DNA of 64,000 nt, taken from NCBI RefSeq assembly GCF_020520425.1, contig NC_079488.1, positions 10,951,747-11,015,746 of the forward strand, written 5' to 3'. The position numbers were made by a program, and so were the translations under genes. Every line of letters starts with the position of its first letter. The stretch's first letter is position 1. The stretch comes from Spinacia oleracea (Eukaryota > Streptophyta > Magnoliopsida > Caryophyllales > Amaranthaceae). This document shows, one piece after another, positions 1-64,000 of this stretch. The notes beneath the pieces are model-generated. The model was not told the origin of the DNA. It ran no database searches and saw only the letters and a list, made by a program, of their open reading frames with translations.

Positions 1-45
1 ACCTCGGCAAACGAAGGCATCAGGGCTAGACTCGGGAAAATAATC

Positions 46-3000
46 ATGACTCCCACGTCATCCCCTTTCTCGGACGAGCTGATCATGGAAGAAATCCCCA
101 AGGTGAGGCTGCCAGCACACCTGACATATAGCGGAACCACAGATCCGAGGGATCACATCATCTCCTACGAGCAACAAATTTTCTTGAGCCCCTACTCCGA
201 AGCATGTTGGTGCAAATATTTCCCAACCACGCTAACCGGAGTGGCGGGAGAGTGGTTCAGATCGCTGCCGAAGGGATCGATCAAAAGTTGGAAAAAGTTG
301 AAGAAGAGATTCTGCACGCAGTTCGTGAGAAACAACCGCCCCGAACGAACCACCGCAGAACTAACCTCAATCCAACAAGAAAGAGACGAAAGTCTAAGAG
401 AATTCATGGCCAGATTCATGAAGGAATCAACAAACATACCAAACTTGCAGCCAGACGTGGCCATCTTCGCTTTGAAGCACGCGCTCCAGAAGGGGAAAAT
501 CCGTGACAAACTTTCAATGAAAAACCCCTCCAAAATAGCCGACGTGCTCCAAATGGCTGATGCATTCATCAGAACCGAAGAGTTCAACAAAGCTGCTGCA
601 AGGTTGAAAGGATCGTCGGATCCGAGAGATACGAAAAATGTCCAGAGCAAGCCCGAGGGCAGCTCAAGGAAAGGGAAGGAGAAAGTGGGAGTTAGAGATA
701 TGAGCCCGAAGAAAGACGGGAGAAGGGGTGAACTTCAACCCAAATACGCTAACTACACTCCACTAGCTTTGCCCCGAAAGGAAATTATTAGCCTCAACAG
801 AAATGATGAGAAGTGGATGCTACCAGGGAAGCTCAAGTCCAACCCAGCTCGGAGAAACAAGAACAAATGGTGCGAGTTTCACGATGACTTCGGTCACCAC
901 ACTGAAGAATGCAACTCGCTGAAAGATAACATTGAGGACCTCGTTCGCCGAGGTTACCTGAAGCAATACTTGTTAGACCGAAGGGAGGAAAAAGAAAAGG
1001 CCGCAAGCGGCAGACCGCACGAGCAATCCCAAAAAAGGGTTTACAAAGCAACAGGGCAGAAGAAGAATGACATCCTAGTGGTGTTCGGGGGGCAGAAGTC
1101 TGGCCATGCCAGCAAGAAACACCTAAGAGCTCTCTCCCATCGAGTAAACTTCAGCGCCGTGGGAGATAGCCAACCACACCCCCCGAACATGACCTTCACC
1201 GCTGACGATTGCTTCGGGGTCCAATACAAACATGACGATCCTTTGGTCATTTCCATGGACCTCAATAACCACAACGTGCACCGAGTGTTGGTCGACGGAG
1301 GAAGTGCCGTCAACATCATCTTCAGAAATTGCTTCGAGCAACTGATCCTCGAAGAGTCAGAAGAATCGCTGACGAAAGTTAGCTACCCCCTGATCGGATT
1401 CAACGGATCCGCAGCTATCCCTCGTGGAAAGATCACCCTACCAGTTACAGTGGGCGAGGGTCAAGCAGCAAAAACCCTTCGAGACGAATTCTTAGTGATG
1501 GATTGCGACTCAGTATACAACGTCATCATGGGAAGAACCATGATTCACAAGATGCAAGCAATCCCATCCACATACCATCAGCTGATGATATACGTCTCGG
1601 ACGCGGGATTTGTGGAGCGGATTAGAGGTGATCAAGAGGTTGCAAGAAGAGCCTGCCACACCGCCATCCGAAAGCCTAAATTAGGAGACGGTTCCGAGGC
1701 TGAGGAAGAAAAGAAAGATGCTCCAGGAGAGGAGAACGAGGCAAAGAGGAGAAAAGCAGGCACGAGCAGCTTATCTCCCGCGGAGGTTGATGCCCGCCCC
1801 GAAGCCCTATCTCCCGAGCCAGATCAAGAAATGGAGGATATCTTCCTCGAAAAGGATTCAGACAGGAGCGTCCGAATAGGCAAGGGCCTAAGCTCGGGGC
1901 TCCGAATCGATTTGATCCAACTGCTCAGGGATCACAAAGACATTTTTGCATGGTCAGCAGTAGACATGTCGGGGATAAATCCGAAATTGATTTGCCACAA
2001 GATGGACGTCAACGCTGAGGCTCGGCCAATCAAACAAAAGAAGAGGAACTACTCCTCGGAGAAAAACAAAGCCATCGCCGAAGAGGTGAAAAAGTTGCAG
2101 GAGGCTGAATTCATCGAGCCATGCATGTATCCAAAATGGTTGGCCAACGTGGTGATGGTCAAGAAAGCAAACGGCTCTTGGCGAATGTGCGTGGATTTCA
2201 CAGATCTGAACCGAGCTTGCCCCAAAGACTGCTATCCCCTGCCGAGGATAGATCAATTGGTCGACTCTACCAGCGGCCATGCACTGCTCAGCTTCATGGA
2301 CGCCTTCTCAGGGTACCATCAGGTGTTCATGCACCCCGATGACAGGGCGAAGACAGCATTCATCACGAGTGCAGGAGTGTTCAACTACAAAATGATTCCC
2401 TTCGGCTTGAAAAATGCCGGCGCTACCTACCAAAGGCTAGTTGATCACGTCTTCGCCGACCAAAAAGGGAGGAACGTCGAGGTCTATGTGGATGACTCCA
2501 TCGTAAAAAGCATCAAGGAGGAAGACCATGCCAAGGACTTGGTCGAGACCTTCGGAAATCTGAGAAAATACAACATGAAGCTGAACCCGAAAAAATGTGT
2601 CTTCGGGGTGAAGTCAGGAAAGTTCCTCGGATTCATGGTAAGCAAAAGAGGAATCGATGCGAACCCGGACAAAGTCCAAGCAGCATTGGATCTACCCGAG
2701 CCGAGGACCAAGAGAGACGTGCAGAGGCTAACCAGCAGGTTAGCCGCACTAACAAGGTTCATATCAAAAGCCTCGGACAAGGGAGCCCCTTTCTTCAAAG
2801 CGCTAAAACCAAAGAACCTCCCCGGAGGAGAAGCAGAGCCAATCAAGAAAAAGGGCGTCCCGAGGAAAGTGGACCCCGAGCTGATATGGTAGCAAGAGCA
2901 AAAAGAGGCTTTCCAACAGCTTAGAGCCCACCTAGCACAACTGCCGACATTGGCCAGACCAAAGGAAGGGGAAACCCTATATCTATATGTCGCAGTCAGC

Positions 3001-5103
3001 CCTGGAACCGTCGGTGCAGTACTTCTTCGGGGAGAAGGGAAAAAGCAACAACCGATTTACTTCACCAGCCGAACACTCACAGGGGCCGAAACTCGGTACC
3101 CACTCATCGAGAAAGTTGCATATGCAGTGGTGGTAGCTGCACAGAAACTGAGGCCATACTTCGACTCCCATCAGATCACAGTACTGACCGATCAACCACT
3201 CGAGAAAGTACTCGACAAGATAGAGAGGTCGGGAAGATTGGCTGCCTGGGCCTTCGAGCTATCAGAGTTCGGCATCAAATATCAGCCGAGGACAGCCATC
3301 AAGGCACAGGCATTGGCAGACTTCTTGGCCGAGTGCTCATACCAAGAAATGTTGGATGATACGAAAAGCACTTGGGAGGTCTTCACCGACAGATCTTCCA
3401 CAGTAAACGGCTCAGGAGTTGTATTAATCCCCCCAACAGGGAAAAGCATAGAGTATGCATTGAAGTTCGGCTTCAAAGCAACTAACAACGAGGCCGAATA
3501 TGAGGCCGCGATCGCAGGGATAGAGCTTTGCTTATCCCTGGAGGCCGAGCATGTTTGTCTCAAAACTGATTCCCAGCTTGTAGCCAACCAGATCCGAAGG
3601 GAGTATGAGGCCAAGTGGCCCAGCATGACAGCTTACCTAGCGAAAATTAAATCCTTAACGTCAAAGTTAAGATCCTTTGAAGTCATCCTCATTCCCCGAG
3701 GACAAAACACGCAAGCTGACGCACTGTCAAAACTCGCAAGCTCAACACTCATCGACCTAAATAGGTCGGTCCACGTGGAGGCTCACCAAGAGAGAAGCAT
3801 TGATCTGCCACCCCCCACAGTATGCAGTTTACGTACCGAGCCTAGCTGGATGGACGCAGTAATTGCATACAAAGAAAGGGGAGAACTTCCCGAAGATAAG
3901 CTACAAGCGAGAAAGCTGAAGAGATTCAACAAGTGGTTCATCATCGACGCCAAAGGAGAGCTCATGAGGAAATCATTCTCCGCTCCACTGCTAAAATGTG
4001 TGGGTCCAACCGACGCTGACTACATCCTAAGGGAAATCCACCTCGGAATATGCGGAAACCACATCGGAGGCAGGACATTGGCACACAAAGCCCTTCAGGC
4101 CGGATACTGGTGGCCCACTATGGTTTCCGAAGCAAAGCAGATGGCAAGGAAATGCGAGAAATGCCAAAAATTCGCACCAGCTATCCACCAACCAGCTCAA
4201 ACTCTACAATCAACACTATATCCCTTACCATTCACACAGTGGGGGTTAGACATCATTGGTCCCTTCCCCTCAGCTGCGAACCAGAAGAAGTGGCTGATTG
4301 TAGGAGTCGACTATTTCAGTAAATGGATCGAAGCCAAAGCTGTTTCCTCCATCACCGAACCTCAGGTCCGCAAGTTCATATGGCAGAACATCATCACAAG
4401 GTTCGGCATACCAAGACTAATGGTCTTCGACCACGGGAAACAGTTCGACAACACCCCGCTGCAAAAATGGTGCAAACAATTCGGCATACACCTAGCTTAC
4501 TCAGCAGTTTGCCACCCACAAAGCAACGGGCAAGCTGAAGCTGTAAACAAACGCATTCTCAACGCACTCAAGAAAAGAGTCGAGGATGACAAAAACAAGT
4601 GGCTAGAAGAGCTACCCGGAACGTTATGGTCCCTTCGGACCACCGAGAAAGAAGCTACTGGGCAAACACCATTCCATCTAGTGTACGGATCCGAGGCTGT
4701 CATCCCTGTGGAAATCGGAACAGAAAGTTTGAGGATCCAGGCATACAACAAGTATGATGGACTCCAAGGAGAAAGCAACGACCAACTTCTGTCCGAAGCT
4801 CTTGACCTACTAGACGAAGCTCGGAACGATGCAAGAACACTCAACGCAGCCTACTTGCAGAGGGTCAACAAGCATTACAATCCAAGAGTCAACGCCAGAC
4901 CCCTAAAGGTCGGCGATCTAGTACTCAGAAACGCCGCCTCGGTTCAGAAAGGACGGATCCATGGCAAACTCTCAGCCACCTGGGAAGGACCATACATCAT
5001 CCATTCTGAAAAAAAGCCAGGCACTTTTATGCTGAAACAGTTAGATGGAACAATCTTGAAGAACCATTGGAATACCGATGTTCTCAAGAAATATTTTGTA
5101 TGA
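46..5103 (+). other. Tat element coding region: gag, protease, RT, two RNase H domains, integrase
   Basis: Coding part of the Tat fossil. Approximate domain places are: retrotransposon gag core 100-380; a Cys/His-containing region near 870-920; aspartic protease around the DGGSAVN motif near 1280; reverse transcriptase 2000-2650 with the YVDD active-site motif near 2490; the RT-linked RNase H 2960-3330; the second, archaeal-type RNase H 3370-3750; integrase with an HHCC zinc region 4040-4190, then the catalytic core to about 4700 and a C-terminal domain ending near 5100. These would act in a virus-like particle to copy RNA into DNA and insert it. The region is open over nearly all its length and looks broken about once. 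It is listed as an element part, not a host gene. Confidence 0.93.
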
Positions 5104-5494
5104 TCTCTGTCTGTAAACCAAGTAAGTTGTTTAATGAGAAGAAGAAAGCCTTTTTTGGCACCATGTGTTTCATTAAACCTATCTCTATATTTTAAAATTC
5201 ATTGTCCTTCTATATGCATGCAGCCTCAGATCTGATCAATCCGAGACTAAAAACAGGTTGACTTTGCCCATTCCTTGATAAAATGCAAGAAATGACCAAA
5301 TCACACACTTCGGGGAATCGTCCAGAATCCTCGGATTCACGATACCTCGATAAAACTTGTTCGCAACAAACAGTCGCTCAAATCAAGTTATAAAACTTCG
5401 GCTCAGATCCACGGATCGCCAAAGTCATAACTGAGAGGCAGACTAGCGATCTCTTGCCCAGGTTTCCGAACCACAAGAGATCGGAAGAACAATT

Positions 5495-5745
5495 CAGACC
5501 TCTTAGCAGATCGACGGATTTGAAGAGTCTGAAAATTAAAGAGTCTCTTAGCAGATCTACGGATTTGAAGAACTCGCAAAATTAAAGAGTCTCTTAGCAG
5601 ATCTACGGATTTGAAGAACTCGCAAAATTAAAGAGTCTCTTAGCAGATCTACGGATTTGAAGAACTCGCAAAATTAAAGAGTCTCTTAGCAGATCTACGG
5701 ATTTGAAGAACTCACAAAAATCAAAGGATTTCTTAGCAAATCCAC
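5495..5745. repeat. 46-bp tandem repeat downstream of integrase
   Basis: Four near-identical units of 46 bp start at about 5541, 5587, 5633 and 5679. Each holds the phrase CTTAGCAGATCTACGGATTT. More divergent partial copies lie on both sides. The block is in the untranslated region between the integrase end and the 3' end of the antisense gene, where Tat elements often carry short tandem repeats. No protein is encoded. Confidence 0.9.
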
Positions 5746-5952
5746 AAAGAAAAGAAGAGCTCGAAAATTACAGATTCAAAGGCAAAGACTTAAAACTTCG
5801 GAAGTGCAAAAAGTAACAAACATTCATTTTTTATTCAATATTCGGGGGAAGTACAAATACATAAAACAGCTCGGAGCATACCCGAGGAACCTCAAAAATT
5901 GAAAACAAAATAAAACAGTTAAAATCGGCAGCCATCAACAGACAATACCGGC

Positions 5953-8900
5953 CTACCGAAGTACTAAGAAAGCAAAATGAAATAAGTACAACGCAGCGCC
6001 GAGGCAAAAGGGGGAAAGGCAAGCACACATTCGGAAGTCCTCAACTGGAACCAACCGACTCTGAAGAAGACGACTGCCCGAATCCCTAACTCTTGGAAGT
6101 CTCAGGAACAGCCCCTGGGGGAGCATCTTTCGAAGAACCCCCAGCAGTAGTGTCACCTTCGGAAATCGCCTTCCCCGAGCCTCTGCAAGAGCAGCTTGGC
6201 GTTCAGCTTCGGCTTCGTCTCGATCAGCCTGGCATTCCTCCAAGTGGTCCTGGGCCCGCATCCAGAGAGGAACCTTCTCATTCCAAGGGAAATGAGGCAT
6301 GTGCTTCGCAAACATGCGTCGAGCACCCAGGATACCATTCCAATACTGTTCTCTACACTGATCAGCAGTATAGAGGTCAGCTCGGTCTTGCTCCAGCCTC
6401 CGAATGTACTCATCCTTCTCTCGGATCTTCAGCTGAAGAACAGGCACCTTGTCAGCTTGATTCTGAATCAACTCCTGATTCTTGACAAACTGCTGGAGCC
6501 TCGCCTCCGCATCCTTGCTCTCCTTTTCAGCCGCCTCAAATTTAGACGACATCTCCTTGAGAAGTCTATCCTTTTCTTCAAGTTCGCTCGCGAACTTGGC
6601 GGCCATATCTTTCTTCTCCTTGTCGAAGGAAGCTATTTTTTCAGCATCCTCTTCGACTCGGAAGGTGAGCTTGCCAACTTCGGTCCCGATCTCCTCAGCA
6701 ATAGCTCTAGCCTCGCGACTGGACTTAAGATATAGTTGCTTAACTTCCACAAGCTCGGAGAATAGCTGCCCAGTCTTCTGGTCCAAGATAGGAATATCAC
6801 GAGCATAAGCCTTCTGATATTTCTTCAGTTGTCTCTCCTCAACCGAGCTGCACTCGGAAGCGAACGAGGACCAGAAGACAGCCTGGGAAAGAAGAAAAGA
6901 TAAGCAAAAATAGGAAAAGCATAAAACAAAGAGACAAATCAACCAACACTTACCTCATTCAGGTAATACTGGGCCATCATAGCTGGATTCCTCTCTTCAG
7001 CTCCAGGAACCCTCCACTGCGGATTGGCCCGAAGTAGGTTCTCCCTAGCAGCTTCGGGACCCACCAGAGAGCCCACATGAGCCAGGGGATCCTCCCCCAA
7101 AACCGGAGCCCTAGCATACCGAGCCATCGCCTCCCTCACTTCCTCGGGAATTCGCTTCAGCGGAACATACGAGCAAGGGTCAGCATTTGATCAGCCTATC
7201 CAGGGCCGAGGTCGAAGTAGAACCCAAAGTTGAATGGCGCCTCTTCCTCCTCAGGCCTTGTTCGGGCTGCTCTTCCTCAGCAGAAGGGATAACCTTCTCA
7301 GCCTCGGGAATCTCAACGTCAGGGCCCGTAAGATCTACCATCTCCTTATCTGGACTTCTCTCTCTTTCGAGAGGGACGTCAGCAGATTCCTCTTTCTCCT
7401 CGGCCACGATGGGGACATCCGAGCCAGGAACAGAGTCAGTCTCGAGTGCCCCCACCGCCTTGGTGATATCCTGGATCTCGATCCCTGAAGTAGTAGACGG
7501 CTTCAGCGGAGAGGGGATGGTATCTTCCTCAGCCAACGGTTGATCAACGGGCGGCAGCTCCGAAACCACCACACTCTTTAACTTCTTCCCTAGCAAGGGC
7601 ATGAATTGAAGAAGGTTCTTAGGAGGAGGCATGTCTTCCAAAGCCGTTTCCTACAGAGCAAGCATTCAAAGATAAACTTCGGAAAAGAAAAAGACGGACT
7701 ACAAGAAACTTCCTGGGTCAGAGCAAATACCTTTTCCGAAGACTGAGAAACCTTCGCCTTCTTCGGATGCGCAGAAGACCTCAGAAGAGTGCTACCCTTC
7801 CTTTTCTTCTGATCCTAAAAAAAGGAGACCGAGGTCAATAAATCAGAAGAAGACAAAAGAGGGAAAAAAGAAAAAAGGTGAAGTACTCGGTTCCTAGATA
7901 AAGAGATATTTATCCGAGCTGGGGATGAAACCGAAGGAACGGCGCGCGGTACAGCGTCAGTCCCAGGACCCTAAAAAGATGGTCCAGGACTAAGACATTA
8001 GCCGACGGCCAACCAAAAAAGAAGTAAAGACAAATAAAAACGGAAGAGATAGAAACACTCACTGGATCCGAAGTTGTCCTTAAGGGAGGAAGCACGACCT
8101 TCACTGGAACAGCTTCGGGAGAAGAAGCAGAATCAAACGGATCGGCTCGAACTTCGGATATCCGAGCAACACCCGAAGGAGACAACACGTAATCCTTCAG
8201 ACGAGGATTGCGAGGATTCTCTTTCCCGAACTTGTAATCAGGAGCCGAGTCGTGAATAGTTCACAGATCCAAACAAATGCCCAGAATCTCAGGATCAAGA
8301 CAACTAAAGCCGTACTCTGCAAAAACAAATTACAAAACAAATCAATAAAACGAAGGAAAAAAGAGGAGGACAAACTCACTGAAACACGGTCCCAGCCGAA
8401 AGACACCTACCCCTGTCAAAAATCCTGCTGAGACCGGCGACAGCAAGAATGTCCTCCCGCAAGATGTAGTTAAGGTTCGGGAGCCAGCTAGACGGCAGCT
8501 TATAGTTATCCTCCCGAGCCAGAAACCACTGGAGGAGATCCACGTAGTGCTGATGATTCTGATCCGGAGCAGCCACCCCCACCATATCAGGATCAGGCCT
8601 CACGAACCACTTGGGAGGGCGATAGAAATTGGGATGCTTCGGATCCGTCGGCACACGAACAAGCAACCACTCCGTCTTCCATTTATGGTCGGAGCTGAGG
8701 TAAGGGTATGCCGTAATGTAGTTCGGCTCCCCCCTCCTTCGGGATTTTTTGTTGATGATGGTCCACCAGCCATACCCATCACCCTTGGAAGCATGGTTGA
8801 AGGACAGATCGTGGAGATCCCTAAAAACGGAGACAGAGCAGGGAAAGTTAACGAAATCGCACACCCATCGAAACCTGATGATGTGCCTCATAGACTTGGG

Positions 8901-9485
8901 AGTAAGTTGGGCCAAACTGATGTTGTACGACACCAGGAGCTCGGAAATGAACGGATCCAAGGGAAAACGGAGGCCATTCTCCAAGTGATGAGTGTACACA
9001 GAGATGAACCCCTTCGGCGGATGAGTCACCCGAGGACGCTCCTGATCGGGAAGTTCGCACCAGTACCCCAAGGCATGCTGGATTCCGTATAGCTCTTTGG
9101 CCTTCCGATGATAATTCCCCAGCTTTGCCTCCACTAACCAGTCACCACTGACTGATTTCTCCAACGGACCATCAATCTTGGTGGTCTCATGCAAAATCGG
9201 AGCGTACTTACCCTTCGGATCAGCTTCAGTCCAATGAGCTGGAAATTCAGGGTAAGGCCGACGGACACCCGAAGAACCAACCTTCTTACTAGAAGCAGCG
9301 CGTTCAGACCCACCAGACCCTCCAACAGCGCCATCTTTGGAGGCATCCCAACCAGTCGAGCGTTTCTCCACCGCCTTATCCGAAGGCCAGCCCTTCGAAG
9401 TTTTCTGTACCCTTCCCGAGGGCACCTCCTCCCTCTCACTAGAAGAACCAACGCCGAACTTACTCTTGCCCTTGTTCTTCGCCAT
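5953..9485 (-). other. Antisense gene region of the Tat element (gypsy-type transposase-like domain plus coiled coil)
   Basis: Open segments lie on the strand opposite gag-pol. The first (about 9485 to 8376) begins MAKNKGKSKFG and holds a domain like the 'putative gypsy-type transposon' family, with the phrase PLDPFISELLVSYNISLAQL near the middle. Further leftward open segments lie near 8310-7910, 7640-7180 and 7140-5950; the last is rich in Glu, Lys and Gln and predicts a long coiled coil. Splice-like donors (GTGAGT near 8380 and 8065) and AG acceptors separate some of them, consistent with the spliced antisense genes known in Tat elements. The function in the family is not established. The segments are described separately and were not assembled. 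Confidence 0.75.
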
Positions 9486-9923
9486 GGTTGCAAATTCTCG
9501 GTCCAGGGTTTAGATTGAGGGTAGAGGAAAGAACGAAAAAATAAGGAAAAATTCAGAAACAAGTTACCTTTTTCCGAAGCGGAATTCGCTGACAAAGCGA
9601 ACGAGACAAGTTCCCGAAGTTAAAAGCTGACTGAATTCCGTAGATCTGAAGAAACTCGAAAGCTGCGATCGCCGGAAAAAGAGAGGAAGTTTGTGTGAAA
9701 GAGAGAGAAAGTAAAGGTTTGAAGGAAGCCTTGCGCCCAGTATTTATAGAGAAAAAAGGGCGCACCAACTTCTTTCAAACCCACGATCTCCATGACTCAA
9801 AACAAGTCCCAACACTTGTCATCAATGCAAATCATCTCTTTTCAAAAAAGAGAGGGAACTTTTGGACTTCTGACAGCTGGAAACCCACCCATTTAATTCT
9901 AAATGGACCGGGTTTGGGGGGCA

Positions 9924-10408
9924 TGTTGTTTGGGCTCCCAATTGATATTCAATTGGGCCACTAAGTCCAAAGCCCAATGGCTCTAAACAGCAACATCAAA
10001 CCTACCACAATGGCTATTCAACCATCCATTAAGGCCCAAGGCCCAATAGCAATAAATGACCTATGGGCATTTATTATGCAAACACTATAAATAGGCCGCC
10101 AAGGCTCACACCTCAAGGTACGTCCAATTTATTGCCTTAAGACTACTCTTCTAGAGAACTTCTCTCTAGAATCCGAGCATCGTTCTTACTTAGGCATCGG
10201 AGGGGCTTTCCTCGGAAACACCCTCGAGGCTAGTGATTTTACTCTTGTGCAGGTGAATTCGCACTTGACTCATTCAAGCAAGCAAGATCTTCAACACACA
10301 CGAAAGGGCCTTCATTCGAAGCCCATTGTTTCCACCTTTACAACACCGGAACACATATTACTAACGTAAACCTGGTTTTTGGTTCAAGACTTACCAAGCC
10401 CATTTCCA
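9924..10408 (+). repeat. 3' LTR of the Tat element
   Basis: A G-rich tract (GGTTTGGGGGGCA) at 9911-9923 looks like the polypurine primer and is followed by TGTTGTTTGGGCTCCC, a typical LTR start. A TATA box (TATAAATA) lies near 10086-10093. The end is uncertain: AACA at 10350-10353 or CCA at 10406-10408. The matching 5' LTR is outside the window, so the call rests on position and motifs. Confidence 0.7.
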
Positions 10409-10424
10409 AACTATAGAAGTAACA

Positions 10425-12698
10425 TCTATATATTATACTAAAAGAGAGGAAATCAATGTGGTGATGACAAATGTCACTCATTGATTCGCCTCTCTTTTAA
10501 TTAAAAAATAATAATTAAAACACTTAAATTTAGGAAAAATATTATTGATTTTCATTATAAATCTAAAGATTCTGTTGATAATAAACATACTAAAAATATT
10601 TTCCTGCTCTTTTCCCCTTCCTAATTAAACAAATAAATTATACGGAGGATATACTTCAATTCAACACCTTATTACAAAGTATATTTTTAAAAGATATTGT
10701 TGCTAAACTAAAAAATATATTTATAATTTATGTATTAGTAATTAGTAAACATTAAATGGAATTACTACGGCATACGGATTATGTGTCAACGCAACTGATA
10801 TGCTTCATATTATGTCCATGCAATTGTACATGCAAAACTATATATTAAGAAAACATTAATTTGTGATATAACAAGATAAGACAATAGACATACATATAAC
10901 TTAGTAAAATTTTAATTTCGTATTTTACGATTTATATTAAGTTAGATTTAAAAGTTGATGAATAAGATAAATTTTTAAATGGGTCAATTGAGTTAAGAGG
11001 GTGTAGTATGCCATTTTTTAATGAATATTTGGTCGAATAAAGTGGGTAAGCATATTTGCTCTACTAATAATATATCATATTATATCATATTTGGGGTGAA
11101 GGGGCAAAGATGATTTTGATTTCTAACTCCATAAGCCAACATAGACTTTATAATGGTTATATCTTATAATAAGGGTTTATTATATTGTACGTTGTAGTAT
11201 CTTATATTGTAACAAAATTATTATTAGTATGTTTGCAACGACAAAAATAATTTTTCTATGTGAATGTAAAGGATTGTAGTATCCCTTATATATAAAATTT
11301 TGTGTAAAATTAACATTTTGATATATAAACCATGCATGCATCACACTTGATATGGGCGAGTCCGGACTTAATTAATTTATTCTAACGACGAATATAAAGA
11401 TAGATTATTGACTAATATTGTCTAATAAATAGAGATTTATGTTGGTGAATAGATATGAGGATAACGTGTACCAGGCCACCTTGGTGATGGGGCGAGTTTG
11501 AATTATTGGATTTGAGGACCCGAACCCTCACCCAATTCTAATTATATATGTCACTTTTAGATATTTTCATCAATATTATAGCTAATAAAATCAATTTTAA
11601 TAATAAACTTATGTCAATATATTCAAAAGTAAGATGCATGAAAGACAAAGTGACGTATTTAACGAATATAGGTACGAAAGATTGTCAGTGCGGCGGGTTT
11701 TTTTGGGTTAAGAGGGTGACGGGACGAGGATGCATGAATCTTTTATTAGCCTCGCCCGCCTCTCTTATCATTCAACTAATGTATCGCGAATCTTTCATAA
11801 AAAAAAACTATTAACCTACATATTATAATGTTTTGTTCATTTACTCAATTACTCTAATCAGCCAATCAAATTGTAGAAAACTCTATAATAGAGTTTTAAA
11901 TTCAAAATTCTCTTACCAAAACAAAAAATGTTGATTCTGGGGTGGGTTTGAGGCTGGTGTAAATACACGGGAGGGTGAGTGAACGGAGATTAATTATATT
12001 GTTTACCCTTCAGGAAAGTGATTGGGCGGGGTGGCCTGGGTGGTACTATTGTTCCTATCATGGGTGGCGAGGAGGGGGATAAGATCTTAGGTGGTTACGA
12101 GTGTGGAGGTCCCTCCCCGCCTCAAAGTCATCTCTATCTGAATAAAGTAAATGGTGCGGGTATGTGTTAAATAATCGGGTAATGAGGTACTTAATTGGGA
12201 TGAATTTAATTACATATCTCATAACTAAGACGCACAGGAATGCGATTGGGGTTTGGTACCATACATACAGTTGGTGGAGGGGATAAAAGTTTTACGCGGG
12301 TACGGTTGTGGAGGCTCGATCCGCCCGCCTCAAAGTCATTTATAGCCGAATAAAATAGATGGAGGAGGTAGGTGTTAAGTGATAGGCTAATGAGATAGAC
12401 GGTGAGGGAGTATTAGAGGAGTATCACTACCGAAGTATAGGGTGGATGAGAATAATTTTATATTTGACACGGGTGATGAACGGGGACGAAAACAATCATA
12501 TCTTTGTACCCTTATTTGTTTAATTTTTTTTTAATAAATAAGACATTAACACCATATTTTATCCATCATTAATTTTTAAATAGAAAATAGTTATAAGTTC
12601 TATTTTCTTTATTATAGATTGTCTGCAAATAAAATTTAGATTTCATGTAAATTTAATATTAGGATTATAAACCGTGCATCGCACGGGCACTATACTAG
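10425..12698 (+). mobile_element. Helitron A (non-autonomous)
   Basis: The element begins with TCTATATATTATACTAAAAG at 10425, a common plant Helitron 5' end. It finishes with a hairpin (CCGTGC-ATC-GCACGG, 12672-12686) followed by GGCACTATACTAG, ending in CTAG at 12698, the CTRR type. The base to its left is A and the base after the paired elements is T, the A/T target expected of Helitrons. No Rep/helicase reading frame is present in the 2.27 kb body, so it is non-autonomous. The body is A/T-rich with scattered G-rich stretches also found in the next element. Helitrons make no target duplication, and none is seen. Confidence 0.85.
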
Positions 12699-15080
12699 TC
12701 TATATACTATAGTAAAAGAGAGGAAATCAATGTGGAGCTGACAAATGCCGCTCTTTAATTTGCCTCTCTTATAGATATACAAAAATATTGGAAAAAAAGT
12801 ATTTGATTCTATAATTATTTTGTTAATTTGAACCTCATAAAAATATTTGATTCTATTTTCCTCAACAAAAAACAATTCATTCTACACATGGGAATTATTG
12901 TGTAAATTATATTTTCTATAATTTTGTAACAAATATGACCAATATAATATTATATTTTTTTGAAAAATTAATCCATTATACGGAATACATAGTAGGCTAA
13001 ACAATTGAATTATATTTTGGTCAATTTTTAACATCTGCATACGTAGTACTATACTAAAATAGAGGCAAATCGATGTAGAGCTGACAAAATGATATCTAAT
13101 GTACCTCTCTTATAATATAAATAACTATCTTATGATAAAATAATTAATATACTTCGTATTTATTTTACCTACAACGTACCTTCTATTTACTTATGGTAAT
13201 AATCGATTATACTACGAATTACTTATTTACTTATGACCAATAAATTTTTGGAGATGTTTAAGTATTAGATGATTACTCATATGCTTAAGAATGAGTCATA
13301 ATAACCGATTATACTACTAATCACTTATTTACTTATTTACTTATTCTACCTACAAATGTTTATACTCTGTACTATAGTTTGTGGAGATTGACAAACTATA
13401 TATGTATCTATATCTATATGTTCCGGCCGTACTATACCAAAAGAAAGTCAAATCGATGTGGAGATGACAAATGTCGCTATATGATTTGTCTCTCTATCTT
13501 ATAACATAAATAATGACTAATTGTAAACTACTAGATGCAGTATCAATTTTTGTTTAGAAATTATGTCATATACTGGATGCAGATATGTATAACAAATGTT
13601 TATCTTTGATCATTTATTATTTGTAATCCAATGAATCTTTGCATGCATTTTCTGATAATCGATATAGAAACTCTTATACTAATTGAACATGTACTATAAA
13701 TTATATTATTATAATACTAGCATCTTTCTAAGAATTAGTGTCATATAATGAGTACGGATATGAATAACAAACTTGAACTCTTAATTTTTATATTTTACAA
13801 GGTTGTCTCAAATATTTTATATGACCAATTTTAATTAACAAAATGAGACACATAGCCATATTTTTTTTATGACGGGCCCTAGCCTATATTTAATCTTAAA
13901 TATCAAAAACAAAATTTGCCACATTCTCATTATCGTAATATTTTTTCCATATATTTAAAATTTAGTTGAAAGGAAAATTGGATTATTTATCGAATACAGT
14001 GATGTCATATTGTCAATGGGGCAGGTTTTTTGGGAACCCCGTGCATTCGCCCCCAAGTGGATTATTTGTCGAAAGTAGTGACGGGACGAGGATAAATTTT
14101 AGATTGGACATGCATGCGTTGCTAATCCTTCATATAATTGATTATGAATATATATAAAAAAAAGTTACTACTAACTTACATATTATAATGTTTTATGTAT
14201 TTACTCAATTACTCTAATAAGACAAATGGATTATAAAAAACTCTAAAATAAGTTTTAAAATTCAAATCTATCTTACCAAAAACAACTGAGTCAAAGGGTG
14301 GGTTATTTTAGGCTGGGGTACTGGATACACCGGAGGGAAGTCATGAAGCAGGGATAAATTTTACTTTGTACCTCTCGAGACGGGAATTGAGAGTCGTGGG
14401 TTTCGTTCCTATCGTGGATAGAGGGGATGAAGATGAGAATTGTAGGCGAGTATAAGTATGTAGGTCTCGCCTCGCCTCAAAGTCACGTCTAACTGAATAA
14501 AATAAATGGTGTAGTTAGGTGTTAAGTGGTCGGGTAATTAATTTAATGGGGTGATTGTGCAAGTTTTAACTGTGTATTACTGTCGAAATGAAGGGTGGAT
14601 GAGATCATTAAGTTTATTCTTGACACAAGAGGTGAATGAAAGAGAAATTCAATTTATTTATGTACCCTCATTTATTTTAACTGTATGACACCGAATGCGA
14701 AATAACAAATATATCCATCATTAATTATAATTTGGAGGATAGCTATAAGATCTATTTTGATGATAATTGTCTACTGTATTTCATACTTCCTCCATTTTTT
14801 TTAATTGCACAATCTTAGATTTCACGTTTGCCAATGCACTATTTTAACCATTAATATCTCTCATTATACATTTGAAAAGATTATAAAAATTTGATAATTT
14901 GAAAGTATATTTCGAGACGAATCTAACAAGATTCCACATTTACATATAAATCACAAAAAATAACTATATGGGAATATGAGAATAGTCCTAAACCCTAAGA
15001 TGGTGCAATTAAAAAAAATGGAGGAAGTATAAATTCATGTTTAGATTATAAAATCGTGCATCGCACGGGTATTATACTAG
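12699..15080 (+). mobile_element. Helitron B, directly abutting Helitron A
   Basis: It starts TCTATATACTATAGTAAAAG at 12699, the base after the CTAG end of Helitron A. It ends with a GTGCATCGCAC hairpin and GGGTATTATACTAG at 15080, followed by T. The 2.38 kb body is related to Helitron A: for example the 'TGACGGGACGAGGAT' segment occurs near 11716 and 14079. It has no coding capacity. Two further decayed copies of the 5' end motif lie inside it near 13047 and 13432, so part of the body seems built from older Helitron 5' ends. Confidence 0.83.
14786..15027. mobile_element. Stowaway-like MITE inside Helitron B
   Basis: Perfect terminal inverted repeats of about 26 bp (beginning CTTCCTCCATTTTTTTTAAT) bound a 242-bp non-coding element. 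It is flanked by TA at 14784-14785 and 15028-15029, the target duplication of Tc1/mariner-type Stowaway elements. It sits close to the Helitron 3' end. Confidence 0.85.
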
Positions 15081-15955
15081 TACCTAAACTAAAAAGTAAA
15101 CTATAGAAAAAATATCTTGACTAAAACTATAAAAATACCTCCCTTAAAACTATAAAAAATAACAGGCTTAAACTTTAAAAGTATATCCCATAAAACTATG
15201 ATAGTAACGCCTAAACTATAAAATACACAGGTCTAAAGTATAGAAGTACCTTGACTAAACTTTAAAGGTAACAAGCCTAAACTATAAAAGTAACAAGTCT
15301 AAAAATATAAAAATTAACATGCCTAAACTATAAAAGTACTCCCCCTAAAACTATAAAAGTAACAGGCTTAAACTATAAAAGTACTCCCTCTAGATTTATA
15401 AGGTAACGTTTTAACTATAAGCGTACCTCCCCTAAAACTATAAAAAAAAGTAACAGATCTAAGCTATAGAAGTAACATAACTAAACTAAAAAAATACCTC
15501 CTCTAAATTATAAAAAAGTAACATGTCTAAACTATAGAAGTAACATACCTAAACTAAAAAGGTACCTCCCCTAAAACTACTCCGTATAAAAAAAGTAACA
15601 TGTCTAAACTATAGAAGTAACATAGCTAAACTATAAAAGTACTCCCTCTAAAACTATAAAGTAACGTTTAAACTATAAGCGTACCTCCCTTAAAACTATA
15701 AAAAAAAGTAACAGATCTAAACTATAGAAGTAACATACCTAAATTAAAAATAGTACCTTCTCTAAAATTATAAAAAAAGTAACATATCTAAACTATAGAA
15801 GTAACATACCTAAACTAAAAAAGTACCTCCTCTAAAATTATAAAAAAAGTAATATTTCTAAAGTATAGTAGTAACATACCTAAACTGAAAAAGTACCTCC
15901 CCTAAAACTATAAAAATAACAGGCTTAAACTATAAAAATAACTCCCCTAAAACTA
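15081..15955. repeat. A/T-rich minisatellite with ACTATAAAAGTAAC-type units
   Basis: About 870 bases of degenerate short repeats alternate phrases such as CTAAACTATAGAAGTAACAT and AAAGTACCTCCCCTAAAAC. The array resumes left of the Helitrons: 10405-10424 reads CCAAACTATAGAAGTAACA, which with the TACCTAAAC at 15081 matches an undisturbed unit near 15535-15555. The Helitron pair therefore landed inside the array. No open reading frame of note. Confidence 0.85.
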
Positions 15956-17179
15956 TTTTTTTAATAGTAATTAATTAGTTTATTTTTTATATTATTTTGA
16001 GTTGCTTATTATTCTGTATGTTATTATTGAAATACTTAAAATTAGATTGAGGGTTGTTACTCATAATATTATGTATTATAATAAAAGAAATGAAAAACTG
16101 TGTTCCAAGAAAAGGGAGAATAATTGGAGAAATGGAAAAGAGAGAAAAAAAAAAGCAATGAAAAAGTAGAAAATGTCGTGGCCTGTATTCGAACCCACGG
16201 CCTATCTAGTTGAAGATATCTATACCATAAGGAAGTCTAACCATTAAGCCAACAAACTTGCTTTTGATCTACGTGTTCCCGTTAAATTATAAAACAACTA
16301 CATTCCTATTGGAAGCGCTCAAATATCAAGTGTGAACGCGTCACACTATCAATTGATGGTGTGACTAGTCGCATATAAGAATATTTTTATTAAATTATAA
16401 ATATATTTATTACATTTATAAAATATTCTGAAGTGAATTTTAAATTAGAATTGCATTTAATCATTTATTTAAATATATTTTATTTAATTAAACATATTTC
16501 TTATTTCTATTTCGGGAAGAAGCTATTTTTTAAAAATAAATTAGGCAAATTATTTCTATTTTTGGAGAATAAACTAATTTAAAATGCAAGCTTAAATTAG
16601 AATTAGAAGGCACATCTTTTAATTTTAAAACAATGACTCAAGGGTCTTTTCCACCGGTTAATGAAACCCATAAAAGCTATAAATATAACCATTCATCCTA
16701 AAAATTGCTCACAAATTTTCATAAGCCCTAATTATATATTTTATCTTCTTTCTCTGTGCAAGTGTTGAATTGCAAGTGTGGCCCCTTATATTAGGTATAC
16801 AAGGTATACACATGTAGGGATGAAAGGATGTAAATGGGTAAGATTTCATGAAGGCTGTAACTTATTTAATGTTTTATGATGCCAATTTTCGGGTTTCCCT
16901 TGACTTCATTAAATCGGAGACTTATTTCCAGGAAGATATGTAATCTCCGTGGAGTACTATGTAAACCAAAAGGTAATTCACAAATCAAAATAACTCAGCA
17001 TGTGTACAGATTTTTTTTTACATTTTGCAATTAATAACTTTGTTTCCGTACTCACCTTGTAGAGAAATAACTCCTAAGCCACCTTCTACGGAGAAAAACA
17101 TCAAATTATCGAAAACATATCATCTGGATTTACTTTATGACGGGACAATATGGCTTCACAGATAGGCTAGTATATACTA
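15956..17179. other. Non-coding stretch with a possible decayed promoter
   Basis: A/T-rich sequence without a supported gene. A TATA-like TATAAATATAAC near 16678 followed by T/C-rich leader-like sequence could be the remains of a transposon or gene promoter, but no coding region follows. A tRNA-like head near 16180-16256 is listed separately. Confidence 0.4.
16175..16256 (-). other. tRNA-like pol III head (possible SINE remnant)
   Basis: On the minus strand, TGGCTTAATGG (16241-16251) fits the internal box A of tRNA genes and GGTTCGAATAC (16185-16195) is close to box B. A proper cloverleaf was not found and the spacing fits a tRNA-derived SINE head better than a gene. No clear tail or target duplication is seen. 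Low confidence. Confidence 0.35.
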
Positions 17180-17417
17180 GACCTGTTTTGAATGGACACG
17201 TTTGTCAATGCATAATTTTGACCACCAATTTCTTTAACTACATATTATAAAAACTTATAAAAATATTAATATTTTGAAAATATATATTAAGATGAAGCCA
17301 ACAATATATTATATACTAACATTTGTTTTCATATACTAGAAATAAAATAGGGTTAAAGTGACTTATGTAAATAATGCAAAAAGTCAAAATAGATCGAGTA
17401 TCAAGGGACGGAGGGAG
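17180..17417. mobile_element. Decayed Stowaway-like MITE
   Basis: The right end AGGGACGGAGGGAG followed by TA (17418-17419) is a Stowaway terminus. The interior matches the intact MITE at 36758-37017, including ATATTAATATTTTGAAAATA-like sequence. The left terminus is too changed to place exactly. Confidence 0.65.
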
Positions 17418-17582
17418 TATGATTCATGCGCACTATTTGTCACGATATTGCAGCGCAACAAGTAGATGTATACTCTTTATTACAATGTTCAAATAAATTA
17501 TTTAATAATAAAGTAAATAAAGCTCACATAAAATACAAATTGATTCAACCATGTCACATAGCACAAAGATGAGGGTGACATA

Positions 17583-18209
17583 TTAAGCAGTGCCAAATAT
17601 TCTTTTTATCCGCGTTACTTCTTCGTGACTCAAGAGTGTAATTTGCTCGGCTATATCACCAGGTAAATTACCAGCGAATAAGGAAGGAGTAGTTAGTTGT
17701 AGTCCTGGATTTGCACCATTCAAGCTAACAAATGCAGTTGCTGGAGTTCTACCAACATTGATTTGGAAGTGAAGCATGGCTTGTGGAAACACCATAACAT
17801 CGTTTACTTCTAATCTTTTGTAGTATGCAGTGTTGTTTGAGTCAATAAACCCTGCAATGATTGAACCTCTTGCGATTATAATAACTTCAGAAGTACGGTG
17901 AGAATGTAGTGGGATCACTCCTCCCACGGCAAAGTCTAACCTCCCCATAGTGATGCCTAAACCATTTAAGGCAGGAAATGCATTTGAAAATGCAAGAGTC
18001 ACATTATTTCCGAAAATATTAGTGGTGGCCTTTTCACCCCGAAAACCGGTGTAAACGAAATCGTCGGTTGTGACTGTAGAAGAATCTTTGCATGCATATC
18101 CTTGAGGTCCCCTAGGAAGACTAGGATCTCCGACACAGAAGTCGAGTTCTATGGCATGTGAGAGAGAGGCTAGGAGAGAGAAGATGAAGAAAAATGAAAG
18201 GCTACTCAT
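17583..18209 (-). CDS. Germin-like protein, ABP19-like (GLP1)
   Basis: Intact intronless gene for a 208-residue secreted cupin. I start at the Met of MSSLSFFFIF because it begins a clear 19-residue signal peptide ending SHA and gives the same length as the paralogues; the in-frame Met at 18368 lies upstream of the TATA box. The mature chain opens IELDFC. Cys25 and Cys40 can form the germin disulfide. The metal ligands of the cupin fold are present: His102, His104, Glu108 in the first motif and His147 in the second. Asn126 (NNT context) and Asn69 (NVT) are likely glycosylation sites. Oddly, the usual Gly that opens the second cupin motif is Asn136 here (NDVMVFP). Germin-like proteins are apoplastic oligomers, some with superoxide dismutase activity; the activity here is not shown by sequence. 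Confidence 0.95.
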   Translation of the reverse strand: MSSLSFFFIFSLLASLSHAIELDFCVGDPSLPRGPQGYACKDSSTVTTDDFVYTGFRGEKATTNIFGNNVTLAFSNAFPALNGLGITMGRLDFAVGGVIPLHSHRTSEVIIIARGSIIAGFIDSNNTAYYKRLEVNDVMVFPQAMLHFQINVGRTPATAFVSLNGANPGLQLTTPSLFAGNLPGDIAEQITLLSHEEVTRIKRIFGTA

Positions 18210-18284
18210 TTTGTAAGCTCTGGTTGATATTAATGGTAAGGGATATATTGAGTTGTGGATTGGATTGTTGTATATATTGTACCC

Positions 18285-18292
18285 TTTATATA
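18285..18292 (-). promoter_or_regulatory. TATA box of GLP1
   Basis: TATATAAA on the minus strand, about 75 bases upstream of the chosen start codon. GLP2 and GLP4 have the same motif at similar distance, which supports the promoter and the start choice. Confidence 0.75.
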
Positions 18293-18299
18293 GAGAACT

Positions 18300-19280
18300 T
18301 CTTTGATGAGGATGGCTTGAATTGTTCATATGAAGCCAAAGGTGGCTAAGGTGCCGTAGCAAAGTCAAGATGTTGTGCCTAGTTCAATAAATTCATCAAC
18401 TTCTTATTAGAGGAATAAATTTTCTCAACATTAAATAATTGTTTCATTTTTATTTTATTTTCTTAATTTAATAACATATTGTTTCTTGGATAGTGGTTTA
18501 TTATCTACGTAGTATTTTGTTTTCGGTGGACCTAAAAAGTTTTATCTCTTAATTTATATTAATAAATTAATAAAATAACTAATTAATCAATTAATCATCA
18601 AATGAGCAAAAGAAACAACTTTAAAGACACGTATATTTACATATTTACGGTACTTGAAAATAAGACAAAGACTTTTTTTAGTGCGAATTAATTACAAACG
18701 TAATACAATTTACAATTAAGGCTTATGAGATCCAAACCTGAAACTTATGATACATATAATCTCAATTTTAACCATTAAACCGATATCTCATTGGTAATAA
18801 TACGGAGAATCTCAAATAATGGAATACACACTATTAGTTTTTGTTTCACGTCAATATAGGCAAGTGTGATGCGTCAAAGTATGTATAAAAAATAGTTATA
18901 GTATGGGTTCACATTATAGGCACTACCCTATTCAACTTATGAGGGCTTCGTAACGATCAATACAATAATTCATACTAGATTAACACGTAGTGCGTACAAA
19001 CTTGATGGCATTGTAATGTCATCGGTTCTTTAAAAAATTACTTAATAAAAATGTTTTTTTATTGGTTTTAAATACTCCATCCATTACGTAAATATTAGTA
19101 TTTTTTTCGAATCTTATCTTTATTGGCAGTTGAAAAAATGTTCTAATTTCTTTCCAATACGTTTTTCAAAATATATTCATGTGGGCTCTTGTTTTGTTCG
19201 TCTCAATGTGTAGTTTAACAATATCAATTTTTTAATATTTATTTAACGTACGTATTTGAAGATAATATTGAGTTGGTACG
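18300..19280. other. GLP1 upstream region, non-coding
   Basis: A/T-rich sequence between the GLP1 promoter and the CACTA element. No coding region, RNA gene or well-bounded repeat was recognised. Confidence 0.5.
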
Positions 19281-19299
19281 GATCACTAGTGGAATAAGG

Positions 19300-19655
19300 C
19301 TCATTTGCATCGCACATTTAAGTGCATTTGCGTCGCACATTGCGCGTGGCAAAAGCTCTCGACGCAAATGACTAAAAGTCATTTGCATCGCACATATGTG
19401 CGACGCAAATGACCCTCATTTGCGTCGCACATTAAGCAAATGTGCGATGCAAATGACTTTTCAGGCACCATGTTGAAAAGTCATTTGCCTCGCACATTAG
19501 CTTAATGTGCGACGCAAATGACTTTTCTTGCGCCATGTTGAAAAGTCATTTGCGTCGCGCATTAGCTAAATGTGCGACGCAAATGACGTTTTTGGTGCCA
19601 TGCTGAAAAGTCATTTGCCTCGCACATTAGCTAAATGTGCGTGGCAAATGACTTT
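19300..19655. repeat. Subterminal inverted and direct repeats of the CACTA element
   Basis: At least six copies of CATTTGCGTCGCACATT-like sequence in alternating orientation, with the spacer phrase GTTGAAAAGTCATTTGC repeated three times. Pairs form strong hairpins such as GTCATTTGC...GCAAATGAC. This is the usual layout of CACTA subterminal transposase-binding sites. Confidence 0.88.
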
Positions 19656-20691
19656 TTGTTTTTTTTTAAAAAAAAGACCTCCACAATTTATTTATTTAAT
19701 CTGCACTATATATGTAGATTAAAATAAACAAAATGTGAAAGTCTTAGTTATATTTTCCCTCACACTAACAATATACAAATTAACATTCAATTTCAACAAT
19801 AAAATAGTCTACAAAAATTAAAATAAAATGATATCAATAAAAGGGAACATTCCGGAGCATTCTACTTCCATGACTTGCGTAAGAAAGAGGTATATAGATC
19901 TAGAAAATATCTGTTGAAGCTGCATCAAAGGAAACATGATACATACAGTTTGGGAAGTATCCTTCAATACCTCTAACCTCTCAAGTTATCAAATCCTATT
20001 TCACGTATTAGCCTTTGACATTATTTAATGGGCAATGCTACAGGGTATTATTAGAAAAATTATACAAATTAACTAACAATCTTGCATATTACACTAACAA
20101 TATTTTACTGGCGATGCCATCAGAGTATCAGGTATACTTTTAGTTCTCTTTCCCTCTTCCGATATCATAGCTATCAAGCTGTAAATAAAAAATTTGAAGG
20201 AAAAAAGTTAGAGCAACATCAGGAATTAAGAAGAAAGCTTATCATAAAGAAACAAGAAATCACAAGGACTCGAATTACAACAAAACAGTTAACATCTGCA
20301 AAGAGCACATATTCACAGCATAAAAAGCCTTCCATTAGTATTGTATATGCTTCTTCCATTCTTTATTACAGGCAACATCAATATATGAAAGAGCTACTGC
20401 AAACTACAACAAATCCCCATAGGAACGTTGAATAAACAAACTCAGACCCTAACTTTCCAAAGAAAAACCCATCCAAATTCTACTAGTAAACCAATTAAAA
20501 AGAATAGTTGAAAGCTAACCATCAAAAGAACTCATATTACTAAGAATTGGACATGGAAAACAATTGAAAAAGTCTTACTTATTTCAAAAAGTAGGCCAAT
20601 GTTACAGTAGAACACATAGAAGTACACTCAAGTAAACGATTAGGCAAATTAAGTCCAATGACGCTGTAGATATAATTGGCGGGGGGGTGGC

Positions 20692-21010
20692 TTACTTGCT
20701 CTCTGTGAACCTAGGGCTAGGGCGTAAGCACTTCAGGTAGCCATCCCAAGGAACCTTTTTCAGGCCTGCTCTATGAGAGATCATGTCTCTGACCCTGCAA
20801 AAAGAAATAGATACAATAGGCAACAAATTGATCCGGTATCCAACATAACATGTCTATATAAATGTACCAGAGAGAGAAATATTCATTCACCTCTCGGCAA
20901 ATTCGATGGGAGTCTCTCCAGGTTTTATTGTTTGGGGCTCTAGATACCAAACATCACAAACAACGGCCCAAGATGTCATTAGCTGAAGCAGGTGTGTAGT
21001 AAATGACTGC
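20692..21010 (-). pseudogene. Captured GPAT9 fragment (last two exons)
   Basis: Two exon-like blocks on the minus strand, 21010-20891 and 20794-20692, are each bounded by AG acceptors; the first ends at a GT donor and the second at a stop. They read as SFTTHLLQLMTSWAVVCDVW, then YLEPQTIKPGETPIEFAER, then VRDMISHRAGLKKVPWDGYL. This is the C-terminal part of plant glycerol-3-phosphate acyltransferase 9, an ER enzyme of membrane and storage lipid synthesis. The acyltransferase catalytic motifs lie further upstream in that family and are absent. The last residues (CLRPSPRFTESK) end sooner than I recall for GPAT9. The genes flank no promoter of their own; the fragment is transposon cargo. Identification is from remembered family sequence. 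Confidence 0.82.
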
Positions 21011-23099
21011 CTGCATATACATAGTTCAGAATTTCCCCAAGATAACCAGACATTCAAAAGAGCAAAGCTATCAAAGATTACCAAACAAATTTTCAGCATG
21101 AATTTTTATTTTATCCAATCCACACAACGAGAAACTATTTCATTATATGCTCTGGATATTCAACACTTAATTTATCATCAAATTCAAATCAATCACTTAA
21201 TTTATTATCAAATGCACAGGCGCACAACGAAACTCATATAAAAAATTGAAAAAAAATACTTGAATTCACAAACTAACCAACATAACTAAACCCCAAATTT
21301 ATATTAAAAAAATTCAGAGCAAATTAATTAAACATGGAAATCAAGATAGGACATAGAATATACCTGAGCATCAAGGTAGCCAAGGACGGGCGGCGAGTTA
21401 AACTAGAGCTCCAACACCAACAATTCGTGATCCAGTAGTGTGGTGTGTTTGACAGCCTTAAAAAACTAAGCCTTTCTGCTTCAGGATGTCACCTTTCTCC
21501 CCGCGCCGAAACCTAGGGTTTCGCCCCTCTTCCCATTTTCGCAGAGCTCGAATTTTCAGATTAAATAGAAAGGGGCGGCTTGGTGAGAGAAGACTTCGAA
21601 TGGATAAGGTTGACTCTGAATTTTTGAAGGTGAGATGGGAGGTGTTGGAGTTCCGGCAATGGAGATTTGGAAAGGAGGAGGAGAGAGAAGGAGAGGAGGC
21701 GAAAAGTTTGTTCGACCTGGATCTATGCGAGAAAATAAATGAAAAAATATAAAAGGGTCACTTGCGTCGTTCAATTATACGCGTGTGACGCAATTTAAGA
21801 GTAAACTGCGTCGCTGATTTACTAATCACCGACGCAAATAATTAAATTAACTTGTATAGGTCCATTTGCGTCACAGATTAGTAAATCACCGACGCAAAGC
21901 ATATTTACAAATCAAAATGTGTATTTTTGCGTCGCTCATTTGAATGAGCGAGGCAATTGTACCGACGTAAATGAGCGTTTTTGCACTAGTGGATGAAAAA
22001 GTTAAAAGGGACCTAATATTTAAGAACAATAGAGTATATACTATCTCTATTTCACAATAATTTTAACATTTTGAATTTTACACTATTCATAAACTCGGCT
22101 TTGACCATTGTTTGTATTTATAGTACCTCCGTTTCAAATTGATCCTTACATTGTGCTTCATAGACATGAATATTTACTACCTTACCCCTTTTATCCCACA
22201 ACATTTATAATTTATCTCTCATTTTCTTTTTTTTTTTTTTTTTTGATAAGCAAGTAAGATATATTATTCCATCAACAAGTACAAATCCACCAAAGATCAA
22301 GAGGACAGGCCCCTCTGATCAGAAACAACCACTGGAATTAAAAAAAAACCAGTGAACACTACCCTGTAACCAGGGCTAAAAATCAACTATAATCCCTAGC
22401 ACTCACAGCTCTAGGTAACACAGCAATGATCCTGTTATGTACAGTCTTCTGTATAAGATCACACACCTTATCAACCCTTCTGATTTGCATATTCCATAGG
22501 GCATTATTTCTTTCTTTCCATATATGGCAAACTGTACAAAGTATACCAGTGGCAAGCACTCCTTTCCTAAATCTGGAAATGTTCCTTTTCTGTAACCAAT
22601 GAAACACACTGTGAAGATCAGTATGGACTAGGGGAATACCTAGCCATTCAGAAATCTGAATCCAGCATTGTGTACTATATACACATCTAAAAATCAGATG
22701 GTTATGGTTTTCTACCTCTGTACCACACAGAAGGCAAAGATTATCAGGTGTAACACCAATTTTCATCATTTTCTCCTTTGTGTTAAGTCTCTCCAGCATA
22801 GCCAGCCAAGCAATAAATCTATGCTTTGGAACTCCCAATCTGTCCCAGATGGCATTGGTCCATTGCAGTCTAACATTGCCAGGTAACAAACTACAATAAG
22901 CCTGTTTGATGGAGTATTTAGGCAAAGCCACCAATTGATCAGTGTTAAATACCCTTTCATTATATCTTTTACTTGGAAAATTGTTCTCCAGTACCAACTG
23001 TCACCAGCTTTAGGAACATAGTCCCACCAGTTCCTATCTTTGATGTAAACTGAGTGCACCCATTTCACCCATACATTATCTTTTTTTGTGGCAATCATC

Positions 23100-24490
23100 T
23101 GAAGGAAATAGTGCCCTTGGTCCAAGTATGCATATAATATTAAGTCTAATAAATGCGGTTCAGTATTAATTAACAAGTTAATAATTCAGTGAGATCAAGT
23201 GAGCTGAATGCCTAGCTAGGGCCGCTTCAGTTCAAGTGGAATTAATGATATTAATCCACAGCTTACTCTTGACTGAACCCGTAGGGTCACACAAATAGTA
23301 CGTAAACGGATCAAGTATTTAATGGCATTAAATACTCCATCTATGGATATTCGGAATCGACGGATCTTGGTTTCAGTGGGAGCTGAGATCGTCACAAGCA
23401 AGAAATGAATACTCCGGAAATGATGATATTGCCGGAAACGGAAATATGGATCGTATCGGAAATATAAATATTATCCAAGTCGTAGAAGTTGCCGGAAACG
23501 GAAACATGGTACGTATCGGAAAATATTATCGGAAATGGAAAAATTGCCAGAATCGGAAATATTGCCGGAAACGGAAATATTGTCAGAATCGGAAATATTA
23601 TCGGAATGGAAAATAATTCCGGAAACGGAAATATTAAATATTTGTTCGAAACGGAAATTAATTCCGGAATTGGAAATATTAAATATTGTTCGTATCGGAA
23701 ATGAATTCCGGAACCGGGAATTTAATCAGAAGCGCATCGTACAAATTAGCATCGGACGAGGCATGCTAGACGAAGGCCCAGCACGAAGCCAGGCCCGCGC
23801 CCAGCAAGCCGAGCGCCCAACATGGAGCTGCCACGCCTCGCCAGGCCCAGCGCAAGGCCAGGCCCAGCAAGGCCTTGGCGCGCGCACGCTAGGCGTGCTG
23901 TTGGGCTGCGAGCAACGGCAGCTCGTGCGGGCCGCAAGGCCTGCGCGGGTGGTGCGATGCTCGTGGCCTTACGATGCTCATGTTCGTAACGAATCCTAAT
24001 CCTATCGGAATTCGTGTATTGATTAAATCCTAATCCTAATAATATTATATTTATTATTTAGAGTTCAAGTTGGATTCTAATTAATAAATCCAAATCCTAG
24101 TAGGATTATAATTCCTTTTCCATACCTCTATAAATAGGAGCCTAGGGTCATAATTTATAGAGACAATTGAAGTATTCTAAAGGTAAGATTTTGAAGAAAA
24201 ATCAGCCATACACTTGCACCTAATAGCCGAAATTCCTAAGCTACCTTAAGAGCGATTCTAGTTGGTCAAGCTTAAGGCGGATCCGGACATGCTGTGGACT
24301 ATCTACGGAGGGACGACACTTGGAGTCCCAAAGACTTGTTCTTGTTCGGTTCGGGCGCAGCTAGGGAGGGCACGCAACAAAGTGTATGCATCTAAACTAT
24401 GCTAAATGATTATGTGTAAATAATATGCTTTTCTGGCTTTATGGTTTTTCCGCATGATTTATGTTTTGTCATATGAATCATAACCTAACA
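23100..24490 (+). repeat. 5' LTR of the nested element
   Basis: Begins TGAAGGAAATAG after the target duplication and ends AACCTAACA just before the primer site. It contains a block of CGGAAATATT-type short repeats (about 23425-23725), a G/C-rich block (about 23750-23990) and a TATA box (CTATAAATAG near 24127). The end of the transcribed part lies near the CTTGTTCTTGTTCGG phrase at 24340. Confidence 0.88.
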
Positions 24491-27400
24491 GTGGTATCAC
24501 GAGCCTCTTATTATTTTCATAATCTAAATTGCATGAACATGGTTAAATTTTACAAATTTGGAAAGAATTAAAAGGGGTGATTAATTTTCGTAATTGTTAA
24601 TTAATTGCAAATTGCGTTTATTTAATTATATGTACGCAGTTTTTCGGCAGTTTCTTCGTTACTCATCCAAATCGAGTGATTTTTGTGTCAATTCCGCATG
24701 TACAAGGCATTCTAAATTTTTGACAAAATTAATATTTTTCGGCCGAACCCAGAATTCCCAAATTCGAAGCCTAACTATGACTTTTCGGAGGTTTTAGTTT
24801 TTCGAACGCAAAAGTTTGTAAATTTAAGATGTTAAATTAAATATTTGCGATTCTTGTTGATAAATCTTGAATTTTTGATTGACCTACAGTATATGTTTAA
24901 CAAGTTTGAATGCCTAGCCTTGTTAATTATACAACCTAATTTGTAATTATGATTAATTTGTTGAAATTCGAATAATTTAGAATTAATTTGATTTTCATAA
25001 TTAATTAATAATTTAATTAGGTATCCATGATTAAAATCCACCATAAAAATTGTTAATTTATGTTAAATTTTTAATTTTTATGACCTATATTTGAATCCAT
25101 GTTAATCGGAAATTAATTGATTAATAAATTTTCGATTTTTCGCCCTAAAATTATGAAATTAATATGATTTATTAATTTGTCATTAATTTTGAATTAATTT
25201 TTTTTTTTAAAAAAAACGCTCATTAATGTTGCACGCACAAAGCAATGGAAGCTACGTGTTACCCCTAAGGGGTGTTGTATAGTGCGGGCACGTGACGACG
25301 AGCAAGGGAGCTCGTCGCCCGTGCGGTACGAATGCAACGAGCAACGATGTGTACGGCACGCTAGGCTCAACGCCTAGGCATGCACGTAGCACAGTGGGCG
25401 AGGGCGAGGCACACAAGGCACTGCACGATGCGTGTGGGCAGCAGCACGCTGCGCCACAACGCACCATGCGCGCCAAGACAAGCAGCAGCCACGACGCAGC
25501 AATGCTGCGCGCAGCGTAGCCCGCAAGGGGTGCGTGTGTGCGTGGCCTTGTGCGTGGGAGTGTGTGGCTGTGCTAGGGATGTGTGACGATCAATTCTCAC
25601 GTGGCATGGGCCTCGTAGCTCGATGGGGCTTGGGCGCAAGCCCAAGTGCCTCGTCTTGACCCGATTGATGCGCTTTGAATTTAATTTTTAATTATCAGTT
25701 CGGGAACGATTTTAATTAATTTTAAAATTCGTAATTTAAATTGTTTTCTTGGATTTTAATTTAGAATATTATAATTATTATAAATTTTATTTATACTAAT
25801 TATTTTACTAAAATTAAATCTTGAATTAATTTAAATTCGTTTAATTCAACTGAAATAAATTAAATTAATGGATTCAATTATAAATTTATATGAGCTTTAA
25901 ATTTTAATTAAATTTGTATGTTTCCGGTTAGACTAGAAATACATTTTTATGTTTAAAATTAGTAAAGCATATGCATTTATTGGTTAAGTGGGAGCATTTT
26001 TAGTCATAAACTCTTGATTAGGTCTACAAATCCTTTAAGGTTAAACAACTTGATTAGAATTAATAAGGACTGAATAATTGGTAGATTATTGGTGCCCTTA
26101 ATTAATTGCTGCAAATATTTATGTGATGCATAATTTGTTTTACTAACTAGCTATATATGTGGGCCATTCATGATAATGAATGGGTGAATGGTATATATTG
26201 TATATGTACTGTTTTGCAGGTTATGGAGTGACTAGTATAGCCCAAATAGGATAGAAAATATGGTATGCGTACCATTAATTTGAATGTAATTGGTCTAATG
26301 CACCAAATTTGTTTTTCAAATTAAATATGGTCTGCGTACCATCAAATAGTTGTAATTAGTTTAATTATAGCTTATCCTATTTGAAGAAAATGGCGCCTCC
26401 CACGGTGAAATTCAAGACGAAGTTACCATTTTCGAGACGGACTTTGAAGTTGAAGCTTCAAGATGAAGTCGGGCCATACTAGATCACATTTATCTTATGC
26501 ATGCTTTAAGTTATTTATTGCTTTAAATATGTCTTAATTATGCATGAGATTGTGGCTTGATTATGTTGCATGATTAAGGATTTTAGTTCACTTAAAATCT
26601 AACCAACATAGTAAGAGCCTTAAGTTCCAAACTTAAAAATTGAGTTAAAAGGTGCCATGCCAAAATAAACACTTGCTTGGATATCCTTTACATCAATCTA
26701 GTAATAGTTTTTGCTCAGCGAGGTGTTACTTATTGGTCCTAAAGGTGTAAGGTACACAAATAATTGTGAGTACATGTTAGTTTTGGTGAAACTCAACGAT
26801 ATAAGTAAGGAGTCCTTTTATGTCGTGGCAAAATCGATAGGTTTACCTAATAAGTTCTTAGACGTACCTATCAACCAAGAGTAGTTTCTAGACTATTAGC
26901 AAAAGGCTTTTGCTTACCTAAAATGTTTTAGAATTGAGTCAAAATACATAATGTGCTTAATTTTTCAATGGTTTTAGGGTCTTGGAATCATTTTATTCAC
27001 ACCTGCCGGAACAATAAAATCGAATAAAATGCTAATAATTTGTTTGAATTGCATGATTGCTTTAATTTTCAAGTTATTACTCATGATAAATGTTTAGACT
27101 TTGCATGCTTCAATGTATGTTTTAATTATTGTTTATAATTAAATATCTTGCACTGCAGTAAATCCTTTTAGAAAGGTAACAGTAAATTTCCTCAATTGGT
27201 AGTGAATCCAAGAACGATTCACGGAAATGAGAGATGTGAGCAATTTAAAATGTACGTTTCTTTTAGCGACTTTTATGGTTGTTTTCGATTATCAAAGTCG
27301 AATGGCAAACCGATTGGTGCTTGTGAATTCAAAATACAATGTAGTTTTGAGATCATAAAGCATTGAGTTTAAACGCTCAGCTTTACCAATGGTTAACAAC

Positions 27401-28656
27401 CTAATATCTTTGTCCATTTAATTCTCGAATGAGTCTAGTCCCTAGACATTCGAATAGATTGATGCTTAGAGAACTTTAGAAGCTTTTGGTAAGATCATCT
27501 AGTTGAAGCAAAACATTCAACATAAATAAAATGGTAAGAACTTTGTTGGAGTGACATTGGACATGTCTAAACAAAGTATAAAAGTCAACACTAGAGAATT
27601 CAATTCTTAAGGCTATAAGAAAGGGTACAAGAATGAGGAAAACAAGGAACAAATGAAAGGAATTTACAGTTCCGTTTCTACCTTAAAGTTTATGTTTAAA
27701 GAAAAGTGACCTAGCAATCAAACTTCCTTGGTATCATATACCGCTTGAGGTTCTTACTTCGGTAATAACTCAAACAATGGAAGCTAGGCTACACCAATGG
27801 CCTACAAGTGGAAAATGAAGCATGGCAATGCTACATTAGTTGTAGGGTCATCTGGTTTGTTTTAAGTCCTTTCAAAGGCTGGAACTTAATGGCTATTTTG
27901 TTCCATAATCAGCATACCTAAATTTCTGTTTTCAACCACAGAAAGACTCACATTCAGAAGAACAAAAACATTGTTTGTTTGTTTATTTGAATGAAATGGT
28001 CATTTACGGGTTGAGTCAATATGCTTGATTAAAACAAACAAATCTTTAACAATAAAACTTTACTAGGTTCAAATCAATCTCTTGATTTGAGTTCCACTAA
28101 CCTTTAGCATTGTTGCTTAGACCATATCAACAAGTTAACATTCAAAAGCTCTATTTTGATGGACTTTTGAGAGTTCATTGATTTCTAAATCAATTTAAGA
28201 CAACTATTCTTACTTGTTGAAAGTAACAAAAGATATGAACTATTGTTAGAACGGCTAGACAATAGAGTTCAAAGCTAAAGAAAGGTTTTATGACTTTATT
28301 ATTTCACACAGATTTGAGTGAATATAGGTTTATTTACACAATGTGATATAAGTTTGAATCTGTTTGGCTAGTTCAAAGATTCAGAAGTATAAATCCCACT
28401 TGGTAAGAAATCATAAAGATCTAGGATAGATCATGTTAATGATTGCTTGAGACCAAAAATGATCATCAATGATTGTGTGTTGTAATTTCACAATATAGCT
28501 CCATGAGATATGGCATATCTAAGTGGAATGATCGAAGTCAATTAGTACTTGATTCGATCAATGATGAATCATAAAGACTTTTCCTATAATTTTTAAAACA
28601 AAATGCTCAACTACCACCAAACTAAACCAAATTCGTCGAAGCTATTGAAAAGTAAT
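24491..28656 (+). other. Interior of the nested LTR element, no coding capacity seen
   Basis: About 4.2 kb without a long reading frame. It is A/T-rich except for a sharply G/C-rich block at about 25225-25670. The segment near 26380-26480 (AAATGGCGCCTCCCACGGTG onward) and the later text hint at long-decayed or never-coding sequence. Treated as a fossil; no gene is claimed. Confidence 0.6.
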
Positions 28657-30017
28657 TGTTAGGTTATGATTCATATGACAAAACATAAATCATGCGGAAA
28701 AACCATAAAGCCAGGAAAGCATATTATTTACACATAATCATTTAGCATAGTTTGGATGCATACACTTTGTTGCGTGCCCTCCCTAGCTGCGCCCGAACCG
28801 AACAAGAACAAGTCTTTAGGACTCCAAGTGTCGTCCCTCCGTAGATAGTCCACAGCACGTCCGGATCCGCCTTAAGCTTGACCAACTAGGATCGCCCTTA
28901 AGGTACTTAGAATTTTCGGCTATTGTAGGCAATTATATGACTGAATTTTTGCTCTCAAAAATCACTTTGAATACTTGAATACTCTATATAAATTATGAGC
29001 CCTTAACTCATATTTATAGACCATGGAATAAGTAATCGAATCCTACTAGGATACGAATTAATTAAATTAGAATCCTAGTAGAATTCTTATTTAATTAATT
29101 TATCTTTTAGGATTAGGAATTTTAATCATTAAACAAATCCTATACTCTTTAGGTTTCGAATGTGAACACAAACTCTACACGAGCATGACCCGCAAGCGTG
29201 TAGGCCATGCGCGCGCACAGCCCACACGGCCGCTCGGCCCACGCGAGCTACAAGCCCACGCGAGCTGCAGCAATGCTCGCAGCCCATTGCTGCGCGCGCT
29301 GCGCGTGCTGCCATGACCTGCTGGGCCTGGCCTTGCGCTGGGCCTGGCGTGGCCTTGGCTGTTCGTGTGGCGCGCTTGGCTTGCTGGGCGATGGCCTGAC
29401 TTCGTGCTGGGCCCTCGTCCGGCAGGCCTCGTCCGATGCTTATTCGTACGATACGCTTCCGATTAAATTCTCGGTTCCGGAATTCATTTCCGATACGAAC
29501 AATATTTAATATTTCCGATTCCGGAATTAATTTCCGTTTCGAACAAATATTTAATATTTCCGTATCCGGAATTATTTTCCGATTCCGATAATATTTCCGA
29601 TTCTGACAATATTTTCGTTTCCGGCAATATTTCCGATTCCGGCAATATTTCCATTTCCGATAATATTTTCCGATACGTACCATGTTTCCGTTTCCGGCAA
29701 CATCTACGACTTGGATAATATTTATATTTCCGATACGATCCATATTTCCGTTTCCGGCAATATCATCGTTTCCGGAGTATTCATTTCTTGCCTGTGACGA
29801 TCTCAGCTCCCACTGAAACCAAGATCCGTCGATTCCAAATATCCATAGATGGAGTATTTAATGCCATTAAATACTTGATCCGTTTACGTACTATTTGTGT
29901 GACCCTACGGGTTCAGTCAAGAGTAAGCTGTGGATTAATATAATTAATTCCACTTGAACTGAAGCGGCCTCTAGTCAGGCATTCAGCTCACTTGATCTCA
30001 CTGAATTATTAACTTGT
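28657..30017 (-). repeat. Inverted third LTR copy
   Basis: Starts TGTTAGGTTATGATTC, the reverse complement of the LTR 3' end, and runs through the same features in reverse (primer-proximal part, TATA region, G/C block, CGGAAATATT repeats). It is more diverged from the two direct LTRs than they are from each other, chiefly in the G/C block. It meets the 3' LTR head to head within a few tens of bases. It may be a solo LTR of a sister element or a rearrangement product. Confidence 0.85.
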
Positions 30018-31369
30018 TAATAAGTTAATAAGTGCGGTTCAGTATTAATTAATAAGTTAATAATTCAGTGAGATCAAGTGAGCTGAATGCCTAGCTAGAG
30101 GCCGCTTCAGTTCAAGTGGAATTAATGATATTAATCCACAACTTACTCTTGACTGAACCCGTAGGGTCACACAAATAGTACGTAAACGGATCAAGTATTT
30201 AATGGCATTAAATTCTCCATCTATGGATATTCGGAATCGACGGATCTTGGTTTCAGTGGGAGCTGTGATCGTCACAAGCAAGAAATGAACTCCGGAAACG
30301 ATGATATTGCCGGAAACGGAAATATGGATCGTATCGGAAATATAAATATTATCCAAGTCGTAGATGTTGCCGGAAACGGAAACATGGTACGTATCGGAAA
30401 ATATTATTGGAAATGGAAATATTGCCGGAATCGGAAATATTGCCGGAAACGGAAATATTGTCAGAATCGGAAATATTATCAGAATCGGAAAAAAGTTCCG
30501 GAAACGGAAATATTAAATATTTGTTCGAAACGGAAATTAATTCCGGAATCGGAAATATTAAATATTGTTCGTATCGGAAATGAATTCTGGAACCGGGAAT
30601 TTAATCAGAAGCACATCGTACGAATTAGCATCGGACGAGGCTTGCTAGACGAAGGCCCAGCACGAAGCCAGGCCCGCGCCCAGCAAGCCGAGCGCTCAAC
30701 ATGGAGCTTCCACGCCTCGCCAGGCCCAGCGCAAGGCCAGGCCCAGCAAGGCCTTGGCGCGCGCACGCTAGGCGTGCTGTTGGGCTGCGAGCAACGGCTG
30801 CTCGTGTGGGCCGCAAGGCCTGCGCGGGTGGTGCGATGCTCGTGGCCTTACGATGCTCATATTCGTAACGAATCCTAATCCTATCGGAATTCGTGTATTG
30901 ATTAAATCCTAATCCTAATAAGATTATATTTATTATTTAGAGTTCAAGTTGGATTCTAATTAATAAATCCAAATCCTAGTAGGATTATCATTCCTTTTCC
31001 ATACCTCTATAAATAGGAGCCTACGGTCATAATTTATAGAGACAATTGAAGTATTCTAAAGGTAAGATTTTGAAGAAAAATCAGCCATACACTTGCACCT
31101 AATAGCCGAAATTCCTAAGCTACCTTAAGGGCGATTCTAGTTGGTCAAGCTTAAGGCGGATCCGGACATGCTGTGGACTATCTACGGAGGGACGACACTT
31201 GGAGTCCTAAAGACTTGTTCTTGTTCGGTTCAGGCGCAGCTAGGGAGGGCACGCAACAAAGTGTATGCATCTAAACTATGCTAAATGATTATGTGTAAAT
31301 AATATGCTTTTCTGGCTTTATGGTTTTTCCGCATGATTTATGTTTTGTCATATGAATCATAACCTAACA
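30018..31369 (+). repeat. 3' LTR of the nested element
   Basis: Closely matches the 5' LTR from the TGCGGTTCAGTATTAATT region onward and ends AACCTAACA at 31369, next to the TCATC duplication and the LINE. The left boundary with the inverted copy is approximate. Confidence 0.86.
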
Positions 31370-34004
31370 TCATCCACACATGTTTTCCCATTGCAGCAAT
31401 GTTCCACTGTTTCAAGTTGAACAAACCTAGACCACCCTCCTTTTTAGGTTTGCAAAGATGACTCCAAGCCACTTTCCCAGGTATATTAGAATCAGCTGAT
31501 CCACTCCATAGAAAATTCCTGCAGATTCTAGTCACAAATTTGAAAACCCCTTTTGGAAGGATCATGATTTGAGACCAATATGACTGAAGAGTCATTAATA
31601 CAGAGTTTACTAAGATCAATCTACCAGCAAAAGACAGATTTCTAGAACTCCATACTTTAATTCTGGCACACATCTTTTCTACTATCTTGTCACAATCAGC
31701 TATTGAGATCTTTTTAGAACAAATTGGAATCCCCAGGTATCTGAAAGGAAAGCAACCTTTAACAAACCCTGTCATATCAAGGATCCTCTGAATGTCAGTT
31801 TCTATCATGCCAGAACAGAACACTGAAGTTTTTGAAGGGCTAGCTTTCAAGCCAGTGGTATCAGAAAATAGTTTAAAACCCTGCATCATAAGGTGAACAG
31901 ATTTGAAATCCCCTTCGTAACACAAGATAAGGTCATCAGCAAAACACAAATGATTTAACTTGGACTGTTTGCATTTAGGGTGAAATTTGAATCCCTCTTT
32001 TCCCCCCACCATCAGTAAGATTCTAGACAGATACTCAATGCAAAGAACAAAAAGAAGAGGAGACAAAGGATCACCTTGTCTCAATCCCCTTTTCCCTTCA
32101 AAATAACCATGTAGAGCTCCATTGATGGATAAGGAAAATCTAGGTGTCCTAACACATTGCATAATCAAGTGAGTGAAATGAGTAGGAAACTGCAAGCTAA
32201 CCAACATCTCTTCCACAAAATCCCATTCTACAGTATCATAGGCTTTCTGAAGATCCAATTTGATTATGCAGCCTGCACCCCCATTCTTCCTTTCATACCC
32301 TTGAGCCAAGTCTTGACACACCATAATGTTATGTGCTATGAACCTACTGTGAACAAAAGCCCCCTGATTTTGAGAGATCAGGTCTGGTAATACATCCCTT
32401 AGTCTATTGCACAACACTTTTGAAATGCATTTGTAGACAACATTACAGCAAGAAATAGGTCTAAATTCTTGCACACTCTCAGGACAATTTCCCTTAGGAA
32501 TGAGAGTAATGCTTGTTGAGTTAATTTCTCTCAAAAGTTTCCCAGTATTCAGGTAATCCAAGACTGCAGAGCATACATCACCACCTATGTCCTCCCATGA
32601 GCCTTTAAAAAATGCACTCCCAAACCCATCAGGGCCAGGGGCCTTGTTACCATCTATATCCCACATGGCAGCTTTAATTTCTTCATTTGAATAAGCTGTA
32701 TTTCGCAAGTTTCTCATTGCATCAGTAACTAAGGGCCCCTTACTAACAACAGACTGTTTGACATGAGTTCTATCACAATTATTAGATCCCAATAGCCACT
32801 TATAGTATTCCAAAAAGGCATCAGGTACCTGAGCAGGAGCACTGGTCCAGTTTCCATGCATGTCTTTTATGGAAAAAATTGTGTTATGAAGTTGTCTTTG
32901 TCTAATGGATCTGTGGAATAAAGCAGTATTATCATCTCCCCCTTTAACCCAATCCACCTTTGCTTTGTGTGCCAAGAAACTCAGATATGCCTTATGAGCC
33001 AAATTATATTCCTGTAATGCCACCTTTTTCTCTGTCAGCCAGCTCACCATCAAAAGGATTGAGGTGAAGAGCAGTCTGCAGAGTATTGAGTGTTTGAAAA
33101 GCTTTGTATTCTTTAACCTCAATTTCACCAAAGCCTTCTCTATTCAGATCTTTCAGAGCAATCTTCACATTTTTAAGTTTTTGAACAACTTGGAACATTT
33201 TAGTGCCCTGATAAACACCATTCCAAGCAGTTTTAACAATGTCCCTATATTTAGGATCTTCTTGCCACATGGAGAAAAGTTTGAAAGGTTTTCTGCCTAC
33301 TGCAAGTTGAGGATACACAGTGATAACCCCTGGGCAATGGTCAAAACAACCTTCATTCCTAAAACTGACCTCAGTGTTAGGATATTGGCTACTCCAAGCT
33401 TGGTTAATCAAAACTATCAAGTTTAGAAAAAACCCTATTATCCCCCTGTTGTTTATTGTTCCAAGTGAAGAAGTTCCCACTGGACTTAGCATCCTCAATG
33501 CTACATTTACTGACACAGTTTTGGAAGTCTTGAATTTCACTAAGTCTGACTGCACTCCCCACCCTTTCACCAGTGTGAAGAACACAGTTGAAATCACCCA
33601 TCAAAATCCAAGGGCCATTCAATGTATCAGCAATGTTACAAAGATCTTTCCATAAAGCTAATCTTTCCTTTTGAGAATTATGACCATAAATGAAAGAGCA
33701 CCAAAACTTGCTTCCATTTTTCAAGGTGATGTCACAATGCACCAATTGACTGGAGCAGAATATAGGGTTCACCTGAAACTCTCCTGGGTTCCAAGCTAAA
33801 ATTATTCTCCAACCAGGATGACAAATGTTGTTGGAAGTAAAAGACCAACCCTTAAACAAATTAAGGTACAAAGCACCAAGGTTTTGAGCTTTGACCTTTG
33901 TTTCAAGGAGGCAAACAAGACTGCACCTATTTGTGTTCAGAAAAACTTTGACATCTCTCTGCTTGGCACACTTGTTAACCCCCCTGACATTCCAGAACAT
34001 GATT

Positions 34005-35207
34005 CTATCCATCAATATCAGGAGGTATTCCACCTCCATCAATTGATTCTTGGTTCCTCCCACTACCTAAAACACCAAATTTCTCTCCTGTTTCCTCTGC
34101 AACACCCAGAACATCCAATACATGGAAATAATTAGTCACCACCATAGGTGATGTAGTCTCCTTTCTATGTTGCACAGTTCTAGTTGCATGTACAAACTCA
34201 TCAGTTGGTTTAGCCACTACATTGACTTGGCTCACCACCTTAGCCACCCACTTCTTTTTGCCTTTCTTCTTCCTACAGTCTTCAGCAAGATGTCCCAGAA
34301 GTTTACAGTGTTCACACACAATGGGTTTCCATTCATATCCTATATTGATACATTTCAGTTTACCATGCTCATCTTGAAATTGCACCTTATCAGGAAGATT
34401 CTGACTCACTGCAACCTCTATTTGGACCCTAGCAAACTGCAACTTATCCCTATGGAGTGTTGCTTGATCATCTTGTAAAAATTTCCCAATAGACCCAACA
34501 ATCTTACTTAGACTTCGTATCCCCCAGAATTTCAATTCAAGATTCTTTAAATGGATCCAGATAGGAACCACCTTAACCTCGTCCTTGAAGTCTACAATAT
34601 CCTTGTGCCATGGCTTGCAAATCACAGGTTTCTTATCAAATGTGGGTTTAATTTCATCAAGAACCTTGTCATGATTCTCCATAGTATGGAATCTAACAAT
34701 GAATACTCCATGTTCAATTTCCACCACTTTGTCTACTCCTAAATTTTTCCAAATACGCCTAAAAAAACCCTCGATTACAGATAATGGAGGATTTGCCCCT
34801 AAAACAGCACATACAACAGCTGAATTCCAGTAATCTACCTCATCTTGAATGTCATCTAAGTCGATACTAACAATATTATTGCTATCATCATCATCGCATT
34901 TAGATTGCAAAATGGGTATGGGAATTACCTTATCATTCACACTCTGTCCATTTCCCGATTTCATCACCGACAACCATGACGAGAATGTTCTATGGGCCTC
35001 CGAGCGGGTTTTCAGTGCAGTTGAAGTTCTTGGTGAAAGAATCGTACCCTCCTCATCCGTGGAATTCGTCGCTTCATCGCATGTTTCAACCTCCATGGCT
35101 GCAACACCCAACACTTCATCCATTGATTTCGTCTTCCTTGCTTGAGATTCCGAAGTAGGACCAACCGGCTTGCTTAGTTTCTTCTGAGCTTTCGATTTTC
35201 CTGCCAT
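34005..35207 (-). CDS. LINE ORF1: RNA-binding protein with DUF4283-like domain and zinc knuckle
   Basis: An intact 400-residue frame beginning MAGKSKAQKK at a GCCATGG context. The N-terminal third is low-complexity. Residues about 125-265 resemble the plant DUF4283 domain (for example SVIEGFFRRIWKNLGVDKV). A zinc knuckle CEHCKLLGHLAEDC follows near residue 300, then a basic stretch (RKKKGKKKW). ORF1 proteins of L1 elements bind the element RNA in the ribonucleoprotein. The stop overlaps the ORF2 start by 8 bases (ATGGATAG, 34005-34012). Confidence 0.9.
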   Translation of the reverse strand: MAGKSKAQKKLSKPVGPTSESQARKTKSMDEVLGVAAMEVETCDEATNSTDEEGTILSPRTSTALKTRSEAHRTFSSWLSVMKSGNGQSVNDKVIPIPILQSKCDDDDSNNIVSIDLDDIQDEVDYWNSAVVCAVLGANPPLSVIEGFFRRIWKNLGVDKVVEIEHGVFIVRFHTMENHDKVLDEIKPTFDKKPVICKPWHKDIVDFKDEVKVVPIWIHLKNLELKFWGIRSLSKIVGSIGKFLQDDQATLHRDKLQFARVQIEVAVSQNLPDKVQFQDEHGKLKCINIGYEWKPIVCEHCKLLGHLAEDCRKKKGKKKWVAKVVSQVNVVAKPTDEFVHATRTVQHRKETTSPMVVTNYFHVLDVLGVAEETGEKFGVLGSGRNQESIDGGGIPPDIDG

Positions 35208-35816
35208 GGCTTTAGCGTAGGATAAGAGAAAACCCTAACCTACACCGAGAGAAAACTTGAGCGAGAAGAAAACTTCTCTCATTTTCTCTTATTTCATTCA
35301 TTTTTTAATTTCTTACACTCGTCCACCTTTCTATATATTTCTTTTAATTTTAATTATATTTAAATATATTTACGCACATTTTTACATACTCTGCTTTAAT
35401 ATTTGTGCATATAGTAACCGTAGAGGTCATTATAGAATTGAGGATTTGAGGTAGTACATAAGTAAAAGTACAATTATACGGAATCTTGTTTGGTTTTATT
35501 CCACTACGTATTTTCGAAATATCAAACATTTAATAAGTTTTTGTTTGATGAATTTTTGTTAGTTTTCATTGAAAACGTGAAATATTAAGAACAATCGTGA
35601 AAATAAGAAATATTAAGTTCATTTTTTTGGTGCAAATTAAAACAAAAAGTCCAATAACAGAAACATAAACATTTCTTTCGGAAAAAGTAATACAAGGGCC
35701 ATATTTAATCACTTTATTTTTGTTACACAAATATTAGGAAATTCAAATGAGTTTGGCCCGACATTGAAAACATATATAATCCAATGTAAAACTAAGAATG
35801 AAAATGAGGATTGATA

Positions 35817-36443
35817 TTAAGCTGTGCCGAATATTCTCTTCAACCTCGTTACTTCCTTGTGACTTAGGAGTGTGATTTTTTCGGCGATGTCACCAGGCAG
35901 ATTGCCGGCAAACAAGGAGAGGGTAGTGAGTTGTAGTCCTGGGTTAGCACCATTCAGACTAACGAATGCAGTTGCGGGAGTTTCACCAACATTGACCTGG
36001 AAGTGAAGCATGGCTTGTGGAAAGACCATGATATCACCGACCTCTAATCTTTTGTAGTATGCAATATTGTTAGAGTCAATAAACCCTGCAATAATTGTAC
36101 CTTTTACAATCAGAATAACTTCAGAAGTTCGGTGGGAGTGTAGTGGGATTACTCCTCCTAACCCAAAATCTAGCCTTGCCATCGAGATGCCTAAACCATT
36201 GAAGGCTGGGAATGCATCCGCAAATGCCAAAGTCACATTATTCGCAAATATATTTGAGGTGGTTCTTTCACCACGGAAACCAGTGTAAACAAAATCATCT
36301 GTAGTGACAGTAGCTGGATCTTTACATGCATACCCTTCAGGTCCCCTAGGGAGACTTAGATCGCCAACACAAAAGTCGTGTTCTAATGCAATCGAGAGGG
36401 AGGCTAAGAGAGAGAAGATGAAGAAAACTGAAAGTGTGTTCAT
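35817..36443 (-). CDS. Germin-like protein, ABP19-like (GLP2)
   Basis: Intact intronless gene of 208 residues, starting MNTLSVFFIFSLLASLSIA (signal peptide of about 19 residues); no upstream in-frame Met competes. The mature part opens LEHDFCVGD where the paralogues have IELDFC. Both germin cysteines, the first cupin motif (PLHSHRTSE) and the second (GDIMVFPQAMLHFQVNVG) are present, so all four metal ligands are kept. One of the two glycosylation sequons of GLP1 is lost (SNNIAYY for SNNTAYY). The C-terminus LKRIFGTA matches the family. Expected to be a secreted, oligomeric wall protein; substrate or enzyme activity cannot be read from sequence. Same strand as GLP1, GLP3 and GLP4, consistent with tandem duplication. 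Confidence 0.95.
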   Translation of the reverse strand: MNTLSVFFIFSLLASLSIALEHDFCVGDLSLPRGPEGYACKDPATVTTDDFVYTGFRGERTTSNIFANNVTLAFADAFPAFNGLGISMARLDFGLGGVIPLHSHRTSEVILIVKGTIIAGFIDSNNIAYYKRLEVGDIMVFPQAMLHFQVNVGETPATAFVSLNGANPGLQLTTLSLFAGNLPGDIAEKITLLSHKEVTRLKRIFGTA

Positions 36444-36531
36444 GGTGTAAGTTGGTGATAAGAAGAAGGGGCTAGGTTTAGTATATGTTGTGGATAAGTT
36501 GGTTGCATTTTCTTAGCAGCAATTGACACCC

Positions 36532-36539
36532 TTTATATA
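36532..36539 (-). promoter_or_regulatory. TATA box of GLP2
   Basis: TATATAAA on the minus strand, about 90 bases upstream of the GLP2 start codon, within the same CTATATAAAGGG phrase as in GLP1. Confidence 0.75.
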
Positions 36540-36664
36540 GAAGTCCATGAGTATGAAAGTCTACGGTTGATCCATGTGCTTACAATTGTTTAAAATGGTA
36601 AACTATTCCACAACTAGCTAGACTAATAATTCAATAATTTTATAAGATAGTATCAATTAATCAA

Positions 36665-36720
36665 TTATCGACTCAAAGTTTGCATTTAGCATGTTCCCTT
36701 GAATTTATTTTCCAACTTTT
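36665..36720 (-). promoter_or_regulatory. Upstream box shared with other copies in the GLP cluster
   Basis: The phrase TTGCATTTAGCATGTTCCCT (plus-strand reading) about 230 bases upstream of GLP2 recurs near 37651 and, altered, near 37731, and in weaker form upstream of GLP3 near 43363. Likely duplicated promoter sequence; a regulatory role is inference. Confidence 0.4.
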
Positions 36721-36757
36721 TAATATTTATTTTCCAATTTTATTATCCAAATTGCTA

Positions 36758-37017
36758 CTCCCTCTGTCACTTAATACTTGCACCGTTTTGACTTTTTGCA
36801 CTATTCACATAATACACTTTGACCCTATTTTACTTATAGTATATGAAAACAAATGTTAGCATATAATATATCGTTGGCTTCATCTTAATCTATATTTTCA
36901 AAATATTAATATTTTTATAAGTTTTTATAATATGTAGTTAAAGATATCGGTGGTCAAAGTTGTGATTTGGCAAGCGTGTCCGGTCAAAACGGTGCGAGTA
37001 TTAAGGGACAGAGGGAG
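36758..37017. mobile_element. Stowaway-like MITE
   Basis: Terminal inverted repeats of about 35 bp (CTCCCTCTGTCACTTAATAC and its partner) bound 260 non-coding bases flanked by TA (36756-36757, 37018-37019). The same family as the decayed copy near 17180-17417. Confidence 0.9.
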
Positions 37018-37124
37018 TAATATAATTTTACATTCCAAAAGATTAATACAAAAATCCTAATTTTTTGGGCTTATTTTTCTTTTAGACGAAGGGGAAAACA
37101 AAGCAGCAGCAAATAAAAAAGGTG

Positions 37125-37460
37125 ATGATAAAGGTCGCAAGTTGCGACGACATTTAGTTGTCATAATCTTACGTGTCGAAATTTAATTGGTACATATACG
37201 CGCCACGTAGGCTATGCATCATCAGAATATTTTTACTATATATCAATCTAATATTTTTACTATGAAAATATGTAAATAAGGTATTCGACATAAAGAAGGA
37301 AACAAATTAGAGTGTTAAGATTTTCCTACCTTTTTATGAAACATGTATAATAGATTATATAAGTTAAATGCTTTAATTTCCAATTTAAATCATGACACAT
37401 AGTCATGTCATGTTATCATTTTTACACGGCTTAAAGGTCGCATGTTGCGACCTTTATCAT
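37125..37460. mobile_element. TIR element with palindromic ends (copy A)
   Basis: The ends are ATGATAAAGGTCGCAAGTTG and its inverted partner ...GTTGCGACCTTTATCAT; each end itself contains a palindrome (GGTCGCATGTTGCGACC at the right). Length 336 bp, non-coding. It matches copy B in opposite orientation. A clean target duplication was not found, so the superfamily (MULE or hAT-like) is undecided. Confidence 0.65.
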
Positions 37461-38601
37461 TTTCGAAGAAAAAAAAAACAAAAAAAAAAACTTAAAATGA
37501 TAACGAAGAAGGTGACAACGACGACAGGCAGAGAATGCCAGGTCATGGGCAGAAAATTTAGTGAACATGCATAAATCCGACTAAGGTACATAATGTGTTA
37601 GATAATTAAGATAGTTTCTTGCGTACAACATTTTTTTTATATCAAATTTTGCATTTAGCATGCTCCCTTGACTTTATTTTCCAATTTTGTATTGCAATTT
37701 GCTAGTATATCATTTTATTGGCTCAAAGCTTGTATTTAATTAGCATGTTCCCTTGACTTTCTTTTCCAATTCTCTAATACTAATTTCCCAATTTGTTAAT
37801 ATCAATTTAGCAATTTTCTAAAATTAATTCTCCAATTATATTTTATTTTCCGATTTTCTAATACTCGCCGAGTCCCTTCGTTCTTGAACGTTATTCCTAT
37901 TTTCGTATTGAGTTATTATTTTGTTATTCCCTTTTGAAATCATTTCTTATTTCTCCTACATCTATACTCATTATACCCTTATATAACAAAATATTGTAGT
38001 TACAGTTTAGTCCCAAGTAAATATCCAAATTGTTAGATTCATTGAGCTCCTTGAATTGGTAAGTTACTATTGATCAAATATATTAAGTGGGTTATAATAT
38101 TGGTTCTAATTGTATTATGAAATATATTGCGACTAGAAATTTATTGTGCATAGAATATCCTAAGAGAGTTTATCGTTATCACGTATCCACAGTCATAGCA
38201 AGAGGATGTACGCTAAGATTGGATCTAAAATTCAAGAATATCATTCTAGTGGTAGACCTTTCTTGCGTCAACTTGTGCAATTTGTGTATCCATGTGTTTG
38301 TATCTTGTGCCAGTTCTCTATGTATTGCGGTTGTACTTTGTGCATGCTATAGCCATGCTAATTATTTGTGTATGTGCGTGTACTTAGTAATCGCGCAACC
38401 AAGAAAAATAGCCTTAATTATACGGTAATGATCTTTTTATCTTATGATGAATCAGTTAGTCTCATATTAGGCCGTCTGTCATTTATCTAATTTGGCCGAC
38501 CATATTTAACATATGATTTTAATTACAAGAATTTGTAATTCAATAATATGAATCCTAGTCGTTTTCAGTTTTCTATTAGAATAAATTTTTATAATTCGGA
38601 A
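37461..38601. other. Non-coding stretch with GLP-promoter-like remnants
   Basis: Contains two copies of the phrase GCATGxTCCCTTGACTTT (near 37660 and 37742) like the GLP2 upstream region, with no GLP coding sequence nearby. The rest is A/T-rich; short frames here (for example 38087-38428) show no recognisable domain. Confidence 0.45.
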
Positions 38602-39674
38602 ATGATAAAGGTCGCAACATGCGACCTTTAAGCCGTGTCACAGTGGTGACATGGCACGTCTATGTGTCATAAATGTATTTGGAAACTAAAATATTTAGAT
38701 TATATAACCTATTATACATGTCATAAAAAAGGTAGGAAAATCTTAATATTCTAATTTACAAATTGAATAATATAATTTTTTATTTCAGAAAAATAATTCT
38801 AATTTGTATAGGATATTAGAAAAAAAAAAATACTTTTAATTATTTATATGATATAGGAAATTAAAATAAAAAAATAAATTTACTAATTTATACTTAGAAA
38901 ATAAAAAATGCAGTACAATAGAAAATAAAAAATTAGGAAAAGAATTTCGTCTTTATTTGTTTATTGGGTTTATACGGCACTTGAAGTGTTGTTCTTCCTC
39001 TCCGAAATTACTAATCTAATGAGATGATGATGCATGACTGTGCGCCTGTAGGCCGATGAACTGCGTGTAAACCTAATTAAAACTAACCTAATCATTAAAA
39101 TTAAAACAATATTTTAAAGTAATGTATAATTATAAATATTTATTTACATAAAATAATTTATTTATTTTTTTGGGTGAAAGAAGATCGAGGGGCAGACCCC
39201 TAAGTAAAAGAAAACACAAGTCAAAGGAACCCAAAACAAACGAAAAACTACAGACTATCAAAACAAAACGAAGGGAAATATTTCTTGATAGAGTCAGTAG
39301 TTTTAGTTCCTTGCTACTCCGTATTTACATAAAATATATTACTTCGTATTTTATTATAAATTGATGTATTTTTTAAATTAAATTGATGTATTTTTTAAAT
39401 TGCACAAAAATATATTATTAGATTTAATTTTAATTTTTTTAATTTGTAATTTATAAGATAAAAGGAAATATATATTTACTATGAATATAATAAATATTTG
39501 TTTCCTTCTTTGTATCGACTGCCTTATTTATATATTTTCATAGTAAAAATATTGAATTGATAGTAAAAATAAATTGATGACGTGTAGCCTACATGGTGCT
39601 TATTTGTACCAATGAAATGCCGACACGTAAGATTGCGACAACATTTTGTTGTCGCAACTTGCGACCTATATCAT
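38602..39674. mobile_element. TIR element with palindromic ends (copy B)
   Basis: Opens ATGATAAAGGTCGCAACATG and closes with the inverted CAACTTGCGACCTATATCAT. The outer 150-200 bases on each side match the two sides of copy A (with CTACGTGGCGCGT/CACGTAAGATT-like phrases), in reverse order. The 1.07 kb body is non-coding and A/T-rich. It appears to be a longer sister of copy A inserted in the opposite orientation 1.1 kb away. Confidence 0.65.
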
Positions 39675-39892
39675 CGTCCTATCATTCGTTGCCAATCATA
39701 TAGTTTGAGTTGGTCACTCCAATATGTTCTTGGAAAACTACTCCTCTAACATCCAATTTGGAATAACGATTCAGATATAATCGAATATGTTTTATCTTAA
39801 ATATAAATTATGAAGTATAATTAATATTATAATTAATATTTCTTTTATTATGTTACATGTATATGTAGTAAATACAAATCAATTAAGAGAAT

Positions 39893-39988
39893 ATAGGTCA
39901 AAGATATCCTACGTAATTACGGTAATGAGAAGATCGATATGCATAGCTAGCTTATAGGAGTTGATTAAGGAAGATAATTAATTACAAG
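39893..39988. repeat. Direct repeat, copy 1
   Basis: About 95 bases around TAATTACGGTAATGAGAAGA and GCTAGCTTATAGGAGTTGAT recur in the same orientation near 42160-42255. The two copies bracket the decayed copia fragment. Confidence 0.8.
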
Positions 39989-39989
39989 A

Positions 39990-40250
39990 TATTATCAAGA
40001 TAATAACTATTGGAATAGATAATGGACACCACATCAATTAATTCTTGAAAAGGTGTCATTTTGTTTCTAAGGTCAGAGGAAGGGAATTTTGATTCCACAA
40101 AATATGAAGTACATGTCTAGAGGTATATATTTTGTTTGATTTGGGGATTAAGACAAAACACATGGTGTGGATTTGGACTCTAATTTACGTTTAGTATATG
40201 GTTTTAGTCAAGGGTAAAATAAACAACCAAAGCTCCTTATTAATTTTAAA
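39990..40250. other. Non-coding gap
   Basis: A/T-rich sequence in which no feature was recognised. Confidence 0.4.
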
Positions 40251-40254
40251 TAAT

Positions 40255-41480
40255 TCAAAGGTTTCAAGAAAAGCTTCAAAAATGGTGACTCATTTTCCAA
40301 GGTAGAGTTTGGAAGACCATTAATAAGATAAACCGCAGTGAAACAAGCATTTGTCCAATACTATAAAGGCATGGATGCATGTGTAAGGAGGGTAAGACAT
40401 GTTTCAACTATATGTCTATGTCTTTTTCCGAGTAGCCGTTATGTTGAGGAGTATGAGGCGGAGTAGTTAAACAAGAGACACGTCAATGGCTAAAAATTCT
40501 TTAAGATCATCATATTCATTCCCATTATCCGAATACAAAGTAATAATAGGCAATTGGAAGTTTTTTTCGGCTAGAGCTTTGTAACGAAGAAAGACCCCCT
40601 TTGTATCCTATATATTTTTGTTTCAAAGGATTGAATCATATATACTTTGTAAAATGTTCCACAAAAATTACGTAGTACGTACTTGTAGCCTGAAAAATAT
40701 TATATGTACCCGGGTGCACAGTTTACTCTCTCACATTTTATCCTTATATGTGAGGAGAAAATGTTATAGAGATCATCAGTAGACATAAAAATATATATCT
40801 TTGGATGCACGGTGCACCAAGGTACACATAATAATTTTTACTTGTAGCCATCATGAGAATAGATAGGAGAAGTCCATAGATCTGTATAAATATATTGTAG
40901 AGGAGATGTAGAGGAGATGTAGAGGAGATAGTATAGTTAGAAAAAGGAAGTTGATGACTTTTATTACAAGAACAAGAATTACATTCAAATTATTTTTGGA
41001 AATCATTTTCCTAAAAGCCTCTAATGAGAAGTTCCCTAATTTGTGATAGCCAATCAAGAGAGGTCATTTTGGTGCTTACAAAAATGTGAGGTTGAGTAGT
41101 TTTTGTATTTCCTAAATTCTTGACCTAACCGGGCCTTGAAAGAGAGACGCCCTCGTTTTGATATCTTTTACATGAAAAGAAGTTGGGTAAGAACTCAATA
41201 GATGCATTATTATGGACACATAATTGAGAAATAGAATTGATGTTCCGTGACATTCACGGTACACATATATAGGACATTATTTAGTTTGAGAAGAGAAGAG
41301 GAATGAGAGATAGAGTAAGAGACCCAATGTGAGATATATGCAAACATGTACCATCACCGATGATTAGCTCCTCGTTGCCATTATAAGGGGCGCACATGAA
41401 GAAACAACACAACGTTGGGAGTAGTTGGGTTGTTGCCATTAAGGCTTGGTAGGAAGGAGAGTTAATTGCCATATTGATGC
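40255..41480 (-). mobile_element. Decayed Ty1/copia fragment
   Basis: On the minus strand, phrases typical of copia polyproteins survive in the expected order from right to left: a protease-distal GDGTCLHISHIGS near 41360, a gag-pre-integrase-like KLGNFSLEAFRKMI near 41020, and integrase-core phrases near 40550-40320. Many breaks; clearly an old fossil without recognised LTRs. No reading frame is proposed. Confidence 0.75.
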
Positions 41481-42142
41481 GTGAGTGAAAGAAAGAAAAG
41501 TTTGATGTATATAGAGAATGTATTGTATAAATATTAATATTTTCTTCACTATGTTACATGTATGATGTATATATAGTAAATACAAATTAACTTAGACAAA
41601 AAAATTTAAGGTAAAATTAGTTCATTATAGTCATACGATAATAGAAACCAAAACTAACAAAATACAAAATAATTTGGATCAAACGAAATTTTAATCCGCA
41701 AAACCACGATAGTTACGTTGTGAATGAGATCTGACAATGATGAATACCCTCTTCACATCGTTGTTACAACCTTCAACGAGGGGGTCTTTCGATTTGTTGT
41801 AGTTTTGAGATTGTATTAAATTCGATTCAATTGATTGTAGACATAGAACTTACATACGTTGTAATATCACACATTTTCATTAATGAATCAACTTTTTTCT
41901 GCGAAATTAAAACCCTAGCCCCATACTCTCACAAGGGGATAGTAAAACCCAATAAATGGATAGATAAAACCCAATAAATGGGTAAAGAAAACCTCCAATA
42001 GAGAGAGAATGGAGTTCTTATTCCAAACATGAAATCAAAAGCTAGACAAAAAAAGAAAAGATGGTTTACTATCAACCTAATGGTTTATGGTAGCCCCTAA
42101 AAAATTAGGGTTTTGAGGAGTAAAAGAGAGGAGAGAAAAAAA
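41481..42142. other. Non-coding stretch left of GLP3
   Basis: No gene recognised. A short near-tandem repeat with AAAACCCAATAAATGG lies at about 41945-41985. Confidence 0.4.
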
Positions 42143-42255
42143 GGAGGAACCTAATAATATAAGTTAAAGACATCCTAGGTAATTACGGTAATGAGAAGAT
42201 GTGCATAGCTAGCTTATAGGAGTTGATTAAGGAAGATAATTACAAGATATTATTA
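42143..42255. repeat. Direct repeat, copy 2
   Basis: Second copy of the 39893-39988 repeat. Small differences (loss of four bases near GAAGATAATTA) show the copies have diverged slightly. Confidence 0.8.
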
Positions 42256-42260
42256 ATATA

Positions 42261-42296
42261 ATAAGGATTGACAATCAAGACTATGTCAATCCTTAT
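42261..42296. other. Perfect 13-bp inverted repeat
   Basis: ATAAGGATTGACA and TGTCAATCCTTAT, separated by 10 bases, could form a hairpin. It lies about 220 bases beyond the 3' end of GLP3. A role is unknown. Confidence 0.7.
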
Positions 42297-42516
42297 CATA
42301 AATCACCAATAGTAATTAAAATAGAATATGTGAATAGCTAGTTAAAAAGTTCAAACATTACGAGTATTGAGAAACGGAAGAAGTACAATGTATAATTAAA
42401 AGTTTACTAACTTGAACGTTGAAATAAATCAAAAGTTTATCTGATAATAAACTAAAAGATGAAACTATGTGACATAAAGAATACATATCGGAAAGGGAAA
42501 TTAAGGAGAGGATTTA

Positions 42517-43143
42517 TCAAGCGGTGCCGAACATTCTTTTCATCCTCATTACTTCCTTATGACTTAGGAGTGTGATTTGCTCGGCTATCTTAGCAGGTAA
42601 ATTGCCAGCAAACAAGGAGGGAGTAGTGAGTTGTAATGCTGGGTTTGCTCCATTCAGACTAACAAATGCAGTAGCAGGAGTTTTTCCAACATTTACCTGG
42701 AAGTGAAGCATGGCTTGTGGAAAGACCATGACATCACCGACCTCTAACCTTTTATAGTATGCAGTATTGTTTGTATCAATAAATCCTGCAATGATTGAAC
42801 CTTTGATCAAAATAAGAACTTCCGACGTACGATGGGAGTGTAGAGGGATCACTCCGCCTACGCCAAAGTCTAACCTTGCCATGGAGATGCCTAACCCATT
42901 TAACGCTGGGAATGCATCTGAAAATGCTAGAGTAACATTATTCCCAAATACATTTGTGGTGGTTCTTTCACCACGGAAACCAGTGTAAACGAAATCGTCA
43001 GTTGTGACACTAGCAGGATCTTTACAAGCGTATCCTTCTGGTCCTCTAGGGAGAGAAGTATCTCCGACACAAAAGTCGAGTTCTATGGCATGTGAGAAAG
43101 AGGCTAAGAGGCCGAAGATGACGAAGATGGAAAGATTTTTCAT
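42517..43143 (-). CDS. Germin-like protein, ABP19-like (GLP3)
   Basis: Intact intronless gene of 208 residues. The start at MKNLSIFVIFGLLASFSHA is chosen over the Met nine codons upstream because it matches the paralogues in length and gives a standard signal peptide. Mature IELDFCVGD, both germin cysteines, the first cupin motif (PLHSHRTSE) and the second (GDVMVFPQAMLHFQVNVG) are all present; the two sequons (NNVT, NNTA) are kept. It is closest by eye to GLP4: both have the PAxIAEQITLLS and MRMKRMFGTA tail and ALQLTTPSLFAG. Secreted cell-wall cupin expected. The strong likeness suggests recent tandem duplication with selection on the protein, which is inference. Confidence 0.95.
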   Translation of the reverse strand: MKNLSIFVIFGLLASFSHAIELDFCVGDTSLPRGPEGYACKDPASVTTDDFVYTGFRGERTTTNVFGNNVTLAFSDAFPALNGLGISMARLDFGVGGVIPLHSHRTSEVLILIKGSIIAGFIDTNNTAYYKRLEVGDVMVFPQAMLHFQVNVGKTPATAFVSLNGANPALQLTTPSLFAGNLPAKIAEQITLLSHKEVMRMKRMFGTA

Positions 43144-43216
43144 TGTGTAAATTAGAGATAAGTGGTGCAAATGCTTGTGGATGGATGGGTTTATTTGGAT
43201 TTGGTATTGGGAATCC

Positions 43217-43224
43217 TATTTATA
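43217..43224 (-). promoter_or_regulatory. TATA box of GLP3
   Basis: TATAAATA on the minus strand, about 75 bases upstream of the chosen start codon; slightly different from the TATATAAA of the other copies. Confidence 0.7.
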
Positions 43225-43516
43225 GAATTGGTTGAGCATGGAAGTCAACGAGACAAGTGTCTTTTTATATATTAAAATAAAACTTGATTAATGTTTTGGT
43301 CAAACGTGGTGTCTCGGACTTGCGGTGACATTGTTTACCAACTAGGATCATTTTCCATTGACTTTGCATTTATCATGTTTTCCTTATTTTTAACTTGAGG
43401 GACAATACTTCGTTGAGTCTTACAGAAAATGCTAAACTGAAGTATCCTTCAATAATAATGTCCTATATATGCGGCTATGCGCGTATCAAAGAATTGTTCC
43501 CATGAATATACTACTA

Positions 43517-43807
43517 CTTCTGTTTTAAAAAAATCTTTACATTTATTATTTGCATAAATATTAAGAAAAAAGTAGGAGAATTGGTTGAATATAATAAAAT
43601 GGGGATAAAGTAAGATAAATGTGTAAAAAAATGAGTGAGTATAAGAAAAAAATGAATAAAGTAAGAGAAAATGAGTAAAAAATAAAAATTGTGGGGTAAG
43701 AAGGGTAAGGTAGGAAATTTTCAAATCCTAGAATAAAGTAAAGTGTAAAGAACATTATAAAACGGACTAAAATGGAAAGCGTAAAGATCTTTTTAAAACG
43801 GAGGAAG
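43517..43807. mobile_element. Stowaway-like MITE 1 of a cluster
   Basis: Ends CTTCTGTTTTAAAAAAATCT and an inverted partner ending ACGGAGGAAG, with TA on each side (43515-43516, 43808-43809). Non-coding. Confidence 0.75.
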
Positions 43808-43846
43808 TAGAAGTGTTCACAAAATTGTTCAAAATAATAAATAGTA

Positions 43847-44098
43847 CTACCTCCGTTTCAGAAAGTTCTTTACGCTTTGGAAAATGTGTCCAAAGTATAA
43901 AAACTTTGACCGTAATTCTCACCATTATATACATCAAAACGTTACATGTAAGATCTTGTAGATTGGTCTCGGGATGTATTTTCAAAATATCAAATTTTTA
44001 TAATTTTTTCACATACGAAATTGGATATATTAGTAGTTAAATATTGCATTGGAGTCCGTGCAAATAGTAACTGTAAAGATCTTTTGAAACGGATGTAG
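43847..44098. mobile_element. Stowaway-like MITE 2 of a cluster
   Basis: Ends CTACCTCCGTTTCAGAAAG and an inverted partner ending AAACGGATGTAG, flanked by TA. Interior shares CATTGGAGTCCGTGCAAATA with MITE 3 in inverted orientation. Confidence 0.8.
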
Positions 44099-44281
44099 TA
44101 CGTGATAATAAGCGAAGTAATAAATACTAATAAATAAAATTGAGTTAAACTGGACTTAACTGAACTAAGTGAACTAAACTAATATAAACTGAATGAAACT
44201 GATCTGAAATGAAATAAATGGAAATAAATGAATAGTATACAATAAAATATTAAATAAAATATTAATAATCAATAAATAATA

Positions 44282-44529
44282 CTACCTCTGTTTCAATAAG
44301 TTATTTACATTTACTATTTGCACGGACTCCAACACAATGTTTGACTGTTAATATATTCAATTTTGTACGACAAATATAAAAAGTTGATATTTATAAAATA
44401 CATTTCGAGCCGAATCTAACAAGATATCTCGTGATAATTTTTTATAGATATAATTGAAAATTTATGGTCAAAATTTTGACTCTTTGACACATTTATCAAA
44501 GCGAAAAAAACTTACTGAAACGGAGGTAG
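44282..44529. mobile_element. Stowaway-like MITE 3 of a cluster, inverted to MITE 2
   Basis: Ends CTACCTCTGTTTCAATAAG and an inverted partner ending GAAACGGAGGTAG, flanked by TA (44280-44281, 44530-44531). The phrase TATTTGCACGGACTCCAA is the reverse complement of the one in MITE 2, so the two copies face each other. Confidence 0.85.
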
Positions 44530-44598
44530 TATATAATTCATTTTTTTCCTAATGAAGGGAACCTTTTAAGTTATCTATTACGGAAGGGTAAGGTAGTA

Positions 44599-44966
44599 CT
44601 CCCTTTGTTTCTTTTTGTTTGTTACGTTTGGACTTTTGCACGTTTATTAACGTATAATAGAGATTTTTTTTATTAAAAAAATAAATCCAAATAAGACATC
44701 AATCCACTAATCACTACAACAACCAATAAGATTATTTTATTTATCAAAATGAACCAATAATGGAAAAGCACCAAAATTGCTAACTTAACATACTTGGGAA
44801 ATGATAAATAAATTTAATGAGTTGAAAAAGTTGACCAATTAAAACTAAAAATGGGCACAAAAAATAACACTATAATAAATTTATAAATAGAAAGATTCTT
44901 CCATGTAACAAACAAAATGAAACATCCTAAAAAGAATACGTAACAAACAAAAAGAAACGAAGGGAG
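44599..44966. mobile_element. Stowaway-like MITE 4 of a cluster
   Basis: Ends CTCCCTTTGTTTCTTTTTGT and an inverted partner AAAAAGAAACGAAGGGAG, flanked by TA. 368 non-coding bases; a different subfamily from MITEs 1-3. Confidence 0.85.
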
Positions 44967-45683
44967 TAATAAAGTCCAGTAGAACATGACCTTAGTAATA
45001 CATTTTTGGCCTCTCGATTTTATTCTTTGGGAGAGAGAATAAACAAAATAGTAATGGGCTCCTTGCCAAAAAAAAAGAGAGGTTAAACTAAACTGAAATA
45101 GATCAAAAAGGAAATGGGACGCTCTAAATTGGGAAGGAGCAAATATCCATTTTTATTTATTAAATTGATTTTATTAAATTAGTTAACATTTTTTAGGGTA
45201 GAGAGAATTGAGGGAGATCAGGAAAAGAACTGATTACTTTTTGTTTGGATAATACTCCTTCGCCCCTGAAAGATTTCTCCATTTGACTTTTCACGATGTC
45301 TAATTAGACACGCATAAAAATAATAAAAAGTCGATACTCTAAAATTATACATTACAACGAATCTAACTTTGTAAATTGCAGTCTTTTAAAAATAATTGCG
45401 AATTACGATCGAATAGATATGCTTATTTGTTACTCCCTTCGTTTCATTAGTTTCTAATTATGGCTTTAACTAACTTTCTTCATTCCTTTTTAATTATATA
45501 GTCTCTTTTAGATTATTGATACAACTTGCACAATAAATTGCTTATAGTCTATTGCAAAATCGACAAATAAAAAGGAACGTAGCTAGTAATTGACACCAAC
45601 ATCTATTTGACGACATTACAAGCCTGATAATGACTACAAGATTTGTCACTTCTTCAATCAACATGCAGAATGAGCTAAATTTG

Positions 45684-45757
45684 AGAGTGATAAATAGCTC
45701 AGTTGGTTACAACTTTCATCCCCGCCATTATAGCTCATTTGCACAAAAAAAAAAAAC
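45684..45757 (+). mobile_element. Tiny tRNA-derived retrocopy (SINE-like)
   Basis: The 74-base insert holds a perfect tRNA box A (TAGCTCAGTTGG) and ends in a run of A. A perfect 15-bp target duplication (AATGAGCTAAATTTG) flanks it at 45669-45683 and 45758-45772, the mark of LINE-driven retroposition. There is no box B, so it is a truncated tRNA or SINE copy rather than a working tRNA gene. Confidence 0.88.
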
Positions 45758-45870
45758 AATGAGCTAAATTTGGTTTTAAATGTTGGATCTTTTGATTTCA
45801 GAACCTAATTAAGTTCAGTTAATGATATTTATTAAGGTAATCAAGTGTAATTGAGCTGAAAAGCACCACG

Positions 45871-47960
45871 TTTTTTTTTTGGGCAGGAATTACATACATG
45901 TAACAAAATTAAAGGAAACATAAAAAAGCCCATTACTATCAGCCTACGGCCAATTCATGGGCAACACAACTAACACTATCAGAACAACTCAAACAACCAT
46001 AATCAACACTACTAACACAAGACTCGACAATACTAGACCCAGACTTCGCACAACTAATTTGAAACAACGAGAAATCAACACTATTGCAAAGAGACGAGCT
46101 TAAACACTTCTTCCTTGGACATTGGATACTTTCTGGCAAAGGGGCAACAACCTTCCTCTTTCTTCCATCTGTGTCCCTGCAAACAACGGGGTGAGTATGA
46201 ATTACAAGGGTGGTAGTCCTCCTGGTCGCCTTCTTCCCCATGGTCTTCTTCTCTATACAACGATCAGTCATATTCCTTGATCTTACTCCTCCGATATGAT
46301 GATGGTTGTCTGTAACAGTGCTCATGGCTTCACTTTTTGAATCTCCTATTTCTGAATCAACTTGATTGTAACTATCATCCATAACCGAGCTCTCCAATTG
46401 CTTTTCTGACACTTCATTTTTACCATCAACACTTTGACTCTTTTTGGACATGTCACCCATAAAAGAGTCCTTCACATTTTCTTCTTGACTTCCACATTTT
46501 CTCTTCACGATACTCTCTGGATTATCACCAACTATTCTAACGGTCATAAGAGATCCTAACCTCGAGTTGAAATATTGAAAAGATTCCCCTCTCAATAACA
46601 ATTGGTAGTCTTTCTTTGAAATGGACAATGAAGAACCCGGCCTTCTTCGGTTAACAAACCGATAATTGGGCTCCACCGACTTAGAATTCTCAAAGTTCGA
46701 AACACTTGCCACTTCCCTTGCCTCTTCATCCATTATCTCATCCTTTTCCCCTTCCATACTATCTTCCTCATTAGCACTACAACAATCCGACAATTCCTTG
46801 TTTTCCATAATAGGTAAGCCTTGCTCAACCACCATATTATCCAAGCCCGTTCCACCATCACATTCTACTCCTCTTTCAACGGAAATGTGATCCTTCTCAT
46901 AAACTAGAGCTTGCTAATTGGAATGACCCTTCACCAAATCCCCTTTAGATTTCTTCTTTGGAGGAGGTAGGCCTAATCTTAATCCAAGTGGAACATCACC
47001 TCGAAATTGTCTTTCGGACTCCCTTTTTACTCGGTACTGCTTTACCTCCTCAAGTTTCCTACATACTTCTGAGTTTTTGGGTTCCACTTGGGAAGCCATT
47101 AACAAGTCCCAGTAAGCCAAGTCATTTCTTCCAAGTTCTATAGCAGCCATGGCTCTTCTAAACATAGCTTTAACATTAGTTGGATTGAATTCCAAGATAA
47201 TCGAGCAAATTTGACCTACCTGTTCAAACTCTATTTTTTTTTCCAAAACAAGCTGCTGAATTAAGTAGAATGCAAATAGCCAGATCAAAAAATTCAACTC
47301 TATCATCATCATCCTCAAACCAAAAGCAACCAAGAATAACCCCAGCATAACCATACTTCTCTAAAGCATCCTCCATACTACCTTGTTTGAAAAAAAGATT
47401 TCCTGCCTCTTTCATATCTTTTGCAAGATCCAAGACACCCCTTGGGTTTTTCGAGCTTGAGATTAATTCAATTAAAAACTCAACTTCCTCCATAAGACTA
47501 TCCCCTTCTGTAAGAACTCGATTGAGCTCCCCTCTGAATTCATTGTAAACCTCCAAGGAACACATATTGCAGACCCCAAAAAAAACAACCACTAATAGAT
47601 AATAACACTTCACACAAAACGTAAGACTCCCTAACCCAAGAAACCAAAGTAAAACAAGAACTAATTTCTAGAATCAAATACTAGAAAGAGAGATTTACAA
47701 TTAAACAGAAGAAGATCGATGAACCTTTTGTTATTTCAATTGATGATGACTCTTCGATCAGAAAATTACAAATCTCAAATAGAGCTATCCAAGAGACTAA
47801 CAGAATATCAAGGATTCAAGGCTGAAGAAACGAAACTCGTTGGAGACTAGAACAGGAAATTCAAGTCCTTCCTCGTCTCCGACTAGCTCATGCGGACTAT
47901 CAAAAGATTGCCAATACCAAGAATTTTTTAGGAGAGAGAAGGTTCGGTGCTCTGTGGGTC
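45871..47960 (-). pseudogene. Intronless TPR-protein gene copy, likely processed pseudogene
   Basis: Minus-strand coding text runs from a Met at 47613 to 45939 with no introns. The N-terminal third carries a tetratricopeptide-type region (KEAGNLFFKQGSMEDALEKY, then SIILEFNPTNVKAMFRRAMA), which in the family serves protein-protein contact. A frameshift lies in an A-run near 47235 (read on the minus strand), and an in-frame stop at 46914-46916 separates it from a further 301-residue Ser-rich and charged frame in the same phase. A T run at 45871-45880 reads as a poly(A) tail on the gene strand, suggesting retroposition, though no target duplication was found. The 3' frame has no domain I recognise. 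Working function unlikely. Confidence 0.7.
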
Positions 47961-48587
47961 TTTGATCACCGCTTTGTTATCTTTTACATTGAACTTAACT
48001 CACTATGGTCAAATCATATTACGACAAAGTACGTCGAGATGACATCATTTTCAGGCACGTATTGACGGCAAATGAGCATAATAAGTAAATTTACTTTCCA
48101 GATTGCAAGTTGCAATTTCGTTTTTTAAAGGATGCAATTTGGAAATTGAGTACTTTAATGTTGTATTTGTCAAATTTTCTTATTAGGGAACAAAACTTTG
48201 TCAAAATAGAAATAAATTAGAAGAGTAATCAACAAAAAGAGGTTATGAAACTTGTGTATTAAGTAGGATACAAAACGTTTAGAGAAAAGAATGAAAGAAG
48301 TATGATATAATTGGGTTTTTGACATTATTCACACAAGTTTCTTTGGCTTTCTTTTGTGATTTATATTTAAGAAAAAACATAGTCTTATGGTATCTTATTA
48401 GATTCGACTCAATAAATAGTTTTAAATATCAACGTTTTATGATTTTTTCTTATCCACATTTGAATATATTAAAGCTTAAAATCATGCATTGACAAACCAT
48501 TTACATGGTACGATGTTGTTCGAGGGTCAAAACATTTGACGTGAAATATTAAATTTTGAAAAGAAGTTATACATATTAAATAAAGTA
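47961..48587. other. Non-coding stretch
   Basis: A/T-rich; part near 48330-48540 resembles the interior of a Stowaway-like MITE (TTCACACAAGTTT...ACATTTGA region) but without clear ends. No gene recognised. Confidence 0.4.
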
Positions 48588-48589
48588 TA

Positions 48590-48916
48590 CTCCCTCCGTC
48601 CCGGAATACTTGACCTGATTTCCTTATCGGGCCGTCCCTTAATACTTGACCTGTTTCTAAAAATGGAAATATTCTAACAATATTATATTATTTCTCACTC
48701 CACCCCTATTAACCCACCTACCCCCTACTCCATACAAAAAATAATTAAAAATTCAACCCCTACTCTCCCCATCCCCACCCCTTTACACATTTCCCACTAA
48801 CTACATTAAAATAATACCCCACTATCAACTACTACCTATTAAATTAAATAAGTCAATTCAAGTCCCTTAAACTCTGTACCGGTCAAACCGGGTCGAGTAT
48901 TCCGGGACGGAGGGAG
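48590..48916. mobile_element. Stowaway-like MITE, forward copy
   Basis: Ends CTCCCTCCGTCCCGGAATAC and its inverted partner, flanked by TA (48588-48589, 48917-48918); 327 bases. An inverted sister lies at 49298-49625. Confidence 0.92.
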
Positions 48917-48937
48917 TATACCATTAACTTGGAGGAA

Positions 48938-49201
48938 CAGTCAAATTAGGTGCATTGATAAAGTGTGTAGTCTTGTAAAGCAGAATGCTAATACTAGAAT
49001 TAGTTCAGTTTTACCTAAAGCTATAAGCTCTAGTGATCATAGATGGTTTCTTACCCTTGTTGATGGGTAGCTTTTTGGCTTTGTGCCTTCTTTTTGTGGC
49101 TGTGGACCTGTGGTGGAGTCTGTTCCACTTAATCCACTAGTTTGCTAATTCTGTAAATGTTGATGCATATATATACTAATACTTGCTTATCAAAAAAAAC
49201 A
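48938..49201 (+). mobile_element. 5'-truncated LINE tail
   Basis: Ends TACTTGCTTATC followed by an A run (49191-49199), the same 3' end phrase as the LINE at 22228-35274. An 8-bp duplication TGGAGGAA flanks it (48930-48937, 49202-49209). Only 3' untranslated sequence is left, as usual for aborted LINE insertions. Confidence 0.75.
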
Positions 49202-49297
49202 TGGAGGAAGGGTATAAATAAACGAAATTATTTTATTAAACATACATTAGAATATGATTATACATGCATCATAAAATCCATCTATCAATAGAAAATA

Positions 49298-49625
49298 CTC
49301 CCTCCGTCCCGGAATACTCGACCCGGTTTGATCGGCACAGAGTTTAAGGGACTTGAATTGACTTATTTAATTTAATAGGTAGTAGTTGATAGTGGGGTAT
49401 TATTTTAATGTAGTTAGTGTGAGGTGGGTTAAGAGGTGGGGTTGGGGGAGAGTATGGGTTGAATTTTTAATTATTTTTTGTATGGAGTAGGGGGTAGGTG
49501 AGTTAATAGGAGTGGAGTGAGAAATAATATAATATTGTTAGAATATTTCAATTTTTAGAAACAGGTCAAGTATTAAGGGACGACCCGATAAGGAAAACAG
49601 GTCAAGTATTCCGGGACGGGGGGAG
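49298..49625. mobile_element. Stowaway-like MITE, inverted copy
   Basis: Same family as 48590-48916 in reverse orientation, 328 bases, flanked by TA. The left end reads CTCCCTCCGTCCCGGAATAC and the interior phrase AGGTAGTAGTTGATAGTGGG is the complement of the first copy. Confidence 0.92.
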
Positions 49626-51133
49626 TAATTAATTTAACAAATTAATGGGATATGCTAATATTTATAACTCTACCAAAATACAAAGTATTAATTGAAAAAT
49701 TTATTTGTTGGGCACTAAAATAGAATCAGGAGAGGTTGATCTTATTAAGCTGTCCCGAACATTCTTTTCATTCGCATTACTTCCTCATAACTTAGAAGTG
49801 TGATTTGCTCAGCTATATCAGCAGGTAAATTTCCAGCAAACAAAGAGGGAGTAGTGAGTTGTAATGCTGGGTTTGCACCGTTCAAACTAACAAACGCAGT
49901 AGCTGCAGTTCTACCAACATTGATTTGGAAGTGAAGCATTGCTTGTGGAAAGACCATGACATCACCAACTTGTAATCTTTTATAGTATGCAGTGTTGTTT
50001 GCATCAATAAATCCGGCAATGATTGATCCTTTGGCCAAAATAAGAACTTCTGATGTACGATGGGAGTGTAGTGGGATTACTCCAACAACTCCAAAGTCTA
50101 ACCTGGCCATTGAGATGCCTAAACCATTTAAGGCTGGAAATGCGTCTGAAAATGCTAGAGTCACATTGTTTCCGAAGACGTTTGTGATGGTTCTTTCACC
50201 ACGGAAGCCAGTGTAAACGAAATCATCAGTTGTGACACTAGCAGGATCTTTACAAGCATATCCTTCAGGGCCCCTAGGGAGACTAGGATCTCCGACGCAA
50301 AAGTCGAGTTCTATGCACTACAAAAAAACGCGGCACATTGTGACGCTTTTTGGGACAAATTGCGACGGTATAGAGTGTCGCTATTTCACATAGCGACGCT
50401 TTGGGAGAGGGTCGCTATTTTCATTGCCGCTATTTACCGACGCTTTAGAGCGTCATAATTTGCAAAATATCGATGTATTTCGCCGCCGCTATTTGGAGTA
50501 TAGGGACTCTATAGATAGTCGCAATATTTAGACTGCAAAAAGCGTCACTATTTGCATGCTTATAGACACATTTCTCCGCCACTATAAACCATATAGAGAC
50601 GCTTTAGACACCCGAAATATATAGACTCTTATTAGAGTCCCTATACGTTTACTTTCGTGCGAGTTCTCCTCATTCCCTCCAAAATAATTTAGACCCTTTG
50701 GATCGTCACAATTTGCATCATATATATCAATTAATCAATTAATCTAAAATCACAAATTATTTATAAAATATCTATTGACCATAGATGATGGTAATCAAAT
50801 ACTCTACTACATTATCATAAAACACCGTAACGTCGTGCTTTGATTAATTTAGAAAAAGTGATTTATATAACAATATAAATCATCCATAAATCTCCAGAGT
50901 CTAGTTAACTGAAATAAAAGGAATAGTTAAAACAAAAACAACTTCCTAACATCATATTTTCTACAAGATAGTCCAAAACTAAATAAAAACTACTTCCTGA
51001 CTACGTACAAACTAATTACCAAGTAAACCTATTGCTATGCCAGCTTAGCTTCAAGAGAACTTGTTGATCTTGATCTTCATATACCATTACCACTTGAATC
51101 ATCAATAATCTGCAAAGAAAATTTAATATTTCA

Positions 51134-51136
<3 letters not shown>

Positions 51137-51205
<69 letters not shown>
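51137..51205. repeat. (TA)n microsatellite
   Basis: About 69 bases of uninterrupted TA dinucleotides inside the CACTA element. Confidence 0.97.
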
Positions 51206-51208
<3 letters not shown>

Positions 51209-51462
51209 CATGATGACACATTTTAAAATCAAAGAAAAATTAACAATATCATTTGAATCACTCAAATTATATTTTTCAAGGTAGATCAAGCAAACACTTA
51301 TTCAATCTACGATCTTTGAATAATGAGCTAAATTATAGTTCAGCAAATTCAATCATACATGAACATTATTAAAAAAACAAGGTCCAGGTATCTCCGCGGA
51401 AAATGAAACAAAGAAAAAAAAGTCTAGGTATCGCAGCCAGAGATCTGTGATATTTACACTTA

Positions 51463-51775
51463 ATTCCCTATGATTCTTCCTATCCTGCTCTTTATGGTAT
51501 CCTTAACAACTTTTACAAAAGAATCAGTATGTATAACTTCAAAATTCCAAATTGCATCACTTCTAACTCTCCATATTGGTATTACTAAGGCAGGAACAGC
51601 AGTTTACTGCACCCTTTTCTGGAATCTAGAGCATTTGTAGTCCTTCTATAGCCATTTCAGCAGGTATAACAGATCAATTCTCGAAGTTCTTATCCCTAGC
51701 CACTGCTTAATCTGGTCTAAAGCAGCCTTGCTATAGACACAACCAAAAGACAGGTGCTCAAGAGTTTACCAGCGC
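51463..51775 (-). pseudogene. LINE ORF2 C-terminal scrap inside the CACTA element
   Basis: On the minus strand the text reads LEHLSFGCVYSKAALDQIKQ, then DLLYLLKWL and IWRVRSDAIWNFEVIHTDSF. These are typical of the zinc-binding (zf-RVT) end of plant LINE ORF2 proteins, as in the LINE at 22383-22997. Two in-frame stops interrupt it (after KWL and after RVQ). It shows a LINE relic that predates or arrived in the transposon. Confidence 0.75.
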
Positions 51776-52682
51776 CCTAGCTCTCTATTTTAACATTCTA
51801 CGCTAGAAATTAAGCAGGAATACATAAATATTTATACTCCTGCAGACACAAATTTGGTGTGCGTCTTTGTGATATTGGGTCTGGTATCCACCTGTTGTAG
51901 CCCTTGTAGACGGGTTTTCCTTTCTCATGTTTATCAGTCTGTTTAGGTTAAGATAGTGTTGGTAATGATTTTTTAAATGATTTGGAGAGTCCAGCTGTGA
52001 CAAATACTGAATCTTAAAGAAATTAGCTTCTACTTCTGTCTAGTTTTCCCCCCTAATACATTGTCTGTAAGGATAAATCATGGATGATACCTCTAGACTC
52101 AGTTGAAGAGTGTTTCTTCAATAAACCATGTGCTTCTCATACAATACTATTACCTCAACACAAGTAACAGTAAACAAAACAGATAGAAGAAACTTCTGTA
52201 TTGAGCAACAAGACATCAGATAGCCTGTTCATATAACTAGTATGGAGCTGCTACATAAAGATAAGTGAACAGACCAAAAACAAAACAGACTATAGAATTC
52301 AATCAAACATAAAACAAGCTTTACTATGCGCAACTATAACTCTTTATAGTAGTTGATTTCAGACTTATCTATCACTTATGGTCAGTGTTCGACTGAGCTT
52401 TTATCAGGAGAGTAAGTTGGTGCTGTCTTGGCTTGGCTTACACATTATGATGGTAATTTGGTACTTTGTTGTGGTCTGAGCTCACGATCGAATTTGGAGC
52501 CTAATCCTTTTTAGGTGGAATTTTAACGACCATGGTTAAGCCATATTTAGTGTCATTTGAAAGTATTTAGTGTCATTTAAAATTATTAATAGCTTCATTC
52601 AGCATTCCTATGTTTATTTCAGATTGTTTATGTGCTGTGGTGGTTTGATACTTTAAACTTTGAACACTGATTTTGTTTGCAG

Positions 52683-52990
52683 CAACTATATTTGCTTATG
52701 GACAGAGAAGAATTGGCAAGACATATACAATGCGAGGAATTATAGAAAAAGCTGTAACAGATATTTACAACCACATAATGAATGTAAGGTTCTGATCATA
52801 GAAAGTAAAAGCTCAGTTTAAGCTTAGTATGTTTCGTCCTATAGTTGACATGTCAAACTAATCGCTTCTCCCATGATTACAGACCCCGGAAAGAGAATTC
52901 ACTAGCAGGATTTCTGGACTAGAAATCTATAACAAGAATGTCAGGGATCTTCTCTTCTCAATTGTGAATCTGGTCGCACCCTTAAGCTAG
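52683..52990 (+). pseudogene. Captured kinesin-7 (NACK1-like) motor fragment
   Basis: Exon 1 (52683-52783), bounded by TTTGCAG and GTAAGG, encodes TIFAYGQRRIGKTYTMRGII and EKAVTDIYNHIMN. Exon 2 (from 52883, after ATTACAG) encodes TPEREFTSRISGLEIYNKNV and RDLL, after which the frame shifts but ESGRTLKL continues in another frame. This is the P-loop region of a plant NACK1/HINKEL-type kinesin, a cytokinesis motor of the phragmoplast. The ATP-binding loop, normally GQTSSGKT, reads GQRRIGKT, so it could not work as a motor. Introns are kept, so capture was from genomic DNA. The subfamily is from memory of the conserved phrase and is fairly secure. Confidence 0.85.
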
Positions 52991-52999
52991 AATCTAGGA

Positions 53000-55900
53000 C
53001 CGATTAGTGTGTTGGAGGGGAGAGATTGGTTTCTATGCACAAAACAGCTAAGTTGGGTCCACATAAGCTAGAAATTCTCATTTGTTTTGAAAATAGTAAC
53101 TCGCCCCTTTCCAAAACTGTAACAGAAATACAAAAACATGGAAACAAATGCATACACGCCCCAGTGTAATTCGTAAATAACATACATGACAGTTAATGAA
53201 AGATTACGTCAACAATATTATGGTGTATATGCAAGGACTAAATAAAGTATTAACATGGTGCCATGAGAGAAACTACTACAAATTGGTCGCAAATCTAGAT
53301 GTCATATACTGAATCCTTAGTAGCACAAAAATATATAGAATGTGAGTCCATTACCAACTAGAATACAATAGTGTTATATGCACATACAATTTCACTGGAC
53401 AAGCTACCTAATGTCACTGTCTGTATCATCCTTCCATTAATGTGTTCAACCAAGAAAATTCAATAAAGCAAAAGAGAGAAACGCCACTGCACTAAAACAA
53501 CCATTTCAATTTCTCATATTTTCTTTTTTCTGAACATGGGGAAAAAATTAGACTCAATCAAACTAGAAAATATCAGACACAATCAAACTGGAAAAAAATA
53601 AGACCCAATCAAACTGGAAAAAATCAGACACTTCGTATTATTATTGTCATATTCTTCTCTCTCTCCTTTTCTCTTTATTTATGAAATTGGGAACCATTTC
53701 AGACATCAATTTCAGATTTTCAAAGGAATTAGGACAAAACACTAGATATGACAGTAAATCATACTTTGAATAATATTTTTCTAATACCATAACTAACTAG
53801 AAGAATTGTAACGACTAGAACAACACATGTATAAGAAAAAGAGAATTAGTGAGGATGACCACTTATGGTTTGACAATTTGTAATCTTTGAGTGTTAGTTT
53901 AGTTTGACAATTTGTAATCTTTGAGTGTTAGTTTAGGCCTTGCTAATGCTTACATGCATGGTTTGTGATTTTTAAACCGTAGCATCACAAAGAAAGACTT
54001 TCTCAACCTTAAATGATTATTTGCATACAGCTTCCCTCCCCCCTGGCCATAATTAGACTATAATTAGACTGGAAAAACAAGTGACAGTGCCTCTCCCTTA
54101 TGCTTTATCCCAGTTTAAATTAAATAGTAACAATTCATGTAAACAAATCAGAACAATAATCAAGCATAGAAATGCATGATTTAAAAGTCGTCAGAAAAGC
54201 AATCAGTGTAAAAATATTAAGAACATCAAACATCAAGCTTAAACAAACAGATAGAAGCAATATTAATCTACACTGAAGTTTACACCTACTCATTTATATC
54301 ATTTTACGTAAGGCCATGTGCTTTACACCAATTGAAATGAGTTGATGTTGAATAATATTGGTCTTTATTGATAATAACTGATTTATATTTATTAAAAATG
54401 ATTTTACTGATCAATGTTCAAACAAGGCCACGTATAGCTGCATTTATATCCATTTTATGCATTCCTTTTTAAGTCTTAACATTTGTGAGTTGTTACAACT
54501 TACAAAAGGGAAGTCGGAAACTTAGACATCATAATTAATGTAACAAGCATATATACAGGAGTCAGATTGAGAAGATATAACACTTACATTATCACTTACG
54601 TTGTGAACTTGGATGATTTCCTGGATCATCTTCCAAAAGTATGGATTATTGCATTAGTTTTCTGTGCAAACAAACCGCTCAAACCATTTTGACTTCCCCA
54701 ATCACATCCACGGCCTTTATCAAACTTGCAGAAAATGACATATTAGAGTTCTCCTCTGCATCATATTTTGATATGTACCTGCTCATTAATAACAAAATTT
54801 CAACAATTAGATAATGGGACAGAAGCCACAATGTCTTCCTCTATTAACATCGATGTCAAGAGCTCAAGAAACCTACAGCTATCCAGTTTTGTATGTTACA
54901 ACAATCAGATTAGAAAAAAGATATTGAAAAACCTTTGTAAAAAGTGCATACTTAAAAACCCTGTTGTGAGTCTTGCTAGACATGTTTCAAAATAAGTACT
55001 AGTTACCTGAAAATATTTTCTACCTTCACAAGAATCTTTTGGCACGGAGCAGTAATAGTTTATCCAATAGAACTAATTAACTGAATTTACATAACTCTAA
55101 ACTGCGTAAACAAGCGCTTGTGATTACCTGGAGTACAAAAAGTCCATCAGTAGCCAACACAGACTCACAGTAGCAAAAGAACTCCTCAACGTATTCATGT
55201 CCTAATCTACTAATTCATGTCTTTCAGCTATTTCTAGGATCTCACTGTACCATAAAACAGAAGAAAAATAATAGTTAGAGGAAAAAAAGGAGGAAGAAAT
55301 ATTATATTTAATGGCTACTGCATTTTGTAGAGAATTTTGAGGTCATACCAAGTGAAAATTCAATCATATTATTGGGCACCCTGCAGTTGTCGGTAATCAC
55401 AGAGAAGGAGCGTTATGCGATTCTGTATGCATAACAAATTTATTGGACGGGAATGTGCAGAAAGGCATTGGATAGAATTTAAAGAGACATAAAACCAAAC
55501 AAGTCAACCTCCTTCAACAATGATGCCACTAGACAACGTAAGCTGTTAAATTTCACACAAAACTGCATGATTGATGCATAAATGAGTCTACAGACCCTCA
55601 TCTAGCAGATGTTCTCAAGAAATACGGATATGACTAAGAGGCATAAACTACAAATAAATATTAAAATAAATTCTCGTTTTTTTTAGTGCAACTCGAAATC
55701 TAATGCGTGTTTTCATACAAAAAATAAGACAAGTAATCAACATTCTCATCGTAATGAAAACAGACCTTAACTAGCAATATAATTCAGTTTGTTTTGATAG
55801 GCAACACAAAATTTCTACAGATGATCTAGGTAAATTTAAGTCAAGTTTGTTTTGATTGATAGATGGGAATATTATCGTTAACAAGTTAAAAGATTAGACT

Positions 55901-57319
55901 CACTGAATAGCAACATATTTAGGGACTAGGGCAGGTACAAAGTCAATCAAAGAGTAAGAGGATGCTCAAAAACTCAAAATGCATGCAGGAAGCAGTCCAT
56001 GTAAACCTCGACACTATGTAACTTCAATCCAAAAACATAAAAAACATCTTTCCATAGTAAAGAAACATATCAGTCAATATGGCAAGAGGGTGACATTAGC
56101 ATCTTTCCAATGTGTTTGTTCCATAAAATTTAAATCTTATTGTATTTTGAACTGTTGTTGAAGCATCAAAACTCTTTTTCCTTTTGTTCATTGGTAATAC
56201 AGAGAATACTAAGCGCGACTTTCAGCTCCATAATGAATATATATTTTTAATACTATTGAGAAACACAAAATGGTTGTTCATGACCAGCGCATGACAGGAG
56301 AAAGATAACCAATTACAAAGTGTAATACATGATATAAGGAAGTTCAACAAACTCTTAACTTCATAGGATTTGTGATGAAGGGAAGTTCGTAGCAAAGAAA
56401 GTAAACCTAGTTCGGGTACTTAGCATGTGAATCAAAGTACACTTTGAGAATCTAGATAAAAGAATCTAATTTCATGGCTAATCTTCCATAAATTCCACAA
56501 TAAAGTAAATGGTGAATCTAAGTCACGTAATTCCACAATGTAATGGTGAATCTAAATCACAGAATGCCACAATGTGCTGGTGTCTACTAGATTGCAGGTT
56601 CTAGCTTCACGGTTGCTAACAAAATCATTCTGGACTACAAGGTCGTCACTTATTTGTTAAATACACTGAAGACCAAGAAGGTACTCTAGAGATAATGAAT
56701 AGATGCTTCATGGATATCAGCATATCCACAGGGGCACGAGCTTCATGTATGAGCTTGAATTGGTCATGTGACGGGGGGGGCAATTATGTGGAGACAAGAA
56801 AGAACACAAAAAAGCTATGTTACATGATTCAAAATAGATAAAAAATTCAAGCAAACTCAGAAATTAGATTATACTTTCTAAAGGAACAAAGTCGATACTC
56901 TTTTTAGTCACATTATCAGGTATGTTTTAGTATGAAGCACGCATAAAAAGGTTACTGATAGTGTAGCTTAGATATATGACTAAAAGACTTGAGAACTGAC
57001 CTGGAGTTTCTCTTAAGAACTTTTCAGTCTTTCACCATACTCCTTTACTTCCTGGAGACCTTTATGTAACTGCAAGCAATCCCATATCTTCAAAAAACTA
57101 AGCCTTTAATCTTCAAATGCCCAAACCGACATCGAAAAATGTGCTAATAAAATCATCCAAGTATATACCTTAGTCTGCCGCATTTGACGTACTGAAGATT
57201 GTTTTTTTTAGCAGAAATCAATAACTCGTCCAATTTCTATTATCACCATAAGGTTTAGGTAATCCAGAATTAATACACCAAAATAACGATCTGATTATGC
57301 TAAATAAGCAAAAAGGAGA
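53000..57319. other. CACTA interior, unassigned
   Basis: A/T-rich sequence with short frames only (for example 54768-54995 and 55979-56161) that show no domain or clear exon structure. More captured intron or exon scraps are possible, but none could be supported. Confidence 0.4.
53868..53935. repeat. 34-bp tandem duplication
   Basis: Two adjacent identical copies of a unit beginning GTTTGACAATTTGTAATCTT. Within the CACTA interior, no known role. Confidence 0.9.
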
Positions 57320-57412
57320 GTGTTGAATACCAGGGATATTTTTTCCATACCAGCTACTAGTCGTTTCTTCTCTTCTAACTTTAGCTCCATTTTCGATTTC
57401 TGATAAAAAGAT
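57320..57412 (-). other. Exon-like block of unknown origin in the CACTA element
   Basis: After an AG acceptor on the minus strand (TTTTTATCAG), the frame reads KSKMELKLEEKKRLVAGMEK, a charged, coiled-coil-like stretch. It may be another captured exon. I do not recognise the gene. Confidence 0.35.
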
Positions 57413-57864
57413 ATTATTAGTCGCTTTTGAGTTCTGATAATACAGTCCAATGAACGAAACCTAGAAGACTATTATAAAGCTCCTTGTGTATGAAATGATA
57501 TAGCTCTTCGCCAGGAGAGGAGTAGACTCGCGAGTAGACTATTCCACACTCGCGAGTGGTTAACTAAATATTTATAGCTTATTTTATATATGATGTCAAG
57601 TTGTTAACTAAGTGCCACACATATACTGTTGGATATTAGATTACCAAAACATGCTATTTCTGGTGCCAATTTCAGCAGCAGCTAGCAATGAGGCAGAGAA
57701 GGACAACCAGATAGACTCTTCTAGGCTTCAGCACTACCTCTCGATTGCTTTCCTCTTTCGAATGTTGTCACATGGTAGCCTGAATGTAAGAAGCAACAAT
57801 TTTAAATCAAACCATTTGAAAAAACTAATTTATGAAATTTGGGGAAAAGAGGAGTACCCTGGCC

Positions 57865-58705
57865 TAGGTGCAAAGTAACATCAGAATATGTTTTGTCGAA
57901 TTCACTATTGCAGCCTCCATCAGAACCTGAAGTCCCATTCGTCGCAGAAGAAACCTTGGTTGCTATGGGGTAGTACTCAAGATACATAGGTTTCGGGCGT
58001 TCAGATGGTGTATGAAATCCTCTAAGCTCATAAATCTACAGATCATAAAAATACAGATTTAAAACTGCTATATTAGTCCACCCCACACAGTAAAACTCGA
58101 TCACATGAATGGGAGAAAGAAATATAGTTACTTGTCTAGTAAGGCCCTCTGCTCCTAAATTATTAAAAAAATAGGTAAAAACTGCATCTTTAGTCTTAGG
58201 TAAAACACATAGTACCATGTCACAAGACCAACAACATACATCAAACAAAAATTATAACTATTTAGTCATATAAATACTGTGAAGTACCTGCCTGCGTGAA
58301 TGCTCGGGTTGTTCCATCAGCAATTGGTCCTGCAGTAGCAAGTACTCGCATAAATCGATATTAATTTGGGTGCTTGTCGTACAATAATAGCCTCAAATAA
58401 AAGACACAAATAACCAAAGGGAAGGCACTACAAACTACAGCCACCTTCTTAGCTTTTACAGACAGTAGGCTTTCACTGAGTTGCTTTTCCTGCTGCTGCA
58501 CTTCTTTCAAGCTCAAGTTTGATAAATCTTTACCCAGCATCCTCCTGTAATTGACAATGGTTGTTACTAGCCCGGCCTATGACAGAGTTTATAATAAAAG
58601 ACCACAAACTCGAATCAATGACAGTTTTGAGGACATATACATTTGTCTCAATTGGAGTTTTGTTATCCTGTCTTTCAGACTATCAATCTCCTTCAAATCT
58701 TCTCC
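57865..58705 (-). pseudogene. Captured MIKC MADS-box gene fragment (K and C regions)
   Basis: Minus-strand exons with good splice sites: 58705-58641 (65 nt, EDLKEIDSLKDRITKLQLRQ), 58544-58445 (100 nt, MLGKDLSNLSLKEVQQQEKQ onward), 58329-58288 (42 nt, DQLLMEQPEHSRRQ), a short piece at 58154-58132 (EQRALLDK), and 58035 to about 57865 (ELRGFHTPSERPKPMYLEYY, then SDVTLHLGQ). Exon sizes 65, 100 and 42 are those of MIKC genes. The C-terminal SDxTLHLG phrase resembles the AGL15/AGL18 branch, which is a tentative assignment. The MADS DNA-binding domain was not found. The K domain normally mediates dimer formation between transcription factors. Confidence 0.85.
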
Positions 58706-60088
58706 CTGCAAATAAAAAAGAGATCCAAGAAAAAGAGAATAGTTTGATAAGAGAGGCTTGTTTATACAAAGTAAGCAAAGAATTGTCTAGCTGGCCATAA
58801 TCAACAGAATCCATGCCTGACATTAACTAGATACTTAAAAAAAATCTAACTATACAAGTTATGCAACAGAGAAACAAAGGGAGACATCTTTGTAATCATC
58901 AATCAAGTATGAAAATATAAACACTTCATCGGGAACTAAAAATAGAATTTGAGTCAAGACCCTTATATCTCAATCACGAGTGTTGTCTTTCCGCTTTGTA
59001 CCTTAAACAAGACCAGTAAGGATCGCTGAATTTGGTCTCAAAGAAGGCACATGTGACGTGACAATGTAATACCCATAAGACCTAGCCATAAAGGACATAT
59101 TCCAACCAAATAAATGTGGTAACTTCAAAAAAAAAAACCTCTAAAAAATTCAAGAAACAAGCAGCAACATAGCATCACTCCTTGTTACAAATGCACACTC
59201 AGCTAAATTATACTATTTGTCGATTCAATGCTCCTAAAAATGCTTAATTTATCAACTAGGTGATCCCAATGTAGAACAAAATTCATAAATTTTATGCAAA
59301 AGTTAACCTTAATTTCCAAAACCCACTTTAGAAACTTCAATAGAAAAAAATAAAGACCTAAAAATAAAACCCAGAGATAAATTAAAATTAATCAACAAAC
59401 AAACTAGAAATAAACCCTAAATTCAAACTTAAAATATGTTGAATTTTTATATAAATATTTTTAATTGCCTGAAATATACTATGAGTAGGTAGACAAGAAA
59501 GTTCAAGCACAAAAATTTCGGCAACAAAAATGAAAACAATAAATAAAATCAAACCTTCAAGAACTTCTTCGCGTGAATTGGGAGAATTTATCTGACAAAC
59601 CAAAGAAGCCGGAAATCCAAAACCCGCAACTTAGAGCGAATATCTCTAACAAAAACACTAACTTATTGAAGCTTGAGATGGTTATATTTGGCGAATTGTG
59701 AAAACTATCAATCAGGGTTTCCTTCCTTTTGTATTGAGAGGAATGACAAGATTACTAGCAGATTGCAAAAGAAATTGAGGTGATTCGTTTGTGATAACCT
59801 GTTGTAAACGAAATTAAGGGGATTCTGAGATGACACCAGCGATTCTCTGGGAGTGTATTCAAATTTTCCAATGAGCAGTTGGTTTTTGGAGAGTGTGGGT
59901 TGACTAGGTTGAGTGTTTGATATGTTGTGGGAGCAGGTATGGGAGAATTAAGCGGGGTTAAGGGGGGAAATTTGGCTAAAATTATAAGCGAAAAGTTATA
60001 GTTTAGCGGGCTTAGCTGACATGTGGGTACACGTGTCTTTTATTTGCTAATAACGACGCTCTATAGCATCTTTATATGCTACGACCCT

Positions 60089-60256
60089 TTAAAGCGTCAA
60101 TATTTGCAAACTCCTATCCGCGCCCCAGAAATCCCTGTGACCCTTTCGTGAACCGTCGCAGTTAGTCCGTCTAGATTTGTATGTTTTTCTCATAGTGATG
60201 GCATGAGAAAGAGAGGCTAGGAAGCAAAAGACGACGAAAAGTGTGAGATTGTTCAT
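60089..60256 (-). other. Chimeric short frame: GLP4 signal peptide reading into the CACTA end
   Basis: Translation from the GLP4 start runs through the 19-residue signal peptide and one Ile, then 35 residues encoded by the transposon end (TMRKTYKSRRTNCDGSRKGH and on), stopping at 60091-60089. The result would be a secreted 55-residue basic peptide. This follows directly from the sequence; whether it is made is unknown. Confidence 0.5.
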
Positions 60257-60343
60257 TTTGTAAGTTATAGATATAAGTTTGAAAGGGTAGTTGTAGTATT
60301 GTGAATTGGTTTCTTGCCTTTTCTTAGCAACATTTGATGCCCC

Positions 60344-60350
60344 TTATATA
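60344..60350 (-). promoter_or_regulatory. TATA box of GLP4
   Basis: TATATAA on the minus strand about 90 bases upstream of the GLP4 start, in the same CTATATAAGGGG setting as GLP1 and GLP2. Confidence 0.7.
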
Positions 60351-60356
60351 GAGAAC

Positions 60357-61272
60357 TTATAGTACTAAAATAGGAATGTAGGATGATACTTCGTATTCGT
60401 ATGCAAAAAAGGACCGAATAACGTGGCTGTTGACTATTTCACTTCTAGAAGTCGAAAATCTTGAAACTAAACCAATCATTTTATCATCATTATTCTATTG
60501 ATTGAAGTCTTTTAAATTAATTATGGATTTTATTGTGAATAAAATGTGGTCAAAGTTTTCATACGAGATCAGTAGACGTACTCCATAAATATACATCAAA
60601 TTAAAACTTCAAAGTATTACCTGAATATCTCATCTAATTGGTTAACTATCAGCTAATTCTTTAATGTGTGCGTTGAGAATCTATCTGGTTTTGTAATTTA
60701 CTGACATTTATTTATTTTTAAACTGTTACGGAATATACGGAGTATTATTATTGTTAATATTGTAAAGCGATAAATATGTTAAGTTACTTGTTTAGCCTTA
60801 CTAGGTTAATTGTAATGTGCTATATATATGTTGGAGATTAATGAGAAGGCCGAGATTTGAGCCGTATTTGTCATAAACCCATTTATTAAATTCAGTTCAT
60901 TTCCCAACTAAAATGTTAGAAAACGTCAAAATTCTTGAAATATTTCTACTCCCCCGTCCTTTTTTATTATTTACATTTGGTATCAGAGATTTAAAAACTA
61001 ATAATTAATGTTGATAAAGATTATTCCTTTTTTATATAAACAATGTAGATTACGTTTATTGATAATATTTTCATTTTTTTATACAAATAGGACAATGAAA
61101 AAGTGTCGGTGATTTAATATATCAACAAGATTAAGTCCCTTGCCCGCAAGAATATTCAAAAATTATTATTTGACATCTTTTAACGGAGTATAAAATATTT
61201 AACAGAAATATTTATCCTTTAAACCTAATGCGTAATTAATAAATTTTTGAATGTTCTAATTTAATCATCTAA
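60357..61272. other. Region upstream of GLP4, non-coding
   Basis: A/T-rich sequence; no gene or bounded repeat seen up to the Helitron-like terminus at 61273. Confidence 0.4.
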
Positions 61273-61310
61273 CTAGTGTGTGGCCCGGGCGATGTCCCGG
61301 TTGTTACTTT
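61273..61310 (-). mobile_element. Helitron-like 3' terminus (fragment)
   Basis: On the minus strand, CCGGGACATCGCCCGG can form a short hairpin and is followed by GCCACACACTAG and then T, matching the hairpin-CTRR-T layout of Helitron 3' ends. The body would extend to the right, but a 5' end was not located before the LINE at about 61750. Confidence 0.5.
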
Positions 61311-61835
61311 AAATAATTGAATATGGATATTCTTCTCAATTCACCTCAATATTTGACCAAAGTATGTGTAGTCCATAAAAAGTGAAAAGATTCATTAAGT
61401 TGATCATCTACAGATGTACAGTGTGTTTTGTATCATGTCAATTAATTTTTCAATTAGATCATCTTACAATTCATTTAATTAATAAACACAAAACTAGATA
61501 TATGCTGGACATTTTATAGTTGATGCTTATGAGACTTATGATATGATATCATGTTTAATTCATGGTTTTCCTAATGCTTTTATATGTTATTTTTATTCCA
61601 ATATAGTCTATAAGAAATAAAAGGTAACATAAAGGTTTAAATGTTTTAGACTTCATGTTGACACGTATTTATAAATTAATGTGCATGGATAAACAACAAT
61701 TAGTGGTTGGTTAAGATGGTAATGAGAAACAAGAAAATAAAATAATTATCAAAACTCTAGAGAGAAGCGAGAGAAAACCTTGCCTTCTCCCCCAAGTTTC
61801 CCTTCGGTGCATGATTTCCATTGTGCACTGCTGCC

Positions 61836-63114
61836 ATGGCAAGGAAGTCTGGGGGCAAAATGCAAGGTAGTAAGCATGGCAATGCAAAGCAGAAACCAAG
61901 AGGACCTTCATCTGATTCTCAGGCTCTTAAGACTCGATCGATTGAGGAGGTTTTAGGGGTCGAAGCACTGGATTTGACGATTGAAAATGAGATTCTCGCC
62001 CCCAAATCTGGATTGAAACATTTGCAAGCTCGTTCTCAACTCAGGCATTCCTTCAATGAGTGGATGCAATCTGTTCACAGATCAGCTAACAAGGTGAATA
62101 ATACTCCATCTAATGTTGATATTGGTACGATTTCCATTCCAATATTGCAACAATTTGAAGAAGTAATGACTGAACATGCTGATAGTGTTGATGATGAATT
62201 TAGGCCACCTGATCCAATTGAAATGCATCCTGTTTCTAGCCCTGTACAGATTTACCTTGATGATATACAGGATGAGGTGGATTTTTGGAATTCTTCCATT
62301 ATCTACTATATTATTGGTGCTAATCCCCCAATACATGTTATGGAAGGGTTTATTAGGAGAATCTGGAAGAAATTTAATGTTGATAAGGTGGTGTTGGTGA
62401 AAAAGGGAATCTACTTAGTGAGATTTCTGACTATGGACATGAGAGACAAAGTCACTTCTGGCCATTTTTTCTTTGAAAGAAAACCTATGGTAGTGAAACC
62501 CTGGAGTGTTGATATGGATATGGAGAAGGAAGAGATCAAATCTGTCCCCATCTGGATTCAGTTGAGTCTGAATTTTAAGTATTGGGGTGAAAAATCTCTT
62601 TTCAAGATTGTGAGTCAGTTAGGCAAACCAATTAAGAGGGATGCAGCCACTGTGAGTAGGGATAAACTTCAGTATGCTAGGGTGTTGGTTGATATTCCAA
62701 TCACACAAAAGCTTCCTAATCAAGTTTCATTTATGAATGAGCATGGTGAGCTGGTTCAGGTACCTATCACCTATGAGTGGAGACCAACTGTTTGTGATAA
62801 CTACAAACTAGTTGGACATTCAACCATTGAGTGTAGGAAGGGGAAAACTAAGAGAATATGGGTGCAGAAAAAACAACAAGTTCAGAATCACACAGAAGTG
62901 GTGGCACCAGAGGTGGATCAGGAGGGGTTTCAAAGAACTCTCAGGCCAATCAGGGTTAGACCTACCAACTTGGTTCCAACACGTTGTTAATTCTTTCCAA
63001 ATGCTGAATGATGATGGTGGTCATAGTGCTTGCAGTACTGCTGAGTTGGATAGGGAAGATGACATTGAGGAGGGTAGCACAGGAAGAGGGAACTCTTCCA
63101 GATCTTATGGATAG
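61836..63114 (+). pseudogene. LINE ORF1 (DUF4283-like, zinc knuckle), frameshifted near its end
   Basis: Starts MARKSGGKMQG in the context GCCATGG, preferred over the Met five codons upstream. The body matches ORF1 of the other LINE (IHVMEGFIRRIWKKFNVDKV). The zinc knuckle reads CDNYKLVGHSTIEC, with Tyr where the second Cys belongs. The frame stops at 62990, but the expected tail (VVNSFQMLNDDGG to SSRSYG) continues in another frame from about 62980 to the stop at 63112-63114, so one base was probably lost near 62980. Confidence 0.87.
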
Positions 63115-64000
63115 GATATTATCATGGAATGTTAGGGGTATCAACCTAGCTCAGAAACAGGATACTGTGAAGCATTTTCTTCATAAATATCATGTGGGGT
63201 TAGTTGGTCTCCTAGAGCATAAGGTTAAGCTTCCTAACTTAGGGAAGCTTTACCAAAGAGTTTTCCCAAATTGGTGTTTCTCTAGTAATGCAAGTTACCA
63301 TAATGGTGGCAGAATTGTTTTGGCTTGGAATCCAGGAAGCTTTTCTGTGAGTATCCAAGTAGCTTCTAGTCAGTTTATGCATTGCTTCATACAACCAGTG
63401 AGTGGTATGCCTATTTTTTTCTGTACCTTCATTTATGCTTTCAATGATAGCTCTAATAGAGAAGTGTTGTGGAAAGATTTGAAAGCTTTAAACACTCAGG
63501 ATGTCTGGATCTTGTGTGGAGATTTCAATTGTGTTATGAGTAATGATGAGAGAGTTGGCTCCCCTGTTAGGAATGCTGAAATAATGGATATTTGTGATTG
63601 TATGCATTTCTGTAGCATGGAAGATATTAAGAGTGTGGGTAATTTCTATACTTGGAATAATAAACAGCATGGTACAGCTAGAGTTTTTTCTAAAATTGAT
63701 AGAATAATGGCTAATCCTAAGTGGTTAGGTGTTTATAGCTCAGCTGAAGTGTGTTTTATGAATGAGGGTTGTTTTGATCATTCCCCTGGATTGTTGACTG
63801 TCTATCCTAGGGATACAGGGGGGGAAAAAAGCCTTTTAAGTATTTTACAATGTGGAAATCTGCTCCTCATTTTCTGACTCTTATCCAAGAACAATGGAGT
63901 GGTACAGTTCAAGTGAGCAAGATGTTTGGTGTTGTTCACAAACTGAAGAAGGTGAAGTTGGTGCTCAAAGAGTTGAATAGAAAGGGATTCTCTGATGTTC
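63107..64000 (+). pseudogene. LINE ORF2 N-terminal part (AP endonuclease), frameshifted
   Basis: Starts MDRILSWNVRGINLAQKQD at 63107, overlapping the ORF1 stop by 8 bases (ATGGATAG). The endonuclease domain runs to about 63810, with LLEHKVKL where many copies have LLETK, GDFNCVMSNDERVGSP, and NEGCFDHSPGLLTVYP near the end. A frameshift lies in the G/A run at about 63820-63830, after which KPFKYFTMWKSAPHFLTLIQ continues in another frame to the window edge. The reverse transcriptase is outside the window. Confidence 0.88.

Follow-up and report, generated by a model that had tools for sequence, protein, structure and literature searches.

The 64,000-nt window (i.e., the whole stretch of DNA analysed) carries the germin-like genes GLP1 (18209-17583), GLP2 (36443-35817), and GLP3 (43143-42517) on the minus strand, each as a single open frame without introns, and a fourth germin-like gene on that strand, GLP4, which is split by an insert of 9,882 bp (Table 1). 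When the GLP4 flanks were joined with one copy of the ATG, a frame of 627 bp including the stop codon was obtained, without internal stop or frameshift. Its length equals that of GLP1-3, and the 59 + 568 = 627 split given in an earlier, sequence-only reading of this DNA was exact. The 3′ part matches Pfam PF00190 (E 4.3e-28) and aligns with GLP3 at 93% over 190 aa (tblastn; residues 19-208 at 50317-49748). Moreover, GLP4 keeps the four germin metal ligands, H102, H104, E108, and H147 (positions from translation), and so combines the Cupin_1 domain with the HxH, E, and H ligands of a germin-like protein. The statement in the sequence-only reading that every catalytic-fold residue was kept holds for these four ligands, but not for residue 96, which is Val in GLP4 alone among the four GLPs (G96V) and Gly in GLP1-3 as well as in barley germin and peruvianin-I (aligned chains of solved structures). 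The G96V substitution may mark the onset of damage or may be older and tolerated. Scanning the window with Rfam (at the gathering threshold) and for tRNAs returned nothing.

The insertion point lies after base 59 of the GLP4 coding sequence, in codon 20, and the break is probably just past the signal peptide MNNLTLFVVFCFLASLSHA (judged by eye). The former placement inside the signal peptide is thus slightly off, the break falling shortly beyond the likely cleavage site. The region upstream of GLP4 aligns with that of GLP2 (blastn, 71% over 60207-60352 and 36394-36541, respectively) and contains a TATATAA box beginning 94 nt before the ATG; a TATA motif at most 130 nt upstream was found in 4/4 GLPs. 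Presumably, this region still has promoter activity.

The insertion of a CACTA element into GLP4, as claimed earlier for a 9.9 kb element, was confirmed. The insert has CACTA at both ends, its termini (CACTACAAAAAAA and CACTATGAGAAAA) match at 10/13 positions, and an ATG on either side forms the 3-bp target-site duplication (TSD) of En/Spm elements. The tblastn alignment with GLP3 breaks at the same place, residues 1-22 aligning at 60256-60191 (59%, E 6.9e-4), and since this break was located independently, a fortuitous CACTA match does not account for the boundary. Next to the ends lie GCGTC-type direct and inverted repeats of the kind that CACTA elements carry there in units of 10-20 bp (scored without a shuffle control), with 86% identity between 50438-50466 and 60082-60110 and an 18-nt repeat family at 50447, 50539, and 60091. 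No second copy of the element ends (at most one mismatch) was present in the window, save a chance CACTAAAAAAAA at 55677 inside the element. Transposase families were absent from the element at E<=0.1 (Pfam, six frames read through stops), and an autonomous CACTA element was rejected on that basis. By this absence and by the gene fragments described below, the insert is classed as a non-autonomous, Pack-CACTA-like, gene-capturing element.

Table 1. Features of the split GLP4 gene and of the inserted element (window coordinates).
Feature	Position	Strand	Basis
GLP4 3′ part, 568 bp coding (codon 20 to stop), Cupin_1	49745..50312	-	Pfam PF00190, tblastn
Target-site duplication, copy 1 (ATG on +)	50313-50315		
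CACTA element, 9,882 bp, apparently non-autonomous and gene-capturing	50316..60197		Termini, TSD, GLP4 break, no Pfam transposase
Terminal inverted repeat (TIR) CACTACAAAAAAA	50316..50328	+	
Subterminal region, GCGTC/GCGAC-type direct and inverted repeats	50330..50720		
LINE (zf-RVT region) fragment	51463..51765	-	Alignment to zf-RVT ORF of window
Captured kinesin motor-domain fragment, two exons and intron	52683..52957	+	Pfam PF00225
Probable cyclopropane-fatty-acid synthase fragment, in-frame stops	55080..55430	-	Pfam CMAS
Captured MIKC MADS-box gene fragment, introns retained	57861..58705	-	K-box PF01486
Subterminal repeats, opposite end	60054..60184		
Terminal inverted repeat CACTATGAGAAAA	60185..60197	-	
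Target-site duplication, copy 2 (ATG)	60198-60200		
GLP4 5′ part, 59 bp (ATG to codon 20)	60198..60256	-	Flank joining, tblastn to GLP3
GLP4 proximal promoter and 5′ UTR	60257..60352	-	blastn to GLP2 upstream region

Between its TIRs, the element carries fragments of host genes (kinesin and K-box), on which the sequence-only reading was silent. The kinesin fragment matched PF00225 at E 1.1e-11 over both exons (singly, E 3.8e-8 and 0.0054, of which only the former passed the cut-off) and PDB kinesins with a best E of 4.3e-6; its P-loop motif is altered. The MADS-box fragment contains K-box exons of 65, 100, and 42 nt, which matched PF01486 at E 5.4e-13 when joined (6.7e-8 for the frame of the 100-nt exon alone) and SEPALLATA3 in the PDB at E 0.003. 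These exons lie on the strand of GLP4, the K-box exons are free of stops, and the MADS splice sites rank at percentiles 82-100 in the window (acceptors 98-100th, donors 82-99th). The exons that follow the K-box exons, one partial and one C-terminal, were placed by eye, and the pieces neighbouring the K-box exon had no Pfam match when searched singly (E<=1). The segment at 55080..55430 is probably a captured cyclopropane-fatty-acid synthase fragment, judging from its sole Pfam family (CMAS, E 0.019-0.02, below cut-off) and its sole PDB match (cyclopropane synthase 1, E 1.2); its upstream piece by itself gave no Pfam match at E<=1. As for the LINE fragment, 51649-51765 aligned with the zf-RVT ORF at 22383-23000 of the window (47% over 36 aa, pairwise E 8e-9) and 51463-51603 was assigned by eye only, neither piece matching any Pfam family at E<=1. 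In total, ten pieces were searched against Pfam, and 6/10 were without a match at E<=1. Weak matches to AAA_14, ATPase_2, ASL_C2, 5-FTHF_cyc-lig (these four below cut-off), and Peptidase_C41 were taken as chance.

To gauge the age of the insertion, private changes were counted at 131 of the 189 variable columns of the four GLP paralogs, leaving out 35 columns split two against two and another 23 in which at least three states occur. The nonsynonymous to synonymous (N:S) counts were 8:19 in GLP4 vs. 7:14 in GLP3. Thirteen of the 23 multi-state columns carry a GLP4-unique base (2 N, 11 S), and adding them gave 10:30, for which the comparison rates of the 8:19 version were retained without a recount. 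The upper 95% limit of the unconstrained share of the GLP4 branch was 0.15-0.16 in the 8:19 version and 0.07-0.08 in the 10:30 version, or 0.28 and 0.20, respectively, under absolute prior constraint. Across versions, at most 7-28% of the branch fits loss of constraint and the neutral distance is at most about 0.014-0.041, limits that come from a test whose power is low, with 27 or 40 private changes in four paralogs of pairwise dS 0.53-0.91, and which ignores gene conversion. The substitution rates and the indel ratio were general, assumed values. The added columns tightened the share limits, and only the distance under absolute constraint rose (from 0.036 to 0.041). By these counts, the private changes of GLP4 look as constrained as those of its paralogs; together with the lack of stops and indels, this supports the recent insertion proposed earlier, which would presumably also be young in years, even though the test does not separate a recent insertion from continued GLP4 function. 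That GLP4 is an old pseudogene was ruled out by its open frame and the constraint pattern. The bases flanking the eight nonsynonymous GLP4 changes, inspected by eye, showed no obvious pattern of methylation-type decay.

We consider it probable that GLP4 is a young null or null-like allele, caused by the recent insertion of a gene-capturing, non-autonomous CACTA element and covered for by GLP1-3. The element would earlier have acquired pieces from at least two genes of the host (kinesin and MADS-box), probably from a third (cyclopropane-fatty-acid synthase), plus the LINE. Because the synthase fragment has stops and the kinesin P-loop is altered while GLP4 is open, the sequences suggest that capture took place well before insertion; against this order, no stop occurs in the K-box exons, and the decayed pieces may derive from genes that were pseudogenes before their capture. 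Recently on an evolutionary scale, the element would then have inserted directly behind the codons of the GLP4 signal peptide, leaving the 3-bp duplication typical of its kind. Transcripts started at the GLP4 promoter would continue into the element, where the read-through frame from the GLP4 ATG meets a stop after 55 codons. Since translation would end there, the allele most likely yields little or no functional protein, and GLP1-3 would make up for the loss.

Alternatively, the element could be removed from the transcript as a new intron of ~9.8 kb, so that GLP4 would still be secreted, longer by a net 14, 18, or 28 residues after its signal peptide. Splice sites were scored with weights typed from general knowledge, which serve only to rank sites within the window. 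In this ranking, 11 in-frame open donor/acceptor pairs of any score were found, and none with both sites above zero log-odds. On the minus strand, the TIR CACTACAAAAAAA yields an acceptor at the 97th percentile of window AGs, but the only donors in frame with it rank at the 0.4th and 18th percentile. Another acceptor, CATAG (91st percentile), spans the TSD and is in frame with three donors that lie 44, 56, and 86 nt inside the element; among all window GTs, the donors of such workable pairs reach only the 57th-71st percentile. Random ends gave a donor>=70/acceptor>=90 pair in 79/1000 draws and matched at 99, 280, 342, and 540 of 1000 under four other threshold pairs (five in all, with thresholds picked after the site scores were seen). 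Pairs with an acceptor>=90 are thus uncommon in random ends (79 and 99). Both dSpm in maize A2 and TgmR* offer precedents, but TgmR* (13 kb, accurately spliced; PMC4219821) occupies a pre-existing intron, whereas GLP1-3 are intronless. With mediocre donors in the in-frame pairs and 79/1000 random controls as good, the earlier proposal that the allele still yields protein by splicing has little specific support from the sequence; rescue of GLP4 is possible but weak, and we regard the new intron as quite improbable. A fuller version appears very improbable: here, terminal sites with an acceptor built partly from the TSD would remove 9.8 kb, a working secreted GLP4 with a short basic insert behind its signal peptide would explain the open frame, and the same pre-mRNA would also give MADS chimeras.

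A tentative possibility is that chimeric transcripts arise, in which splicing joins the first 59 coding bases of GLP4 and the element end to the MADS exons that were captured. The strand and good splice sites of these exons, a donor at 59798 (96.8th percentile), and the precedent of Tgm-Express1 (PMC1947982) favour it. Because the frame from the GLP4 ATG closes before the 59798 donor, such RNAs would not encode a signal-peptide fusion. It also seems unlikely that the sequenced copy is one of several allele states and that some plants regain GLP4 through somatic or germline excision: both element ends and the TSD are intact, as mobilisation needs, but no transposase was detected in the element, so the enzyme would have to come from elsewhere. 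Finally, it is scarcely credible that the junctions are assembly artefacts, with the TSD and CACTA termini at both joints, precisely at the GLP alignment break, as expected of transposition and not of misassembly.

Under the preferred reading of a young null(-like) allele, the locus presents a clean, young gene disruption by a gene-capturing CACTA element within a tandem gene family, and the gene as it was before the insertion can still be read; should the allele be spliced or polymorphic, it would serve as a natural test case for the conversion of a large transposon into an intron. A full-text literature search of partial coverage brought up no earlier description of this element. Pattern searches for GLP3 relatives gave 25 matches in viral and 27 in genome contigs, none confirmed, in viral and prokaryotic collections that are uninformative on plants.

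Among known systems, Menssen is said to have described in 1990 a dSpm in maize A2, reportedly an intronless gene, that is removed by splicing with sites in the element termini. The likeness lies in a CACTA element with terminal splice sites in an intronless gene, the difference in that site scoring found no strong in-frame donor in the GLP4 element. Tgm-Express1 of soybean wp (PMC1947982) is a 5.7 kb CACTA element with five gene fragments in F3H intron 2; it is likewise built of host exon-intron fragments and sits in a gene whose expression it disturbs, whereas the GLP4 element is 9.9 kb, interrupts the coding frame of a gene without introns, and holds two clear and one probable fragment. The Tpn1 family of Japanese morning glory, as described in PMC8195511, resembles it in that these CACTA relatives share subterminal regions around captured host fragments. 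One end of the GLP4 element carries CACTACAA, the TIR used as Arabidopsis query for Pack-CACTA elements in PMC8903248, which also reports capture of several loci by one element; its other end differs from that query, reading CACTATGA. CACTA elements of Chenopodium (PMC8978399) have also captured gene fragments, one of them from a flower-development gene; the fragments named there are neprosin and AP2, upstream of the TAD coding domain, whereas the GLP4 element has MADS and kinesin and no transposase domain was found in it by Pfam. As it stands, the GLP4 insertion is an ordinary event, each part being of a known kind in plants, and the element most likely belongs with Tpn1, Tgm-Express1, and Pack-CACTA.

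Of the germin-like genes in the window (GLP1–GLP4), GLP4 was interrupted after base 59 (codon 20) by a CACTA transposon that starts with CACTACAAAAAAA, ends with the complement of CACTATGAGAAAA (termini matching 10/13) and is flanked on both sides by ATG. The GLP3 tblastn alignment was interrupted at this same boundary, and without one ATG copy the GLP4 frame measured 627 bp, equal in length to GLP1, GLP2 and GLP3. The sequence-only reading of a split gene, including its arithmetic and element size (9.9 kb), was thus confirmed with small corrections, since the break, which it had placed inside the signal peptide, probably lies just past it (peptide placed by eye).

GLP genes, the CACTA insert and its captured pieces (window positions)
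Feature	Position	Strand	Description
GLP1	18209-17583	minus	germin-like gene
GLP2	36443-35817	minus	germin-like gene
GLP3	43143-42517	minus	germin-like gene
GLP4	60256-60198 + 50312-49745	minus	germin-like gene, two parts
CACTA insert in GLP4	50316-60197		9,882 bp
MADS exons in insert		minus	65, 100, 42 nt
Synthase-like stretch	55080-55430	minus	probable cyclopropane-fatty-acid synthase piece
LINE piece	51649-51765	minus	47%/36 aa vs. the window's own LINE zf-RVT ORF, pairwise E 8e-9

A six-frame Pfam search of the insert (X at stops, E ≤ 0.1) revealed four families, i.e., Kinesin (E 1.1e-11), Microtub_bd (E 0.00032, below cut-off, overlying the kinesin stretch), K-box (whole frame E 2e-5, below its cut-off in that frame) and Peptidase_C41 (E 0.013, below cut-off), the last regarded as chance. 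When ten stop-free pieces were also put to Pfam one by one, matches were obtained with the first (E 3.8e-8) and second (0.0054, below cut-off) kinesin exons, one K-box exon (E 6.7e-8) and the synthase-like exon (E 0.02, below cut-off), while six pieces had no Pfam match. Three joined exons yielded a K-box E of 5.4e-13, and two further exons beyond them were positioned by eye. Because introns and good splice sites flank the MADS exons, this piece was captured as genomic DNA; the synthase fragment was graded as a probable capture because of its E of 0.019–0.02. The kinesin piece lies on the plus strand, opposite to the MADS, synthase and LINE pieces. The insert is a gene-fragment-carrying CACTA in which the six-frame search (Pfam, E ≤ 0.1) found no transposase family, a point new relative to the sequence-only reading. 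Stops in the synthase piece and an altered kinesin P-loop (GQRRIGKT vs. GQTSSGKT in PDB kinesin) suggest that these pieces were picked up before the element entered GLP4, although the K-box exons are still open and the source genes may already have been pseudogenes. A 69-bp AT-dinucleotide run within the element (51137–51205) is a possible marker for its copies.

GLP4 retains an upstream TATA motif, and ~96 bp 5′ of its ATG are related to the upstream region of GLP2, suggesting that transcription may still start. Translation from this ATG would run into the element and terminate after 55 codons, predicting that the allele is most likely null. Menssen (1990) reportedly described splicing of a CACTA-containing transcript. 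Splice sites were scored with rough weights and ranked within the window. Reading in GLP4 sense, donors were taken from the first 59 bases of GLP4 and the element's first 420 nt, whereas acceptors came from the final 250 nt of the element plus 60 nt beyond it. Irrespective of score, 11 in-frame open pairs emerged, the best-balanced joining donors 44 or 56 nt inside the element (70th–71st percentile) to an acceptor 5 nt beyond it (91st); the terminal inverted repeat acceptor ranked at the 97th percentile, with in-frame donors only at the 0.4th and 18th. Given such donors, and since pairs of at least the 70th (donor) and 90th (acceptor) percentile arose in 79/1000 random-end draws, removal of the element by splicing is possible but not indicated.

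The 3′ part of GLP4 contains Cupin_1 (E 4.3e-28) and retains the metal ligands H102, H104, E108 and H147. The claim that every catalytic-fold residue was kept holds for these ligands but not for glycine 96, which GLP1–3 have in common with barley germin and peruvianin-I (aligned chains) and which is replaced in GLP4 (G96V, one of eight private nonsynonymous changes). Private nonsynonymous:synonymous changes (bases unique to one paralog; 131/189 variable columns covered) numbered 8:19 in GLP4, 7:14 in GLP3, 14:26 in GLP1 and 18:25 in GLP2, and GLP4 vs. GLP3 yielded a dS of 0.53 and dN/dS of 0.09. In Poisson profiles, the unconstrained share of the private GLP4 branch was best 0 (upper 95% limit 0.15–0.16), or 0.13 (limit 0.28) under absolute prior constraint; with 13 added multi-state columns (base unique to GLP4; GLP4 10:30), the limits were 0.07–0.08, or 0.20 if constraint was absolute. 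The matching neutral distance (at most ~0.014–0.041) would, at 6.5e-9 to 1.5e-8 substitutions per site per year, limit the age to at most roughly 1–6 million years, and the frame, being free of both stops and indels, sets a comparable limit on distance (~0.03–0.04, based on an assumed indel ratio). The open frame and its constraint thus fit either a recent insertion or a gene that still works, in partial support of the initial interpretation; its proposed rescue by splicing is possible but not indicated.

Just downstream of GLP4 lies a fold-back element (48590–49626; ~345-bp arms, 94% alike inverted), which we take to be Stowaway-like, with ends CTCCCTCCGTCC / CTCCCCCCGTCC next to TA, and ~1.5 kb from the 5′ end of GLP4 are LINE-like DUF4283 and endonuclease frames (61815–63877). 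A 246-bp inverted copy (17174–17419 / 36756–37001, 87% identical) lies near GLP1 and GLP2. Elsewhere are a large imperfect inverted repeat (28657–31369, 86% to its own complement by blastn), part of which (30018–31369) has a second copy at 23138–24490 (97% identity), a diverged tandem repeat and small palindromic repeat array (15086–15956 and 19325–19656), and a 736-codon frame (2893–5103) whose reverse-transcriptase RNase H and integrase domains point to an LTR-retrotransposon remnant.

Published work describes Tgm-Express1 (PMC1947982), Tpn1 (via PMC8195511) and Pack-CACTA (PMC8903248; capture mechanism reviewed in PMC13317346) as gene-capturing CACTAs, captured fragments in Chenopodium CACTAs (PMC8978399), and CACTA-containing transcripts that can be spliced (PMC4219821). 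No feature of the GLP4 insert goes beyond these described kinds.
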